Positions 1 through 45,895 of a stretch of DNA of 45,895 nt are shown here, piece after piece. The stretch spans positions 1-45,895 of the forward strand of contig JANTGJ010000012.1 of the NCBI GenBank assembly GCA_024762975.1. Direction: 5' to 3'. The notes beneath the pieces are model-generated. The model was given only the letters and a program-made list of their open reading frames with translations. It ran no database searches and was not told where the DNA came from. The stretch's first letter is position 1. Every line of letters begins with the position of its first letter. This DNA is from Candidatus Krumholzibacteriia bacterium (GTDB lineage: Bacteria > Krumholzibacteriota > Krumholzibacteriia > LZORAL124-64-63). A program made the position numbers and the translations under genes.

Positions 1-1135
1 AGGGGTCGTCGTTCGGTTCCAGTTCGGTCGTGACCAACGGAGTCCGGGAGCCGTTCATCTCGTCGATCAACTCGGCTGCGCCGGTGATCTCGGAATCGAT
101 TCCGTCCGGGTCGCTGTCATCGAAATGGTAGTCCCAGAAGCTGTACAGCAGGCCCAGACCGTCGGCGTAGTGCTCGCGCCGGGTCTCGAGAATGTCCTCG
201 TTCACATCCTGTCCGGTGCGGCTGTAGTCATGTTCACAGCGCACGGTCGGGTAGGTGCCAAGCTGGCCGTCGAACCGAACCCTCGTCTGGTCGGTACCAT
301 CGTCGTGCGCCGGGCCTCCGGCGAGCAGGAAACCCGAGTTGTCGAACGTGGTCGCGCCGACGACGGTCAGATTCTCCCAGGCGCCGGCCGACCGGTCCGG
401 ATCCGCCTTGTAGGTGCCGTGTCCATCGGTAGCGAGGTAGAACCAGTCCTGCTCCAGGGCGTTCGCGGTAGTCGTTTTTTCATCCATCCGGAAGTGGCGA
501 ATCCGCCAGCCGTCGCGCCCGTCGTGGGTCACGGGTTCCTGGGCATAGAGGACCTGCAAACCGTCGAACTCACGGGTCGAACTTTCGGCTCCGGTCCGGA
601 CCGTTGTCGAAGAGGTTCCTTCATACAGCCATACGTTGCCTTGTTGCAAAGGGAAGTCGATCGATCCCAACGGCGGCTCGGCCGTCGAGAAACTCCAGGT
701 GTAGTCGGCAGCCAGGGTGTTGCCTGCCTCGTCGGCCAGCGCGGAATCGACCGTAGCCTGGTAGGTGGCCGAAGGGTCGAGCGGCTCGGCGGGGGTGAAG
801 ACGATGTCGCGGGTACCGGCCTTGTTCGAGGCCGCGACCGTCAACGGAGTCCCGTCATCCAGCGAGATCGAATGGCTGGTGACCGAGTCCAGATCGATGT
901 CCTCGGAAAAGGTGACCGTCACTCGGGAGTCCACGGCGATGCCGGTGGCACCCGCTGCCGGCAGGACTGCCGTCACCCGCGGTCGGGTCGTATCGACCGT
1001 AGGACCGCCGTTGTTCGACTCGTCGTCGCTGCCACAACCGGCCGCGGCAATCAGCAGAAGAAATCCCAGGTTGATCGCCGGTCGGTGAATCCTGCCTATT
1101 TCGATGACGTTCCTCCGTTTTCCTGATCTACACAT
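1..1135 (-). CDS. Ig-like (Big_5) lipoprotein, C-terminus cut by window edge
   Basis: The ORF track misses this gene because it runs off the left edge. I read it from the reverse complement, starting at ATG 1135 and open to base 1. The N-terminus has a hydrophobic stretch ending in AAAGCGSDD, a lipoprotein signal with lipidation at the Cys. Next comes a bacterial Ig-like domain of the Big_5/SbsA type (ATGIAVDSRVTVTFSEDID, roughly residues 55-150), then a beta-rich domain of unknown type. The visible end reads ELEPNDDP, which resembles the start of a bacterial pre-peptidase C-terminal (PPC) domain. It is probably an exported surface or periplasmic protein, with no enzymatic motif seen. No clear ribosome site precedes ATG 1135; a GGAGG lies just inside the reading frame, so the true start could be slightly downstream at a non-ATG codon. 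The plus-strand ORF 125-1126 is its shadow. Confidence 0.8.
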   Translation of the reverse strand, partial: MCRSGKRRNVIEIGRIHRPAINLGFLLLIAAAGCGSDDESNNGGPTVDTTRPRVTAVLPAAGATGIAVDSRVTVTFSEDIDLDSVTSHSISLDDGTPLTVAASNKAGTRDIVFTPAEPLDPSATYQATVDSALADEAGNTLAADYTWSFSTAEPPLGSIDFPLQQGNVWLYEGTSSTTVRTGAESSTREFDGLQVLYAQEPVTHDGRDGWRIRHFRMDEKTTTANALEQDWFYLATDGHGTYKADPDRSAGAWENLTVVGATTFDNSGFLLAGGPAHDDGTDQTRVRFDGQLGTYPTVRCEHDYSRTGQDVNEDILETRREHYADGLGLLYSFWDYHFDDSDPDGIDSEITGAAELIDEMNGSRTPLVTTELEPNDDP

Positions 1136-1138
1136 CCA

Positions 1139-1191
1139 TTGCGGGAATACGATCCATCTTTTACCATATCGCGATCGTATCATGAAGATAC
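1139..1191 (+). promoter_or_regulatory. Putative promoter and dyads upstream of the MmgE/PrpD gene
   Basis: TTGCGG (1139-1144) and TACCAT (1162-1167) are separated by 17 bases, a fair sigma70-type match pointing at the 1231 gene. The perfect inverted repeat ATACGATC (1147-1154) / GATCGTAT (1173-1180) brackets the -10, and a second one, GTATC (1177-1181) / GATAC (1187-1191), follows it. The dyads could be operator sites, since this 95-base divergent gap is more AT-rich than its surroundings. The assignment is by eye only. Confidence 0.4.
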
Positions 1192-1230
1192 AACCATCAA
1201 CAAGCGACCGCGGGTCGTAAGGGGCGAATC

Positions 1231-2601
1231 ATGGACAGCATCACTCGTAAAATGGCCCGTTTCACGTTGGATCTGCAGTATGACCGGATTCCGGCCGAAT
1301 CGGTCAAGGAGGCCAAGCGATTCCTGCTGGACAGCGTCGGCTGCGCGATGGCCGCGGTGAATAATCCCGACATGGCTGCGATGTACCGTTTCACCGAGAA
1401 GCTGGGGGGGACGGCCGAAGCCACACTGATCGGCAATGGACACCGCACGAACGCGGCGAACGCCGCGCTGATGAACAGCCTGCTGGTGCGTGCGCTGGAT
1501 TACAATGATATCTACTGGGAGCAGGACCCGTCGCATCCGTCGGATATCATCTTCGGCGCGATCAGCCCGGCCGAAGCCCTGAAAAAGGGCGGACGCGACA
1601 CCCTGACGGCAATCCTGATCGCCTACGAACTGGAATTGCGCTGGTGCCTGGCCTGCTTCCCGGGGGTGCGCGAGATCGGTTGGCATCATGCCACCCTGAC
1701 GCAGTTCGTCAGTCCGTTCGTCGCAGGTAGGATCTACGGCCTGGATGAAGACCAGCTGGTCGCCGCCGCGGGCATCAGCGGCAGTTCGCACTATACCGTG
1801 GGCGGCGTCGTGGCCGGCCACCTGACGAATATGAAGAACACGGCTGACCCGCTGGCAACGCAGGCCGGTGTGCTGGCCTGTCTGATGGCTGCCGAGGGCT
1901 ATGAGGGGCCGGTCGAGGTCATCGAAGGCAAGGAGGGCTTCGAACACGTCCTGCCCAACATCGAGCTGAAGCCCGAAATCCTGCTGGAGGGTCTGGGGTC
2001 GAAGTTCCTGATCAACGACTGCGGCTACAAGGCCTTCCCGACCGAAGCGCTGACGCACCAGCCGATGTCCGCGGTGCTGCTGGCGATGCAGAAGAACGGC
2101 CTGGTCGCCGAGGATCTGGCCAAGATCCATATCCAGACCACGGCCCGGGGCGCCGATATCCTGAGTGACCCCTCAAAGTACGACCCGCAGACGAAGGAGA
2201 CGGCGGACCACAGCCTGCCGTACTGCCTGGCGGCGGTGGCCGCCGACGGCGGGGTGTACCCGAACTCGTTCAGCGACGAGAAGCTTTTTGACCCGCGCAT
2301 CCGCGCCCTGCTGGGCAAGATCGAGGTCGTGGCGAATGATGAGATCGACGCCATGTTCCCGGGCACCAAGCGCGCCATTGCCACGCTGACGACGAACGAC
2401 GGGCGAACGTTTACCGAGACCGTCGATCATGCCAAGGGCAGTCCGCAGAACCCGCTCAGCGACGACGAGCTGATCGCGAAGTTCCGCGCCAACTGCGATG
2501 GAGTGCTGGATACCGCGCGTCAGGATGCGATCATCGAGGCGACCTGGGGCTTCGACGAGTTGGGCGATGTGGGCGATTACATGAAGTTGTTGGTGGTCTG
2601 A
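1231..2601 (+). CDS. MmgE/PrpD family protein
   Basis: The 456-aa cytoplasmic protein has the MmgE/PrpD fold family signature throughout: N-terminal helical start (RFTLDLQYDRIPAESVKEAK), LLDSVGCAMA, a middle LDYNDIYW and HPSD stretch, and YKAFPTEALTHQP in the C-terminal half. Family members include 2-methylcitrate dehydratase and cis-aconitate decarboxylase, which act on tricarboxylates; the substrate here cannot be told from sequence. Length is normal for the family (450-500 aa). The start is supported by AAGGGG 7 bases upstream. There is no prpB or prpC neighbour, so a methylcitrate cycle role is not indicated by context. A G7 run lies at 1404-1410 in the coding sequence but the frame is intact. 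It is probably a separate unit from the glucan locus that follows. Confidence 0.88.
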   Translation: MDSITRKMARFTLDLQYDRIPAESVKEAKRFLLDSVGCAMAAVNNPDMAAMYRFTEKLGGTAEATLIGNGHRTNAANAALMNSLLVRALDYNDIYWEQDPSHPSDIIFGAISPAEALKKGGRDTLTAILIAYELELRWCLACFPGVREIGWHHATLTQFVSPFVAGRIYGLDEDQLVAAAGISGSSHYTVGGVVAGHLTNMKNTADPLATQAGVLACLMAAEGYEGPVEVIEGKEGFEHVLPNIELKPEILLEGLGSKFLINDCGYKAFPTEALTHQPMSAVLLAMQKNGLVAEDLAKIHIQTTARGADILSDPSKYDPQTKETADHSLPYCLAAVAADGGVYPNSFSDEKLFDPRIRALLGKIEVVANDEIDAMFPGTKRAIATLTTNDGRTFTETVDHAKGSPQNPLSDDELIAKFRANCDGVLDTARQDAIIEATWGFDELGDVGDYMKLLVV

Positions 2602-2676
2602 CCGAATCCGATTCTGATGCGCCGTCGATCGGCCGTCCTGTTCGGGCGCCGGGCGGCGGCGCATTGCCTTTTTCGG

Positions 2677-2705
2677 TTGCTTTCGACTCGTCCCTCGGGC
2701 ATAAT
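2677..2705 (+). promoter_or_regulatory. Putative promoter of the ABC/GH144 operon, possibly leaderless
   Basis: TTGCTT (2677-2682) and CATAAT (2700-2705) are 17 bases apart, a good sigma70-type pair. The ATG of the GH144 gene is at 2712, so a start site 6-7 bases after the -10 would fall on or beside the initiation codon. No purine-rich ribosome site precedes that ATG (CCGCCC). Together this suggests a leaderless mRNA. Confidence 0.45.
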
Positions 2706-2711
2706 CCGCCC

Positions 2712-4181
2712 ATGAAAACTTTGCTTCGATTTCGACAGCTCACAGCACCGGGTCTGCTCGCAGCATCGGCTCTTTGCTGGCTCTGCGGGGGTGTCGCTGG
2801 CTGCGGCGATACGGCGAGCCAAAGGACGGCCGCTTTTTCTTTGTCTGCCAATGAAACCGCTTTCATTGACAGTTTACAGCACCACACCTTTCGCTTCTTC
2901 TGGGAGCAGTGCGATCCCGTGACCGGCCTGGCGCCCGATCGCGTGCCCAGTCCATCATTCGCCAGCATGGCTGCCACGGGGTTCGCACTGACTGCGTATC
3001 CGGTCGGAGTAGAGCGCGGTGAAGTGACCCGTGAGCAGGCAGCAAGGCGGGTGCTGAAAACTCTCAGATTCCTCTACCAATTGCCCCAGGGTGACGACCC
3101 CCGACACTCTGCAGGCGTGAACGGATTCTACTACCACTTCGTGGATATGCAGACGGGTCTGCGATTTCGGGACGTCGAGCTTTCGACGGTCGATACGGCG
3201 CTTCTGTTGGGCGGCGCCCTGTTCTGCCAGTCGTATTTCGATCGAACCACGGCGGTCGAGGACAGCATCCGGACGATAGCCGAGCAGATGTATCGGCGAG
3301 TGGATTGGCAATGGGCCTCGCCGCGCGCGCCGTTGATCGGCCACGGCTGGTCTCCCGAAAACGGGCACCTCCCGTACGACTGGGGAGGCTACAACGAAGC
3401 CATGCTCGTCTATCTGATGGCGCTGGCATCCCCGACCCATCCCGTGGAGCCGGAGTCGTGGGATGCCTGGACGGCCGGGTATCGCTGGACGGAATTCCAG
3501 GGGCGCGAGCAGATCGCATTCGGTCCGCTATTCGGCCATCAGTACACTCACGTCTGGATCGATCTGAATGGGATCCGGGATCAATTCTGCCGCGAACACG
3601 ATCTTGATTATTTCGAGAACTCGCGGCGTGCCCTGCTGTCGCAACGAGACTATGCGCGGACCAATCCCGGTGCCTGGCGTGGCTACGGTGACCGTCTGTG
3701 GGGACTGACCGCCTGCGATGGACCGGTGCACGGCACGTTCGAGATCGACGGCCGGCAACGGGAGTTTCGGACCTACTGGGCACGTGGTGCTGCATCGGGG
3801 GCCATCCACGATGATGGGACCATCAGTCCCACGGCGGCGGCCGGTTCGCTGCCTTTCGCACCCGAGGCGGTCGTGCCTTTGCTACTGGCCCTGCACGAGG
3901 ACCATGGAGAGTACCTCTATGGGGAATACGGTTTTCTGGACGCCCTGAATCCGACCTTCACCTTGGATGTACCGGTGCAGCATGGGCGAGTGGTACCGGA
4001 CCATGGTTGGTACGACACCGACTACCTGGGCATCGACCAGGGGCCGATCGTGGCCATGATCGAGAACTGGCGAACAGGACTGATTTGGAAGACGCTGAGG
4101 ACCAATCCGCACATTGTTCGAGGTCTGAAGCGCGCCGGGTTCCAGGGCGGTTGGCTGGACTCGGCCGTGGATCAGCCGTGA
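2712..4181 (+). CDS. GH144-type endo-beta-1,2-glucanase lipoprotein (PF10091 glucoamylase-like)
   Basis: I start at ATG 2712, not the ORF-track 2664, because it gives a clean lipoprotein signal ending GVAGC (Cys31), for a 489-aa product. The catalytic (alpha/alpha)6 domain spans about residues 45-485. Hallmarks of the PF10091/GH144 family are FRFFWEQCDPVTGLAPDR, ELSTVDTALL (about 156-165), WGGYNEAMLVYLMAL, HQYTHVWIDL and GIDQGPIVAMIENW. GH144 founders are endo-beta-1,2-glucanases that cut linear beta-1,2-glucan to sophoro-oligosaccharides. Lipidation places it in the periplasm or on the outer membrane. It heads an operon whose next gene overlaps by 4 bases (GTGA). A second GH144 with a different export signal lies at 26546. 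Family assignment is strong; substrate is inferred from family and context. Confidence 0.87.
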   Translation: MKTLLRFRQLTAPGLLAASALCWLCGGVAGCGDTASQRTAAFSLSANETAFIDSLQHHTFRFFWEQCDPVTGLAPDRVPSPSFASMAATGFALTAYPVGVERGEVTREQAARRVLKTLRFLYQLPQGDDPRHSAGVNGFYYHFVDMQTGLRFRDVELSTVDTALLLGGALFCQSYFDRTTAVEDSIRTIAEQMYRRVDWQWASPRAPLIGHGWSPENGHLPYDWGGYNEAMLVYLMALASPTHPVEPESWDAWTAGYRWTEFQGREQIAFGPLFGHQYTHVWIDLNGIRDQFCREHDLDYFENSRRALLSQRDYARTNPGAWRGYGDRLWGLTACDGPVHGTFEIDGRQREFRTYWARGAASGAIHDDGTISPTAAAGSLPFAPEAVVPLLLALHEDHGEYLYGEYGFLDALNPTFTLDVPVQHGRVVPDHGWYDTDYLGIDQGPIVAMIENWRTGLIWKTLRTNPHIVRGLKRAGFQGGWLDSAVDQP

Positions 4182-5482
4182 TTCGCGCGAATGACTGGCG
4201 TGGGCTGTGTGTGGCCGTGATCGGGAGCCTGTTGCTGGGCATCGGAGCCTGCGCGGACGGTGAGCGTGAGTCCATCACGATCCGGTTTTGGGTCATGGGC
4301 CGTGAAGGAGAAATGGTCCAGGAGTTGACGCGCGAGTTCGAAGCACAAAACCCGGGGATTCGCGTCGACGTGCAGCAGATTCCCTGGTCGGCCGCCCACG
4401 AGAAGCTGTTGACCGCCTATGTGGGGCGCGCTACTCCCGACCTGACCCAACTGGGGAATACGTGGGTGCCCGAATTCGCTGCCCTGCGTGCTCTGGCACC
4501 TCTGGATGCGCTGGTGGACGAATCACCACAGATTGACCCAAACGACCATTTTCCAGGCATTTGGGACACGAATGTGCTGGATGGGGAACTCTTTGGTCTG
4601 CCTTGGTACGTCGATACCCGGGTTCTCTTCTACCGGACTGATTTGCTGCGTGGGGCGGGCTATGAATCGATGCCTACCCATTGGTCCGGCTGGCGGGACG
4701 CGTTGCGTGCCGTCACCGACAGGGGCGGGCCGGGTCGGTATGGAATTCTGTTGCCCATCAACGAGTGGCCGCAGCCGGTCATCTTCGGACTGCAGGTGGG
4801 TTCGTCGCTGTTGGCCGATCGGGATACGCGCGGTGTTTTCAGCCAGCCGGCTTTCCGCGAGTCGTTCCGCTTCTACCTGGATCTGTTTCGCGATGGACTG
4901 GCGCCGCCGGTGGCGAACAACGAGGTAGCCAACCTCTACCAGGAATTCGAGCGTGGCACGTTTGCGATGTATATCTCCGGACCGTGGAATCTGGGTGAAT
5001 TTCGTCGCAGGCTGCCGGCCGAACTGCAGCAGGAATGGTCGACCGCGCCGTTGCCGGCACCGGATGGCCAGGAGGGACCGGGCCTTTCGTTGGCCGGTGG
5101 ATCCAGCTTGGTAGTTTTCCGAAGCTCCGAGCATCAGCAAGCGGCATGGCGATTAATCGAGTTTCTGTCACAGCCGGAACAGCAAGTGCGCTTTTTCGAG
5201 CTCACGGGTGACCTGCCGGCGCATCGTTCCGCGTGGAATGATCCGGTCCTGGCCAATGACCCGCAGGCTCGCGCATTCGCCCAGCAACTAGAGCGAGTCG
5301 TGCCGACCCCCAAGATTCCCGAGTGGGAGCAGGTGGCCAACCGCGTATGGGAAGCTGCCGAGCAGGCGATCCATGGCGCTAACGACGTGGACAAAGTGCT
5401 GGCGGAACTGGATCAGGACGTCGACCGGATGCTGGCCAAGCGCCGCTGGCTGATGCAGCAACGCGAAGAGGAAACGCCGTGA
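4178..5482 (+). CDS. ABC sugar transporter substrate-binding lipoprotein
   Basis: The start is GTG 4178, overlapping the preceding TGA; the ORF-track start at 4007 would run inside the GH144 gene. The 434-aa product has a lipoprotein signal (LLLGIGAC) and the family 1 extracellular solute-binding fold: ITIRFWVMGREGEMVQELTR, DLTQLGNTWVPEF, VLFYRTDLL, GTFAMYISGPWNLGEF, and LAGGSSLVVFRSSEHQQAAW. It should bind oligosaccharide in the periplasm and deliver it to the two permeases that follow with 4-base overlaps. Context suggests sophoro-oligosaccharides (beta-1,2-linked glucose), as for the known Listeria beta-1,2-glucooligosaccharide binding proteins; the ligand itself is an inference. Confidence 0.9.
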   Translation: MIRANDWRGLCVAVIGSLLLGIGACADGERESITIRFWVMGREGEMVQELTREFEAQNPGIRVDVQQIPWSAAHEKLLTAYVGRATPDLTQLGNTWVPEFAALRALAPLDALVDESPQIDPNDHFPGIWDTNVLDGELFGLPWYVDTRVLFYRTDLLRGAGYESMPTHWSGWRDALRAVTDRGGPGRYGILLPINEWPQPVIFGLQVGSSLLADRDTRGVFSQPAFRESFRFYLDLFRDGLAPPVANNEVANLYQEFERGTFAMYISGPWNLGEFRRRLPAELQQEWSTAPLPAPDGQEGPGLSLAGGSSLVVFRSSEHQQAAWRLIEFLSQPEQQVRFFELTGDLPAHRSAWNDPVLANDPQARAFAQQLERVVPTPKIPEWEQVANRVWEAAEQAIHGANDVDKVLAELDQDVDRMLAKRRWLMQQREEETP

Positions 5483-6369
5483 GTAGTGGTTTGGCTCGCA
5501 AAAAGGCCCGCGCCGCCTGGTGGTTTCTGACTCCTGCGCTGGTGTTGCTGGCGCTATTCTTTGTTTTGCCGGTCGCGGCGGGGCTGTTGCTCAGTTTGAC
5601 CGATTTCGACATCTATGCCGTCGGAGATCCGTCCGTCGCCCGATTCGTCGGGTTGAAGAACTATGCCCATCTGCTGAGTGACGGGACTTTCTGGCGCGCG
5701 GTGGGCAACACGCTGCAGTTCGTACTCATCGGCGGCCCGTTGTCGCTGGCGGTCTCGTTGGCGGCAGCCTTGCTGCTGAATGAAAAGGCCGTGCGCCTGC
5801 GCGGGCTGTTGCGCACCGTCTACTTTGCTCCGGTGGTCACGACCCTGGTCTCGGTGGCCATCGTTTGGCGATATCTCTATCACCCGCGGTATGGGCTGCT
5901 GAATTTTCTGCTGGGTCAGATCGGAGTCGATCCGATCGACTGGTTGGGCGATCCGAACTGGGCGATGCCGGCCATCATCCTGCTCGCCGTCTGGAAGAAC
6001 TTCGGCTACAACATGCTGATCCTGCTGGCCGGTCTGCAGGTCATTCCGCGCGAATTGTACGAGGCGGCCTCGATCGACGGAGCCGGTCCCTGGCGCCGTT
6101 TTCGTCACATCACCCTGCCGGGACTGGCACCGACCTTCCTGTTTGTTTCGGTCACGACGATGATCGGCTACTTCCAGGTATTCGCCGAACCCTACGTGAT
6201 GACTCAGGGGGGGCCGTTGGGCGCAACCCGCAGCCTGGTGCTCTTTATGTACGAAGAGGGCTTCCGCTGGTGGCGCATGGGGATGGCTTCTGCGGTTGCG
6301 GTACTGCTGCTGGTGATCACCCTGATCGGTACGCTGATCCAGTTGCGCCTGGACCGGAGGGAAGCATGA
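5479..6369 (+). CDS. ABC sugar transporter permease, MalF/UgpA-like
   Basis: The 296-aa integral inner-membrane protein has about six transmembrane segments, beginning with WWFLTPALVLLALFFVLPVAAG. The conserved cytoplasmic EAA loop that docks on the ATPase is clear: EAASIDGAGPWRRFRHITLP (about residues 194-213). It starts at GTG 5479, which overlaps the binding-protein stop (GTGA), and its own stop overlaps the next permease ATG. This is the first of two permeases of a CUT1-type carbohydrate importer. Confidence 0.93.
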   Translation: MSSGLARKKARAAWWFLTPALVLLALFFVLPVAAGLLLSLTDFDIYAVGDPSVARFVGLKNYAHLLSDGTFWRAVGNTLQFVLIGGPLSLAVSLAAALLLNEKAVRLRGLLRTVYFAPVVTTLVSVAIVWRYLYHPRYGLLNFLLGQIGVDPIDWLGDPNWAMPAIILLAVWKNFGYNMLILLAGLQVIPRELYEAASIDGAGPWRRFRHITLPGLAPTFLFVSVTTMIGYFQVFAEPYVMTQGGPLGATRSLVLFMYEEGFRWWRMGMASAVAVLLLVITLIGTLIQLRLDRREA

Positions 6370-7190
6370 TGCGGTTCCGACCGAGATCCGCGCTACTGCA
6401 TCTGGTGCTGTTCGTCGGGGCGTTGGTTACATTGCTGCCCCTGGGTTGGATGGTCGCTGCCGCGTTCATGCAACCGGGAGAGGCAAACTCGCTGCCACCG
6501 CACCTGGTGCCTGCTGATCCGACACTCGAGCATTTTCGGGCCCTGTTCACGCGCCTGGATTTCCTGCGCAATCTGGCCAACAGCGCGATCGTCACTACGC
6601 TGGCGACGCTGCTCTCGGTGCTGGTCAACTCGATGGCGGGCTATGCGTTCGCCAAGTTGCCCTTCCCGGGACGCGAGCGGCTCTTCAAGTCGCTGGCTGC
6701 GGCCCTGGTCGTGCCCGCACAGGTCGGTATGCTACCGCTATTTCTGCTGCTGCGCGAACTGGGGTTGGTCAACACCTATGCCGGCGTACTGGTGCCCTAC
6801 CTGGCCAGCATCTTCGGCATTTTCCTGATCCGGCAATACGCCCTCAGCGTTCCGGACGAATTGCTGGACGCCGCTCGCATCGAGGGTGCTGGCGAGTTCG
6901 CTGTATTCCGCCTCGTGGCCTTGCCGGTGATCAAGCCGATCCTGGTGACGATGGCCGCATTCACTTTCCTGAGCGCCTGGAACGATTTCATGTGGCCGCT
7001 GATCGTGCTGTCCGATAGTTCGATGTACACGCTGCCGGTGGCGCTTGCCAACCTCGTGGGAGAACACGTTCAGGACACCGAGTTGATGATGGCCGGTTCC
7101 CTGCTGACCATCCTGCCGGCGCTGGTCGTGTTCCTGATTTTTCAACGCATCTACGTACAGGGCATCATGTCCGGGGGAGTCAAGGGATGA
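6366..7190 (+). CDS. ABC sugar transporter permease, MalG/UgpE-like
   Basis: I use ATG 6366, overlapping the preceding TGA, in place of the ORF-track 5865 start that lies inside the upstream gene. The 274-aa protein has the usual N-terminal membrane segment followed by five more, and the EAA loop DAARIEGAGEFAVFRLVALP (about 162-181). It ends with the family-typical QRIYVQGIMSGGVKG. It pairs with the upstream permease to form the channel of the sugar importer. No ATP-binding subunit follows; the next gene is a secreted glycosidase-like lipoprotein, so a shared MsmK/UgpC-type ATPase encoded elsewhere is expected. Confidence 0.93.
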   Translation: MMRFRPRSALLHLVLFVGALVTLLPLGWMVAAAFMQPGEANSLPPHLVPADPTLEHFRALFTRLDFLRNLANSAIVTTLATLLSVLVNSMAGYAFAKLPFPGRERLFKSLAAALVVPAQVGMLPLFLLLRELGLVNTYAGVLVPYLASIFGIFLIRQYALSVPDELLDAARIEGAGEFAVFRLVALPVIKPILVTMAAFTFLSAWNDFMWPLIVLSDSSMYTLPVALANLVGEHVQDTELMMAGSLLTILPALVVFLIFQRIYVQGIMSGGVKG

Positions 7191-10100
7191 GGCGGTTGTG
7201 GGTGATGTGGACTGTCGCAGTAGTCGGACTCATGGGGTGTGCTGGAGCATCGCGGACCATGGAAGATCCGGCCCAGTGGTCGGCCCATCCGGCCGACGGC
7301 GTCGAGTTGGCGCTACAGGAGCAGAGCGGTGCCCTGCGTCTGGACTTCCGGTTTTCCGCCGGCGGCTATGCGATCGCGCGTCGTGAGGTGGATCTCGAAC
7401 TGCCGGAGAACTATGCCTTCCGGTTTCGTCTGCGCGGCGATGCACCCGTGAATGATCTCGAGTTCAAACTGGTAGACGCCAGCGGTGAGAACGTGTGGTG
7501 GCACGTGAAGCGCAATCTGGAGTGGCCGACCACGTGGGAGACGGTGCGCATCAAGAAGCGGCAGATCAAGTTTGCCTGGGGACCGGCCGGCGGAGGCGAG
7601 CTGACGCATGTCGCGGCAATCGAGTTTGCGATCACCGCCGGCAGCGGAGGCGAAGGCACAGTATGGATTGACGATCTGGAATTGATCGAACTGCCGGTCG
7701 AGTCGGGACCGCCGCCGGTCCCGGTCGCTCGTGCGAGCAGTTTCGCACCGGGGTACGAAGCAGCGCGGGCATTGGACGGGGATCCGGGCACGAGTTGGCG
7801 GCCGGCGTCCGATGATCTGCAGCCGTGGTTCGAATTGGATTTGCGCGGGGCCCGCGAATTCGGAGCCCTGACCCTCGACTGGGAAGCCGATCGCGGCGCA
7901 TCCCGGTACACGGTCGATGGTTTCCTGGAGGGCAAGTCGCAGCGGCTGGTTTCCGTGCAGGGAGGCAATGGCGGCGTGGACGATCTGTATTTGCCCGAGT
8001 CCGAGGCGGAGGTCCTGCGTGTTGCGATTCCGGCCACCGTCGGTCTGGCCGAGATTCGTCTGCAGCCGCTCGAGTACGCTGCGACGCGGGAAGCATTCTT
8101 CATGAATCTGGCTCGTCGCGCCGAGCGCGGGCTGTATCCGCGCGGCTTCCTGGATGAGCCGACTGCCTGGACAGTGGTTGGTGTTGATGGCGATACCCGG
8201 GAAGGGTTGTTGGGCGCGGACGGCGCGTTGGAAGCCGGACCGGGCGGTTTTACGATCGAACCCTTTCTGGAGTCCGGCGACCGGCTATTGACGTGGAACG
8301 ATGCGGTGAAAACGACACGGTTGGTCGATGGTGATTTACCGCTGCCGGTGGTCACATGGAACGTCGATCCCTGGAACCTGGAAGTGCAGGCGACGGGAGT
8401 CGGCAAGCCCGGTAGCAGTTCGGTGATGGGCTCCTATATCGTGCGAAACACGGGCCAGGACCCCCTGCAGGGGATGCTCTGGCTGACGATCCGTCCTTTC
8501 CAGGTCAATCCGCCGGTGCAGTTCCTCAACGTTCTGGGCGGAACGTCGAAGATCGCGACGATCGCCCGGGATGGCGATCTGGTACTCGTCAACGGCAAGC
8601 CCGGTGTCGTTGCAATGGACCGCCCCGACGCGTGGGGAGCTTCGACCTATGCAGGTGGCAGTATTGTCGGACATCTCGTTCGCGGGGATTTACCGGAGCG
8701 ATCTGCGGTGGACGATCCGTTCGAGGCGGCTTCGGCCGCGATGGGGTATCGCTTGGCTCTGGAGCCGGGCCAGTCCCGCCGGATCGAGATCGTACTGCCC
8801 TTGCATGAAAACGCGCCCGACGCTGAATCCATCGATGGAATCGCGGCTCAGCGTGCGGCCCGTGACTACTGGCGGACGAAGGCCGACCGCGTGACGATTG
8901 AGGGTCCTCCCGCAGCCCGGCAGGCGATCGAGACGCTGAAGGCGCAACTCGGTTGGATTCTGGTCAACCGGGCCGCCGCAGGCATCCAGCCGGGTACCCG
9001 CTCCTATGCGCGCTCGTGGATTCGCGACGGTACGCTGACCAGTGTGGCTTTGCTGCGCCTGGGATGTTTCGAGGAGGCGCGAGACTTCCTGCTGTGGTAT
9101 GCGCCACATCAGTATGAGAATGGCAAAATTCCCTGTGTCGTGGACTGGCGCGGCGCCGACCCGGTGCCGGAGCACGACTCGACTGGCCAGTTCATCTACC
9201 TGGTGAGGGAATACCTGAGGTATACCGGTGACCTGGCGGTCGCGGAACAGATGTGGCCGCGCGTGGTGCGGGGCGTGGAGTATCTCGAATCGCTGCTCGC
9301 GCAGCGGCGGTCTGCCGGGTACGCGACACCGGACCAGCGCCGCTTTTACGGGATCCTGCCACCATCGATCAGTCATGAAGGCTACGCGGCCAAACCGATG
9401 CACTCGTATTGGGATGACTTCTTCGCGCTGCGCGGGTTCAAAGATGCGGTCCAACTGGCCGAACGGCTGGGAAAACCCACTGCCGGTTTGATGGCGATTC
9501 GTGACCGGTTCGCGGCTGATCTGTCGGCCTCGCTGGAGGCTTCGCTGATGTTCCATGACATCGACTACGTGCCCGGTTGCGCCGACCTGGGTGATTTCGA
9601 TGCAACCTCCACCACCGTGGCGCTGGATCCCGCTGCAGCTGGCAACCTGCTGCCCGAAGGATCGTTGCAAGCAACCTTCGAACGCTATTGGGAGTTCTTT
9701 GCCGGTCGTCGCGATGGCGATCCCTGGCGGGCATTTACACCGTATGAGATCCGTACGATCGGTACCTTTGTGCGCCTGGGTTGGCGCGAACGCGCGTACG
9801 AAGCTTTGGAATTCTTTCTGGCACACCGCGTCCCCAGCGGGTGGCGACAGTGGCCGGAAGTCGTGGCCTCGGATACCACGCGGGCCTGGTTTGTCGGAGA
9901 CATGCCCCACACCTGGGTCGGATCGGACTACGTTCGAAGTTTCCTGGATCTGTTGGTCTATGAGGATCGCGATGCCGGCGATACGGCAACGGCACTGGTT
10001 CTGGCCGCGGGTCTGCCCGCGGCATGGCTGGAAGGGGAGGGATTTCGCGTCGATGGCCTACCCACGCCCTGGGGGACGTTGGGGTACCGGATCTGGAAGT

Positions 10101-10279
10101 GCCCGGAGGGTGTCCGCATGCAGATCGATGCTGGTGTTCAGCCACCGGGAGGATTGCGCATCGACGCGCCGATTCGGCCCGTTGGGGTGCTGTTGAACGG
10201 AAAACCCGCCTCGCTGGACGATGCCGGTCGCATTCGAGTCGATCGTGTGCCGGCCCAGTTGCTCTGGCCGTCCCGCTAG
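7187..10279 (+). CDS. Discoidin-domain six-hairpin glycosidase-like lipoprotein, family unassigned
   Basis: The 1030-aa protein has a lipoprotein signal (VGLMGC, Cys about 18). Order of parts: a beta-sandwich carbohydrate-binding-like domain (about 25-165, ending GTVWIDDLELIEL), an F5/8 type C discoidin domain (about 175-300; LDGDPGTSWRPASDDLQP), a further beta-sandwich (about 330-575), and an (alpha/alpha)6-barrel region (about 600-930) with RSYARSWIRDGTLTS, PEHDSTGQFIYLVREYL, MHSYWDDFFALRGF and WRQWPEVVASD. The barrel resembles amylo-alpha-glucosidase / six-hairpin glycosidases, but I cannot place it in a named GH family. Acidic residues in the RDG, EHDSTGQ, WDD and WPEV motifs are candidate catalytic groups. 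The ATG overlaps the permease stop. A periplasmic or surface role in trimming beta-1,2-glucan or its side groups is inferred from position. Confidence 0.8.
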   Translation: MRRLWVMWTVAVVGLMGCAGASRTMEDPAQWSAHPADGVELALQEQSGALRLDFRFSAGGYAIARREVDLELPENYAFRFRLRGDAPVNDLEFKLVDASGENVWWHVKRNLEWPTTWETVRIKKRQIKFAWGPAGGGELTHVAAIEFAITAGSGGEGTVWIDDLELIELPVESGPPPVPVARASSFAPGYEAARALDGDPGTSWRPASDDLQPWFELDLRGAREFGALTLDWEADRGASRYTVDGFLEGKSQRLVSVQGGNGGVDDLYLPESEAEVLRVAIPATVGLAEIRLQPLEYAATREAFFMNLARRAERGLYPRGFLDEPTAWTVVGVDGDTREGLLGADGALEAGPGGFTIEPFLESGDRLLTWNDAVKTTRLVDGDLPLPVVTWNVDPWNLEVQATGVGKPGSSSVMGSYIVRNTGQDPLQGMLWLTIRPFQVNPPVQFLNVLGGTSKIATIARDGDLVLVNGKPGVVAMDRPDAWGASTYAGGSIVGHLVRGDLPERSAVDDPFEAASAAMGYRLALEPGQSRRIEIVLPLHENAPDAESIDGIAAQRAARDYWRTKADRVTIEGPPAARQAIETLKAQLGWILVNRAAAGIQPGTRSYARSWIRDGTLTSVALLRLGCFEEARDFLLWYAPHQYENGKIPCVVDWRGADPVPEHDSTGQFIYLVREYLRYTGDLAVAEQMWPRVVRGVEYLESLLAQRRSAGYATPDQRRFYGILPPSISHEGYAAKPMHSYWDDFFALRGFKDAVQLAERLGKPTAGLMAIRDRFAADLSASLEASLMFHDIDYVPGCADLGDFDATSTTVALDPAAAGNLLPEGSLQATFERYWEFFAGRRDGDPWRAFTPYEIRTIGTFVRLGWRERAYEALEFFLAHRVPSGWRQWPEVVASDTTRAWFVGDMPHTWVGSDYVRSFLDLLVYEDRDAGDTATALVLAAGLPAAWLEGEGFRVDGLPTPWGTLGYRIWKCPEGVRMQIDAGVQPPGGLRIDAPIRPVGVLLNGKPASLDDAGRIRVDRVPAQLLWPSR

Positions 10280-10283
10280 GGAA

Positions 10284-10976
10284 TCAATCCCGCGGCACCA
10301 CGGCATTCACGGCTTTCGCCCACACGTCGTAGCCCTTGTCATTGAGGTGCAAACGATCGGGCAGAAAGAAGGAGTCGTCCGGTAGCCCGTCTTCGCCCAG
10401 TAGGGGCAGGCCGACCTCGATATAGTCCATCAGTGGATCGGCTGAACAGCGCTCTGCCAGCAGTTTGTTCGCCTCGAGCATCGCCGGCCATTTCGCCCAC
10501 CGCAGGCCGCCCGGTTTGATCGACATCACATAGAAATGCACGTGGGGCAGTTCGGTGCGGACGAGCCGCACGAAGTCGTCGAATGCGTTGATGAAATCAT
10601 TCGGTGTCACACCGAAGTCGATGTCGTTGTCGCCCTCGTACAGCAGGATCGCAGCAGGGCGGTAGGGCAGGACGATCTGGTCGCAGTAGTACATCACGTC
10701 GTAGATCGTGCTACCCCCGAACCCGCGCGGTATGACGCGGCGCGGAGCGAGGTCCTGCGCGATGCGCGGATGCCACATCCGCATGCTGGAGCTACCGATG
10801 CAGAGCAAGCCGCCGGCGGCCGGAAAGTCGGTGGAGTCGGCGGCTACGAAGGCTGCAATGTCGCCCGCGAATCGCTCCGGATCCGGGAAGGCAGGGGAGT
10901 AGGTGTTTTCTGTCGCGGTCACGGCGGATGGGCCCATCAACCCCATGAAAAAGAATAATATCGCCATGGAGCGCAT
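10284..10976 (-). CDS. SGNH/GDSL-type hydrolase, exported
   Basis: The 230-aa protein has an N-terminal signal-like segment (MAILFFFMGLMGPSAVTA). SGNH blocks are visible: block I as CIGSSSM (nucleophile Ser within GSSS rather than GDS), block II GFGGST, block III YEGDND and block V DRLHLN with the catalytic Asp and His. Such enzymes are esterases or acyl-hydrolases. It is the third gene of the minus-strand GH94 operon, 4 bases after the GH1 gene, so a role in removing acyl groups (for example succinyl or acetyl substituents of periplasmic glucans) is plausible but unproven. Its stop lies 4 bases from the stop of the convergent 1030-aa gene. Confidence 0.85.
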   Translation of the reverse strand: MRSMAILFFFMGLMGPSAVTATENTYSPAFPDPERFAGDIAAFVAADSTDFPAAGGLLCIGSSSMRMWHPRIAQDLAPRRVIPRGFGGSTIYDVMYYCDQIVLPYRPAAILLYEGDNDIDFGVTPNDFINAFDDFVRLVRTELPHVHFYVMSIKPGGLRWAKWPAMLEANKLLAERCSADPLMDYIEVGLPLLGEDGLPDDSFFLPDRLHLNDKGYDVWAKAVNAVVPRD

Positions 10977-10980
10977 GATG

Positions 10981-12336
10981 TTACCCCTCCTGGTCGAGGC
11001 GGCCGCCCGCCGATTCGATGATCTCTCGGTACAAATGACCGCTGTCTTTGATCGTTCGTTCCTGCGTTTCGAAGTTCACGCGGATCAGACCCATTCGCTT
11101 GCTGAAGCCGCAGGCCCATTCCAGGTTGTCCAGCAGGGACCAGACGAAGTATCCCCGCAGGTCCACTCCTTGAGCGATCGCTTCACGCGAAGCGCGCAGA
11201 TGTTCGAGTAGATAAGCTGCGCGCCGGTCATCGCGCACACGTCCATCGGAGTCGGGCGCGGGATCGTCGAAGGCGGCCCCATTCTCGGTGATGTAGATCG
11301 CTGGGTTTCCGTACCTCTGTTTCATCCAGACCAGAGTTTGAAGCAGACTCTCCGCCCGGACCTCCCAGCCCAGTTCTGTGTATTCCGCGCCGGGTTGGCG
11401 CACCTGTGCCGCCGGCACGGGGCTGGCCTGCGTTTCAGCTCGGTTCACTGAGCGCGTGTAATAGTTCAAGCCGATGAAATCGAGGGGCTGAGCGATCAGT
11501 GAAAAATCCTCGTCATCAAACCGGGGCCAATTCTCACCGAAGATCTCAGGCATTTCGGTCGGGTAAGAGCCTCGCAGTAGCGGGTCCAGGTATTGCCGAT
11601 TCATGTACGCCTCTGCCAGGCGGGTTGCGTGTAGATCTTCCGGCGTGTCGCTGGCCGCATCCTTGGGCTCGATGTTCACCACGATTCCGATCTGACCGTC
11701 GGACAGGGAGCGGTAGCGCCGGACGGCCTCGCCGTGGGCGCGCAACAGATTGTGGCTGGCCAGAGGCGCCAGCGAAAGGTCCTGCTTCCCGGGGGCATGG
11801 ACGCCGTGCACGTAGCCGGCGTCGACGATGACCCAGGGTTCATTCAGCGTGGTCCAGCGCCCTACTCGATCAGCCAGTCGGCGCCAGACGATCTCGGCGT
11901 AGTCGGCGAACCAGTCCGCGCTGTCGCGATTCGCCCAGCCGCCCTGTTCGTCCAGCTTCGCCGGCAAATCCCAGTGATAGAGAGTAGGCACCGGCTCGAT
12001 GCCGGCGGCGAGCAATCCATCGACCAGGCGCTCGTAGAAATCGAGTCCGTGCTCATTGATGGCACCCGTCCCCTCGGGCTGGATCCGGTTCCAGGCGAGG
12101 CTGAATCGGTAGGCGTTCAATCCGAGCTTCTGCATGTACCCGATGTCCTCGCGCCAGCGCTGATAATGGTCGCAGGCGACATCGCCGGTATCCCCGCCGG
12201 CGATTCGTCCTGGCTGCTGCGAGAAAAGATGCCAATTGCTCGGGCCTGCACCGTCGCTCAACGGCGAACCCTCGATCTGATACGAGGACGTGGCGGCGCC
12301 CCACAGGAAGTCGTTCGGAAAGGAACTGCCGCTCAT
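10981..12336 (-). CDS. GH1 beta-glucosidase, cytoplasmic
   Basis: The start is ATG 12336, overlapping the GH94 stop (ATGA), preceded by GAGGAG; the ORF-track extension to 12564 is the same frame read through the GH94 3' end. The 451-aa product begins FPNDFLWGAATSSYQIEGS and carries WTTLNEPWV with the acid/base Glu166, and ITENGAA with the nucleophile Glu351. There is no signal peptide, so it acts in the cytoplasm. GH1 enzymes hydrolyse beta-glucosides; here the likely substrate is sophorose or short sophoro-oligosaccharides left by the GH94 phosphorylase. Linkage specificity is an inference from the operon. Confidence 0.93.
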   Translation of the reverse strand: MSGSSFPNDFLWGAATSSYQIEGSPLSDGAGPSNWHLFSQQPGRIAGGDTGDVACDHYQRWREDIGYMQKLGLNAYRFSLAWNRIQPEGTGAINEHGLDFYERLVDGLLAAGIEPVPTLYHWDLPAKLDEQGGWANRDSADWFADYAEIVWRRLADRVGRWTTLNEPWVIVDAGYVHGVHAPGKQDLSLAPLASHNLLRAHGEAVRRYRSLSDGQIGIVVNIEPKDAASDTPEDLHATRLAEAYMNRQYLDPLLRGSYPTEMPEIFGENWPRFDDEDFSLIAQPLDFIGLNYYTRSVNRAETQASPVPAAQVRQPGAEYTELGWEVRAESLLQTLVWMKQRYGNPAIYITENGAAFDDPAPDSDGRVRDDRRAAYLLEHLRASREAIAQGVDLRGYFVWSLLDNLEWACGFSKRMGLIRVNFETQERTIKDSGHLYREIIESAGGRLDQEG

Positions 12337-15300
12337 GGTGACTCCTCGGGTCCCAGCGTGATTCGGGCTTGGTGGATGCGTCCGTCGCGCACCAGGGGTA
12401 GGCGCGCTGGTCCATGGGGGGGGGGCAGTACTTGACTGTCCCATTCGATCGAGATCACTCGTGCGGAGCAGAGTTGGGGATTGATGACTTCGATGTCGTA
12501 CCGAGTCTCCGGTCGTGTGCCGACCTCGCGATCGGGAGTCGACAGCAGCCCGGGAACTCGCCATGTGATCGAATAGCTCGGCCAGTCGTCCGGCACGCAG
12601 GGGGCCACGACGAGTTCGTCACCCTCTTGACGCAGGCCGAGGATTGATTCGAGCGCAACGCGGAGCATCCAGCCCGAAGAACCGGTATACCAGGTCCATC
12701 CGCCGCGTCCGATATGGGGCTCGGCGCCGTAGACATCGGCGGCAACGACGTACGGTTCGACCTGATACCGCTCGACGGCTTCGGCATCGCGGGTATGGCG
12801 CACCGGATTGATCATGGTCAGCAATCGTGCTGCGACGTTGCGGCGGCCCAACTCGGCCATGGCACGCACCGCCCAGAGCGCTGCGTGGGTATACTGCCCT
12901 CCATTCTCGCGCACACCGGCCACGTAGCCCTTGATGTAACCCGGGTCATGCGGCGTGTCGATGAATGGCGGCGTCAGCAGTCGGACCAAGCCGTTCTTCT
13001 CGTCGATCAGATGCTTCTGTACGGCATCCATGACCTGGGCTGCTCGCCGTGGTGATGCGGCACCGGACAGGACCGACCAGGACTGTGCCAGGGCATCGAT
13101 GGCGCACTCCTTATTCTCCCACGAACCGAGCGGTGCGCCATTGTCATAGTAACCGCGACGATACCAGTCGCCGTCCCACCCGGTGTCGTTGAGTGTGTGA
13201 ATCATCTCGTCGCGATAGGTGCGGTACCGATCTGCCCGTTCGGATTGTCCACGGTCCAGGCAGAACGGCAGAAAGCCGTCGATGATCTTGACCAGGAAGA
13301 AGCCCATCCACACGCTTTCGCCGCGCCCTTCACGTCCGACGCGGTTCATACCGTCGTTCCAGTCGCCGGTGCCGAATAGCGGCAAGCCGTGAGCGCCGCG
13401 AACCAGGGATCGATCCAGGGCCCGGCAGCAGTGGTCGTACAGGGTGCCGCTCTCGCCGGACGGCTGCGCCTGCAGGAAAACCTCGTCCTGGCCTTCCTCC
13501 AGTTGCGCCGCCGTCAGGTAGGGGCGCACTTCTTCCAGGATCTCCCGGTCGCCAGTGGCAGAGACGTATTCGGCGGTCGCCCATGGGAGCCAGAGCAGGT
13601 CGTCGGCGAAGCGGGTGCGAATTCCGCGGTCCAGCGGTGGATGCCACCAGTGCAATACATCGCCCTCGACGAACTGGTGTCCGGCGTGCAAGAGGATCTG
13701 ATCGCGCACGAGCTTGGGCCACAGTGGCAGTAGCGACAGGGAATCCTGCAATTGATCGCGATAGCCGTAGGCTCCACCCGACTGGTACAAGGCCGATCGC
13801 CCGTGCAAGCGACACGCGAGCGTCTGGTACCCGAGCCAACCGTTGACCATCAGGTCCAATTCGCGGACCGGAGTTTGGATCTGGATTCGGTCCAACTGGT
13901 CACGCCACGTATCGCGTGTCGATCGCCACGCTTCATCGCAGGCGCCGGGGCGAGTGAATTCCTGGATCAGTTCGCAGACCCGGTCGCGATTCTCTTCCGC
14001 AGCCAGCAGAACCCAAAACTCCTGCGTTTGTTGCGGCTCCAACTGGAATTCGGTCTGGAGGGCGAGGCACGGATCGAGGCCCGCACCGGTGCGTCCGTCC
14101 AGAGGACCTGCGTTGGGTGTGCAGTCGATTGGTGTACCGGCGCCGCCGGTGAAGCAGGTCGCGTCGCCGGTGTAGGTGAACGAATTGAGTTTCTGTTCCG
14201 CAACCAGGGTTGCGGCGGCCACCGCACCCTGGAACGGGCTGGTACGGCAACTGCGGGCGAGCAATGCATTGGTGTTGCCATCGAATTCGGTGACGACGTA
14301 GCGTGCGTCGTTGGCGACGGATTCGCCCAGGACGAGTTGGTGGACTGAAATGAGGGATAGATCGCGTCGTTGCTGACCCGGGTTGGTTACCCGGATTCGG
14401 GTCAGACGCACGGGGCGGGTCCGGTCAACACAGGTGAGAGTCTGGACCTCCAGGCCATTACCCTCTCGCTGCCAGCGAGTGTAGCCCTGGCCGTGCCGTA
14501 CCTGGTAGTCACCGCCTCCGGGAGCGGGCCCGGGCTGGCAGGAAAATTGGCCGCCAGTGGTTTCGTCGCGCAGGAACAGTGCCTCGCCGTGCGGGTCGAG
14601 CAATGGATCGTTCGGCCAGGGGGTGAGTCGGTTTTCGCGGCTGTTTCCGAACCAGGTCGTGCCCGCGCCGGTTTCACTGACCAGGCACCCGAATCGGTCG
14701 TTGGCCATCACATTCGTCCACGGGCGCGGCGGCAGGTGCACACCGCAACCGGCGGAAGGCACTTCGATGGCATACTCGCACCCATTCCCAGTGAACCCGC
14801 CCCAACCGTTGTGGAACTCGATCTCATCGCTCAACTTCGGTTCAGTGGTCTTCGTTTCATCCCGCATCTCGATCGGCGCCACGAGGTTGGGGGCCGGCCA
14901 CTGGATCGACTCGAGCGGGTGCTTGCCATCGAGGTACAGATCGGCCGCCAGGCGAAGCAGGTTCCGGTCGCCGGAGGCGAGTCCGCTCAGGCGCACGACG
15001 TTCTGAGCGGGGGCTGCCCCGGAATTCGGACAATCATCGTCGATGATGGTCAACTGGATCGGCAATCCGAGCGACTGCCAGGAACGATGTAGTTTCTCCA
15101 GCAGCGAAACCGCCTCTGGTTCCGCCTCCACCACGACGAGCGGATATCGTCGGTCGATCGCCCATTCGGCCAGTCGTTGCGGATCGAAGGTTCCGACCTC
15201 AAGTTCCGGCATCTGCCGACGCAGGCTTTGCTCACGCCGAAGGACGGCACCGGCGAGTTCTTCGGCCGCTTGCTGCTCATCAACCGAAATTCCGATTCCG

Positions 15301-16199
15301 GCCATGCGTTGCTCGGCGCATGCGCTTGCGCTCCTGAATGCGCGATCGACTTCTTCTGGGCCGGTCAGGGCACTGATGAGTTCGGGAATTTCATCCGGGT
15401 CGGTTGCGGCTCCCAGCAGGAACGTGCAACTGATCAATCCGCCAGGCTTCAGTTCAAAGGCACGCCGCAGCGAAACAACGGGATCGAGGACGTTTCCGAC
15501 CGTTCCGGACAAGGGCTTGGAACCGGTCATGGCCAGCAGATCACCGGGTGCTCGGCCGCGACCGAAGAAGCGGGCTCGGTCCGTTTCGAACTCCACAGGC
15601 CCCGACTCCAGCAGTGAGTGAACAAGTACGGGCGTCAGCTCGTGCGGGGAGCGGGAGCGCCGGCCTACGCAGAGGGTCCGTTGATCCGGCAGCAGCGATG
15701 ATTGGAGGAACAACTTGGAGAATGCGGGGTGGGCGGCGTGGGCCGCCCTTTCATTCAGAACCACCTCGGCCAGCGAGGTGACGTCCAGTCGGCGGGTGCA
15801 GGTGTCCAGATTCCGGATCGTGATCCGGTGAAGTTGTGCCGATCGACCCGGAACAACACAAATTTCCTGCTGGACCCGCAGTTCGCACCCGATCTGTTCG
15901 GAAACGAAGTTGCCCGGCTCCCAGCGCGTGTCGGGAGTCTGGAAATCTCTACTGGTAGCCCTGCCGGCGGGCCACCACAGACTCCGATCCAGATCGCGAA
16001 TGAAGAATCGCAGGCCGGTCGCTGCGGCGCCTTCCCAGCAAGTCAGAGCGAGGTCGCCAGCGGTGGAAAATCCGAGTCCGGAGCCGTCAGTCACAGCGAT
16101 GTAACTTTCTGGATCCGAGCCAATTGAGCTGCTGAGGATGGCGCCATTGGCGGAGGCAGCGCTCCTCAGGGGAAAGGGGTGAAAGGGGGACTTCGTCAT
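12333..16199 (-). CDS. GH94 phosphorylase-like protein, probable 1,2-beta-oligoglucan phosphorylase
   Basis: The 1288-aa protein lacks a signal peptide. The start is supported by AAAGGA upstream of ATG 16199. Its layout follows the C-terminal half of cyclic beta-1,2-glucan synthases: a first beta-sandwich (about 20-300; TDGSGLGFSTAGDLALT, AAHAAHPAFSKLF), an alpha/beta linker (about 320-440), a second beta-sandwich (about 455-740), then the GH94 (alpha/alpha)6 barrel with LYQSGGAYGYRDQLQD, GTGDWNDGMNRVG (general acid probably Asp949) and ENGGQYTHAA. The membrane GT84 synthase part is absent. Known GH94 relatives of this shape are 1,2-beta-oligoglucan phosphorylases, which release glucose-1-phosphate. 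Cyclic-glucan trimming is an alternative. It overlaps the GH1 gene by 4 bases and contains a C10 tract near residue 1260. Confidence 0.87.
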   Translation of the reverse strand: MTKSPFHPFPLRSAASANGAILSSSIGSDPESYIAVTDGSGLGFSTAGDLALTCWEGAAATGLRFFIRDLDRSLWWPAGRATSRDFQTPDTRWEPGNFVSEQIGCELRVQQEICVVPGRSAQLHRITIRNLDTCTRRLDVTSLAEVVLNERAAHAAHPAFSKLFLQSSLLPDQRTLCVGRRSRSPHELTPVLVHSLLESGPVEFETDRARFFGRGRAPGDLLAMTGSKPLSGTVGNVLDPVVSLRRAFELKPGGLISCTFLLGAATDPDEIPELISALTGPEEVDRAFRSASACAEQRMAGIGISVDEQQAAEELAGAVLRREQSLRRQMPELEVGTFDPQRLAEWAIDRRYPLVVVEAEPEAVSLLEKLHRSWQSLGLPIQLTIIDDDCPNSGAAPAQNVVRLSGLASGDRNLLRLAADLYLDGKHPLESIQWPAPNLVAPIEMRDETKTTEPKLSDEIEFHNGWGGFTGNGCEYAIEVPSAGCGVHLPPRPWTNVMANDRFGCLVSETGAGTTWFGNSRENRLTPWPNDPLLDPHGEALFLRDETTGGQFSCQPGPAPGGGDYQVRHGQGYTRWQREGNGLEVQTLTCVDRTRPVRLTRIRVTNPGQQRRDLSLISVHQLVLGESVANDARYVVTEFDGNTNALLARSCRTSPFQGAVAAATLVAEQKLNSFTYTGDATCFTGGAGTPIDCTPNAGPLDGRTGAGLDPCLALQTEFQLEPQQTQEFWVLLAAEENRDRVCELIQEFTRPGACDEAWRSTRDTWRDQLDRIQIQTPVRELDLMVNGWLGYQTLACRLHGRSALYQSGGAYGYRDQLQDSLSLLPLWPKLVRDQILLHAGHQFVEGDVLHWWHPPLDRGIRTRFADDLLWLPWATAEYVSATGDREILEEVRPYLTAAQLEEGQDEVFLQAQPSGESGTLYDHCCRALDRSLVRGAHGLPLFGTGDWNDGMNRVGREGRGESVWMGFFLVKIIDGFLPFCLDRGQSERADRYRTYRDEMIHTLNDTGWDGDWYRRGYYDNGAPLGSWENKECAIDALAQSWSVLSGAASPRRAAQVMDAVQKHLIDEKNGLVRLLTPPFIDTPHDPGYIKGYVAGVRENGGQYTHAALWAVRAMAELGRRNVAARLLTMINPVRHTRDAEAVERYQVEPYVVAADVYGAEPHIGRGGWTWYTGSSGWMLRVALESILGLRQEGDELVVAPCVPDDWPSYSITWRVPGLLSTPDREVGTRPETRYDIEVINPQLCSARVISIEWDSQVLPPPHGPARLPLVRDGRIHQARITLGPEESP
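12416..12425 (-). repeat. C10 homopolymer in the GH94 3' end
   Basis: Ten consecutive G on the plus strand (C10 on the coding strand) encode the PPP of VLPPPH near residue 1260 of the GH94 protein. The GH1 reading frame, which is -1 relative to GH94, stays open through this tract. A one-base insertion or a -1 slip would therefore fuse GH94 to GH1. It could also be a site of sequencing error. Confidence 0.9.
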
Positions 16200-16258
16200 G
16201 TAGGTTTCCTTTCAACCTGTGCTCGATCGGGACAGCTTCCAGACTCGCATAGGGAAAT

Positions 16259-16287
16259 CCTATAGAGCAAAAAATTCCTTTTGTCAA
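16259..16287 (-). promoter_or_regulatory. Promoter of the GH94-GH1-SGNH operon
   Basis: On the minus strand, TTGACA (plus-strand 16282-16287) and TATAGG (16259-16264) are separated by exactly 17 bases: a perfect -35 and a 4/6 -10. It points at the GH94 start 60 bases downstream. The -35 lies in the left arm of the inverted repeat at 16281-16302. Confidence 0.65.
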
Positions 16288-16302
16288 AGATCGTCTTGAC
16301 AA
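16281..16302. promoter_or_regulatory. Inverted repeat over the GH94 -35 box
   Basis: TTGTCAA (16281-16287) and TTGACAA (16296-16302) form a perfect 7-bp inverted repeat with an 8-base centre. The left arm contains the minus-strand -35 hexamer and the right arm carries a plus-strand TTGACA. Protein binding here would block the GH94 promoter. Confidence 0.5.
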
Positions 16303-16315
16303 CTTTTTCATTTTA

Positions 16316-16329
16316 TGAAACCGTTTACA
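16316..16329. promoter_or_regulatory. LacI/GalR-type operator (cre-like)
   Basis: TGAAACCGTTTACA fits the pattern TGWAANCGNTNWCA used by many LacI/GalR-family regulators, including CcpA cre sites. It lies in the divergent gap between the GH94 operon and the LacI-family gene at 16442, about 70 bases upstream of the predicted GH94 start site. Binding by that regulator is an inference. I found no equally good copy upstream of the 2712 operon by eye. Confidence 0.55.
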
Positions 16330-16441
16330 TCTGCAGCGGAAGAGGGATTTCTCCGCTGGTTCTTTAAAATAAGGATTTCGACAGATCCTGCGATCAGCGA
16401 AGGAGCGGTGGCGGCGGGATTGGGACGGGGAGTCGCCCACA

Positions 16442-17476
16442 TTGGCTACGATTCGAGAGGTCGCCCGCGCCGCTGGCGTATCCACCGCAACAGTCTCCCG
16501 GGTGTTCAGCAACAGCCCCCTGGTTAGCGCTGACACCGCGGAACGGGTATTGAAATCGGCCCAGCAATTGGACTATTGGCCCAACAGCGCGGCCCGGAGT
16601 CTGTCGACCCATCGAACCCATACGATCGGGATCATGCTGCCCGATCTGTTCGGCGAATTCTACTCCGACCTCATGCGTGGACTGGATCGTGAGGCGAGCC
16701 TCCACGAGTACCAGATCCTGCTTTCCAGTTCCCATTCCGGTGGGTCGGATGTCCTGGCCGCCAGCCGTGCGATGCTGGGCCGAATCGATGGCCTGATCAT
16801 GTTGGCCCCGGATGAGAAATCGATCGATACGGTGGAGCGCGTTCGGCGCCGCGTACCGGTTGTACTGCTCAACCCACGCCAGCCCGTCGAGGGATGCCAC
16901 TCGGTCGAGGTAGCGAATTACGATGGTGCGCGGCGGGTCGTCGAATACCTGTTGGAGCTGGGCCATCGGGATCTGGCTTTTGTCGCTGGCCCCGAAGGCA
17001 ATGTCGATGCGGAAGAGCGGCGACGCGGATTTCGGGAGTCGCTGCAGGTGGCCGGACTGGACCCGGACCAGGCTCTGGAACTGCCGGGAGATTTCAGGGA
17101 GATCGCGGGCGTCGAAGCCAGCACAGTCATCCTCGCTCGCCATCCGAGACCCACGGTGGTGTTCGCCGCCAACGATGCGATGGCCATTGGGCTTCAGTCG
17201 GCGTTGCACCGCGCGGGGTGCCGTGTTCCGCAGGATATTTCAGTCGTGGGTTTCGACAATGTAGCCATGGCCGGCTACCTGAATCCACCATTGACCACGG
17301 TCAACGTGGATGCCTGCGGGCTGGGCCGCGAAGCGGTCCGCATGATGTTGGACGTCCTGCGTGCGAGCGAAGAATCGGCGCAGATCCGGAGGGTCATTCC
17401 GGCCGCTTTGAAGATCCGCGAGTCGTGTAGCGCAGTAGAGGCACTGCGCGCCGGCCACAAATCGAATTCGAACTAG
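16442..17476 (+). CDS. LacI-family transcriptional regulator
   Basis: The 344-aa protein starts at TTG 16442; no in-frame ATG is available upstream, GGGGAG lies 9 bases before, and the protein then begins at the canonical LacI start. The N-terminal HTH is TIREVARAAGVSTATVSRVF (3-22), followed by the hinge NSAARSLSTHRTHTIGIMLP and a type I periplasmic-binding-like sensor domain ending with DISVVGFDN and LTTVNVD. Regulators of this class release DNA on binding a sugar signal. It faces the GH94 operon across the operator region and is followed after 29 bases by the CBM9-like gene, so it probably controls both directions. The ligand is likely a beta-1,2-gluco-oligosaccharide, by context only. Confidence 0.92.
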   Translation: MATIREVARAAGVSTATVSRVFSNSPLVSADTAERVLKSAQQLDYWPNSAARSLSTHRTHTIGIMLPDLFGEFYSDLMRGLDREASLHEYQILLSSSHSGGSDVLAASRAMLGRIDGLIMLAPDEKSIDTVERVRRRVPVVLLNPRQPVEGCHSVEVANYDGARRVVEYLLELGHRDLAFVAGPEGNVDAEERRRGFRESLQVAGLDPDQALELPGDFREIAGVEASTVILARHPRPTVVFAANDAMAIGLQSALHRAGCRVPQDISVVGFDNVAMAGYLNPPLTTVNVDACGLGREAVRMMLDVLRASEESAQIRRVIPAALKIRESCSAVEALRAGHKSNSN

Positions 17477-17505
17477 TTGAGGGCACGGAGCGAGAGGTGA
17501 CAGCC

Positions 17506-19395
17506 ATGAAGACGACGATCACGATCATGACACTGCTGCTGTGGGCGGCCTGCACCCTGGTAGTCCCAGCCGGGGCCCAGGACGCGCGCGAAGATGCGAT
17601 TTGGGCCCGAACGGCGCTGGCGCCGATTGTGCTGGATGGTGTACTGGACGAACCGGGGTGGGCGGTCGCCGACTCCCAGATCATCGAGTACGGGATCGAC
17701 TCCGGGATGCCGGGCAGCGGATGGAAGACCGAGGCCGGTTGGCAGCCCATCGATCCGACCCACGCGACCATAAAATTCCTGGTGCATGGGAATCAACTCT
17801 ATATGGCAGCTATCGTCCAGGACGAGTCGATTGGCGGCAGTATCGAATTCAATCGCTTCGATGGGCTGCTGATGGGTATGAAGGACCACTCGGTGGAAGG
17901 CTATCCCAAGCCCCAGTCCGAGTACATGTACACCTGGTGGCACGACGAACTGACCGATCCGCAGCCTGAAGGAACCATGCCGGGCTTCATCGGCTCCTGG
18001 GCTGAACTGCCCCACGGCTCGCCGCGCACTCCGGAACAGATCGCGGCCTGGGATGCGGTCACGGTCGTTGATGGCACGACCAACAATGACGATGTGCCTG
18101 ACAATGGATACACGATCGAAATGCGTTTCGACCTGGATGTGATGGGCTACGATGTGACGCAGGTCGACGGTGACATTGTCGAGTGGAACATCTCGGTGTA
18201 CGACTGCGATTGGTATTGGCCGATCAGCGTCACCAGCTTCAGCGCGAACCGCGTCTGGTGGCAGGGCCCGTGGGGAAACACGTCCTGGTACAGCGAAGTG
18301 CGCATCCACGCGCGGCCCGATGTGACGACGGCCAGCGGCCCGGCACCGCAGATTGCTGCCGAACTGGTGGTTCCCTCGATCAACGAAGCGCCCGTCATCG
18401 ACGGCACGCTGGACGAGGGCGCCTGGAGTTCCCCGAATATCTACAGCTTCGACATCCGCTGGGGGGACGATGCGCTGCGCGAGTCCTATGATGGCATCGG
18501 CGCCTACCGGTCCGGCCAGTTCCAGGCGACAGTCAACGGCGGTGAAGCCTTCGTGCTCGATCCGGCCGATGCGACGGTGAAGGTCTTCCACGACGGCGAC
18601 ATGCTCTACATGGGCTTTGAAGCCCGCGATCAGGTGGTGCAGTACCACCCCAGCCTGGACCGTTGGGATGGGTTCATCGTGACGATGGAGGACCGTGCGA
18701 ATCTCGGCTCGGACAACACCCTTCTGGTCAAACGTCTCTCCTTCCAGGTCGACGCCGACGGCAGCGCCCTGCCTCAGGACGATCTTTTGAGTCTGGTGAC
18801 GACCAATGACGCGGAAGTCGCGGTTTCGCTGATGGCAGGAACCACTGTCGATACGCTCGGCCAGCAGTCGGACACAGGCTACACGGCAGAGATGGCGATT
18901 GATCTGAAAGCCCTCGGCTATCCGGCCGGACTGGGCGATGGCGCGATCTTCTTCGGTGTCGTCCACCTGGACGGCGACTCCTTCATTCCGACTTCCGATA
19001 GCTATGGCACCCGTACCTGGTGGTACCGGGAGTTCCCGGGCACCTGCTGCCCGGTTTGGGGCTACTTGCAGCCGGGGGCATCGGCGGTTGGCGGACCGAT
19101 CGTTGGGTTGAGTGAATACGGTCGCCTGTTGGGCTCGAGTTCGCCTTCGTCGCGCCCCTACATCCGTTTCGCGATGCCGGATCAGAATCTGGTGGCGTTG
19201 CAGGTCTACGATGTGCGCGGCCGCCTGATCGAGCGCCACTCGTTCGGATCCATGGACGAAGGAGAGAATCGTGTGCCCCTGTTCGCGGTGAAGCGCCCGG
19301 CAGCGGGCATCTACCTGTACCGCCTACAGCTGCTCGACCCGGTGACGGGAATCGAGCGGGCCGTGATGACCGGCAAGTCGGTCCTGGTGAGATAA
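17506..19395 (+). CDS. Secreted double CBM9-like protein with sorting tail
   Basis: I choose ATG 17506 over GTG 17497 because GAGAGGTGA is well placed for it. The 629-aa product has a signal peptide (TLLLWAACTLVVPAGAQ). Two CBM9-like/DOMON sandwiches follow (about 30-270 and 290-535); each begins with the signature APIVLDGVLDEPGW or APVIDGTLDEGAWS and is rich in Trp and Asp. The C-terminal 90 residues form a FlgD-Ig/type IX secretion-like tail (LVALQVYDVRGRLIERHS, AAGIYLYRLQL). No catalytic motif is evident. It is probably a surface carbohydrate-binding protein, placed directly upstream of the TonB receptor in the position where a SusD-like protein would be expected in Bacteroidetes loci. It shows no SusD similarity. 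Confidence 0.82.
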   Translation: MKTTITIMTLLLWAACTLVVPAGAQDAREDAIWARTALAPIVLDGVLDEPGWAVADSQIIEYGIDSGMPGSGWKTEAGWQPIDPTHATIKFLVHGNQLYMAAIVQDESIGGSIEFNRFDGLLMGMKDHSVEGYPKPQSEYMYTWWHDELTDPQPEGTMPGFIGSWAELPHGSPRTPEQIAAWDAVTVVDGTTNNDDVPDNGYTIEMRFDLDVMGYDVTQVDGDIVEWNISVYDCDWYWPISVTSFSANRVWWQGPWGNTSWYSEVRIHARPDVTTASGPAPQIAAELVVPSINEAPVIDGTLDEGAWSSPNIYSFDIRWGDDALRESYDGIGAYRSGQFQATVNGGEAFVLDPADATVKVFHDGDMLYMGFEARDQVVQYHPSLDRWDGFIVTMEDRANLGSDNTLLVKRLSFQVDADGSALPQDDLLSLVTTNDAEVAVSLMAGTTVDTLGQQSDTGYTAEMAIDLKALGYPAGLGDGAIFFGVVHLDGDSFIPTSDSYGTRTWWYREFPGTCCPVWGYLQPGASAVGGPIVGLSEYGRLLGSSSPSSRPYIRFAMPDQNLVALQVYDVRGRLIERHSFGSMDEGENRVPLFAVKRPAAGIYLYRLQLLDPVTGIERAVMTGKSVLVR

Positions 19396-19484
19396 ATACG
19401 GATGAGGTTCGGGTGGGCTCCATCGATGAGCCCACCGCTGGGAACGAGGATTCCAGACCGGAGGCAAGGACCCTGGTACCGCAA

Positions 19485-22124
19485 ATGAGAAAACCGCTGG
19501 CCGCCTGGTCGCTCGGGTGCCTGCTGATCGCGTGCCTGCTACCGTGTTTCGCCTGGGCGGGGACGACCGGGACCATTGTCGGCCGCGTGACCGATTCGCT
19601 CGGGCTTCCGGTACCGGGAGCGACGGTCGAGGTTGTCGATACGCGATTCGCGGCCACGAGCGATATGAACGGCGGCTTCGTTCTCCTGAATATCCCCTCC
19701 GGTACATACGCGGTCCGCGCCGGCGCCGCAGGCTATCAGCCCTATTTGATGGAAGAAGTGATCGTTTCAGCGGACCGCAGCACGACGATCGAGCTGGAGA
19801 TCGGCGACCCTTCCCTGGAAGTCGAAGAGGTCGTCGTCGTCGCCAAGCGGTCGCCCGTGGACCTGAAGATCACCAGTTCGCAATCCACCCTGACGGCCGA
19901 GGAGATTGCGGATCTCCCGGTGCAAAGCCTGGAGGACGTCGTCAATCTGCAAGCCGGCGTGGTGGATGGACACTTTCGCGGCGGACGCAAGGGCGAGGTG
20001 CAGTACCAGGTGGACGGCGTGAGTGTGAACAACGCGTTCGACAACACGTCCAGCCTGTCGATCGACCGCTCGCTGCTGCAGGAAGTCCAGGTGATCAGTG
20101 GCACCTTCGATGCCGAGTATGGCCAGGCGATGAGCGGTGTGGTCAACGCCGTCCTCAAGCAGGGCAGCGAGGAACTGGAGGCGGACGCCGAGATCTATAC
20201 CGGTGGGTTCTTGTTTCCCGGTCGCCAGGAGGCCCGGCGTACGGACGACGATACTCCTCATCTGACCGGAACCCAGAGCTATCAGGTTTCGCTCGGCGGG
20301 CCGCTGGTGCTGCCTTCGACGCGTTTCCTTTTCAGTGGCCGCTACTACAGTTTCGATGACTACGTCTATGCCGAGCGTCGATATCTACCGACGGACCTGG
20401 CAGACTCGACCGGCAGCGTTGTCGGTACCGGCGATGGAGAAGAGTTCGCGCTCGGTTATTCGCGGGAATGGTCGGGAGTCGCAAAGCTGTCCAATAGTAC
20501 GTTCGAGAGCGCCCAGCTCAGCTATCAGATGATCTTCAACACCCGCGAAAGCCGGCCGAATTCCTACGCGTATCGCTACCTGCCCGATGGACTCTCAATC
20601 CAGCGCGCGATGTCGATCTCGCATGGGTTGGACTGGAGCCAGGTCCTCGGCGACGAGACGTTCCTGGATTTCAGCTTCCGCCACAACTACTACCGCTATC
20701 GTGACTACCTGTACGAGGATCCGTACGATTCGCGCTACGACGATCCGCTGCAGTTGAACAACACGGGTACCAACGGCGACTATTTCTTCCAGGGTGTCCA
20801 GACGAACCACTACCGGCAGACGACGAACACGATGATCTACAAGGGTTCGATCGTCAGTCAACTCAACCTCGAAAATCAGGTCAAGACGGGTTTCGAGGTC
20901 AGCTTGCCGCGCGTCGAGTTCGGCAACGATATGTATTTCACCTACGGCGAGGGACAGTTGGTGCGGCACATCAACGAGCCGCCCGATTACCCTGGTCCGC
21001 TGACACGGCATCCGGTCATGGGTGCGGCCTATGTGCAGAACCAATTCGAGAACGAGGACCTGATCGTGCGCCTGGGTGCCCGCATGGACTACTTCGATGC
21101 GCGCTCGACCGTTCCCGGCGATCTGGCCAATCCGGCGAACGCGATCGAGGGCGCCCCCGAATCGCTGCCGGTCGATACAACCGCCAAGACATCGGTTTCT
21201 CCGCGGCTGGGAGTTGCTTTTCCCGTGAACGAGAGTGCAGCGATCCACGTGGCCTACGGCCACTTCCGCCAGTTCCCCTCGGTCTCGACGATGTTCACCA
21301 ACTCGGACTACGATATTCTTGAGCGCCTGCAGGCCGGAACCGTTTCGTACGGTGTGATGGGCAACCCCGATCTGGCTCCCGAGACCACGGTTCAGTACGA
21401 GTTGGGCTACAAGCAGGCGATCAGCTCGGACCTGGGTTTCGAATTGACGGTCTATTACAAGGACATTCGCGATCTGCTGGGCGTCGAGTTCATCTCGACC
21501 TACACCGGCGCCGAGTATACGCGACTGACGAACGTGGACTTCGGCAGCGCCACGGGCGCGACCCTGGCGATCGATCACCGCGCGGTGGGCCCGTTCAGTG
21601 TGTCGCTGGATTACACTTGGCAGCAGGCCCTGGGCAATGCCAGTGACCCGAGCGAGACCGCGAACCGGGCGGCGGCGGGCGAGGACCCGCGTCCGCGCCT
21701 GGTGCCTTTCGAGTGGGATCAGCGGCACACCGTGAATCTCGCCACATCAATCTACCGCCCGGGCAACTATCGGGCCTCCGTGGTGGCCAAGGTTGCCAGC
21801 GGAATGCGCTACACACCCACGACCGAGAACGCCTTCGGATTCGGATCCTCCACGAACTCGGGCCGCAAGCCGGCGGCTTTCCTGGTCGACCTGCGTGCCG
21901 AAAAATTCTTCGGCGAGAGCGGACGCACCGGGCTCTTCCTGCGTGTGTTCAATCTTTTCGATACCCGGTACTTCAATGGCCCGGTCTACGCGACGACGGG
22001 CAGTCCGTACTACGCTCGCAATCCGAGCCCGGGCGAACTGGTCAGCCTGAATAATCCGACCCTGTTGTATTCGCCGCGGCGTGTCGAGTTCGGCATGCGC
22101 TGGGGATGGGGAGGGGGTTGGTGA
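19485..22124 (+). CDS. TonB-dependent outer-membrane receptor with CarboxypepD_reg-like domain
   Basis: ATG 19485 gives a signal peptide (LLIACLLPCFAWA); the ORF-track start at 19413 adds an unlikely hydrophilic leader. The 879-aa product has a carboxypeptidase-regulatory-like domain (about 26-115; TGTIVGRVTDSLGLPVPGAT), a TonB-box-like EVEEVVVVAK, a plug domain (LPVQSLEDVVNLQAGVV, FDAEYGQAMSGVVNAV), and a long beta-barrel ending with ...YSPRRVEFGMRWGWGGGW, aromatic-terminated as expected. It should import glucan oligosaccharides through the outer membrane using TonB energy. The stop overlaps the next start (TGATG). It is SusC-like in organisation but has no SusD partner. Confidence 0.9.
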   Translation: MRKPLAAWSLGCLLIACLLPCFAWAGTTGTIVGRVTDSLGLPVPGATVEVVDTRFAATSDMNGGFVLLNIPSGTYAVRAGAAGYQPYLMEEVIVSADRSTTIELEIGDPSLEVEEVVVVAKRSPVDLKITSSQSTLTAEEIADLPVQSLEDVVNLQAGVVDGHFRGGRKGEVQYQVDGVSVNNAFDNTSSLSIDRSLLQEVQVISGTFDAEYGQAMSGVVNAVLKQGSEELEADAEIYTGGFLFPGRQEARRTDDDTPHLTGTQSYQVSLGGPLVLPSTRFLFSGRYYSFDDYVYAERRYLPTDLADSTGSVVGTGDGEEFALGYSREWSGVAKLSNSTFESAQLSYQMIFNTRESRPNSYAYRYLPDGLSIQRAMSISHGLDWSQVLGDETFLDFSFRHNYYRYRDYLYEDPYDSRYDDPLQLNNTGTNGDYFFQGVQTNHYRQTTNTMIYKGSIVSQLNLENQVKTGFEVSLPRVEFGNDMYFTYGEGQLVRHINEPPDYPGPLTRHPVMGAAYVQNQFENEDLIVRLGARMDYFDARSTVPGDLANPANAIEGAPESLPVDTTAKTSVSPRLGVAFPVNESAAIHVAYGHFRQFPSVSTMFTNSDYDILERLQAGTVSYGVMGNPDLAPETTVQYELGYKQAISSDLGFELTVYYKDIRDLLGVEFISTYTGAEYTRLTNVDFGSATGATLAIDHRAVGPFSVSLDYTWQQALGNASDPSETANRAAAGEDPRPRLVPFEWDQRHTVNLATSIYRPGNYRASVVAKVASGMRYTPTTENAFGFGSSTNSGRKPAAFLVDLRAEKFFGESGRTGLFLRVFNLFDTRYFNGPVYATTGSPYYARNPSPGELVSLNNPTLLYSPRRVEFGMRWGWGGGW

Positions 22125-25100
22125 TGGATCGGAATCACACCTGCACGAGGAGAGCCCGAAACGTGTCGAATTGCGAAAGGCCAACGAACCGGGGTCGAGG
22201 AATCACCTGGATCAGTCTGGGGTTGGTGGCCGCATTGATTCTGCCGGCTGCGGTGGCGATCGGCGATGTCATCACCCCGGTGCCCCAGGATCAGCGGGGT
22301 CGCGAGGATGCCGAGCGCGCGGGGCAGCACGATGCGAACAACATGCGAACCCTGTTCTGGAATTACGGAATGGTCGGCGACTATCCGCGCGATCCGGGGA
22401 ATGTCGATCTGAGTGTATTCCACTCCGTCGAGGTGCCCAAGGGCAGCGGCATGAACTACGGCGACGGGGTTACGCCCTTCGTGCTGGCCAAGATCACGCA
22501 GGTCGATGGGTCCGAGGCCTACATCATGGAGACGGGTTTCCGTGAGAGGCAGGGAACGAGTCCGTATTTCAATCGAGTCATGCGTTTTGAGCCACGTCCG
22601 GGCTATTTTCAGCCCGATCCGGCTCTGAATCCTGGCCGGTCGCCTGCGATGAGCAACGATCCCCGCACCTGGCCCGACTACTGGCCCGACCGCCTGGACG
22701 ATCCGAGCGATCCGGGCTGGAGTGGCTCGTGGAACGGCTACTTCGGCAAACAGATCGTGGCCGACCAGGAAAGCTACGTGGTCCTGGACGATGACTACTA
22801 CGATGCGTGGAATTTCTATCCGGACAGTCGCGACTCGACGCGCAACGGGTTGGGTTTGCGAATCGAGGTGCGCGGGTTCCAGTGGGCCAATCCGCAGGCC
22901 CGCAACGTGATCTTCTGGCACTATGATATCACCAACGAGGGTACGACCGACTACGACGACAATATCGTATTCGGTCTGTATATGGATTCGGGTGTGGGCG
23001 GTTCGGCTTTTTCATGCGATCAGATCTACGAATCGGACGACGACAACGCCTACTTCGCCCGTGAGTTCGATGGGCAGCCGATCAACCTGGTCTATACCTG
23101 GGACAATGGCGGGCACGGAAGAGACCTTTCCGGTTCCTGCTCGACCACCGGCTACCTCGGCTATGCGTACATGGAAACTCCGGGCAAGCCGACCGACGGC
23201 CTGGACAACGATGAGGACGGCATCGTTGATGAGCGACGCGATGGCGGCCCGGGCACTTTCCTGGTCGGGATGGACAACATCCGCGCCTACGTCGAGTCGA
23301 ATTACGACATGACCCGCTTCGAGTCGGTCTACGGTCCCCTGGAAGACATGCCTGCCTACCGCGCTGAACTGTGGTGGACAGGAGATGAGGACCTGGATTG
23401 GACGATCGATAACCACGACGTAGGTGCCGACGGTTTGGCCGATACCGGAGACGAGGGCGAGGGCGACGGCATTCCGACGGCGGGCGAGCCGAACTTCGAC
23501 GATACCGACCTGAATGAGTCCGACCAGATCGGCCTGACGGGTTTCAAGATGAATCGGATCCTGCCGGGCTATGGCAACCCGGATCAGACCACGGACAACA
23601 TCGTTTTCTTCACCGGAAACGAGAATTGGCCCGAAAAGCTGTACGAACAGTTCTCCGATCCTGATCCGAACGAGCGTTTCGACGAGCCACTGGCCAACAA
23701 CTACAACATCGGATTCCTCTTCGCCTCCGGACCGTTCCGCCTGGCCGCGGGCCAAACTGAACGATTCAGCCTGGCCTTGGCCTACGGTGCGGATCTGACC
23801 GAACTGGCCAATAACACGCGCACCGTCCAGCAGATCTACAACGCGAACTATCGCTTCGCGACCCCGCCGAAGACGCCGACACTGACCGCCGAGACGGGTG
23901 ACGGATTTGTCCAGTTGTCCTGGGACGACGTTGCCGAAAACGGCGCCGATCCCGTCACCGGCGAGTTCGATTTCGAGGGCTACCGAATCTACCGTTCGAC
24001 GGATCCGGATTTTCGGGATCCCCAGGTGATCACCACGGGGACAGGCAGCGGCCCCTTGGGCAACGGAAAGCCAATCGCTCAGTTTGATCTCAAGAACGGC
24101 GTCAGCGGCTTCTCGGATCTGAGCATCGAGGGTGTGTCCTACTACCTGGGTACCGACTCGGGGCTGACCCATACCTGGACCGACAACACCGTGACCAACG
24201 GACAGGCCTATTACTACGCGGTCACAGCCTATGATCGTGGATCCGAGGCCTTCAATTTCTACCCATCCGAGAACGCGATCACCCCTTCGAGGACAGCCCG
24301 CGGCGGGCTCGTGCTTCCATCGAATGTGGTCGAGGTCCGCCCGAACCCGAAGGTACAGGGTTTCGTCGCGGCGACGACCGATACGGCGGCCCACGTGTCG
24401 GGAGTCGGCAGCGGCTCGGTCGGGATTCAGGTCGTCAATTCGAGCCTGGTTCCGGACGACCACCTGTTCCGGTTGACGTTCGAAACCCCGTCGCCGGACA
24501 GCCTGCGTGCGCGGTCCTATGCGTTGACCGATGCGACGACGAACGAGATCCTGTTCGAAACGGGGTTGGATTTCCTGGGCGAAGGCATCGGACCGGTGGG
24601 CTCGGGTTTGTTGCCGGTCGTCCGCACGGCAACCGAGGTCCAGGTCGATCCCGAGACCACCGGATTCCTTTCCGGCAGTTTGACGGACGCGATTTTCCTG
24701 GTGAGTTACGAGTCGAGCGTCTTGCCCATCAACCGCCTGCGGCCCGGTTTCCCCGAGGACATTACGATCTTCTTCTCGGACGACGTCGAGTCCACTTCGA
24801 TCGCCTCGGGAATCCAATTTCCGACGCCGATGCCGGCCCGCTTCGAGATCATCATGCACACCGACGAAGGCGACGTCCCGCTGGATTTCCTGTTCCGCGA
24901 TCGCGCCGACTCGGGTGAGGATCCGGACGGCACGCTCAGCCGAACCGACGAACTGATTCGCATCGTGACCTATCTGCCAGAGAGTCCGGACGTGCCGCAG
25001 GGCACCTGGACGATTGCGTTGGCCCAAGAATCTGCGAATCCGCCGGCCGCCGGCGATGCCTGGCGACTGAGCTTGAAGCGACCTTTCGGATCCGACGATG

Positions 25101-25465
25101 TCTTCGAGTTCGCAACCCGTGGCGAGTACGTCGATCAGGACGCGGCTCGGGCCGGTTTCGAGCCCTACGTCGTGCCCAATCCCTACCTGGGATCGGCCAG
25201 CTTCGAGCCGGAGCGTTATGCGGTGTCCGGACGCGGCGAAAGGCGCATCGAGTTCCGCGGACTTCCAGCCAGCTGCGAGATTCGCATCTTCAATGTCCTG
25301 GGCGAACTGGTGCAGACTCTCCGCCACGATGGCGGAACTGATGGATTTGTGGCCTGGGATCTTAGGACGAAGGACCTGCTCGATGTCGCGCCGGGCCTGT
25401 ACATCTTCCATGTCGACGGCGGACCGGCGGGTAAGGCCACCGGCAAGTTCGCCATCGTGAAATGA
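22124..25465 (+). CDS. Large secreted Fn3 protein with sorting tail
   Basis: ATG 22124 overlaps the receptor stop and is preceded by GGGGAGGGGG; the product is 1113 aa. A membrane-spanning signal lies at about 25-45 (ISLGLVAALILPAAVAIG). The first 580 residues are a large Asp- and aromatic-rich region of unknown fold, containing a calcium-loop-like GLDNDEDGIVDERRDGG near residue 360. A fibronectin type III domain follows (about 590-710; AYYYAVTAYDRGSEAFNFYP), then beta-rich segments and a C-terminal FlgD-Ig/type IX-like tail (EIRIFNVLGELVQTLRHD, GLYIFHVDG). It lies between a TonB receptor and a PorV-like gene. A structural or glucan-capturing surface role is likely; no enzyme motif is seen. 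The 821-aa minus-strand ORF is its shadow. Confidence 0.82.
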   Translation: MDRNHTCTRRARNVSNCERPTNRGRGITWISLGLVAALILPAAVAIGDVITPVPQDQRGREDAERAGQHDANNMRTLFWNYGMVGDYPRDPGNVDLSVFHSVEVPKGSGMNYGDGVTPFVLAKITQVDGSEAYIMETGFRERQGTSPYFNRVMRFEPRPGYFQPDPALNPGRSPAMSNDPRTWPDYWPDRLDDPSDPGWSGSWNGYFGKQIVADQESYVVLDDDYYDAWNFYPDSRDSTRNGLGLRIEVRGFQWANPQARNVIFWHYDITNEGTTDYDDNIVFGLYMDSGVGGSAFSCDQIYESDDDNAYFAREFDGQPINLVYTWDNGGHGRDLSGSCSTTGYLGYAYMETPGKPTDGLDNDEDGIVDERRDGGPGTFLVGMDNIRAYVESNYDMTRFESVYGPLEDMPAYRAELWWTGDEDLDWTIDNHDVGADGLADTGDEGEGDGIPTAGEPNFDDTDLNESDQIGLTGFKMNRILPGYGNPDQTTDNIVFFTGNENWPEKLYEQFSDPDPNERFDEPLANNYNIGFLFASGPFRLAAGQTERFSLALAYGADLTELANNTRTVQQIYNANYRFATPPKTPTLTAETGDGFVQLSWDDVAENGADPVTGEFDFEGYRIYRSTDPDFRDPQVITTGTGSGPLGNGKPIAQFDLKNGVSGFSDLSIEGVSYYLGTDSGLTHTWTDNTVTNGQAYYYAVTAYDRGSEAFNFYPSENAITPSRTARGGLVLPSNVVEVRPNPKVQGFVAATTDTAAHVSGVGSGSVGIQVVNSSLVPDDHLFRLTFETPSPDSLRARSYALTDATTNEILFETGLDFLGEGIGPVGSGLLPVVRTATEVQVDPETTGFLSGSLTDAIFLVSYESSVLPINRLRPGFPEDITIFFSDDVESTSIASGIQFPTPMPARFEIIMHTDEGDVPLDFLFRDRADSGEDPDGTLSRTDELIRIVTYLPESPDVPQGTWTIALAQESANPPAAGDAWRLSLKRPFGSDDVFEFATRGEYVDQDAARAGFEPYVVPNPYLGSASFEPERYAVSGRGERRIEFRGLPASCEIRIFNVLGELVQTLRHDGGTDGFVAWDLRTKDLLDVAPGLYIFHVDGGPAGKATGKFAIVK

Positions 25466-26499
25466 GGGGCGCGCCAATCAAGATGAATAAGACGGCACTG
25501 GCAGCACTGATCGTATTCGTACTTGGCTGGAGCGCCACGGAGGGGCTGGCCCAGAGTAAGGTCGGAACGACGATCGGCACCTTTCTGCGAATCGAGCCCA
25601 GCGCCCGGGGCGCCGCGGTCGGCAACGCAGGCTCGGCGATGACCGGGTCGATCGAATCGGCATACTACAATGTGGGAGCGGTGGGGCTGCTGGAAGCACC
25701 CGCGGTTCAGTACACCCACAGCATGTGGTTCGCCGATATCAGTTACGACTACGCGGCGTTTGCGGTTCCGGCCGGTGAATCGGGAAACGTGTTTTTCAGC
25801 GTGACGGCTCTCGGATCGGGCGACATCCAGGTGCGAACGGTCGAGCAACCGCTGGGCACGGGAGTGAACTACAGCGTAACGGATGTCGCACTGGGATTTG
25901 CCTACGGACGGAGGATCACCGAACGCTTCAGCGCCGGACTGCAGGCCAACTACATCACCGAGAAGATCTGGAACACGTCCAGCCAGACCATGACGCTGAA
26001 TCTGGGGACGGTCTATCGTCTGACCGGCAACGGCGCCACGATCGGCTTCAGCCTGTCGAATCTGGGCACGCGCGGAAAGTTCTCGGGCTCGGACCTGGGA
26101 ATTCAATTCGACGCCGATTCCGATTCCTACGGCGACAACAGTGCCTTGCCGGCCGAACAGTCCACGGACGAGTTTCCGCTGCCCGGTCTCTTTCGCCTGG
26201 GAGTGAGCATCCCGTATTCGTTGGGCGAGCAGAATCGGCTGCTGGTGTTGCTCGAGGGACTGCACCCGAACGACAACAGCGAAAGTATGAATGTTGGATT
26301 GGAATGGACCCTGCGCGAAATGTTTTCCCTCAGGGGAGGCTACCAGACGCTTTTCCAGGAGGAAACCGAGTTGGGGCTGACCGCTGGATTTGGTGTGGTT
26401 GGCGGACTCGGCGAGCGCAGTTACGAATTGAATTACGCCTGGGCGGCGCACGAGTCACTGGAATCGACCCATCGTCTGACGATGGTCATCGGGTTCTGA
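25462..26499 (+). CDS. PorV/PorQ-family outer-membrane beta-barrel protein
   Basis: The 345-aa protein (or 338 aa from ATG 25483, which gives the cleaner signal peptide MNKTALAALIVFVLGWS) begins its mature part with FLRIEPSARGAAVGNAGSAM and SAYYNVGAVG. This is the PorV/PorQ (UPF0164) pattern of a FadL-like barrel. It ends with LESTHRLTMVIGF, a C-terminal aromatic. In Bacteroidetes PorV shuttles type IX secretion cargo on the outer membrane. Here it is in an operon with proteins bearing type IX-like tails, overlapping the previous stop by 4 bases, which suggests a cargo-specific copy. Whether it serves secretion or forms a porin is open. Confidence 0.82.
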   Translation: MRGAPIKMNKTALAALIVFVLGWSATEGLAQSKVGTTIGTFLRIEPSARGAAVGNAGSAMTGSIESAYYNVGAVGLLEAPAVQYTHSMWFADISYDYAAFAVPAGESGNVFFSVTALGSGDIQVRTVEQPLGTGVNYSVTDVALGFAYGRRITERFSAGLQANYITEKIWNTSSQTMTLNLGTVYRLTGNGATIGFSLSNLGTRGKFSGSDLGIQFDADSDSYGDNSALPAEQSTDEFPLPGLFRLGVSIPYSLGEQNRLLVLLEGLHPNDNSESMNVGLEWTLREMFSLRGGYQTLFQEETELGLTAGFGVVGGLGERSYELNYAWAAHESLESTHRLTMVIGF

Positions 26500-26545
26500 G
26501 ACAATGGACCCGCGGAGAACGTGGAAGTCGGAGTGGAGAGATACG

Positions 26546-28222
26546 ATGAAGGCACAACACGACACGACGACGAATTTCCGGCGCGGTCGGGCGCTGCTGG
26601 CCCTGCTGGCTCTGGCCCTGCTGTGTGGCCTGGGTGTCCAGGGATCCGAACTGACGGCACGGGCGGAGGCTTCGCCGCTTCTCCCCTCTGCTTTCTCCGC
26701 GGAGAAGTCCCTGACGAATGAGGCGCTGCTGGACAGCCTGCAACGTACCGGTTTCGAGTACTTCTGGGAACAGGTCAATCCGGTGAATGGGCTGATCCGG
26801 GACCGGAGCGCGGCTTGGTCTCCGTGCAGTATCGCGGCCCAGGGATTCGGGATCACCGCCATTTGTATCGCGATCGATCACGGTTGGGTACCGCGGGAAG
26901 AGGGGCGCGACCGCATCCTGCTGGGAATGCAGACGCTGTGGAACGGCCCCCAGGGGGATACCGGGAACAACACGAACGGCTACAAAGGATTGTTCTACCA
27001 CTTCCTGGACATGAATTCCGGCCTGCGGGTCTGGGATAGTGAGCTCTCCTCCATCGATACAGCGCTGCTGATGGCCGGGGTGTTGGACGCGAAACAGTAT
27101 TTTGATACCGAGGAAGCAGGGGATGCGGAGTTGCGCGCCCTGGCGGACTCGCTCTACCTGCGTGTCGACTGGGAGTTCATGCGCAACGGCGGCAATGGAA
27201 TCCGTATGGGCTGGAAACCGGGAACCGGCTTCTCCGGATTCGGCAACTGGATTGGCTACAACGAGGCGATGATCATGTATGTCCTGGCGCTGGGTTCCCC
27301 GACCCACCCGGTGCCCTGGTACACGTGGCCGTATTGGACCAGCGGCTACAACTGGAGCACCCAGTACGGTCAGACCTACCTTGTCTTTCCGCCGCTCTTT
27401 GGTCACCAGTACTCGCACTGTTGGATCGATTTCCGGGAGATCCAGGACGACTACATGCGATTGCGCGGCATCACCTATCACGAGAATTCGCGGAGGGCGA
27501 CGATCGCAGCGCGCGAGTACTGCATCGACAACCCCTACGGGTGGGCAGGGTATGGCGAGAACCTGTGGGGCTTGACCGCTTCGGACGATCCCGATGGATA
27601 CGCGGCACACGGAGCGCCGCCGGCCCAAAGCGACAACGGCACGATCACGCCCACGGCTGCGGCCAGTTCGATCGTGTTTGCCCCGGAGATCGTATTGCCC
27701 GCGTTGCAGTACATGTACGACAACTACGCGGGCTTGATTTGGGGGCCCTATGGGTTCAAGGACGCATTCAATCTGACCCGGTTCTGGGTCGCCAGCGATT
27801 ATCTGGGCATCGATCAGGGGCCCATCGTCGCGATGATCGAAAACTACCAGAACGAGGGGGTCTGGTCGCGGTTCATGCAGGATCCCTACGTACAGGCTGG
27901 ATTGCGGGGCGCGGGTTTCGGCTCTCTCGCTCCGGTGCAGCAGGAGTCCGGAGTATTGGAGATCGTCCAGCTGGGGCAGAACCGGCCCAATCCGTTCGGG
28001 AAATCGACCACGATTTCGTATCGCGTTGCCGAGCCTGGCCCTGTCACTTTGCGCCTCTACGATTTACGGGGTCGGAAGGTGCGTGAGGTCAGTGGGAACG
28101 CGAAGGACCAAAACACGCAGCATATCACCTTGGATGCGAGGGATCTCGCCAGCGGAGTCTATACGTATTCCCTCGAGGCGAATGGAAAGAAGGTTCAGAA
28201 GCGATGCATCATCATCAAATAG
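26546..28222 (+). CDS. Secreted GH144-type endo-beta-1,2-glucanase with sorting tail
   Basis: ATG 26546 follows GGAGAG and opens a signal peptide (ALLALLALALLCGLGVQG); the product is 558 aa. The catalytic domain (about 55-465) matches the 2712 protein motif for motif: FEYFWEQVNPVNGLIRDRS, ELSSIDTALL, IGYNEAMIMYVLALGSPTHP, HQYSHCWIDF, YLGIDQGPIVAMIENY. Unlike that paralogue it lacks a lipobox and carries a C-terminal type IX-like tail from about 476 (QNRPNPFGKSTTISYRV ... SGVYTYSLEANGKK). It is therefore predicted to act at or beyond the cell surface on polymeric beta-1,2-glucan, with the lipoprotein version finishing the job. Substrate is inferred from the GH144 family. Confidence 0.88.
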   Translation: MKAQHDTTTNFRRGRALLALLALALLCGLGVQGSELTARAEASPLLPSAFSAEKSLTNEALLDSLQRTGFEYFWEQVNPVNGLIRDRSAAWSPCSIAAQGFGITAICIAIDHGWVPREEGRDRILLGMQTLWNGPQGDTGNNTNGYKGLFYHFLDMNSGLRVWDSELSSIDTALLMAGVLDAKQYFDTEEAGDAELRALADSLYLRVDWEFMRNGGNGIRMGWKPGTGFSGFGNWIGYNEAMIMYVLALGSPTHPVPWYTWPYWTSGYNWSTQYGQTYLVFPPLFGHQYSHCWIDFREIQDDYMRLRGITYHENSRRATIAAREYCIDNPYGWAGYGENLWGLTASDDPDGYAAHGAPPAQSDNGTITPTAAASSIVFAPEIVLPALQYMYDNYAGLIWGPYGFKDAFNLTRFWVASDYLGIDQGPIVAMIENYQNEGVWSRFMQDPYVQAGLRGAGFGSLAPVQQESGVLEIVQLGQNRPNPFGKSTTISYRVAEPGPVTLRLYDLRGRKVREVSGNAKDQNTQHITLDARDLASGVYTYSLEANGKKVQKRCIIIK

Positions 28223-28327
28223 TCCGACCACGGATCGCGTCGGTTGGAGGGAGGTGGGGACTGACAAAAGGGTAGTGAGCACGGAAGAACAACTGAAACC
28301 AGACACTCAACTGCAAGGAGAATCACC

Positions 28328-29128
28328 ATGAAGAAGCTGAACAGAATCGCCATTTTGTGTGCTATGGTCTTGTTGATCGTCGGCATGACGACCAGCGCAC
28401 TGGCTACGCTCGAGCCGAGCGATGCCGTGGTCATCGAGCGCGTATTCAACGATTCATTCGCGTCGATCCTGACGGTCGACAATAGCTTCCCGTCGATGAT
28501 CGCGATCGACGACGAAGCCGCCGGCCCGCTGGGCTGGGCCAATCTGCACATCTGGCGTTTCGCCAGTGGCGGTTCGTCGCCGCAGGAGTTCGCGAACGAG
28601 GACGGCTTCCGTTTCGGCGCCGACCTGACGATTACCGGCAGCGGTGACGGCGAAGCCGGCCTTTCGGTCGCCCCGTGGTGGTCCGGAAATGTCGACGGCC
28701 GTTTCAACGTCCGTACGCCGGACGGTGAAGTCGCAGTCTTTGGCGGTCGTCTGCCGTTCTACTCGTTCACGGCCAACAACGGCGTCACCTATGTCGAGGG
28801 CACGACCGTTCACCTGGAAGTCATCTACCGGACGAATTCGGAGATGAACGAAGCCAACCCGGCCACGATCGAGTATATCTACGATGGTATCAGCAGTGGC
28901 CCGTTGGCCTTCGACGAGGGTAATCCTGCCGAGGCCGACCCGCACGGTACGTGGGGCCTGCTTTCCCCGTGGTATGCTGGCGGATACATGCAGTACAACA
29001 ACATGTCGTCGTTCGGCGAGGGCGCGAACTTCCACGTCGAGTGGGAGGGTATCACTGTCGAGGATCTGGGCTCGGTCGTTGCGACGGATAACGAGTCCTG
29101 GGACGGCGTGAAGGCTCTGTTCCACTAG
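28328..29128 (+). CDS. Secreted protein of unknown function at the end of the glucan operon
   Basis: The 266-aa protein has a clear signal peptide (AILCAMVLLIVGMTTSALA) and a strong ribosome site (AAGGAG, 8 bases before ATG). The mature part is acidic and beta-rich, with many Trp, Tyr and Gly residues (LGWANLHIWRF, LSVAPWWSGNVDGRFN, LLSPWYAGGYMQYNNMSSF). This composition and spacing suggest a jelly-roll lectin or carbohydrate-binding fold. I recognise no family and no catalytic motif. It sits 105 bases after the GH144 gene and is followed by a strong hairpin, so it is probably the last gene of the operon. Its own strong ribosome site suggests high expression. Confidence 0.8.
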   Translation: MKKLNRIAILCAMVLLIVGMTTSALATLEPSDAVVIERVFNDSFASILTVDNSFPSMIAIDDEAAGPLGWANLHIWRFASGGSSPQEFANEDGFRFGADLTITGSGDGEAGLSVAPWWSGNVDGRFNVRTPDGEVAVFGGRLPFYSFTANNGVTYVEGTTVHLEVIYRTNSEMNEANPATIEYIYDGISSGPLAFDEGNPAEADPHGTWGLLSPWYAGGYMQYNNMSSFGEGANFHVEWEGITVEDLGSVVATDNESWDGVKALFH

Positions 29129-29148
29129 AAATGACTGATTTACCCGCC

Positions 29149-29184
29149 GGGCCGCCTCCCACCAGGGGGCGGCCCCTTCCTTTT
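29149..29184 (+). terminator. Hairpin terminator after the glucan locus
   Basis: GGGCCGCC (29149-29156) pairs perfectly with GGCGGCCC (29168-29175) across an 11-base loop. CTTCCTTTTG follows, a partial T-tract, which fits a rho-independent terminator for the operon ending at 29128. Confidence 0.7.
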
Positions 29185-29252
29185 GTAGTGGCAGTCGCCT
29201 GGGCGAGCCCGACCTGGCCAATGCAGCTGCTTTTCATGGGAACAAGCAGGCG

Positions 29253-30347
29253 CTAGAAAAACAACTTCGCCACCCTCAAGACTCCCTGTCCCCAGGGCAC
29301 CCGGTGGGAAACGCCGCTCGCATTTTCGAACTCGTGCAGGTGCTCCAGATACCAGCGATAGTTGCGGATCAGGGCGTCCTTGTTCGAATACTTCGGATCG
29401 AAGCCCAGCACGCGCTCCGCTTTCTCGATGCTGACGAAGGAGTCCTCGCAGGCCGTTTCGTAGACCCATTTGTACAGCGGAGAGAGTTTCATCGCCTCGA
29501 GGATGCGCAGGGTCCAGATCACCGGTGAGGCCGGGAAACCCCGGATTTTCTTGCCGAAACCAGCTACGTCCAGAACCGCCTGGTAATCCTCTTTCATGGT
29601 CGTGAACTCCCGGGCGCCGATGTTGAATACATCGTCCACGCGGTCGGCCGGTCCGGTCGCGCACAGGTAGATGCCCTGGCAGACGTCCTCCACATCGCAC
29701 AGCTGGTAGCGGTTGTTGCCGTTGCCGATCATCGGGAATCCACGGCCGTCCTTGGCCCAATCGTAGAAGAGGGCAAAGACGCCGAGGCGCTCCGGTCCAA
29801 TGAAGCTCTTGGGCCGGACGATGGGTACGACCATGCCCTGTTCGCGGAACGAGGCGCACATATTTTCGGCTTCGACCTTGGCAATGCCATAGGGGCCCAC
29901 GCCGTCCATCGGATCTTCCTCGACCAGCGGATGATGATCGGGGATGCCGTAGACAGCGGTGGAGGACACATGTACGACGCGTTGGATTCCGGCGTCGAGC
30001 GCGGCCTGCATGACGGTGCGTGAACCCTCGATGTCCGTCGAGTAGATCTCTTCGGCCTTGTACAACGGCAGCGCGGCGGCCGTGTGCACGACAATGTCCA
30101 CGCCCTCGAGGGAACGGTCCACATCCTCGCGATTGCGGATGTCTCCGTCGATGACTCGAATCCGGTCCCGCTCCGGGTAGTCGAAGGGGGCGATATCCAG
30201 TGAAGTGACCTGGTGACCCCTGTCCAGCAGATAGCGAACCAGGTTGATTCCCAGAAAACCGGCGCCGCCGGTGATCATGTAGTGGCGCGGTTGCGTATCG
30301 AACCCGTTTCCGGATCCGGGAGTGTTGGACGAGGGGTCGGAATTCAT
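29253..30347 (-). CDS. NAD-dependent epimerase/dehydratase (extended SDR)
   Basis: The 364-aa protein has the Rossmann nucleotide motif TGGAGFLG near residue 26, the DGDIRN stretch, VHVSSTAVYG, and the catalytic YGIAK (Tyr-x-x-x-Lys). Substrate choice (nucleotide sugar, sterol-like or other) cannot be fixed; the 3-beta-HSD / UDP-glucose-epimerase branch is the closest pattern. The start has AAGGGA 7 bases upstream. The first 20 residues are a Ser/Gly/Asn-rich extension not typical of the fold, so an internal start is possible. It lies 20 bases after an SMR-like membrane gene, suggesting a two-gene unit for handling a lipid- or nucleotide-linked sugar. Confidence 0.88.
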   Translation of the reverse strand: MNSDPSSNTPGSGNGFDTQPRHYMITGGAGFLGINLVRYLLDRGHQVTSLDIAPFDYPERDRIRVIDGDIRNREDVDRSLEGVDIVVHTAAALPLYKAEEIYSTDIEGSRTVMQAALDAGIQRVVHVSSTAVYGIPDHHPLVEEDPMDGVGPYGIAKVEAENMCASFREQGMVVPIVRPKSFIGPERLGVFALFYDWAKDGRGFPMIGNGNNRYQLCDVEDVCQGIYLCATGPADRVDDVFNIGAREFTTMKEDYQAVLDVAGFGKKIRGFPASPVIWTLRILEAMKLSPLYKWVYETACEDSFVSIEKAERVLGFDPKYSNKDALIRNYRWYLEHLHEFENASGVSHRVPWGQGVLRVAKLFF

Positions 30348-30367
30348 GTGTATTCCCTTTGCGGCGT

Positions 30368-30742
30368 TCAGCTCATGCGGGAGGCGATCAGGATGACGCC
30401 GCCCACGATCAGCAGCAGACCTGAAATCTGGTAGATATCAACCGTCTCGCCAAAGAAAAATACCGAAGCGGAGACAATGATCAAAAAGCCGGTCGAGGTC
30501 ATGACCGGGTAGGCTTGCGAAAGGGGGATGCGGTTCAACGCGTAGGCGTAAGCTCCGACATTCAGGGCGAATAGCGCAATCCCGGCCAGCACCGGCACAT
30601 TCGTCGCCATCTGGCGCAGAATCGTCGCCAGCGGTGCACCGTCCAATGCGAGGCGGCGCATGCCAGCCTTGATCAGGAGGTTCGCGGCGGCGTTGGCCAG
30701 CAACGCGAAGATCAGCGCGAAATGGTGCACCTTCATGTCCAT
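30368..30742 (-). CDS. SMR/EamA-type small membrane transporter
   Basis: The 124-aa protein has four transmembrane segments (ALIFALLANAAANLLIKAG; VPVLAGIALFALNVGAYAYAL; PVMTSTGFLIIVSASVFFF; ISGLLLIVGGVILIA), with PLSQAYPVMTS and FFGETVDIYQ in the positions seen in EmrE and ArnE/ArnF proteins. Family members export cations or flip undecaprenyl-linked aminosugars. Cotranscription with the downstream epimerase slightly favours a flippase-type role. The start may be ATG 30742 or 30736. Confidence 0.85.
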   Translation of the reverse strand: MDMKVHHFALIFALLANAAANLLIKAGMRRLALDGAPLATILRQMATNVPVLAGIALFALNVGAYAYALNRIPLSQAYPVMTSTGFLIIVSASVFFFGETVDIYQISGLLLIVGGVILIASRMS

Positions 30743-30901
30743 TGCCTTGGGCTGGGGCTCTCGTCTTGGTCTCGAAGTACCGAATCGGACGAATCATGCC
30801 GCAACTGAAGCCATCTTTCCAGCTTGCGTTTTTTGCAGTCACCGATCGCGGTGCCTGCTATTCTGCCGGCACGATGCCAACCCACTCCGAAAGGCGATTT
30901 G

Positions 30902-31810
30902 ATGAACCCGCGCGACCTGTTGATCGCAATGACCGTCCTTTCCGCTGCCATCGCCGGCTGCTCGGGCGGTGACTCGACCGACCCCGCCTACGTGGCCGAG
31001 ATCGACCAGTGGCATGCCGAACGCATCGAGCATCTGCGCAGCGACACCGGATGGCTGACACTGGTCGGATTGCATGAGCTGAAACCGGGACTGTCGACTG
31101 TCGGCTCGGGAACCGAAGCAACCGTGCGATTGATCGACAAGGCTCCGGCCCGTGTGGGGTACATGGAGGTCGGCCGACTGGGAATCGTCTTCGAAGCGGA
31201 TCCCACCGCGGGGGTGACCGCGCAGGGTACACGGGGTTCCTCGCCCGTTTCGCGATTGCTGTTGAAGACGGATGCGAACGAAGAACCGACAGTGCTGTCC
31301 TGTGGATCGCTGGTATTCCATGTCATCGACCGCCAGGGCCGGTTCTTCCTGAGGGTCAAGGATCGAGAATCCGAAGTCCTGGAATCCTTCACGGGAATCG
31401 ATCGCTTCCCGGTGCAGGCGAAGTGGCGTGTGCCGGCGACTCTCGAGGGAGAGGCCGGCCTGCTTGCGGTCCCCAACGTTCTGGGCCAGGTATCGCAGGA
31501 GGAATTCCCCGGCCTGCTGGTCTTTGAACTTGAGGGTCAGGAATTTCGGGTGGCGCCGACCGGGAAACGGGGCGAAGATCTGTTTCTCGTTTTCGGGGAC
31601 GAGACGAACGGCTCAAGCACCTATGGCGGTGGCCGTTTCCTGTCGATCGACGCTGCCGATACGAATGGCGTCTTCTGGCTGGATTTCAATCGAGCCATCA
31701 ATCCGCCGTGCGTGTTCACACCGTTTGCGACCTGTCCCCTGCCGACCGCCCGGAACCGACTGGCGATCGCGGTTGAAGCTGGAGAGAAGCTCTGGGGCGA
31801 GCACCATTGA
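30902..31810 (+). CDS. DUF1684 domain lipoprotein
   Basis: ATG 30902 follows AAAGGCG and gives a lipoprotein signal with lipobox IAGC; the ORF-track start at 30824 is upstream junk. The 302-aa product carries the DUF1684 pattern: an N-terminal WHAERIEHLRSDTGWLTLVG and a C-terminal YGGGRFLSIDAADT, LDFNRAINPPCVFTPFATCP and NRLAIAVEAGEK. The biochemical function of the family is not known to me. A possible extended -10 (TGCTATTCT) precedes it at about 30858. Confidence 0.88.
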   Translation: MNPRDLLIAMTVLSAAIAGCSGGDSTDPAYVAEIDQWHAERIEHLRSDTGWLTLVGLHELKPGLSTVGSGTEATVRLIDKAPARVGYMEVGRLGIVFEADPTAGVTAQGTRGSSPVSRLLLKTDANEEPTVLSCGSLVFHVIDRQGRFFLRVKDRESEVLESFTGIDRFPVQAKWRVPATLEGEAGLLAVPNVLGQVSQEEFPGLLVFELEGQEFRVAPTGKRGEDLFLVFGDETNGSSTYGGGRFLSIDAADTNGVFWLDFNRAINPPCVFTPFATCPLPTARNRLAIAVEAGEKLWGEHH

Positions 31811-31860
31811 CGGGAAGGCACCGATACCCGTGCAACGCCGACCCGGTGGCTCGGAATTGG

Positions 31861-31889
31861 CTGACAAGAGTTACCCCGGATGCTACTAT
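31861..31889 (+). promoter_or_regulatory. Putative promoter of the first POT transporter gene
   Basis: CTGACA (31861-31866) and TACTAT (31884-31889) are 17 bases apart, each a 5/6 match to the sigma70 consensus. It points at the gene starting at 31949. Confidence 0.5.
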
Positions 31890-31948
31890 GCTCCGAATTC
31901 CAAGGATCGATCGACCCTGCAGAACAGTGACCCCTTCGAGGAGAATCC

Positions 31949-33307
31949 ATGAGCCAAGGAGCGACCACGTGGCGCTTTCCGCGCCCGTTCTGGACCGGTA
32001 ACGCATCCGAACTTTGCGAGCGGGCTGCGTATTACGGAACTTTTATCGCGCTGCGCACCTACCTGATCCGCGTGGTCGGGCTGGACGATGTCCAGTCGGG
32101 CTGGGTGGCGGGTATGTTTGGCGGTTGGATCTACCTGGTCCCTTTCTTCACCGGTGCCCTGGCCGATCGCATCGGATTCCGAAATGCCCTGATGATGGCC
32201 TTTGCCCTGTTGACTGTCGGCTACAGCGCCCTGGGGGTATTCAGCACGCTGGGGCCGGTGATCGTGGGACTGGTGCTGATCGTGTTGGGCGGCGCCATCG
32301 TCAAGCCGGTGATTACCGGAACGGTCAGCAAGTCCTCGACCGAGGCGAATCGCGCGCGTGCCTTCTCGATTTTCTACATGGTCGTCAATATCGGTTCGTT
32401 CACGGGCAAGACGATCGTGGCGCCGATCCGGATCCAGATGGGCGTGGAAAATGTGCCGTGGTTCTCGGCTGCCGCCTCGCTGATCGCGTTGATCGTGGTG
32501 GCCCTGATCTATTTCCCGGACAAGCAAAAGGGAGAGAGCCAGGCCAAATCCGTCAGCGAGACGTTGCAGGGCATGTGGATGGCGATGTCCAACCTGCGCT
32601 TCTTCTCGCTGATCCTGATCACGGCAGGCTTTTGGGCCATCCAGGGGCAGCTCTATGCCTCGATGCCGGACTACGTGCTGCGCATGGCGGGTGAGACCTA
32701 CAAGCCCGAGTGGTACGCGAATATCAATCCGCTGGTCGTCGTCCTCTTCGTGGTCATGATCACGCAGATGGTGCGCAAGTGGCAGCCGCAGAATTCGATT
32801 CTGGTGGCGATGATCCTGATTCCGTTCTCGGCGATCAGTATGGCTGCTTCGGCCTGGTTCGACGGCATGGTCAACATCTTCGGCCTGCAGATGCACCCGA
32901 TCACTTTCATGATGATCATCGGGATCTCGATCCAGGGCCTGGCGGAATGCTTCCTCAGCCCGAAGTGGCTGGAATTCGCGTCGCTACAGGCCCCTCCGGG
33001 CAAGGAAGGCACTTTCCTGGGCTTTGCCCACATGAATACCTTTTTCGCATGGATCTTCGGCTTCGTATTCTCCGGTTTCCTGCTGTCGAAGTACTGTCCC
33101 GAACCGGGTACCCTGGACGCGACCGAGCAGCTGGCGCATACGGCTTACCTGGCAGGCAATGGCCCCTTGCCCGAGGCCTACGCCCATGCCCATTATCTGT
33201 GGTACGCGTACTGCGGAGTCGGCCTGATCTCCCTGGTCGCGCTCCTGATTTTCATCGGCGTGACCAGGAAGATCGATGCAGGCAGGAATCCGGCGGTGGC
33301 CCGCTAG
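31949..33307 (+). CDS. POT/MFS-type transporter (first copy)
   Basis: The 452-aa inner-membrane protein has about 12 membrane segments. It begins RPFWTGNASELCERAAYYG, the ExxERxxYYG-like motif of the proton-dependent oligopeptide transporter group, and carries GALADRIGFRNALM and FYMVVNIGSFTG. Such carriers take up peptides or other small solutes with protons; substrate is not predictable. The ribosome site is AGGAG, 6 bases upstream. It ends in a CTAG overlap with the stop of the convergent gene. A paralogue with the same hallmark lies at 36357. Confidence 0.88.
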   Translation: MSQGATTWRFPRPFWTGNASELCERAAYYGTFIALRTYLIRVVGLDDVQSGWVAGMFGGWIYLVPFFTGALADRIGFRNALMMAFALLTVGYSALGVFSTLGPVIVGLVLIVLGGAIVKPVITGTVSKSSTEANRARAFSIFYMVVNIGSFTGKTIVAPIRIQMGVENVPWFSAAASLIALIVVALIYFPDKQKGESQAKSVSETLQGMWMAMSNLRFFSLILITAGFWAIQGQLYASMPDYVLRMAGETYKPEWYANINPLVVVLFVVMITQMVRKWQPQNSILVAMILIPFSAISMAASAWFDGMVNIFGLQMHPITFMMIIGISIQGLAECFLSPKWLEFASLQAPPGKEGTFLGFAHMNTFFAWIFGFVFSGFLLSKYCPEPGTLDATEQLAHTAYLAGNGPLPEAYAHAHYLWYAYCGVGLISLVALLIFIGVTRKIDAGRNPAVAR

Positions 33308-33837
33308 CTGGTAGGACCCGGGCGGCCCTGCAGACGGGCCGCCTCGCGTTCCAGGAGCTGCACCGCGGTGTTCATCCGATCCAACAGCACCGGGTTGCCC
33401 GTGGCGATCAGCTTCAACATCGCGTCGTCGATGGTTCCGGAGGCAGCCCCCTGGCGCAGCGCGGGCTCGAAGTGGGTCCACAGGATCGCCACCCGTTGCA
33501 GCTGTTTGAGGGTCTTGGGCTGGGTGGCGGCAAGCAGGCCGAGCTCTGCGTCGCCCTGCGGAAGGCCGGTCAGCGTGCGGTCGAAGAGGTCGCACGTTTT
33601 CGTCAGGAGCGCCTGATTGTTCCCGGCGTCGTAGTCAAGAGCGATCAGGAAGAACTCCTTGCTCATTTTCTGCGTCAGCATCCGTTGGCGTCCCGCCAGA
33701 TCGATGACGATGCCGTCTTGGGCGGCGTCGTGGCGTTCCGCCAGGGCGGTGGGTGCGATCCCCGCGCACAGATAACCTACTGCCAGGATGAGTCCGGCAT
33801 TGCGGTACCACGGGATGGGCTTTCTCTGAGCGGTCAT
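33304..33837 (-). CDS. Exported free-standing PilJ-type sensor domain protein
   Basis: The 177-aa protein has a signal peptide or N-terminal anchor (YRNAGLILAVGYLCAGIAPTALA) followed by IDLAGRQRMLTQKMSKEFF. This is the first-helix signature of the type IV pili methyl-accepting chemotaxis transducer N-terminal domain (PilJ, PF13675), known as a helical sensor in PilJ and NarX-like proteins. There is no second membrane segment, HAMP or signalling domain, so it is a stand-alone periplasmic domain. GGGAG precedes the start. Function unknown; it may be a binding protein for a separate receptor. Confidence 0.82.
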   Translation of the reverse strand: MTAQRKPIPWYRNAGLILAVGYLCAGIAPTALAERHDAAQDGIVIDLAGRQRMLTQKMSKEFFLIALDYDAGNNQALLTKTCDLFDRTLTGLPQGDAELGLLAATQPKTLKQLQRVAILWTHFEPALRQGAASGTIDDAMLKLIATGNPVLLDRMNTAVQLLEREAARLQGRPGPTS

Positions 33838-34007
33838 GTTTTTCTCCCTCGAGGTCCGGAGTCTGGTGGCGTTCGACGACCGGAACGCATTTATTCTTGT
33901 CCTGGGCGCCGGTGGGGAACACGTTGGATCCGGACCGGCGTTGCTGTGGATCCCGATGGATATCGGCTCTTCTGCTTTTTGCCGAAGCGGATTCTAAGGA
34001 AAACATT

Positions 34008-34733
34008 ATGGAAAAACGGAGGCGATTTGCGCTTCTCGGGGGCAGGACGTTGCGTTACGAGGTGCGAAAGCATCGGCAAGCCCGCAGCGCGACGGCGCGA
34101 GTGAACCGGCGGGACGGTGTGGTCGTGACCCTGCCGTGGAGAGTTCCGTTCCGTGTGGTGCCCTCGTTACTGAAAGAATGGGAACCCTTCCTGGTCGAGC
34201 AGGCCGAGAAATATGGGGTCTGGAACGGTCCCGCCGTTCGCGAATTTTCGACCGGCAGCGAACTCTGGATCCTGGGCGAGCTGCGGTCGCTGCAGATCGA
34301 GGCCCTGCCAGCGCAGCGGAAACGGTACTCCGCGGCGCTGGAACCCGGTGCCTTGCGCCTGGCCCTGGCTCCGGAGGAAATCCTGGATGTGCGGCCGGCG
34401 GTCGAAAAATTCCTTCGCCGTTTGGCCCGCACGGAACTGGTCGATCGTGTTAAACATTGGGCTCCGCGGGTGGGGCGGGAGCCGACGAAAGTGATGATCG
34501 GCGAGCGGACCAGCCGTTGGGGCAGCTGTTCCCGACGCGGGACCCTGTCGTTCTGCTACCGTCTGGTAATGGCTCCGCCGGAAACCATCGACGCCGTCGT
34601 GGCGCACGAACTATGCCACCTCGTCCATCTGAATCACTCCCCCCGGTTCTACGAGTTGCTCGACGAGGTCTGTCCCGGACATCGCCAGGTGATGGCCTGG
34701 CTGGATGTGCACCACGACGAGCTGTTGATCTAG
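34008..34733 (+). CDS. YgjP-like (DUF45) M48-type metallopeptidase
   Basis: ATG 34008 has AAGGA 7 bases upstream; the ORF-track start at 33897 lies in non-coding sequence. The 241-aa protein has the DUF45/WLM-like layout: RSATARVNRRDGVVVTLPWR, ERTSRWGSCSRRGTLSFCYR, and the zinc site HELCHLVHLNH (His200, Glu201, His204, with His210). It is predicted cytoplasmic. The family is conserved but its physiological substrate is not established. Confidence 0.9.
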   Translation: MEKRRRFALLGGRTLRYEVRKHRQARSATARVNRRDGVVVTLPWRVPFRVVPSLLKEWEPFLVEQAEKYGVWNGPAVREFSTGSELWILGELRSLQIEALPAQRKRYSAALEPGALRLALAPEEILDVRPAVEKFLRRLARTELVDRVKHWAPRVGREPTKVMIGERTSRWGSCSRRGTLSFCYRLVMAPPETIDAVVAHELCHLVHLNHSPRFYELLDEVCPGHRQVMAWLDVHHDELLI

Positions 34734-34749
34734 CAGGCTGCCCGGGGAC

Positions 34750-34778
34750 TTGCCGCGCGGACTGCCTACCGGTATCCT
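34750..34778 (+). promoter_or_regulatory. Putative promoter of the HD-protein operon
   Basis: TTGCCG (34750-34755) and TATCCT (34773-34778) are separated by 17 bases, 46 bases upstream of the ATG at 34824. The hexamers match the consensus at 4/6 each. Confidence 0.4.
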
Positions 34779-34823
34779 CTCCTTCAGATCCCGATCCAAT
34801 TCCCCGAGACCGGAGAGTCGCGC

Positions 34824-35387
34824 ATGAGTGATCTCTATCGCCGCGAAACCACCCTGGCCCTGCTGCACGAATTCACGCGTACGGAGAGCCTGCGTCGTCA
34901 CGCCTACGCCGTTGAAGCCGCCATGAAAGCTGCCGCCGAGCGCACCGGCAACGATGTCGAGTACTGGTCGGCGGTAGGGCTGTTGCACGATTTCGACTAC
35001 GAGAAGTACCCCGAGGCTCCGGATCATCCCTTCGAGGGAGCGAAGATTCTCCGCGAGCGCGGCTATCCCGAAGAATTCGTCCGCACGATCCTGTCCCATG
35101 CATCGTACACGGAGGTCCCGCGCGAAAACGACTGCGCGAAGTGGCTGTTCGCGGTCGACGAACTGTCCGGGTTCTGCATGGCCTGCGCCATGGTCCAGCC
35201 CGACAGGAAGATCGCCCAGGTAAAGGTCAAATCGGTGCGCAAGAAGCTGAAAAAGAAGGATTTCGCGGCCAAGGTCAACCGCCAGGAAATTCAGGAAGGC
35301 GCCGATGATCTGGGGATGGAACGGGATGAACTGATCGAGCATGTGCTGAATGCGCTCGTACCGGCATCCGAAGAACTGGGCTTGTAG
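34824..35387 (+). CDS. HD-domain protein
   Basis: The 187-aa cytoplasmic protein has the HD metal-binding pattern: His26 (LRRHAYAVEA), LLHDFDYEKYP with His55-Asp56, SHASY (His92) and VDELSGF (Asp112). HDIG-type proteins of this size are usually phosphohydrolases on nucleotides or related phosphates; no specific substrate is evident. The C-terminal third is Lys-rich. Its TAG stop overlaps the GTG start of the next gene, making translational coupling likely. Confidence 0.88.
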   Translation: MSDLYRRETTLALLHEFTRTESLRRHAYAVEAAMKAAAERTGNDVEYWSAVGLLHDFDYEKYPEAPDHPFEGAKILRERGYPEEFVRTILSHASYTEVPRENDCAKWLFAVDELSGFCMACAMVQPDRKIAQVKVKSVRKKLKKKDFAAKVNRQEIQEGADDLGMERDELIEHVLNALVPASEELGL

Positions 35388-36328
35388 TGGGAGGCCGACG
35401 AATCCGGGAGCTGCTGGGTATCGAGCACCCGATTGTCCAGGGCGGCATGGTCTACAACAGCGGGGCCCGGTTGGCCGCGGCCGTCAGTGAGGCCGGCGGT
35501 CTGGGGCTGATCGGCGCGGGCAGCATGCGGCCCGAATTGCTCCGCGAGCAGATCCGCAAGGCGCACACCCTGACCGACAAACCTTTCGGGGTGAATCTGC
35601 CCCTGCTGTACAAGCACGCGCGCGAGTTGATGGAAGTCTCGCTGGAAGAAAACGTGCGAATTTTCTTCACTTCGGCCGGCTCGCCGAAGAAGGCGATCGG
35701 TCCGTTGAAGAAGGCGGGCTGTACGGTGGTACACGTCGTCGCCTCGCCGGCGTTGGCCGTGAAGTGTCAGGATGCCGGCTGCGACGCGATCGTCTGCGAA
35801 GGCTTCGAAGCCGGCGGACACAACGGTCGCGAGGAGATCACGACCTTGGTCCTGGTGCCCGAGTGCGTCTCTGCCGTGGAGATCCCGGTGATCGCCGCGG
35901 GGGGCATCGCGACGGGAGCGCAAATCGTCGCCGCGCAGGCTCTCGGAGCGGACGGTGTGCAGATCGGATCGCGTTTTGCTGCGACGGTCGAGTCCTCGAG
36001 CCACGAGAACTTCAAACAGGCGGTGGTTGCCGCCGGGCCCGGAGATACGCACCTTGTACTGAAGTCCCACGTTCCGGTCCGGCTGCTGAAGAACCGCTTC
36101 TTCGCTGAAATCGTGGCCCTGGAGAACCGCGGTGCCTCGAGTGCGGAGCTGGCCGAGCATCTGGGATCCGGCCGCGCCCGAAGTGGTATGCTGGAGGGAG
36201 ACATCGAAGACGGAGAACTGGAAATCGGGCAGGTCAGCGGCCTGATCGACGATGTTCCGACCGTCGCCGAACTGATGCAACGCCTGTTGCGCGAGATGAC
36301 CGAGACCCTCGAACGACTGAACCCCTGA
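35387..36328 (+). CDS. Nitronate monooxygenase / FabK-like flavin oxidoreductase
   Basis: The 313-aa TIM-barrel flavoprotein begins LLGIEHPIVQGGMVYNSGARLAAAVSEAG and carries EGFEAGGHNG (FMN and active-site His region), PVIAAGGIATG and ADGVQIGSRFAAT. These are shared by 2-nitropropane dioxygenase/nitronate monooxygenase and by the enoyl-ACP reductase FabK. I cannot separate the two activities from motifs alone, and there are no fatty-acid synthesis neighbours to support FabK. It starts at GTG 35387, overlapping the HD gene stop. Confidence 0.87.
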   Translation: MGGRRIRELLGIEHPIVQGGMVYNSGARLAAAVSEAGGLGLIGAGSMRPELLREQIRKAHTLTDKPFGVNLPLLYKHARELMEVSLEENVRIFFTSAGSPKKAIGPLKKAGCTVVHVVASPALAVKCQDAGCDAIVCEGFEAGGHNGREEITTLVLVPECVSAVEIPVIAAGGIATGAQIVAAQALGADGVQIGSRFAATVESSSHENFKQAVVAAGPGDTHLVLKSHVPVRLLKNRFFAEIVALENRGASSAELAEHLGSGRARSGMLEGDIEDGELEIGQVSGLIDDVPTVAELMQRLLREMTETLERLNP

Positions 36329-36356
36329 CTCGATTCAGGAACGAACGGAGAACTCT

Positions 36357-37934
36357 GTGAGCGACGCTGCCGCCGTCCCGATCAAGACCAGCATCTGGAA
36401 GCAATTCCCCGGCGCCTTCTGGTGCGCCAACGTCATGGAGATCTTCGAGCGCATGGGCTGGTACGGCTTTTACGCCGTCAGTTCGCTCTACCTGACCGGC
36501 GCGGTCGCCGACGGCGGCCTCGGGCTGTCGAGCGAGGACCGCGGCGTCATCCAGGGCCTGGCGACGTTCTTTCTGTACCTCTTCCCGGCTGTTTTCGGCG
36601 CTCTGGCCGATCGCTACGGTTTCAAGCGCATGTTCCTGGCCTCCTGCACGGTGATGATCCCCGGCTACCTGCTGTTGGGCATTCCCAGCGGCTTCTGGGG
36701 TTTCCTGATGGTCTATTTCCTGGTCGCGATCGGCCATGGCATGTTCAAGCCGGTGGTCATTTCGACCGTCGCCAAATCCACGAACGAGAAAACCGGCAGC
36801 ATGGGCTTCGGCATCTTCTACATGATGGTCAACATCGGCGGCTTCCTGGGCCCGATCGTCGCCGGTATCGTGCGGGGCTGGGACTGGCAGTATGTATTCT
36901 ACGCCTCGGCGGGCTGGATCGTGCTGATGGGGGTCGTCGCGCTGATCTTCTACAAGGAGCCGCCGCGGGACGCCGAGGCCGAGGGTAAGCGCTCGCTCGG
37001 AGAAGTTTTCGCCGGCATGGTTGCCGTGGTTGGGAACGGCCGGTTTTTCCTGCTTGTGGCCGGTCTGCTCTTCCTGTTGGTGATGGGCTCGAAGTGGCTG
37101 GAACCCATCGTCTATCTGCCCGCCGCGGCGATCTGGATTGCTGCGAACCTACTGCTGGACCTGGTGCTGCGAGGCAATCGCGGTCGCGATGACGTCCACT
37201 GGCTGGCGCAGCCGATGAAGGTGGGCGAGGGCCGTTACCTCGTCTTCCTCGTGCTGATGGCGTTCTTCTGGACCAGTTTCAACCAGATTTTCATGACCCT
37301 GCCCGAGTACATCCGTGACTACGCCGACACCAGCGATCTGATCCACAGCTTCGGCCCAATGGCCCAAGCGATCACCGGCATGTTCACGAAAATGGGTGTC
37401 GATACCAGCGAGTGGGGCCGTGCGGTGCTGGAGCACGGCCAGGTCAAGCCCGAACACCTGATCAATCTGAATGCGTTCGGTATCATCATCGGCCAGGTCG
37501 GCATCGCCTACCTGGTGCGCAAAGTGGCTCCCTTGACGGCCATCATGCTGGGCTCGTTCATCACCGTGATCAGCTTCCTGCTGTACCTGGTCGGTCAGGG
37601 CGGCTGGATCATCGTCATCGCGATCCTCGTCTTCTCGATCGGTGAAATGCTGGCCAGCCCGCGCTCGAAAGAGTACGCCGGCCGCATCGCCCCGCCGGAA
37701 AAGGTCGGTATGTACATGGGCTACTTCTACTGGTGCGTGGCTCTGGGCAATCTCTTTGGCGGCCTGCTGTCGGGCGAGATGTACCAGCACTACGGTCCGG
37801 TCGAACGCGGCGGCACCGGCAGTCCGAACATGATGTGGATCGTCTTCGCAGGTTTGGCCATGGTTTCGGTCGTGTTGCTGTACGTGTACGACAAGTGGGT
37901 GCAGGCCCATCCGCAGAAGGGGGGCGCGGAATGA
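36357..37934 (+). CDS. POT/MFS-type transporter (second copy)
   Basis: The 525-aa protein has about 12-14 membrane segments. The GTG start at 36357 is preceded by ACGGAG. It shows [18 protein letters not shown] (the ExFERxxWYG motif of the POT group), [16 protein letters not shown] and [17 protein letters not shown]. It is longer than the 31949 paralogue, with an insert between about residues 220 and 275. It overlaps YjbQ by 4 bases. The proton-coupled uptake mechanism is inferred from the family; substrate unknown. Confidence 0.9.
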
Positions 37935-38347
37935 AATCGTACCGCAGGGAACTGTGGTTCGAGGTCCCGACCCGCCGGGCGTTGATCAACATCACGCCCG
38001 ACGTGGAGCAGTGCCTGGCCGAGAGCGGCATCACCGAAGGGATGGTGCTGGTCAACGCGATGCACATCACCGCCTCGGTTTTCATCAATGATGACGAGTC
38101 CGGTCTGCACCACGACTACGAGGTGTGGCTGGAGAAACTGGCCCCGCACGCCCCGACCGATCAGTACCGCCACAACGTGGGCGAGGACAATGCCGACGCC
38201 CACATGAAGCGGCAGATCATGGGGCGTGAGGTGGTGGTGGCCATTACCGGGGGACGGCTGGATTTCGGGACCTGGGAACAGATCTTCTATGGAGAGTTCG
38301 ACGGGCGGCGGCGCAAGCGGGTGTTGGTGAAGATTATCGGGGAGTAG
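37931..38347 (+). CDS. yjbQ: YjbQ family protein (UPF0047)
   Basis: ATG 37931 overlaps the transporter TGA; the ORF-track start at 37733 lies within that gene. The 138-aa protein carries the YjbQ pattern: [43 protein letters not shown] and [14 protein letters not shown]. YjbQ proteins are small trimeric enzymes with secondary thiamine phosphate synthase activity in some members; the physiological role is unclear. It is the last gene of the HD-oxidoreductase-transporter unit and is followed by a strong hairpin. Confidence 0.93.
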
Positions 38348-38365
38348 CCGGACTTGTCTTTTCGT

Positions 38366-38397
38366 GACGCCCAGCCGTACCAACACGGCTGGGCGTC
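38366..38397. terminator. Hairpin between convergent genes
   Basis: GACGCCCAGCCGT (38366-38378) and ACGGCTGGGCGTC (38385-38397) form a perfect 13-bp stem with a 6-base loop, in the 66-base gap between convergent genes. There is no good T-tract on either side, so it may act as a bidirectional terminator or as an RNA 3'-end stabiliser. Confidence 0.65.
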
Positions 38398-38413
38398 CTC
38401 ATTGGTAAAAAAC

Positions 38414-39583
38414 CTATTTCGCAAGCACGATTTTCTGCGTCTCCACCTCGTCGCCCGCCTGGATGCGCACGACGTAGACGCCGGCGGCGCAGATCTTTCC
38501 TGCCGCGTCGCGACCTCGCCACTCGGCCCGCTGCGGCCCCGCAGTCGTCATTTCGGACAGTAGCGTTTCAACCCTGAGGCCGGCCAGATCGAAGACCGCC
38601 GCTTCGCCCCGGGCGTCGGCAGCCAGATCGAATAATATCGTCGTGCCGGGGTTGAAAGGATTCGGCGAGACACTGCGAATCGCCAGAGACTCTCCGTGAA
38701 TTTCCGGCACCCCGGCCGGATCATCATAGCCGACCTCCCGTCGCCAAATACTGCGCCCATAGGTCGCACTGACGATATGGAATCCCTGCCGGAGCGGCCG
38801 CATGTCCACGGCCTTCAACTCGGTCACGACCACCGCCTTGGGGCAGCCGTTGTTCGAGCGGTGCCACGAGGCTCCGCCGTCCAGGGAGCGGGCGTGGCCG
38901 TAGGCGGTACCCAGGTACAGGTGCTGGTCGTTGTCCGGGTAGACGATCAGGTCGGCCAGGGGCAGGTTGGGGAGATTCCCCGTGATGTTGTCCCAGTCCC
39001 GGCCCAGATTCGACGTGTAGTAGATCTTCTGTCCGGGAGAGGACAACCCGTTCATCAGGGCATAGGCGGCGTTCGGATCGGTCGGATGCGGAACGACCTT
39101 GCGCACACGGGTACCGACCGGCAGGCCGCTCTTGCGGTTGTACCACCAGTCGCCCTGCTTGACGTAGCACTGGTACTCCGTATCGGTCGACAAACAGGCC
39201 CAGATCACCGTGTGGCCGGACACGGGGGAGACCGTCAACTCGGAGACCGAGTTGGTGAACTCTGCGACCGATTCCTTCAACCAGACCAGATCCAGGTTCG
39301 ACCGGGAGTAGATCCACCCGTCTCCATGCCTGTAGATGCGACCATCGCACTCGGTGTACTGCGTGATCGTCAGATAGTTCGTTCTCGACGTCCAGGTTCC
39401 GTCATAGCCGTGATCGTTCGAATAGGACCAACCGCCGTCGTGGCCGGCCTCGGGATCATCCCAGGGGGAAGGTACGGGTTGCTGCCAGACGTTCGGTGCG
39501 GGGGGGCGGTCCAGGGGTGAAGCCAGGAAGCAGAGCATGACATGACCGCACAACAGAGCCGGACAGAGGGGAATGCGTCGCAT
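38414..39583 (-). CDS. Secreted BNR-repeat-like protein with sorting tail
   Basis: The 389-aa protein starts after a perfect GGAGGT and has a weak signal-like N-terminus (LCPALLCGHVMLCFLAS). The middle has sialidase/VPS10-type repeats: IYYTSNLGRDWDNITGNLP and an Asp-box ARSLDGGASWHRSNN, consistent with part of a beta-propeller. The C-terminal 90 residues are a FlgD-Ig/type IX-like tail (VSPNPFNPGTTILFDL, AAGVYVVRIQAG, ending KIVLAK). It is short for a full six- or seven-blade propeller, so it may be a reduced member. Function unknown; surface location is expected. Confidence 0.82.
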   Translation of the reverse strand: MRRIPLCPALLCGHVMLCFLASPLDRPPAPNVWQQPVPSPWDDPEAGHDGGWSYSNDHGYDGTWTSRTNYLTITQYTECDGRIYRHGDGWIYSRSNLDLVWLKESVAEFTNSVSELTVSPVSGHTVIWACLSTDTEYQCYVKQGDWWYNRKSGLPVGTRVRKVVPHPTDPNAAYALMNGLSSPGQKIYYTSNLGRDWDNITGNLPNLPLADLIVYPDNDQHLYLGTAYGHARSLDGGASWHRSNNGCPKAVVVTELKAVDMRPLRQGFHIVSATYGRSIWRREVGYDDPAGVPEIHGESLAIRSVSPNPFNPGTTILFDLAADARGEAAVFDLAGLRVETLLSEMTTAGPQRAEWRGRDAAGKICAAGVYVVRIQAGDEVETQKIVLAK

Positions 39584-39796
39584 GCGCCACCTCCAGGTTC
39601 GGATTGTGTGTCATCGTTACCACGCAGGAATGGGCGTCGCCGCCGGCGAAGCCTTCCGTAAATGGATCCTGAACTATCTCTATCGCGGTACTTGTTTGCT
39701 TGCGGTGTGCGGTTCGCCATCCTCCCGGCGATTCTTGAAGTCAATTCCCGGGAGCATCCTCTCCCCAATCCAAAACCGAAGTCAATGGGGGTGGCG

Positions 39797-39825
39797 CTGG
39801 ACGGTGCGGCGGGCTGTGCTAGGAT
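39797..39825 (+). promoter_or_regulatory. Putative queG promoter in a 278-base gene-free gap
   Basis: CTGGAC (39797-39802) and TAGGAT (39820-39825) are 17 bases apart, 36 bases before the queG start. The gap 39584-39861 also contains the upstream region of the divergent BNR gene. I see no other feature there, apart from a 9-base direct repeat GAAGTCAAT at two places. Confidence 0.4.
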
Positions 39826-39861
39826 GCCCAGATAGAGAACCGTAGGCCCGGAGGTAAGTCG

Positions 39862-40944
39862 TTGAGCGAAAGAGAGTCCGTATCGGTGCCATGCACGGCG
39901 CAGGAACTGGCGGGATTTTTTGCCCTCTCCGGCCCCGAGCACGGCATTGACCTTGCCGGCGCAGTCTCCCTTCCGGCCTCGTTGCCCAACGAGAGTAGAT
40001 TCAGCACGTGGATTGCCGAACGTCGCGACGGCAACCTCGACTACATGGTCCGCAATCCCGAGCAGCGCCTCGACCCAACGATCCGCAATCCCGAAGCGAA
40101 GTCCCTGCTCGTCTTCGCCCAGCGGTACACCGATGGCTGGCCCGCGCACCATCGCGACCCGGTTGCTGGCGGTCAGGCGCCGATCGACGCGCCGTGGACC
40201 GACCGTGTCAGCCGCTACGCCCGCGGCTTGGACTATCACGATGTCCTGCTCAACAGTATCCGTGACTTGTTGAAGGATCTGGTGCAGGAAATCCCCGGTT
40301 TTGTCGCCTACGCCTCCACCGACACCGGCCCCTATCTGGAACGCGAGTACGCCTGGCTTGCCGGCTTCGGTTTCCTGGGCAAGAACACCTGCCTGATCCA
40401 TGAACGACTCGGCTCGGGGATGTTCCTGGGCGTGGCGCTCACCAACCTCGAGATCAGCGGCCTGCCCGAGCAGCAGACCGAACCGCTGTACTCAGTCCTG
40501 CGAAGACGCGAGGAGGCTCCGGCCACCCGTATCCTCTCCGCCTGCGGCCGCTGTACCGCCTGCATCGATGCCTGCCCGACCGACGCGCTCCTGCCGGAGG
40601 GCGGCATGGACGCTCGCCGCTGCCTCTCGAACTTCACCATCGAGCAGCAGGGTCAGACCCCCGAAGAATTCAAACCCGCACAGGGCGGAACTGTCTTCGG
40701 GTGCGATATCTGCCAGGCGGTTTGCCCATGGAATCAGAAGGCCGAACGCGCACGCCACGACATCCCGGAAGTTCGCCACGAGTATGCCACCGGCGAGGAA
40801 CACGCCGAACTCGACCTGGCCCGACTGGCCGAAATCACCGACGAGGAATTCCGCCGGCGTTTTCGCCGAACGCCGATTTGGCGCTGTCATCCCGAGGGCC
40901 TGCGGCGCAATGTACGTACGGCACTCGGGAATCTCGACAAATAG
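39862..40944 (+). CDS. queG: Epoxyqueuosine reductase
   Basis: The 360-aa cytoplasmic enzyme reduces epoxyqueuosine to queuosine in tRNA, using cobalamin and two 4Fe-4S clusters. The start is TTG 39862, fixed by a perfect GGAGGT 6 bases upstream. Visible hallmarks are DTGPYLEREYAWLAGFGFLG (about 154-173), the ferredoxin motif CGRCTACIDACPT (Cys228, 231, 234, 238) and GCDICQAVCPWN (Cys281, 284, 288). Length is typical. No other queuosine gene is in the window. Confidence 0.96.
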   Translation: MSERESVSVPCTAQELAGFFALSGPEHGIDLAGAVSLPASLPNESRFSTWIAERRDGNLDYMVRNPEQRLDPTIRNPEAKSLLVFAQRYTDGWPAHHRDPVAGGQAPIDAPWTDRVSRYARGLDYHDVLLNSIRDLLKDLVQEIPGFVAYASTDTGPYLEREYAWLAGFGFLGKNTCLIHERLGSGMFLGVALTNLEISGLPEQQTEPLYSVLRRREEAPATRILSACGRCTACIDACPTDALLPEGGMDARRCLSNFTIEQQGQTPEEFKPAQGGTVFGCDICQAVCPWNQKAERARHDIPEVRHEYATGEEHAELDLARLAEITDEEFRRRFRRTPIWRCHPEGLRRNVRTALGNLDK

Positions 40945-40997
40945 CAATCAATGCCCACCGCAACACTGGTGATCCGGCCGAAATCGCTGTACCATTT

Positions 40998-41015
40998 GAG
41001 CCTTGGGGAAGGCTC
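40998..41015 (+). other. Small hairpin upstream of the 41069 gene
   Basis: GAGCCTT and AAGGCTC form a perfect 7-bp stem with a GGGG loop, 54 bases before the ATG. A weak -10 (TACCAT, 40990-40995) lies just upstream, so the hairpin could sit at the 5' end of the mRNA. Its role is unknown; it could equally be the end of the queG transcript, although no T-tract follows. Confidence 0.35.
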
Positions 41016-41068
41016 GACGACCATCGGGTCCATGAACGAAATACCGGACGTATCCAGGGGAATCCTCC

Positions 41069-42478
41069 ATGACTAAAGACCTGCTCCACTCGCGGACTCC
41101 GACTGCGACCACGTTGCAGAAGGCTCTCGAGTTCAACCTGAACCCTCTACTCTATGGCTCGATCGTCGAGATCGGGGCGGGGCAGGAGGTGGCGCGCAAC
41201 TTCTTCCAGGCCGGCGGTGCCTCGGGCACCATCGCCCAGACCAGCTCGGCCTATGACATGCGCTTCAGCGACGCGATCTATGGGCCGGATGACACGGGTC
41301 GCTATGTTTCGCGCAGCCGGCTGCTGCGCATGCTGGAGCGGGAGTTCGATCAGGTCGTCGAGCGTGTCCGGGACGACCGGGATCCCGAGTCGCTGTATTT
41401 CGGCTTTGCCGATACCGTTTCGGCCAAACGGTTCGGTGTGGACAGCGAGTGCCACGGCTGGATGGGAATCCAGTTCCAGCACGAGCCGGGCGCCGAGCCC
41501 AGTCGCATCATGCTGCACGTTCTGATGCTCGATTCGACGAATCAGGGGCAGCAGACCGCGCTGGGCATTCTGGGCGTGAATCTGATCCACTCGACCTTCA
41601 AGTACCTGGACGATGTGGACCAGCTGGTCGACTCGTTGAGCGACAATCTGGTCTGGGGTCGCATCGACATCGACTACATCCACTTCGATGGGCCGTGCTT
41701 CAAGTTCGGAGCCAACCGCCAGATGCCGCTCAAATTGGTCACCTCCAGCCAGGGGCCGGTCGTGATCTTCGAGCCGAAAGGACGCTGTGGAATTCCGGCC
41801 GACCTGCTGTACAAGAAGGTTCCTCTGATCCTGCGCGGAACCTTCCGGCCGTTCACGAACGTGCACGCGGACATGATCGAGGCGGGGCGTGAGGCGCTGA
41901 AGAAGGAACTGGGGATCGGTGACGATGACATTGTCGTTCTTTGCGAAATGAACGTCGCGCGCTACCTGTACGAGGACGCAGACGATGTTTCGGATCTGCG
42001 TGCCCGCGTGGACATGATCTGCGAGCTCGGTTACCACGCGATGGTGACCTCGCATCTGCGCTACTTCCGATTGGGCGAATACTTCCTGAAGCACGCGTTG
42101 CGGCGGATCGCTTTCGTGCTGTCGGTGGCGGACCTCGACACGATTTTCGACGAGGACTACTACGAGGGACTGGACGGTGGCATGCTGCAGGCGGTGGCCA
42201 AGGTCTTCGCCTCCGACTCGAAACTTCTGACCTATCCGATCCTGACTCCCGAGGGAACCGTGCGCACCGTGGCGAACCATGTGATCGCCGAGGAACAGCA
42301 CCACCTCTTCCAGCACCTGGTCTACAATCGCCGGATCCTGCCGCTGACGCCGCCGCGCGACAAACTCGTCCCGTTCGAACCGGAGACGATCGGCAGCCTG
42401 ATCGCGCAGGGTAACGAGCGTTGGATGGACCTGGTCCCGGCTTCGGTGCAGCGTCGAATCGGTGAGTTGAAGATCTGA
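41069..42478 (+). CDS. Conserved protein of unknown function, 469 aa
   Basis: The protein begins ALEFNLNPLLYGSIVEIGAGQEVARNFFQAGG and continues with AYDMRFSDAIYG and RYVSRSRLLRMLEREFDQVV. I recognise this as a widespread conserved family, sometimes labelled nicotinate-nucleotide adenylyltransferase in databases. I see no HxGH nucleotidyltransferase motif to justify that label. It has no signal peptide or membrane segments and looks globular and cytoplasmic. The ATG is preceded by GGGGAA. Its stop overlaps the start of the radical SAM gene (TGATG), so the two are probably translated together and may act together. Confidence 0.85.
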   Translation: MTKDLLHSRTPTATTLQKALEFNLNPLLYGSIVEIGAGQEVARNFFQAGGASGTIAQTSSAYDMRFSDAIYGPDDTGRYVSRSRLLRMLEREFDQVVERVRDDRDPESLYFGFADTVSAKRFGVDSECHGWMGIQFQHEPGAEPSRIMLHVLMLDSTNQGQQTALGILGVNLIHSTFKYLDDVDQLVDSLSDNLVWGRIDIDYIHFDGPCFKFGANRQMPLKLVTSSQGPVVIFEPKGRCGIPADLLYKKVPLILRGTFRPFTNVHADMIEAGREALKKELGIGDDDIVVLCEMNVARYLYEDADDVSDLRARVDMICELGYHAMVTSHLRYFRLGEYFLKHALRRIAFVLSVADLDTIFDEDYYEGLDGGMLQAVAKVFASDSKLLTYPILTPEGTVRTVANHVIAEEQHHLFQHLVYNRRILPLTPPRDKLVPFEPETIGSLIAQGNERWMDLVPASVQRRIGELKI

Positions 42479-43494
42479 TGGATCGCGCGCACGCACCGGC
42501 ACGCTGGTGGCTGCCGATCGACGGCGCGCGCGTCCACTGCGAATTGTGCCCGGTCGGTTGTACTCTGGACGAGGGTCGCGACGGACCGTGCGGCACCCGC
42601 GGCAACCGCGGCGGCGAGATGGTACCTCTGCACTACGGTGAAATCGTCTCGGCCGGGATGGACCCGATCGAAAAGAAACCCCTGTACCACTTCCATCCGG
42701 GGCGCGACATCCTTTCGGTCGCCGCGCCGGGCTGCAATCTGCACTGCGCATTCTGCCAGAACTGGCGGATCAGCCAGCCCCAGGCCGTCGGCGGTGCTCA
42801 GCGCACCACGGCGACCGCGTCGATCGAATTGGCGCAGATCGCCGAACGCGAGAACGCCGTCGGCATCGCCTACACCTACAGCGAGCCACTGGTGTGGTAC
42901 GAGTTCGTACGCGACACATCGGAGGTCTTTCGCGCCCGTGGATTGAAGAATGTGGTCGTCACCAACGGATTCCTGAATCCCGAACCGTTGGGTGAACTTC
43001 TGGGCTGCATCGACGCCGCAAACGTCGACCTCAAAGCGATGGATGACGGTTTCTACCGCCGGGTCTGCAAGGGGCGCCTCGAGCCGGTCCTCGCTACGAT
43101 CCGTACCCTGGTCGAAGCCGGGATCCACGTCGAGATCACCAACCTCCTGATCCCGGGCTACAACGACGCTCCCGAGCAGATCCGTGCGCTGGTCGAGTTC
43201 GTTGCCTCGTTCGGCCGGGAGATCCCCCTGCACTTCTCGGCCTACCACCCTTCGTGGAAGCTGGACGCACCGGCCACTCCGCTCGCAACCCTGCTGATGG
43301 CGCGCGAACATGCGTTGCAGAAGCTGGACTGGGTCTATCTGGGGAATGTCACCGGAAGCGACGGGCGGGATACCCGCTGTCCCTCCTGTGGGCAGATCGC
43401 CATCGCGCGGACGGGTCGCACCTCCACGATAACCTTCGGCCCGGGTGGGAGTTGCAGCGCCTGCGGGAAAATCCTGCCGATCCGCCTCGATTGA
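42478..43494 (+). CDS. amrS: AmmeMemoRadiSam system radical SAM enzyme
   Basis: The 338-aa enzyme has the radical SAM cluster motif CNLHCAFC (Cys86, 90, 93), an N-terminal Cys cluster CELCPVGC (21-28), the PflA-like KPLYHFHPG and TYSEPLVWYEF, NVDLKAMDD, and a C-terminal zinc-ribbon-like pair CPSCG / CSACG. This matches the AmrS (PflA-related) family named for its usual linkage to AMMECR1 and Memo-domain proteins. Neither partner is in the window; instead it is coupled by an overlapping start to the 469-aa unknown. The radical reaction catalysed by the family is not firmly known to me. Confidence 0.9.
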   Translation: MDRAHAPARWWLPIDGARVHCELCPVGCTLDEGRDGPCGTRGNRGGEMVPLHYGEIVSAGMDPIEKKPLYHFHPGRDILSVAAPGCNLHCAFCQNWRISQPQAVGGAQRTTATASIELAQIAERENAVGIAYTYSEPLVWYEFVRDTSEVFRARGLKNVVVTNGFLNPEPLGELLGCIDAANVDLKAMDDGFYRRVCKGRLEPVLATIRTLVEAGIHVEITNLLIPGYNDAPEQIRALVEFVASFGREIPLHFSAYHPSWKLDAPATPLATLLMAREHALQKLDWVYLGNVTGSDGRDTRCPSCGQIAIARTGRTSTITFGPGGSCSACGKILPIRLD

Positions 43495-43592
43495 TCCGAA
43501 TGTCGAACGAATAACATTTGTGGGTTTCCGGTTTGGGCCTAGCTTTGGTCTGAACGGAGTCTGAGCCTCGGGAAAGGGAAGGGCTGTTTGCG

Positions 43593-45443
43593 ATGAAGAT
43601 CCTGTGGAACCGGTTCTTGGAAATTCTACGTCCGTTGCCGCGGCGATACCGCACGTTTGCTACGGTTTGGGCCCTGAATGTGCCGTTGATGGCCCTCGTG
43701 CTGGCGAAGAATCTGGGGCAGGTCCCGCCCGACCTGCTGTCGACCTTCTACGCGCAGACGGTGGTCGCCTACTACGCACTTCCGATCCTGCTGGTGTGCA
43801 GCGTACTGTTCGTCGTGCTGGCGCCGCTGCGCCGCACCATGTTCATGGTGACGGGAGTCACGCTGGGCGTTTTCGTGTACTGGCTGTTCCTGGACAGTCT
43901 GGTCTACGCCGTTACGCGCATTCATATCGATTTTTTCTGGCTGGAATTCCTGTTGCGCGACTTCACCGGTTTCGGATTCCCGGCCACGACGGTCGTTGCC
44001 GCCGTTGCGGTGCTGCTCGCGGCGCTGTTCCTGCAGGTGGGCATCTACCGCCTGGCGCGCAAACATCCGTTGCGCTGGCCCTGGTTGATCGGCATTCAGC
44101 TGTTGATCGTACTGTCGTTCGGTTTGAGCCAGGTCCTGCACATCGTCGCGTATCAGCGCAATGATGCCCGGATCACGAGCCTGACACCGCACTATCCGCT
44201 GTACATCCCGTTCACGTCGCACGGCAATGCCGAACGGTACGGGGATCTCTTCGCGGTGTTCGGCATCGGGGAGGCGGAAGCGGAAGAGCAGGGCTCCCAG
44301 TCGCTGCACTATCCGCGGCATGCCCTGGAGTTCTCCGAGGTGGAGAATCCGCCGAACCTGCTGGTGATCCTGCTCGAGAGCTGGCGTTACGACGTGGTTA
44401 CGCCCGAGGTGATGCCCCAGGTCTCGAGTCTGGCCGAGCGCTCCTGGGTCTTCGACAATCACCTCAGCAGCGGGAACCAGACCACGTGTGGACTATTCGG
44501 CGTCTTCTACGGTCTGCACGCCACCTACTGGTCGGCCGTGAAGGCCAACAACGCGCTCATCGACAATCCTGTGCTCATCGATCGTCTGCAGGATCTGGGC
44601 TATGATATCGGTGTCTACGCCGACTCGAATTTCGATCGCCACAAGGTCAAGGATACGGTGTTCGCCGGCATCGAGGTCCACGAAGACTTCGCCGGCTCGA
44701 GCGTCGAGGAACACGACCGGGACATGGCGAACCAGGTGAAGGATTTCATCAGCGCACAGACGGCGGCGCAGAAGCCTTTCATGGCCTTCGCCTTCTTCAA
44801 GGCGTCGCACTACAGCTACTACTATCCGGAGGAACATCGCGTATTCCGGCCGGCGAAGGACCTCCGCCTGGGCTTTACCGGTGGCGATACGGAGCCGGAG
44901 AAGTACTGGAACGACTACTGCAACTCCGTCCACTACGATGACGCCCTGGTTGGCGAAATCGTCGAGCACCTCGAACAGCTGGGGCAGATGGACAATACCA
45001 TTGTCGTACTCTCCACCGATCACGGTGAGGAATTCAATGACAACCACGCGAACTTCTGGGGCCATGGCAGCAACTTCACGCGCTACCAGGTGCAGGTGCC
45101 GCTGATTCTTCATCTGCCCGGACGCGAGCCGCGGCGTATCGAACAGGCGAGCAGCCATGTGGACCTGGTTCCGACCTTGATGGCCGGCTACCTCGGTTGC
45201 AAGAACGACGTCAGCGATTACTCCAGCGGGAGGGAGCTGGACCAGTTGGACGACGAGTTGCGCCCCTTTGTCGTCGGCAGCTACTTCAACCATGCCTTCG
45301 TACTCGGTCAGGATGTCTACGACGTCGGCCCGACCGGGACGCGGGTGTACAACTTCGACGATATCGGCCAGGAGGGCAGTTCGCCCGATCCGCGTCTGAT
45401 CCAGCGCGTGATGCGCGAGATCAATTCCTTCTATGAAGAGTAG
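43593..45443 (+). CDS. YejM-like inner-membrane sulfatase-fold protein
   Basis: The 616-aa protein has five transmembrane segments (about 22-40, 55-77, 84-104, 130-150, 164-183), then a periplasmic alkaline-phosphatase/sulfatase-fold domain from about 250. Motifs match the YejM/PbgA branch: LLVILLESWRYDVVTPEVMP, HLSSGNQTTCGLFGVFYGL and LSTDHGEEFND. In E. coli YejM senses periplasmic LPS and controls LpxC turnover, with the sulfatase fold not acting as a sulfatase. Here the Glu, Thr and Asp-His positions typical of the fold are kept, so phosphoglycerol- or phosphoethanolamine-transferase activity is an alternative. It may be cotranscribed with the two genes upstream (98-base gap). Confidence 0.88.
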   Translation: MKILWNRFLEILRPLPRRYRTFATVWALNVPLMALVLAKNLGQVPPDLLSTFYAQTVVAYYALPILLVCSVLFVVLAPLRRTMFMVTGVTLGVFVYWLFLDSLVYAVTRIHIDFFWLEFLLRDFTGFGFPATTVVAAVAVLLAALFLQVGIYRLARKHPLRWPWLIGIQLLIVLSFGLSQVLHIVAYQRNDARITSLTPHYPLYIPFTSHGNAERYGDLFAVFGIGEAEAEEQGSQSLHYPRHALEFSEVENPPNLLVILLESWRYDVVTPEVMPQVSSLAERSWVFDNHLSSGNQTTCGLFGVFYGLHATYWSAVKANNALIDNPVLIDRLQDLGYDIGVYADSNFDRHKVKDTVFAGIEVHEDFAGSSVEEHDRDMANQVKDFISAQTAAQKPFMAFAFFKASHYSYYYPEEHRVFRPAKDLRLGFTGGDTEPEKYWNDYCNSVHYDDALVGEIVEHLEQLGQMDNTIVVLSTDHGEEFNDNHANFWGHGSNFTRYQVQVPLILHLPGREPRRIEQASSHVDLVPTLMAGYLGCKNDVSDYSSGRELDQLDDELRPFVVGSYFNHAFVLGQDVYDVGPTGTRVYNFDDIGQEGSSPDPRLIQRVMREINSFYEE

Positions 45444-45576
45444 CCGGACCGGTGGGATCTCGCGTGTCGGCTCGGAAATCAGGTCAAGTGCGTGCCGCGG
45501 CCGCCGATCCTGACTCAGACCGCCTGCCGTGGTCCCGATCGTGTCCTTGCGTCCTCAACGCCGAGGGATGGCCGCC

Positions 45577-45895
45577 ATGAAGGTTCGCCGACTTCTTCTC
45601 CTACTGGTTTCGACCCTGATCGCTGCCGTGCCGGTGGCGGCCCGAGCGGCCGACGATGCGGCGCCCTACGTGCGTACCGCGGAAATCGGAGGCGGTCTCA
45701 GTCGCTACACCGGTGGACTGGGCGAGGGTAATGGACAGTTCGCACGCATCACGCTGGCGAAAGAGAAGGATCGCAGTTGGCTTTTCGAGACCGGTCGCCA
45801 GGAGCGTTTCGGTGAAGCGGCATGGGGCGTTGGCATTTCGCACACGCGCAATTTCCTTTCCGCTTCGGCCATCAGTGCCGGTCTGTCCACCGGCA
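45577..45895 (+). CDS. YaiO-like outer-membrane beta-barrel protein, C-terminus cut by window edge
   Basis: The reading frame from ATG 45577 is open to the window end, which is why the ORF track omits it. ATG 45568 is in frame too, but GAGGG is better placed for 45577. A signal peptide (LLLLLVSTLIAAVPVAARA) leads into IGGGLSRYTGGLGEGNGQFARITLA, WLFETGRQERFGEAAWGVGISHT. This alternating pattern resembles the YaiO family of outer-membrane barrels. About 106 residues are visible of an expected 200-260. It follows the YejM-like gene by 133 bases. Confidence 0.72.
   Translation, partial: MKVRRLLLLLVSTLIAAVPVAARAADDAAPYVRTAEIGGGLSRYTGGLGEGNGQFARITLAKEKDRSWLFETGRQERFGEAAWGVGISHTRNFLSASAISAGLSTG

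What the first reader, a model, noticed from the sequence alone, without database searches (positions are those of the whole stretch)
7187..10279. 1030-aa discoidin six-hairpin lipoprotein as a candidate new glycosidase family
The barrel motifs (SWIRDG, EHDSTGQ, YWDDFF, WPEV) suggest an (alpha/alpha)6 glycosidase, but they do not fit GH94, GH144, GH1 or another family I can name. It is the last gene of the importer operon and is lipidated, so it probably processes the imported glucan just before transport. It may open cyclic glucans, act from chain ends or remove branches.
Basis: partly seen in the sequence, partly recalled or inferred. Interest (0 to 1): 0.72.

Follow-up and report, generated by a model that had tools for sequence, protein, structure and literature searches.

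The report
Overlooked glycosidase in bacterial β-1,2-glucan uptake
This is a real, widespread but unnamed exported sugar-cutting enzyme, distantly related to glucoamylases (family GH15), that many unrelated bacteria carry directly beside their machinery for digesting and importing β-1,2-glucan; it may remove the α-linked glucose bond that the known enzymes of that pathway are not expected to cut, but its substrate is untested.

Summary
The 1030-aa gene is real. It is the last of five genes overlapping by 4 nt: GH144 β-1,2-glucanase, sugar-binding protein, two permeases, this protein. Relatives (286 found, best 80 examined) span many phyla; 49 of 58 with enough flank have GH144 directly upstream. 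Profile comparison puts it nearest GH15 (97.2%, E 4e-11), as close as two accepted GH15 subgroups are to each other; GH94 is second (88%), GH144 nil. Pfam and NCBIfam assign no convincing GH family; NCBI calls it 'discoidin domain-containing protein'. Best reading: an exported inverting GH15-like glycosidase of the β-1,2-glucan pathway, most likely cutting an α-glucosidic bond such as the α-1,6 link of α-1,6-cyclised β-1,2-glucans. Pathway role firm, α-specificity moderate, substrate speculative. No paper found in the searched library describes it.

The parts
7187..10279 (+). Exported GH15-like glycosidase (1030 aa), last gene of the operon
   Evidence: ORF; AlphaFold model pLDDT 91.9; profile match to GH15 97.2 %, E 4.1e-11
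7187..7240 (+). Lipoprotein signal peptide, lipobox LMGC, predicted lipidated Cys18
   Evidence: sequence; homologue comparison
7256..7702 (+). CBM11-like beta-sandwich, residues 24-172, strongly conserved (K94, D97, W117, AWGP 130-133)
   Evidence: own model pLDDT 95.7; CBM11 VIA Z 17.0, 2.5 A over 144 residues; invariants
7724..8065 (+). Discoidin / F5-8 type C (CBM32-like) domain, residues 180-293
   Evidence: PF00754 E 1.6e-8; PDB glucanase/chitosanase discoidin domains E 2e-6
8114..8806 (+). beta-supersandwich, residues about 310-540
   Evidence: model secondary structure; aligned with GH15 multidomain enzymes 9ju0, 1lf6 and 1ug9
8909..9955 (+). (alpha/alpha)6 catalytic barrel, residues about 575-923
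9014..9031 (+). SWIRDG 610-615: R613-D614, equivalent of the GH15 -1 subsite Arg-Asp
   Evidence: profile alignment; R 153/155, D 153/155
9365..9385 (+). SISHEGY 727-733: E731, proposed general acid in the alpha5-alpha6 loop
   Evidence: spacing to helix alpha6 matches the GH15 acid Glu within one residue, by hand; E in 153 of 155, 2 gaps
9851..9862 (+). WPEV 889-892: E891, proposed general base in the alpha11-alpha12 loop
   Evidence: aligned with the GH15 base Glu; E in 149 of 149
2664..4181 (+). GH144 beta-1,2-glucanase, first gene of the overlapping operon
   Evidence: PF10091 E 2.1e-80; best PDB hit XcSGL XCC2207 (8xul) E 4.3e-162
4178..5482 (+). Sugar-binding protein of the ABC importer
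   Evidence: ABC transporter sugar-binding protein 3uor E 1.7e-138; Lin1841 beta-1,2-glucooligosaccharide-binding protein E 1e-74
5479..6369 (+). ABC permease A
   Evidence: PF00528
6366..7190 (+). ABC permease B
   Evidence: PF00528; start
12333..16199 (-). GH94 phosphorylase-like protein, probably of the same pathway
10981..12564 (-). GH1 beta-glucosidase, probably of the same pathway
   Evidence: PF00232 E 5.6e-154; near the gene in many relatives

Best explanation
An exported (here lipid-anchored) inverting glycosidase with a GH15-like catalytic barrel and two carbohydrate-binding modules, working in the periplasm beside a GH144 beta-1,2-glucanase and a beta-1,2-glucooligosaccharide ABC importer. 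SHOWN computationally: the fold, the operon, the conserved linkage with GH144, nearest kinship to GH15 among the families compared, and invariant E731, E891 and R613-D614. INFERRED: E731 protonates the glycosidic oxygen, E891 activates water, and R613-D614 holds the glucosyl unit in subsite -1. INFERRED and less sure: the bond cut is an alpha-glucosidic one, as in characterised GH15 enzymes. The most fitting alpha-bond in this pathway is the single alpha-1,6 link of alpha-1,6-cyclised beta-1,2-glucans (Xanthomonas, Ralstonia, Cereibacter), cut either in the ring or, more likely for an exo-acting pocket enzyme, after GH144 has opened the ring and the alpha-linked glucose is terminal. That would leave pure beta-1,2-oligosaccharides for import, then GH94 phosphorolysis and GH1/GH3 hydrolysis.
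For: Operon and linkage: (49 of 58 flanked loci have GH144 directly upstream, 41 of 58 the full GH144-SBP-permease order, 56 of 58 GH144 somewhere near). [quoted passage not shown] elsewhere the neighbours include SOGP, GH35, GH3 and SusD or TonB receptor plus GH3. GH15 kinship: all 52 members match TIGR01577, best 1.2e-13; GH15 profile 97.2 %, E 4.1e-11, against GH94 87.8, GH78 28.7, GH65 7.3, GH133 6.7, GH144 0.3 %; two accepted GH15 subgroups score 96.5 % against each other; a reversed GH15 control scores 0.1 %. Structure: isomaltose glucohydrolase 5z3b Z 28.4 (3.1 A over 315), dextran dextrinase Z 27.2, glucodextranase Z 25.7. GH15 catalytic Glu sit in the alpha5-alpha6 and alpha11-alpha12 loops (PMC12446779), where E731 and E891 lie. 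Alpha-1,6-cyclised beta-1,2-glucans exist (PMC11228985, PMC11842490). Xanthomonas sacchari has the same operon order. OpgG/OpgD (MdoG) is in 49 of 57 gene-bearing and 5 of 63 other relatives of a Luteimonas genome.
Against: GH94, a beta-specific family, is the second relative (87.8-88.6 %) and heads the Foldseek list, so kinship does not settle alpha against beta. GH65 ties with GH15 in VIA Z (28.4). The small glucodextranase-type GH15 set alone does not match (1.9 %). The E731 assignment rests on a loop that hhalign leaves gapped and where residues 732-735 have pLDDT under 50. GH15 enzymes are exo-acting, so direct ring opening would be unusual. The MdoG association is confounded by phylogeny, and no genome searched in the window's own class has MdoG (0 of 78). 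No coordinates were available to inspect pocket or cleft. Nothing was assayed.
Confidence: 0.42

Rival explanations
1. A beta-specific inverting enzyme of the beta-1,2-glucan pathway: it trims glucose or sophorose from chain ends, or removes beta-1,6 glucose branches, with a GH94-like -1 site but water as nucleophile.
For: Second-best profile match is GH94 over 528-667 columns; Foldseek top hits are GH94 cellobiose phosphorylases; every known partner in the operon acts on beta-linked glucan.
Against: GH15 scores higher on the same test (97.2 against 87.8 %). GH94 phosphorylases need no base carboxylate, whereas E891 is invariant at the GH15 base position. Beta-1,2 bonds are already served by GH144, GH94, GH1 and GH3 in the same clusters.
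Confidence: 0.3
2. A transglycosylase of this fold (like dextran dextrinase, a retaining relative of GH15) that rearranges beta-1,2-glucan derivatives rather than hydrolysing them.
For: Dextran dextrinase (9ju0) is among the best structural matches and keeps the GH15 Glu pair with a closer nucleophile (PMC12446779).
Against: Nothing in the operon calls for such a step; a side-chain distance would decide and cannot be read here.
Confidence: 0.1
3. The operon is really for ordinary alpha-glucans or alpha-glucosides (maltose, trehalose), and the protein is a plain periplasmic alpha-glucosidase.
For: GH15 kinship; the closest solved binding protein, 3uor, is deposited as a general ABC sugar-binding protein; GH144 genes are annotated 'glucoamylase family'.
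Against: The upstream enzyme is closest to a proven beta-1,2-glucanase; the binding protein is close to a beta-1,2-glucooligosaccharide binder; SOGP, GH35 and GH94 partners recur.
Confidence: 0.11
4. A catalytically dead, carbohydrate-binding accessory protein of the importer.
For: Two binding modules; export and, in near relatives, lipid anchoring.
Against: E731, E891, R613, D614, D664 and D743 are practically invariant from Bacteroidota to Xanthomonadales and in paralogues.
Confidence: 0.05

Closest known systems
GH15 (glucoamylase, glucodextranase, isomaltose glucohydrolase KfIG 5z3a-f, trehalase, dextran dextrinase 9ju0)
   Same: Supersandwich plus (alpha/alpha)6 barrel; W-x-R-D motif; Glu equivalents in the alpha5-alpha6 and alpha11-alpha12 loops; profile similarity at the within-family level.
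   Different: Window protein has no PF00723 hit at E 0.01; SISHEGY...HSYWDD replaces the GH15 WE signature; CBM11-like and discoidin modules in front; encoded in beta-1,2-glucan operons.
GH94 (cellobiose phosphorylase, beta-1,2-oligoglucan phosphorylase, CGS C-terminal domain)
   Same: Supersandwich and barrel, second-best profile and top Foldseek hits.
   Different: Invariant base-like E891, which phosphorylases do not need; exported; no Pfam GH94 model among the hits of 52 members.
GH133 / GDE_C amylo-alpha-1,6-glucosidase
   Same: PF06202 match, E 1.5e-4, 0.3 bits above the gathering score; structural match 7vma Z 26.4.
   Different: Only 94 residues matched; profile comparison 6.7 %.
GH78 / GH65 six-hairpin enzymes
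   Same: Same barrel; GH65 alpha-1,2-glucosidase 7fe3 Z 28.4; PF17389 matches 43 of 52 members, best 1.5e-7.
   Different: Profile comparison 28.7 % and 7.3 %.
SGL clan GH-S (GH144, GH162, GH192-194)
   Same: (alpha/alpha)6 barrel and same pathway.
   Different: No profile similarity to GH144 (0.3 %); extra beta domains. The other SGL-clan families were not compared by profile (clan described in PMC12102758).
CBM11 and CBM32-like modules
   Same: N-terminal domain CBM11-like, Z 17.0; discoidin domain like those of glucanase/chitosanase.
   Different: 15-16 % identity to CBM11; ligand unknown.

Membership tests
GH15 | Sequence match to the curated GH15 model PF00723 | tested here: not met
   No hit for the window protein at E 0.01 or for its catalytic part at E 1; 21 of 52 relatives hit weakly, best 1.9e-4
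GH15 | Profile similarity at the level found between GH15 subgroups | tested here: met
   97.2 %, E 4.1e-11 against 96.5 %, E 8.8e-10 between two GH15 subgroups
GH15 | (alpha/alpha)6 barrel preceded by supersandwich | tested here: met
   Model and VIA alignments of 542-553 residues to 1lf6, 1ug9 and 9ju0
GH15 | General base Glu in the alpha11-alpha12 loop | tested here: met
   E891 aligned with the GH15 Glu, 149 of 149 copies; its role as base is inferred
GH15 | General acid Glu in the alpha5-alpha6 loop | tested here: inconclusive
   E731 lies in that loop with the right spacing and is invariant, but hhalign gaps the loop and pLDDT is low at 732-735
GH15 | Inverting alpha-glucoside hydrolysis | not testable with these tools
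   needs enzymology
GH94 | Match to the GH94 Pfam models | tested here: not met
   Not among the families hit by 52 members at E 1, although profile comparison gives 87.8 %
GH133 | GDE_C match over the catalytic domain | tested here: not met
   About 93 of 367 profile positions, 21.3 bits against a cut-off of 21; profile comparison 6.7 %
GH144 / SGL clan | Profile similarity to GH144 | tested here: not met
   0.3 %
Unassigned / new GH family | No assignment by curated libraries or annotation | tested here: inconclusive
   Pfam, NCBIfam and NCBI product names give no convincing GH family; PF06202 is just over its cut-off and CAZy/dbCAN could not be searched

The most novel reading that the evidence does not exclude
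The founding group of a new GH family (or a new GH15 subfamily) whose members remove the alpha-1,6 bond of alpha-1,6-cyclised beta-1,2-glucans (bacterial periplasmic glucans), a step for which no enzyme was found in the papers searched.
Probability: 0.27. Interest if true: 0.72.

Novelty: new variant of a known kind. Interest (0 to 1): 0.5.

Why it matters
β-1,2-glucans are periplasmic glucans linked to osmoregulation, symbiosis and plant disease, and enzymes for them have been found only recently. This one is unannotated yet present in hundreds of genomes, including about half of the Luteimonas relatives searched and a Xanthomonas, next to characterised β-1,2-glucan genes. Knowing its reaction would complete the uptake pathway, could show how α-1,6-cyclised glucans are dismantled, and would give a specific tool enzyme for analysing them. 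Two named residues make it immediately testable.

Tried and rejected
GH144-like function: no profile similarity. GH133 on the strength of the Pfam GDE_C hit: short and barely above threshold. YWDDFF as the catalytic acid: D743 is invariant but D744 is N in 32 of 156 copies, and the motif sits at the start of helix α6 rather than in the loop. EHDSTGQ as catalytic: conserved, but it lies between α3 and α4, not at either GH15 catalytic loop. Sequence search of the PDB with the catalytic profile gave only weak GH15 isomaltose glucohydrolase and MmpH hits, E 0.45 and above. Clue from paralogues: their neighbourhoods are mixed and not informative. Literature searches on Xanthomonas mal genes, discoidin, GH15 with β-1,2-glucan and OPG catabolism found no description of the protein; one search was spoilt because 'malE' matches 'male'. 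The main text of the Ignavibacterium album cluster paper does not mention such a gene; its supplement was not readable here. A sequence tree across the GH families was not attempted: too divergent to trust. GH37, GH63, GH125 and GH116 were not compared by profile.
Full report
OBSERVATION. The ORF at 7187-10279 is uninterrupted, 1030 aa, and begins with a lipoprotein signal ending LMGC18. It overlaps the upstream permease gene by 4 nt, as do the three junctions before it (4178/4181, 5479/5482, 6366/6369), so GH144 - binding protein - permease A - permease B - this gene is one coupled unit. Pfam finds a discoidin domain (PF00754, E 1.6e-8) and a short GDE_C match (E 1.5e-4, 21.3 bits against a cut-off of 21). 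NCBIfam gives only a sub-threshold GH15 match, TIGR01577, E 2e-4.

FAMILY. 286 stretches in genome contigs encode relatives; the best 80 are 35-62 % identical in their best segment and come from records titled Krumholzibacteriota, Gemmatimonadota, Acidobacteriota, Bacteroidota, Ignavibacteria, KSB1, Phycisphaerales and Proteobacteria, among others. In the window's phylum, 23 of 80 genomes have a match; among relatives of a Luteimonas genome, 57 of 120. The window's organism is probably a Krumholzibacteriota-like bacterium, judged only by its nearest named relatives (inference). NCBI names plasmid-borne homologues 'discoidin domain-containing protein'.

STRUCTURE. AlphaFold with 52 sequences gives pLDDT 91.9: signal peptide, β-sandwich 24-172, discoidin domain about 180-293, supersandwich about 310-540, (α/α)6 barrel about 575-923, C-terminal β domain. 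The catalytic part matches GH94, dextran dextrinase and glucodextranase in Foldseek. In VIA the leaders are GH65 α-1,2-glucosidase 7fe3 (Z 28.4, 4.5 Å/553) and GH15 isomaltose glucohydrolase 5z3b (Z 28.4, 3.1 Å/315), which are tied.

RELATIONSHIP. All 52 family members hit the GH15 model TIGR01577 (best 1.2e-13), 43 hit GH78 (best 1.5e-7), 21 hit PF00723 (best 1.9e-4) and 19 hit GDE_C. Profile-profile comparison with alignments made here: GH15 97.2 % (E 4.1e-11), GH94 87.8 %, GH78 28.7 %, GH65 7.3 %, GH133 6.7 %, GH144 0.3 %. Controls: reversed GH15 0.1 %; two accepted GH15 subgroups against each other 96.5 %, E 8.8e-10; GH65 against GH15 0.4 %. The protein is therefore as near to GH15 as the two most divergent GH15 subgroups used here are to one another. 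Most of this signal comes from the trehalase-type GH15 (92.5 %); the small glucodextranase-type set alone does not match (1.9 %). Whether to call it GH15 or a new family is left open; CAZy could not be consulted.

ACTIVE SITE. In the GH15 alignments SWIRDG falls on the W-x-R-D of the GH15 -1 subsite and E891 (WPEV) on the GH15 general base. GH15 catalytic Glu lie in the α5-α6 and α11-α12 loops (PMC12446779). E891 is in the α11-α12 loop. In the α5-α6 loop the invariant acid is E731 of SISHEGY, one residue further from the conserved 'LA' of helix α6 than the GH15 acid is (hand alignment). E731 is found in 153 of 155 copies (2 gaps), E891 in 149 of 149, R613 and D614 in 153 of 155, D743 in 156 of 156; D744 is N in 32 (some genomes are represented by more than one locus, so these are copies, not species). 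A paralogous group at about 36 % identity lacking the CBM11-like domain keeps the same residues.

CONTEXT. Of 58 loci with at least 5.5 kb upstream, 49 have GH144 directly upstream on the same strand, 41 have GH144, binding protein and permease, and 56 have GH144 somewhere near. The window's GH144 is closest to XcSGL, XCC2207 (8xul, E 4.3e-162), a shown β-1,2-glucanase (PMC12102758). The binding protein matches 3uor (1.7e-138) and Lin1841 (1e-74); Lin1841 binds Sop3-5 (PMC12369401). The GH94 gene matches the phosphorylase domain of cyclic β-1,2-glucan synthase (E 5e-231). In a pooled scan of neighbours from Bacteroidota and other loci without the ABC operon, SOGP, GH94, GH35, GH3, GH2 and SusD recur. 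A Croceibacterium plasmid has TonB receptor - GH144 - this gene with a GH3 nearby. Xanthomonas sacchari R1 has LacI - TonB - GH144 - binding protein - permeases - this gene (in pieces), then edd, pgl, glk and zwf.

MECHANISM. Shown computationally: fold, operon, linkage, nearest kinship, invariant residues. Inferred: inverting hydrolysis with E731 as acid and E891 as base. Less certain: an α-bond, as in characterised GH15 enzymes; the GH94 kinship leaves β possible. Speculative: the α-1,6 link of α-1,6-cyclised β-1,2-glucans, which Xanthomonas, Ralstonia and Cereibacter make (PMC11842490, PMC11228985). In Luteimonas relatives the gene goes with MdoG/OpgG (49 of 57 against 5 of 63; Fisher p 2e-19, uncorrected for phylogeny), but no genome searched in the window's class has MdoG (0 of 78), so there it would be used for scavenging. 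A plausible order is: GH144 cuts β-1,2 bonds, this enzyme removes α-linked glucose as it becomes terminal, the importer takes β-1,2-oligomers, and GH94 and GH1 finish.

VERDICT.

Noticed in passing
window 26504-28222 and 25462-26499: A second GH144 protein ends in a type IX secretion sorting domain (PF18962, E 2.8e-9) next to a weak PorV-like gene (E 0.043), in a genome whose nearest relatives are not Bacteroidota.
   Followed up: no
window 22106-25465: 1119-aa protein without any Pfam hit, after a TonB receptor; homologues 58-72 % identical occur in L007, L016, L057 and L064, which also hold a TonB-receptor match. Possibly a partner of the receptor.
   Followed up: partly
[quoted passage not shown]
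   Followed up: no
L158, L159, L161-L164, L167, L168: Paralogous subfamily (about 36 % identity, no CBM11-like domain) in Luteimonas relatives and methanotroph plasmids, mostly not beside GH144; on the Methylosinus plasmid it lies two genes from an annotated GH15 gene.
   Followed up: partly
L166 9001-11790 (Xanthomonas sacchari R1): The homologue matches in three pieces and has no annotated gene, so it may be broken in this record; intact copies exist elsewhere.
   Followed up: no
window 1231-2601: MmgE/PrpD-family gene directly upstream of the GH144 operon, unexpected in a glucan cluster.
   Followed up: no
residues 24-172 of the protein (window 7256-7702): The CBM11-like domain carries a highly conserved patch (NVWW, IKKR, FAWGP), which may mean that it takes part in the active site or contacts a partner rather than only binding glucan.
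   Followed up: partly
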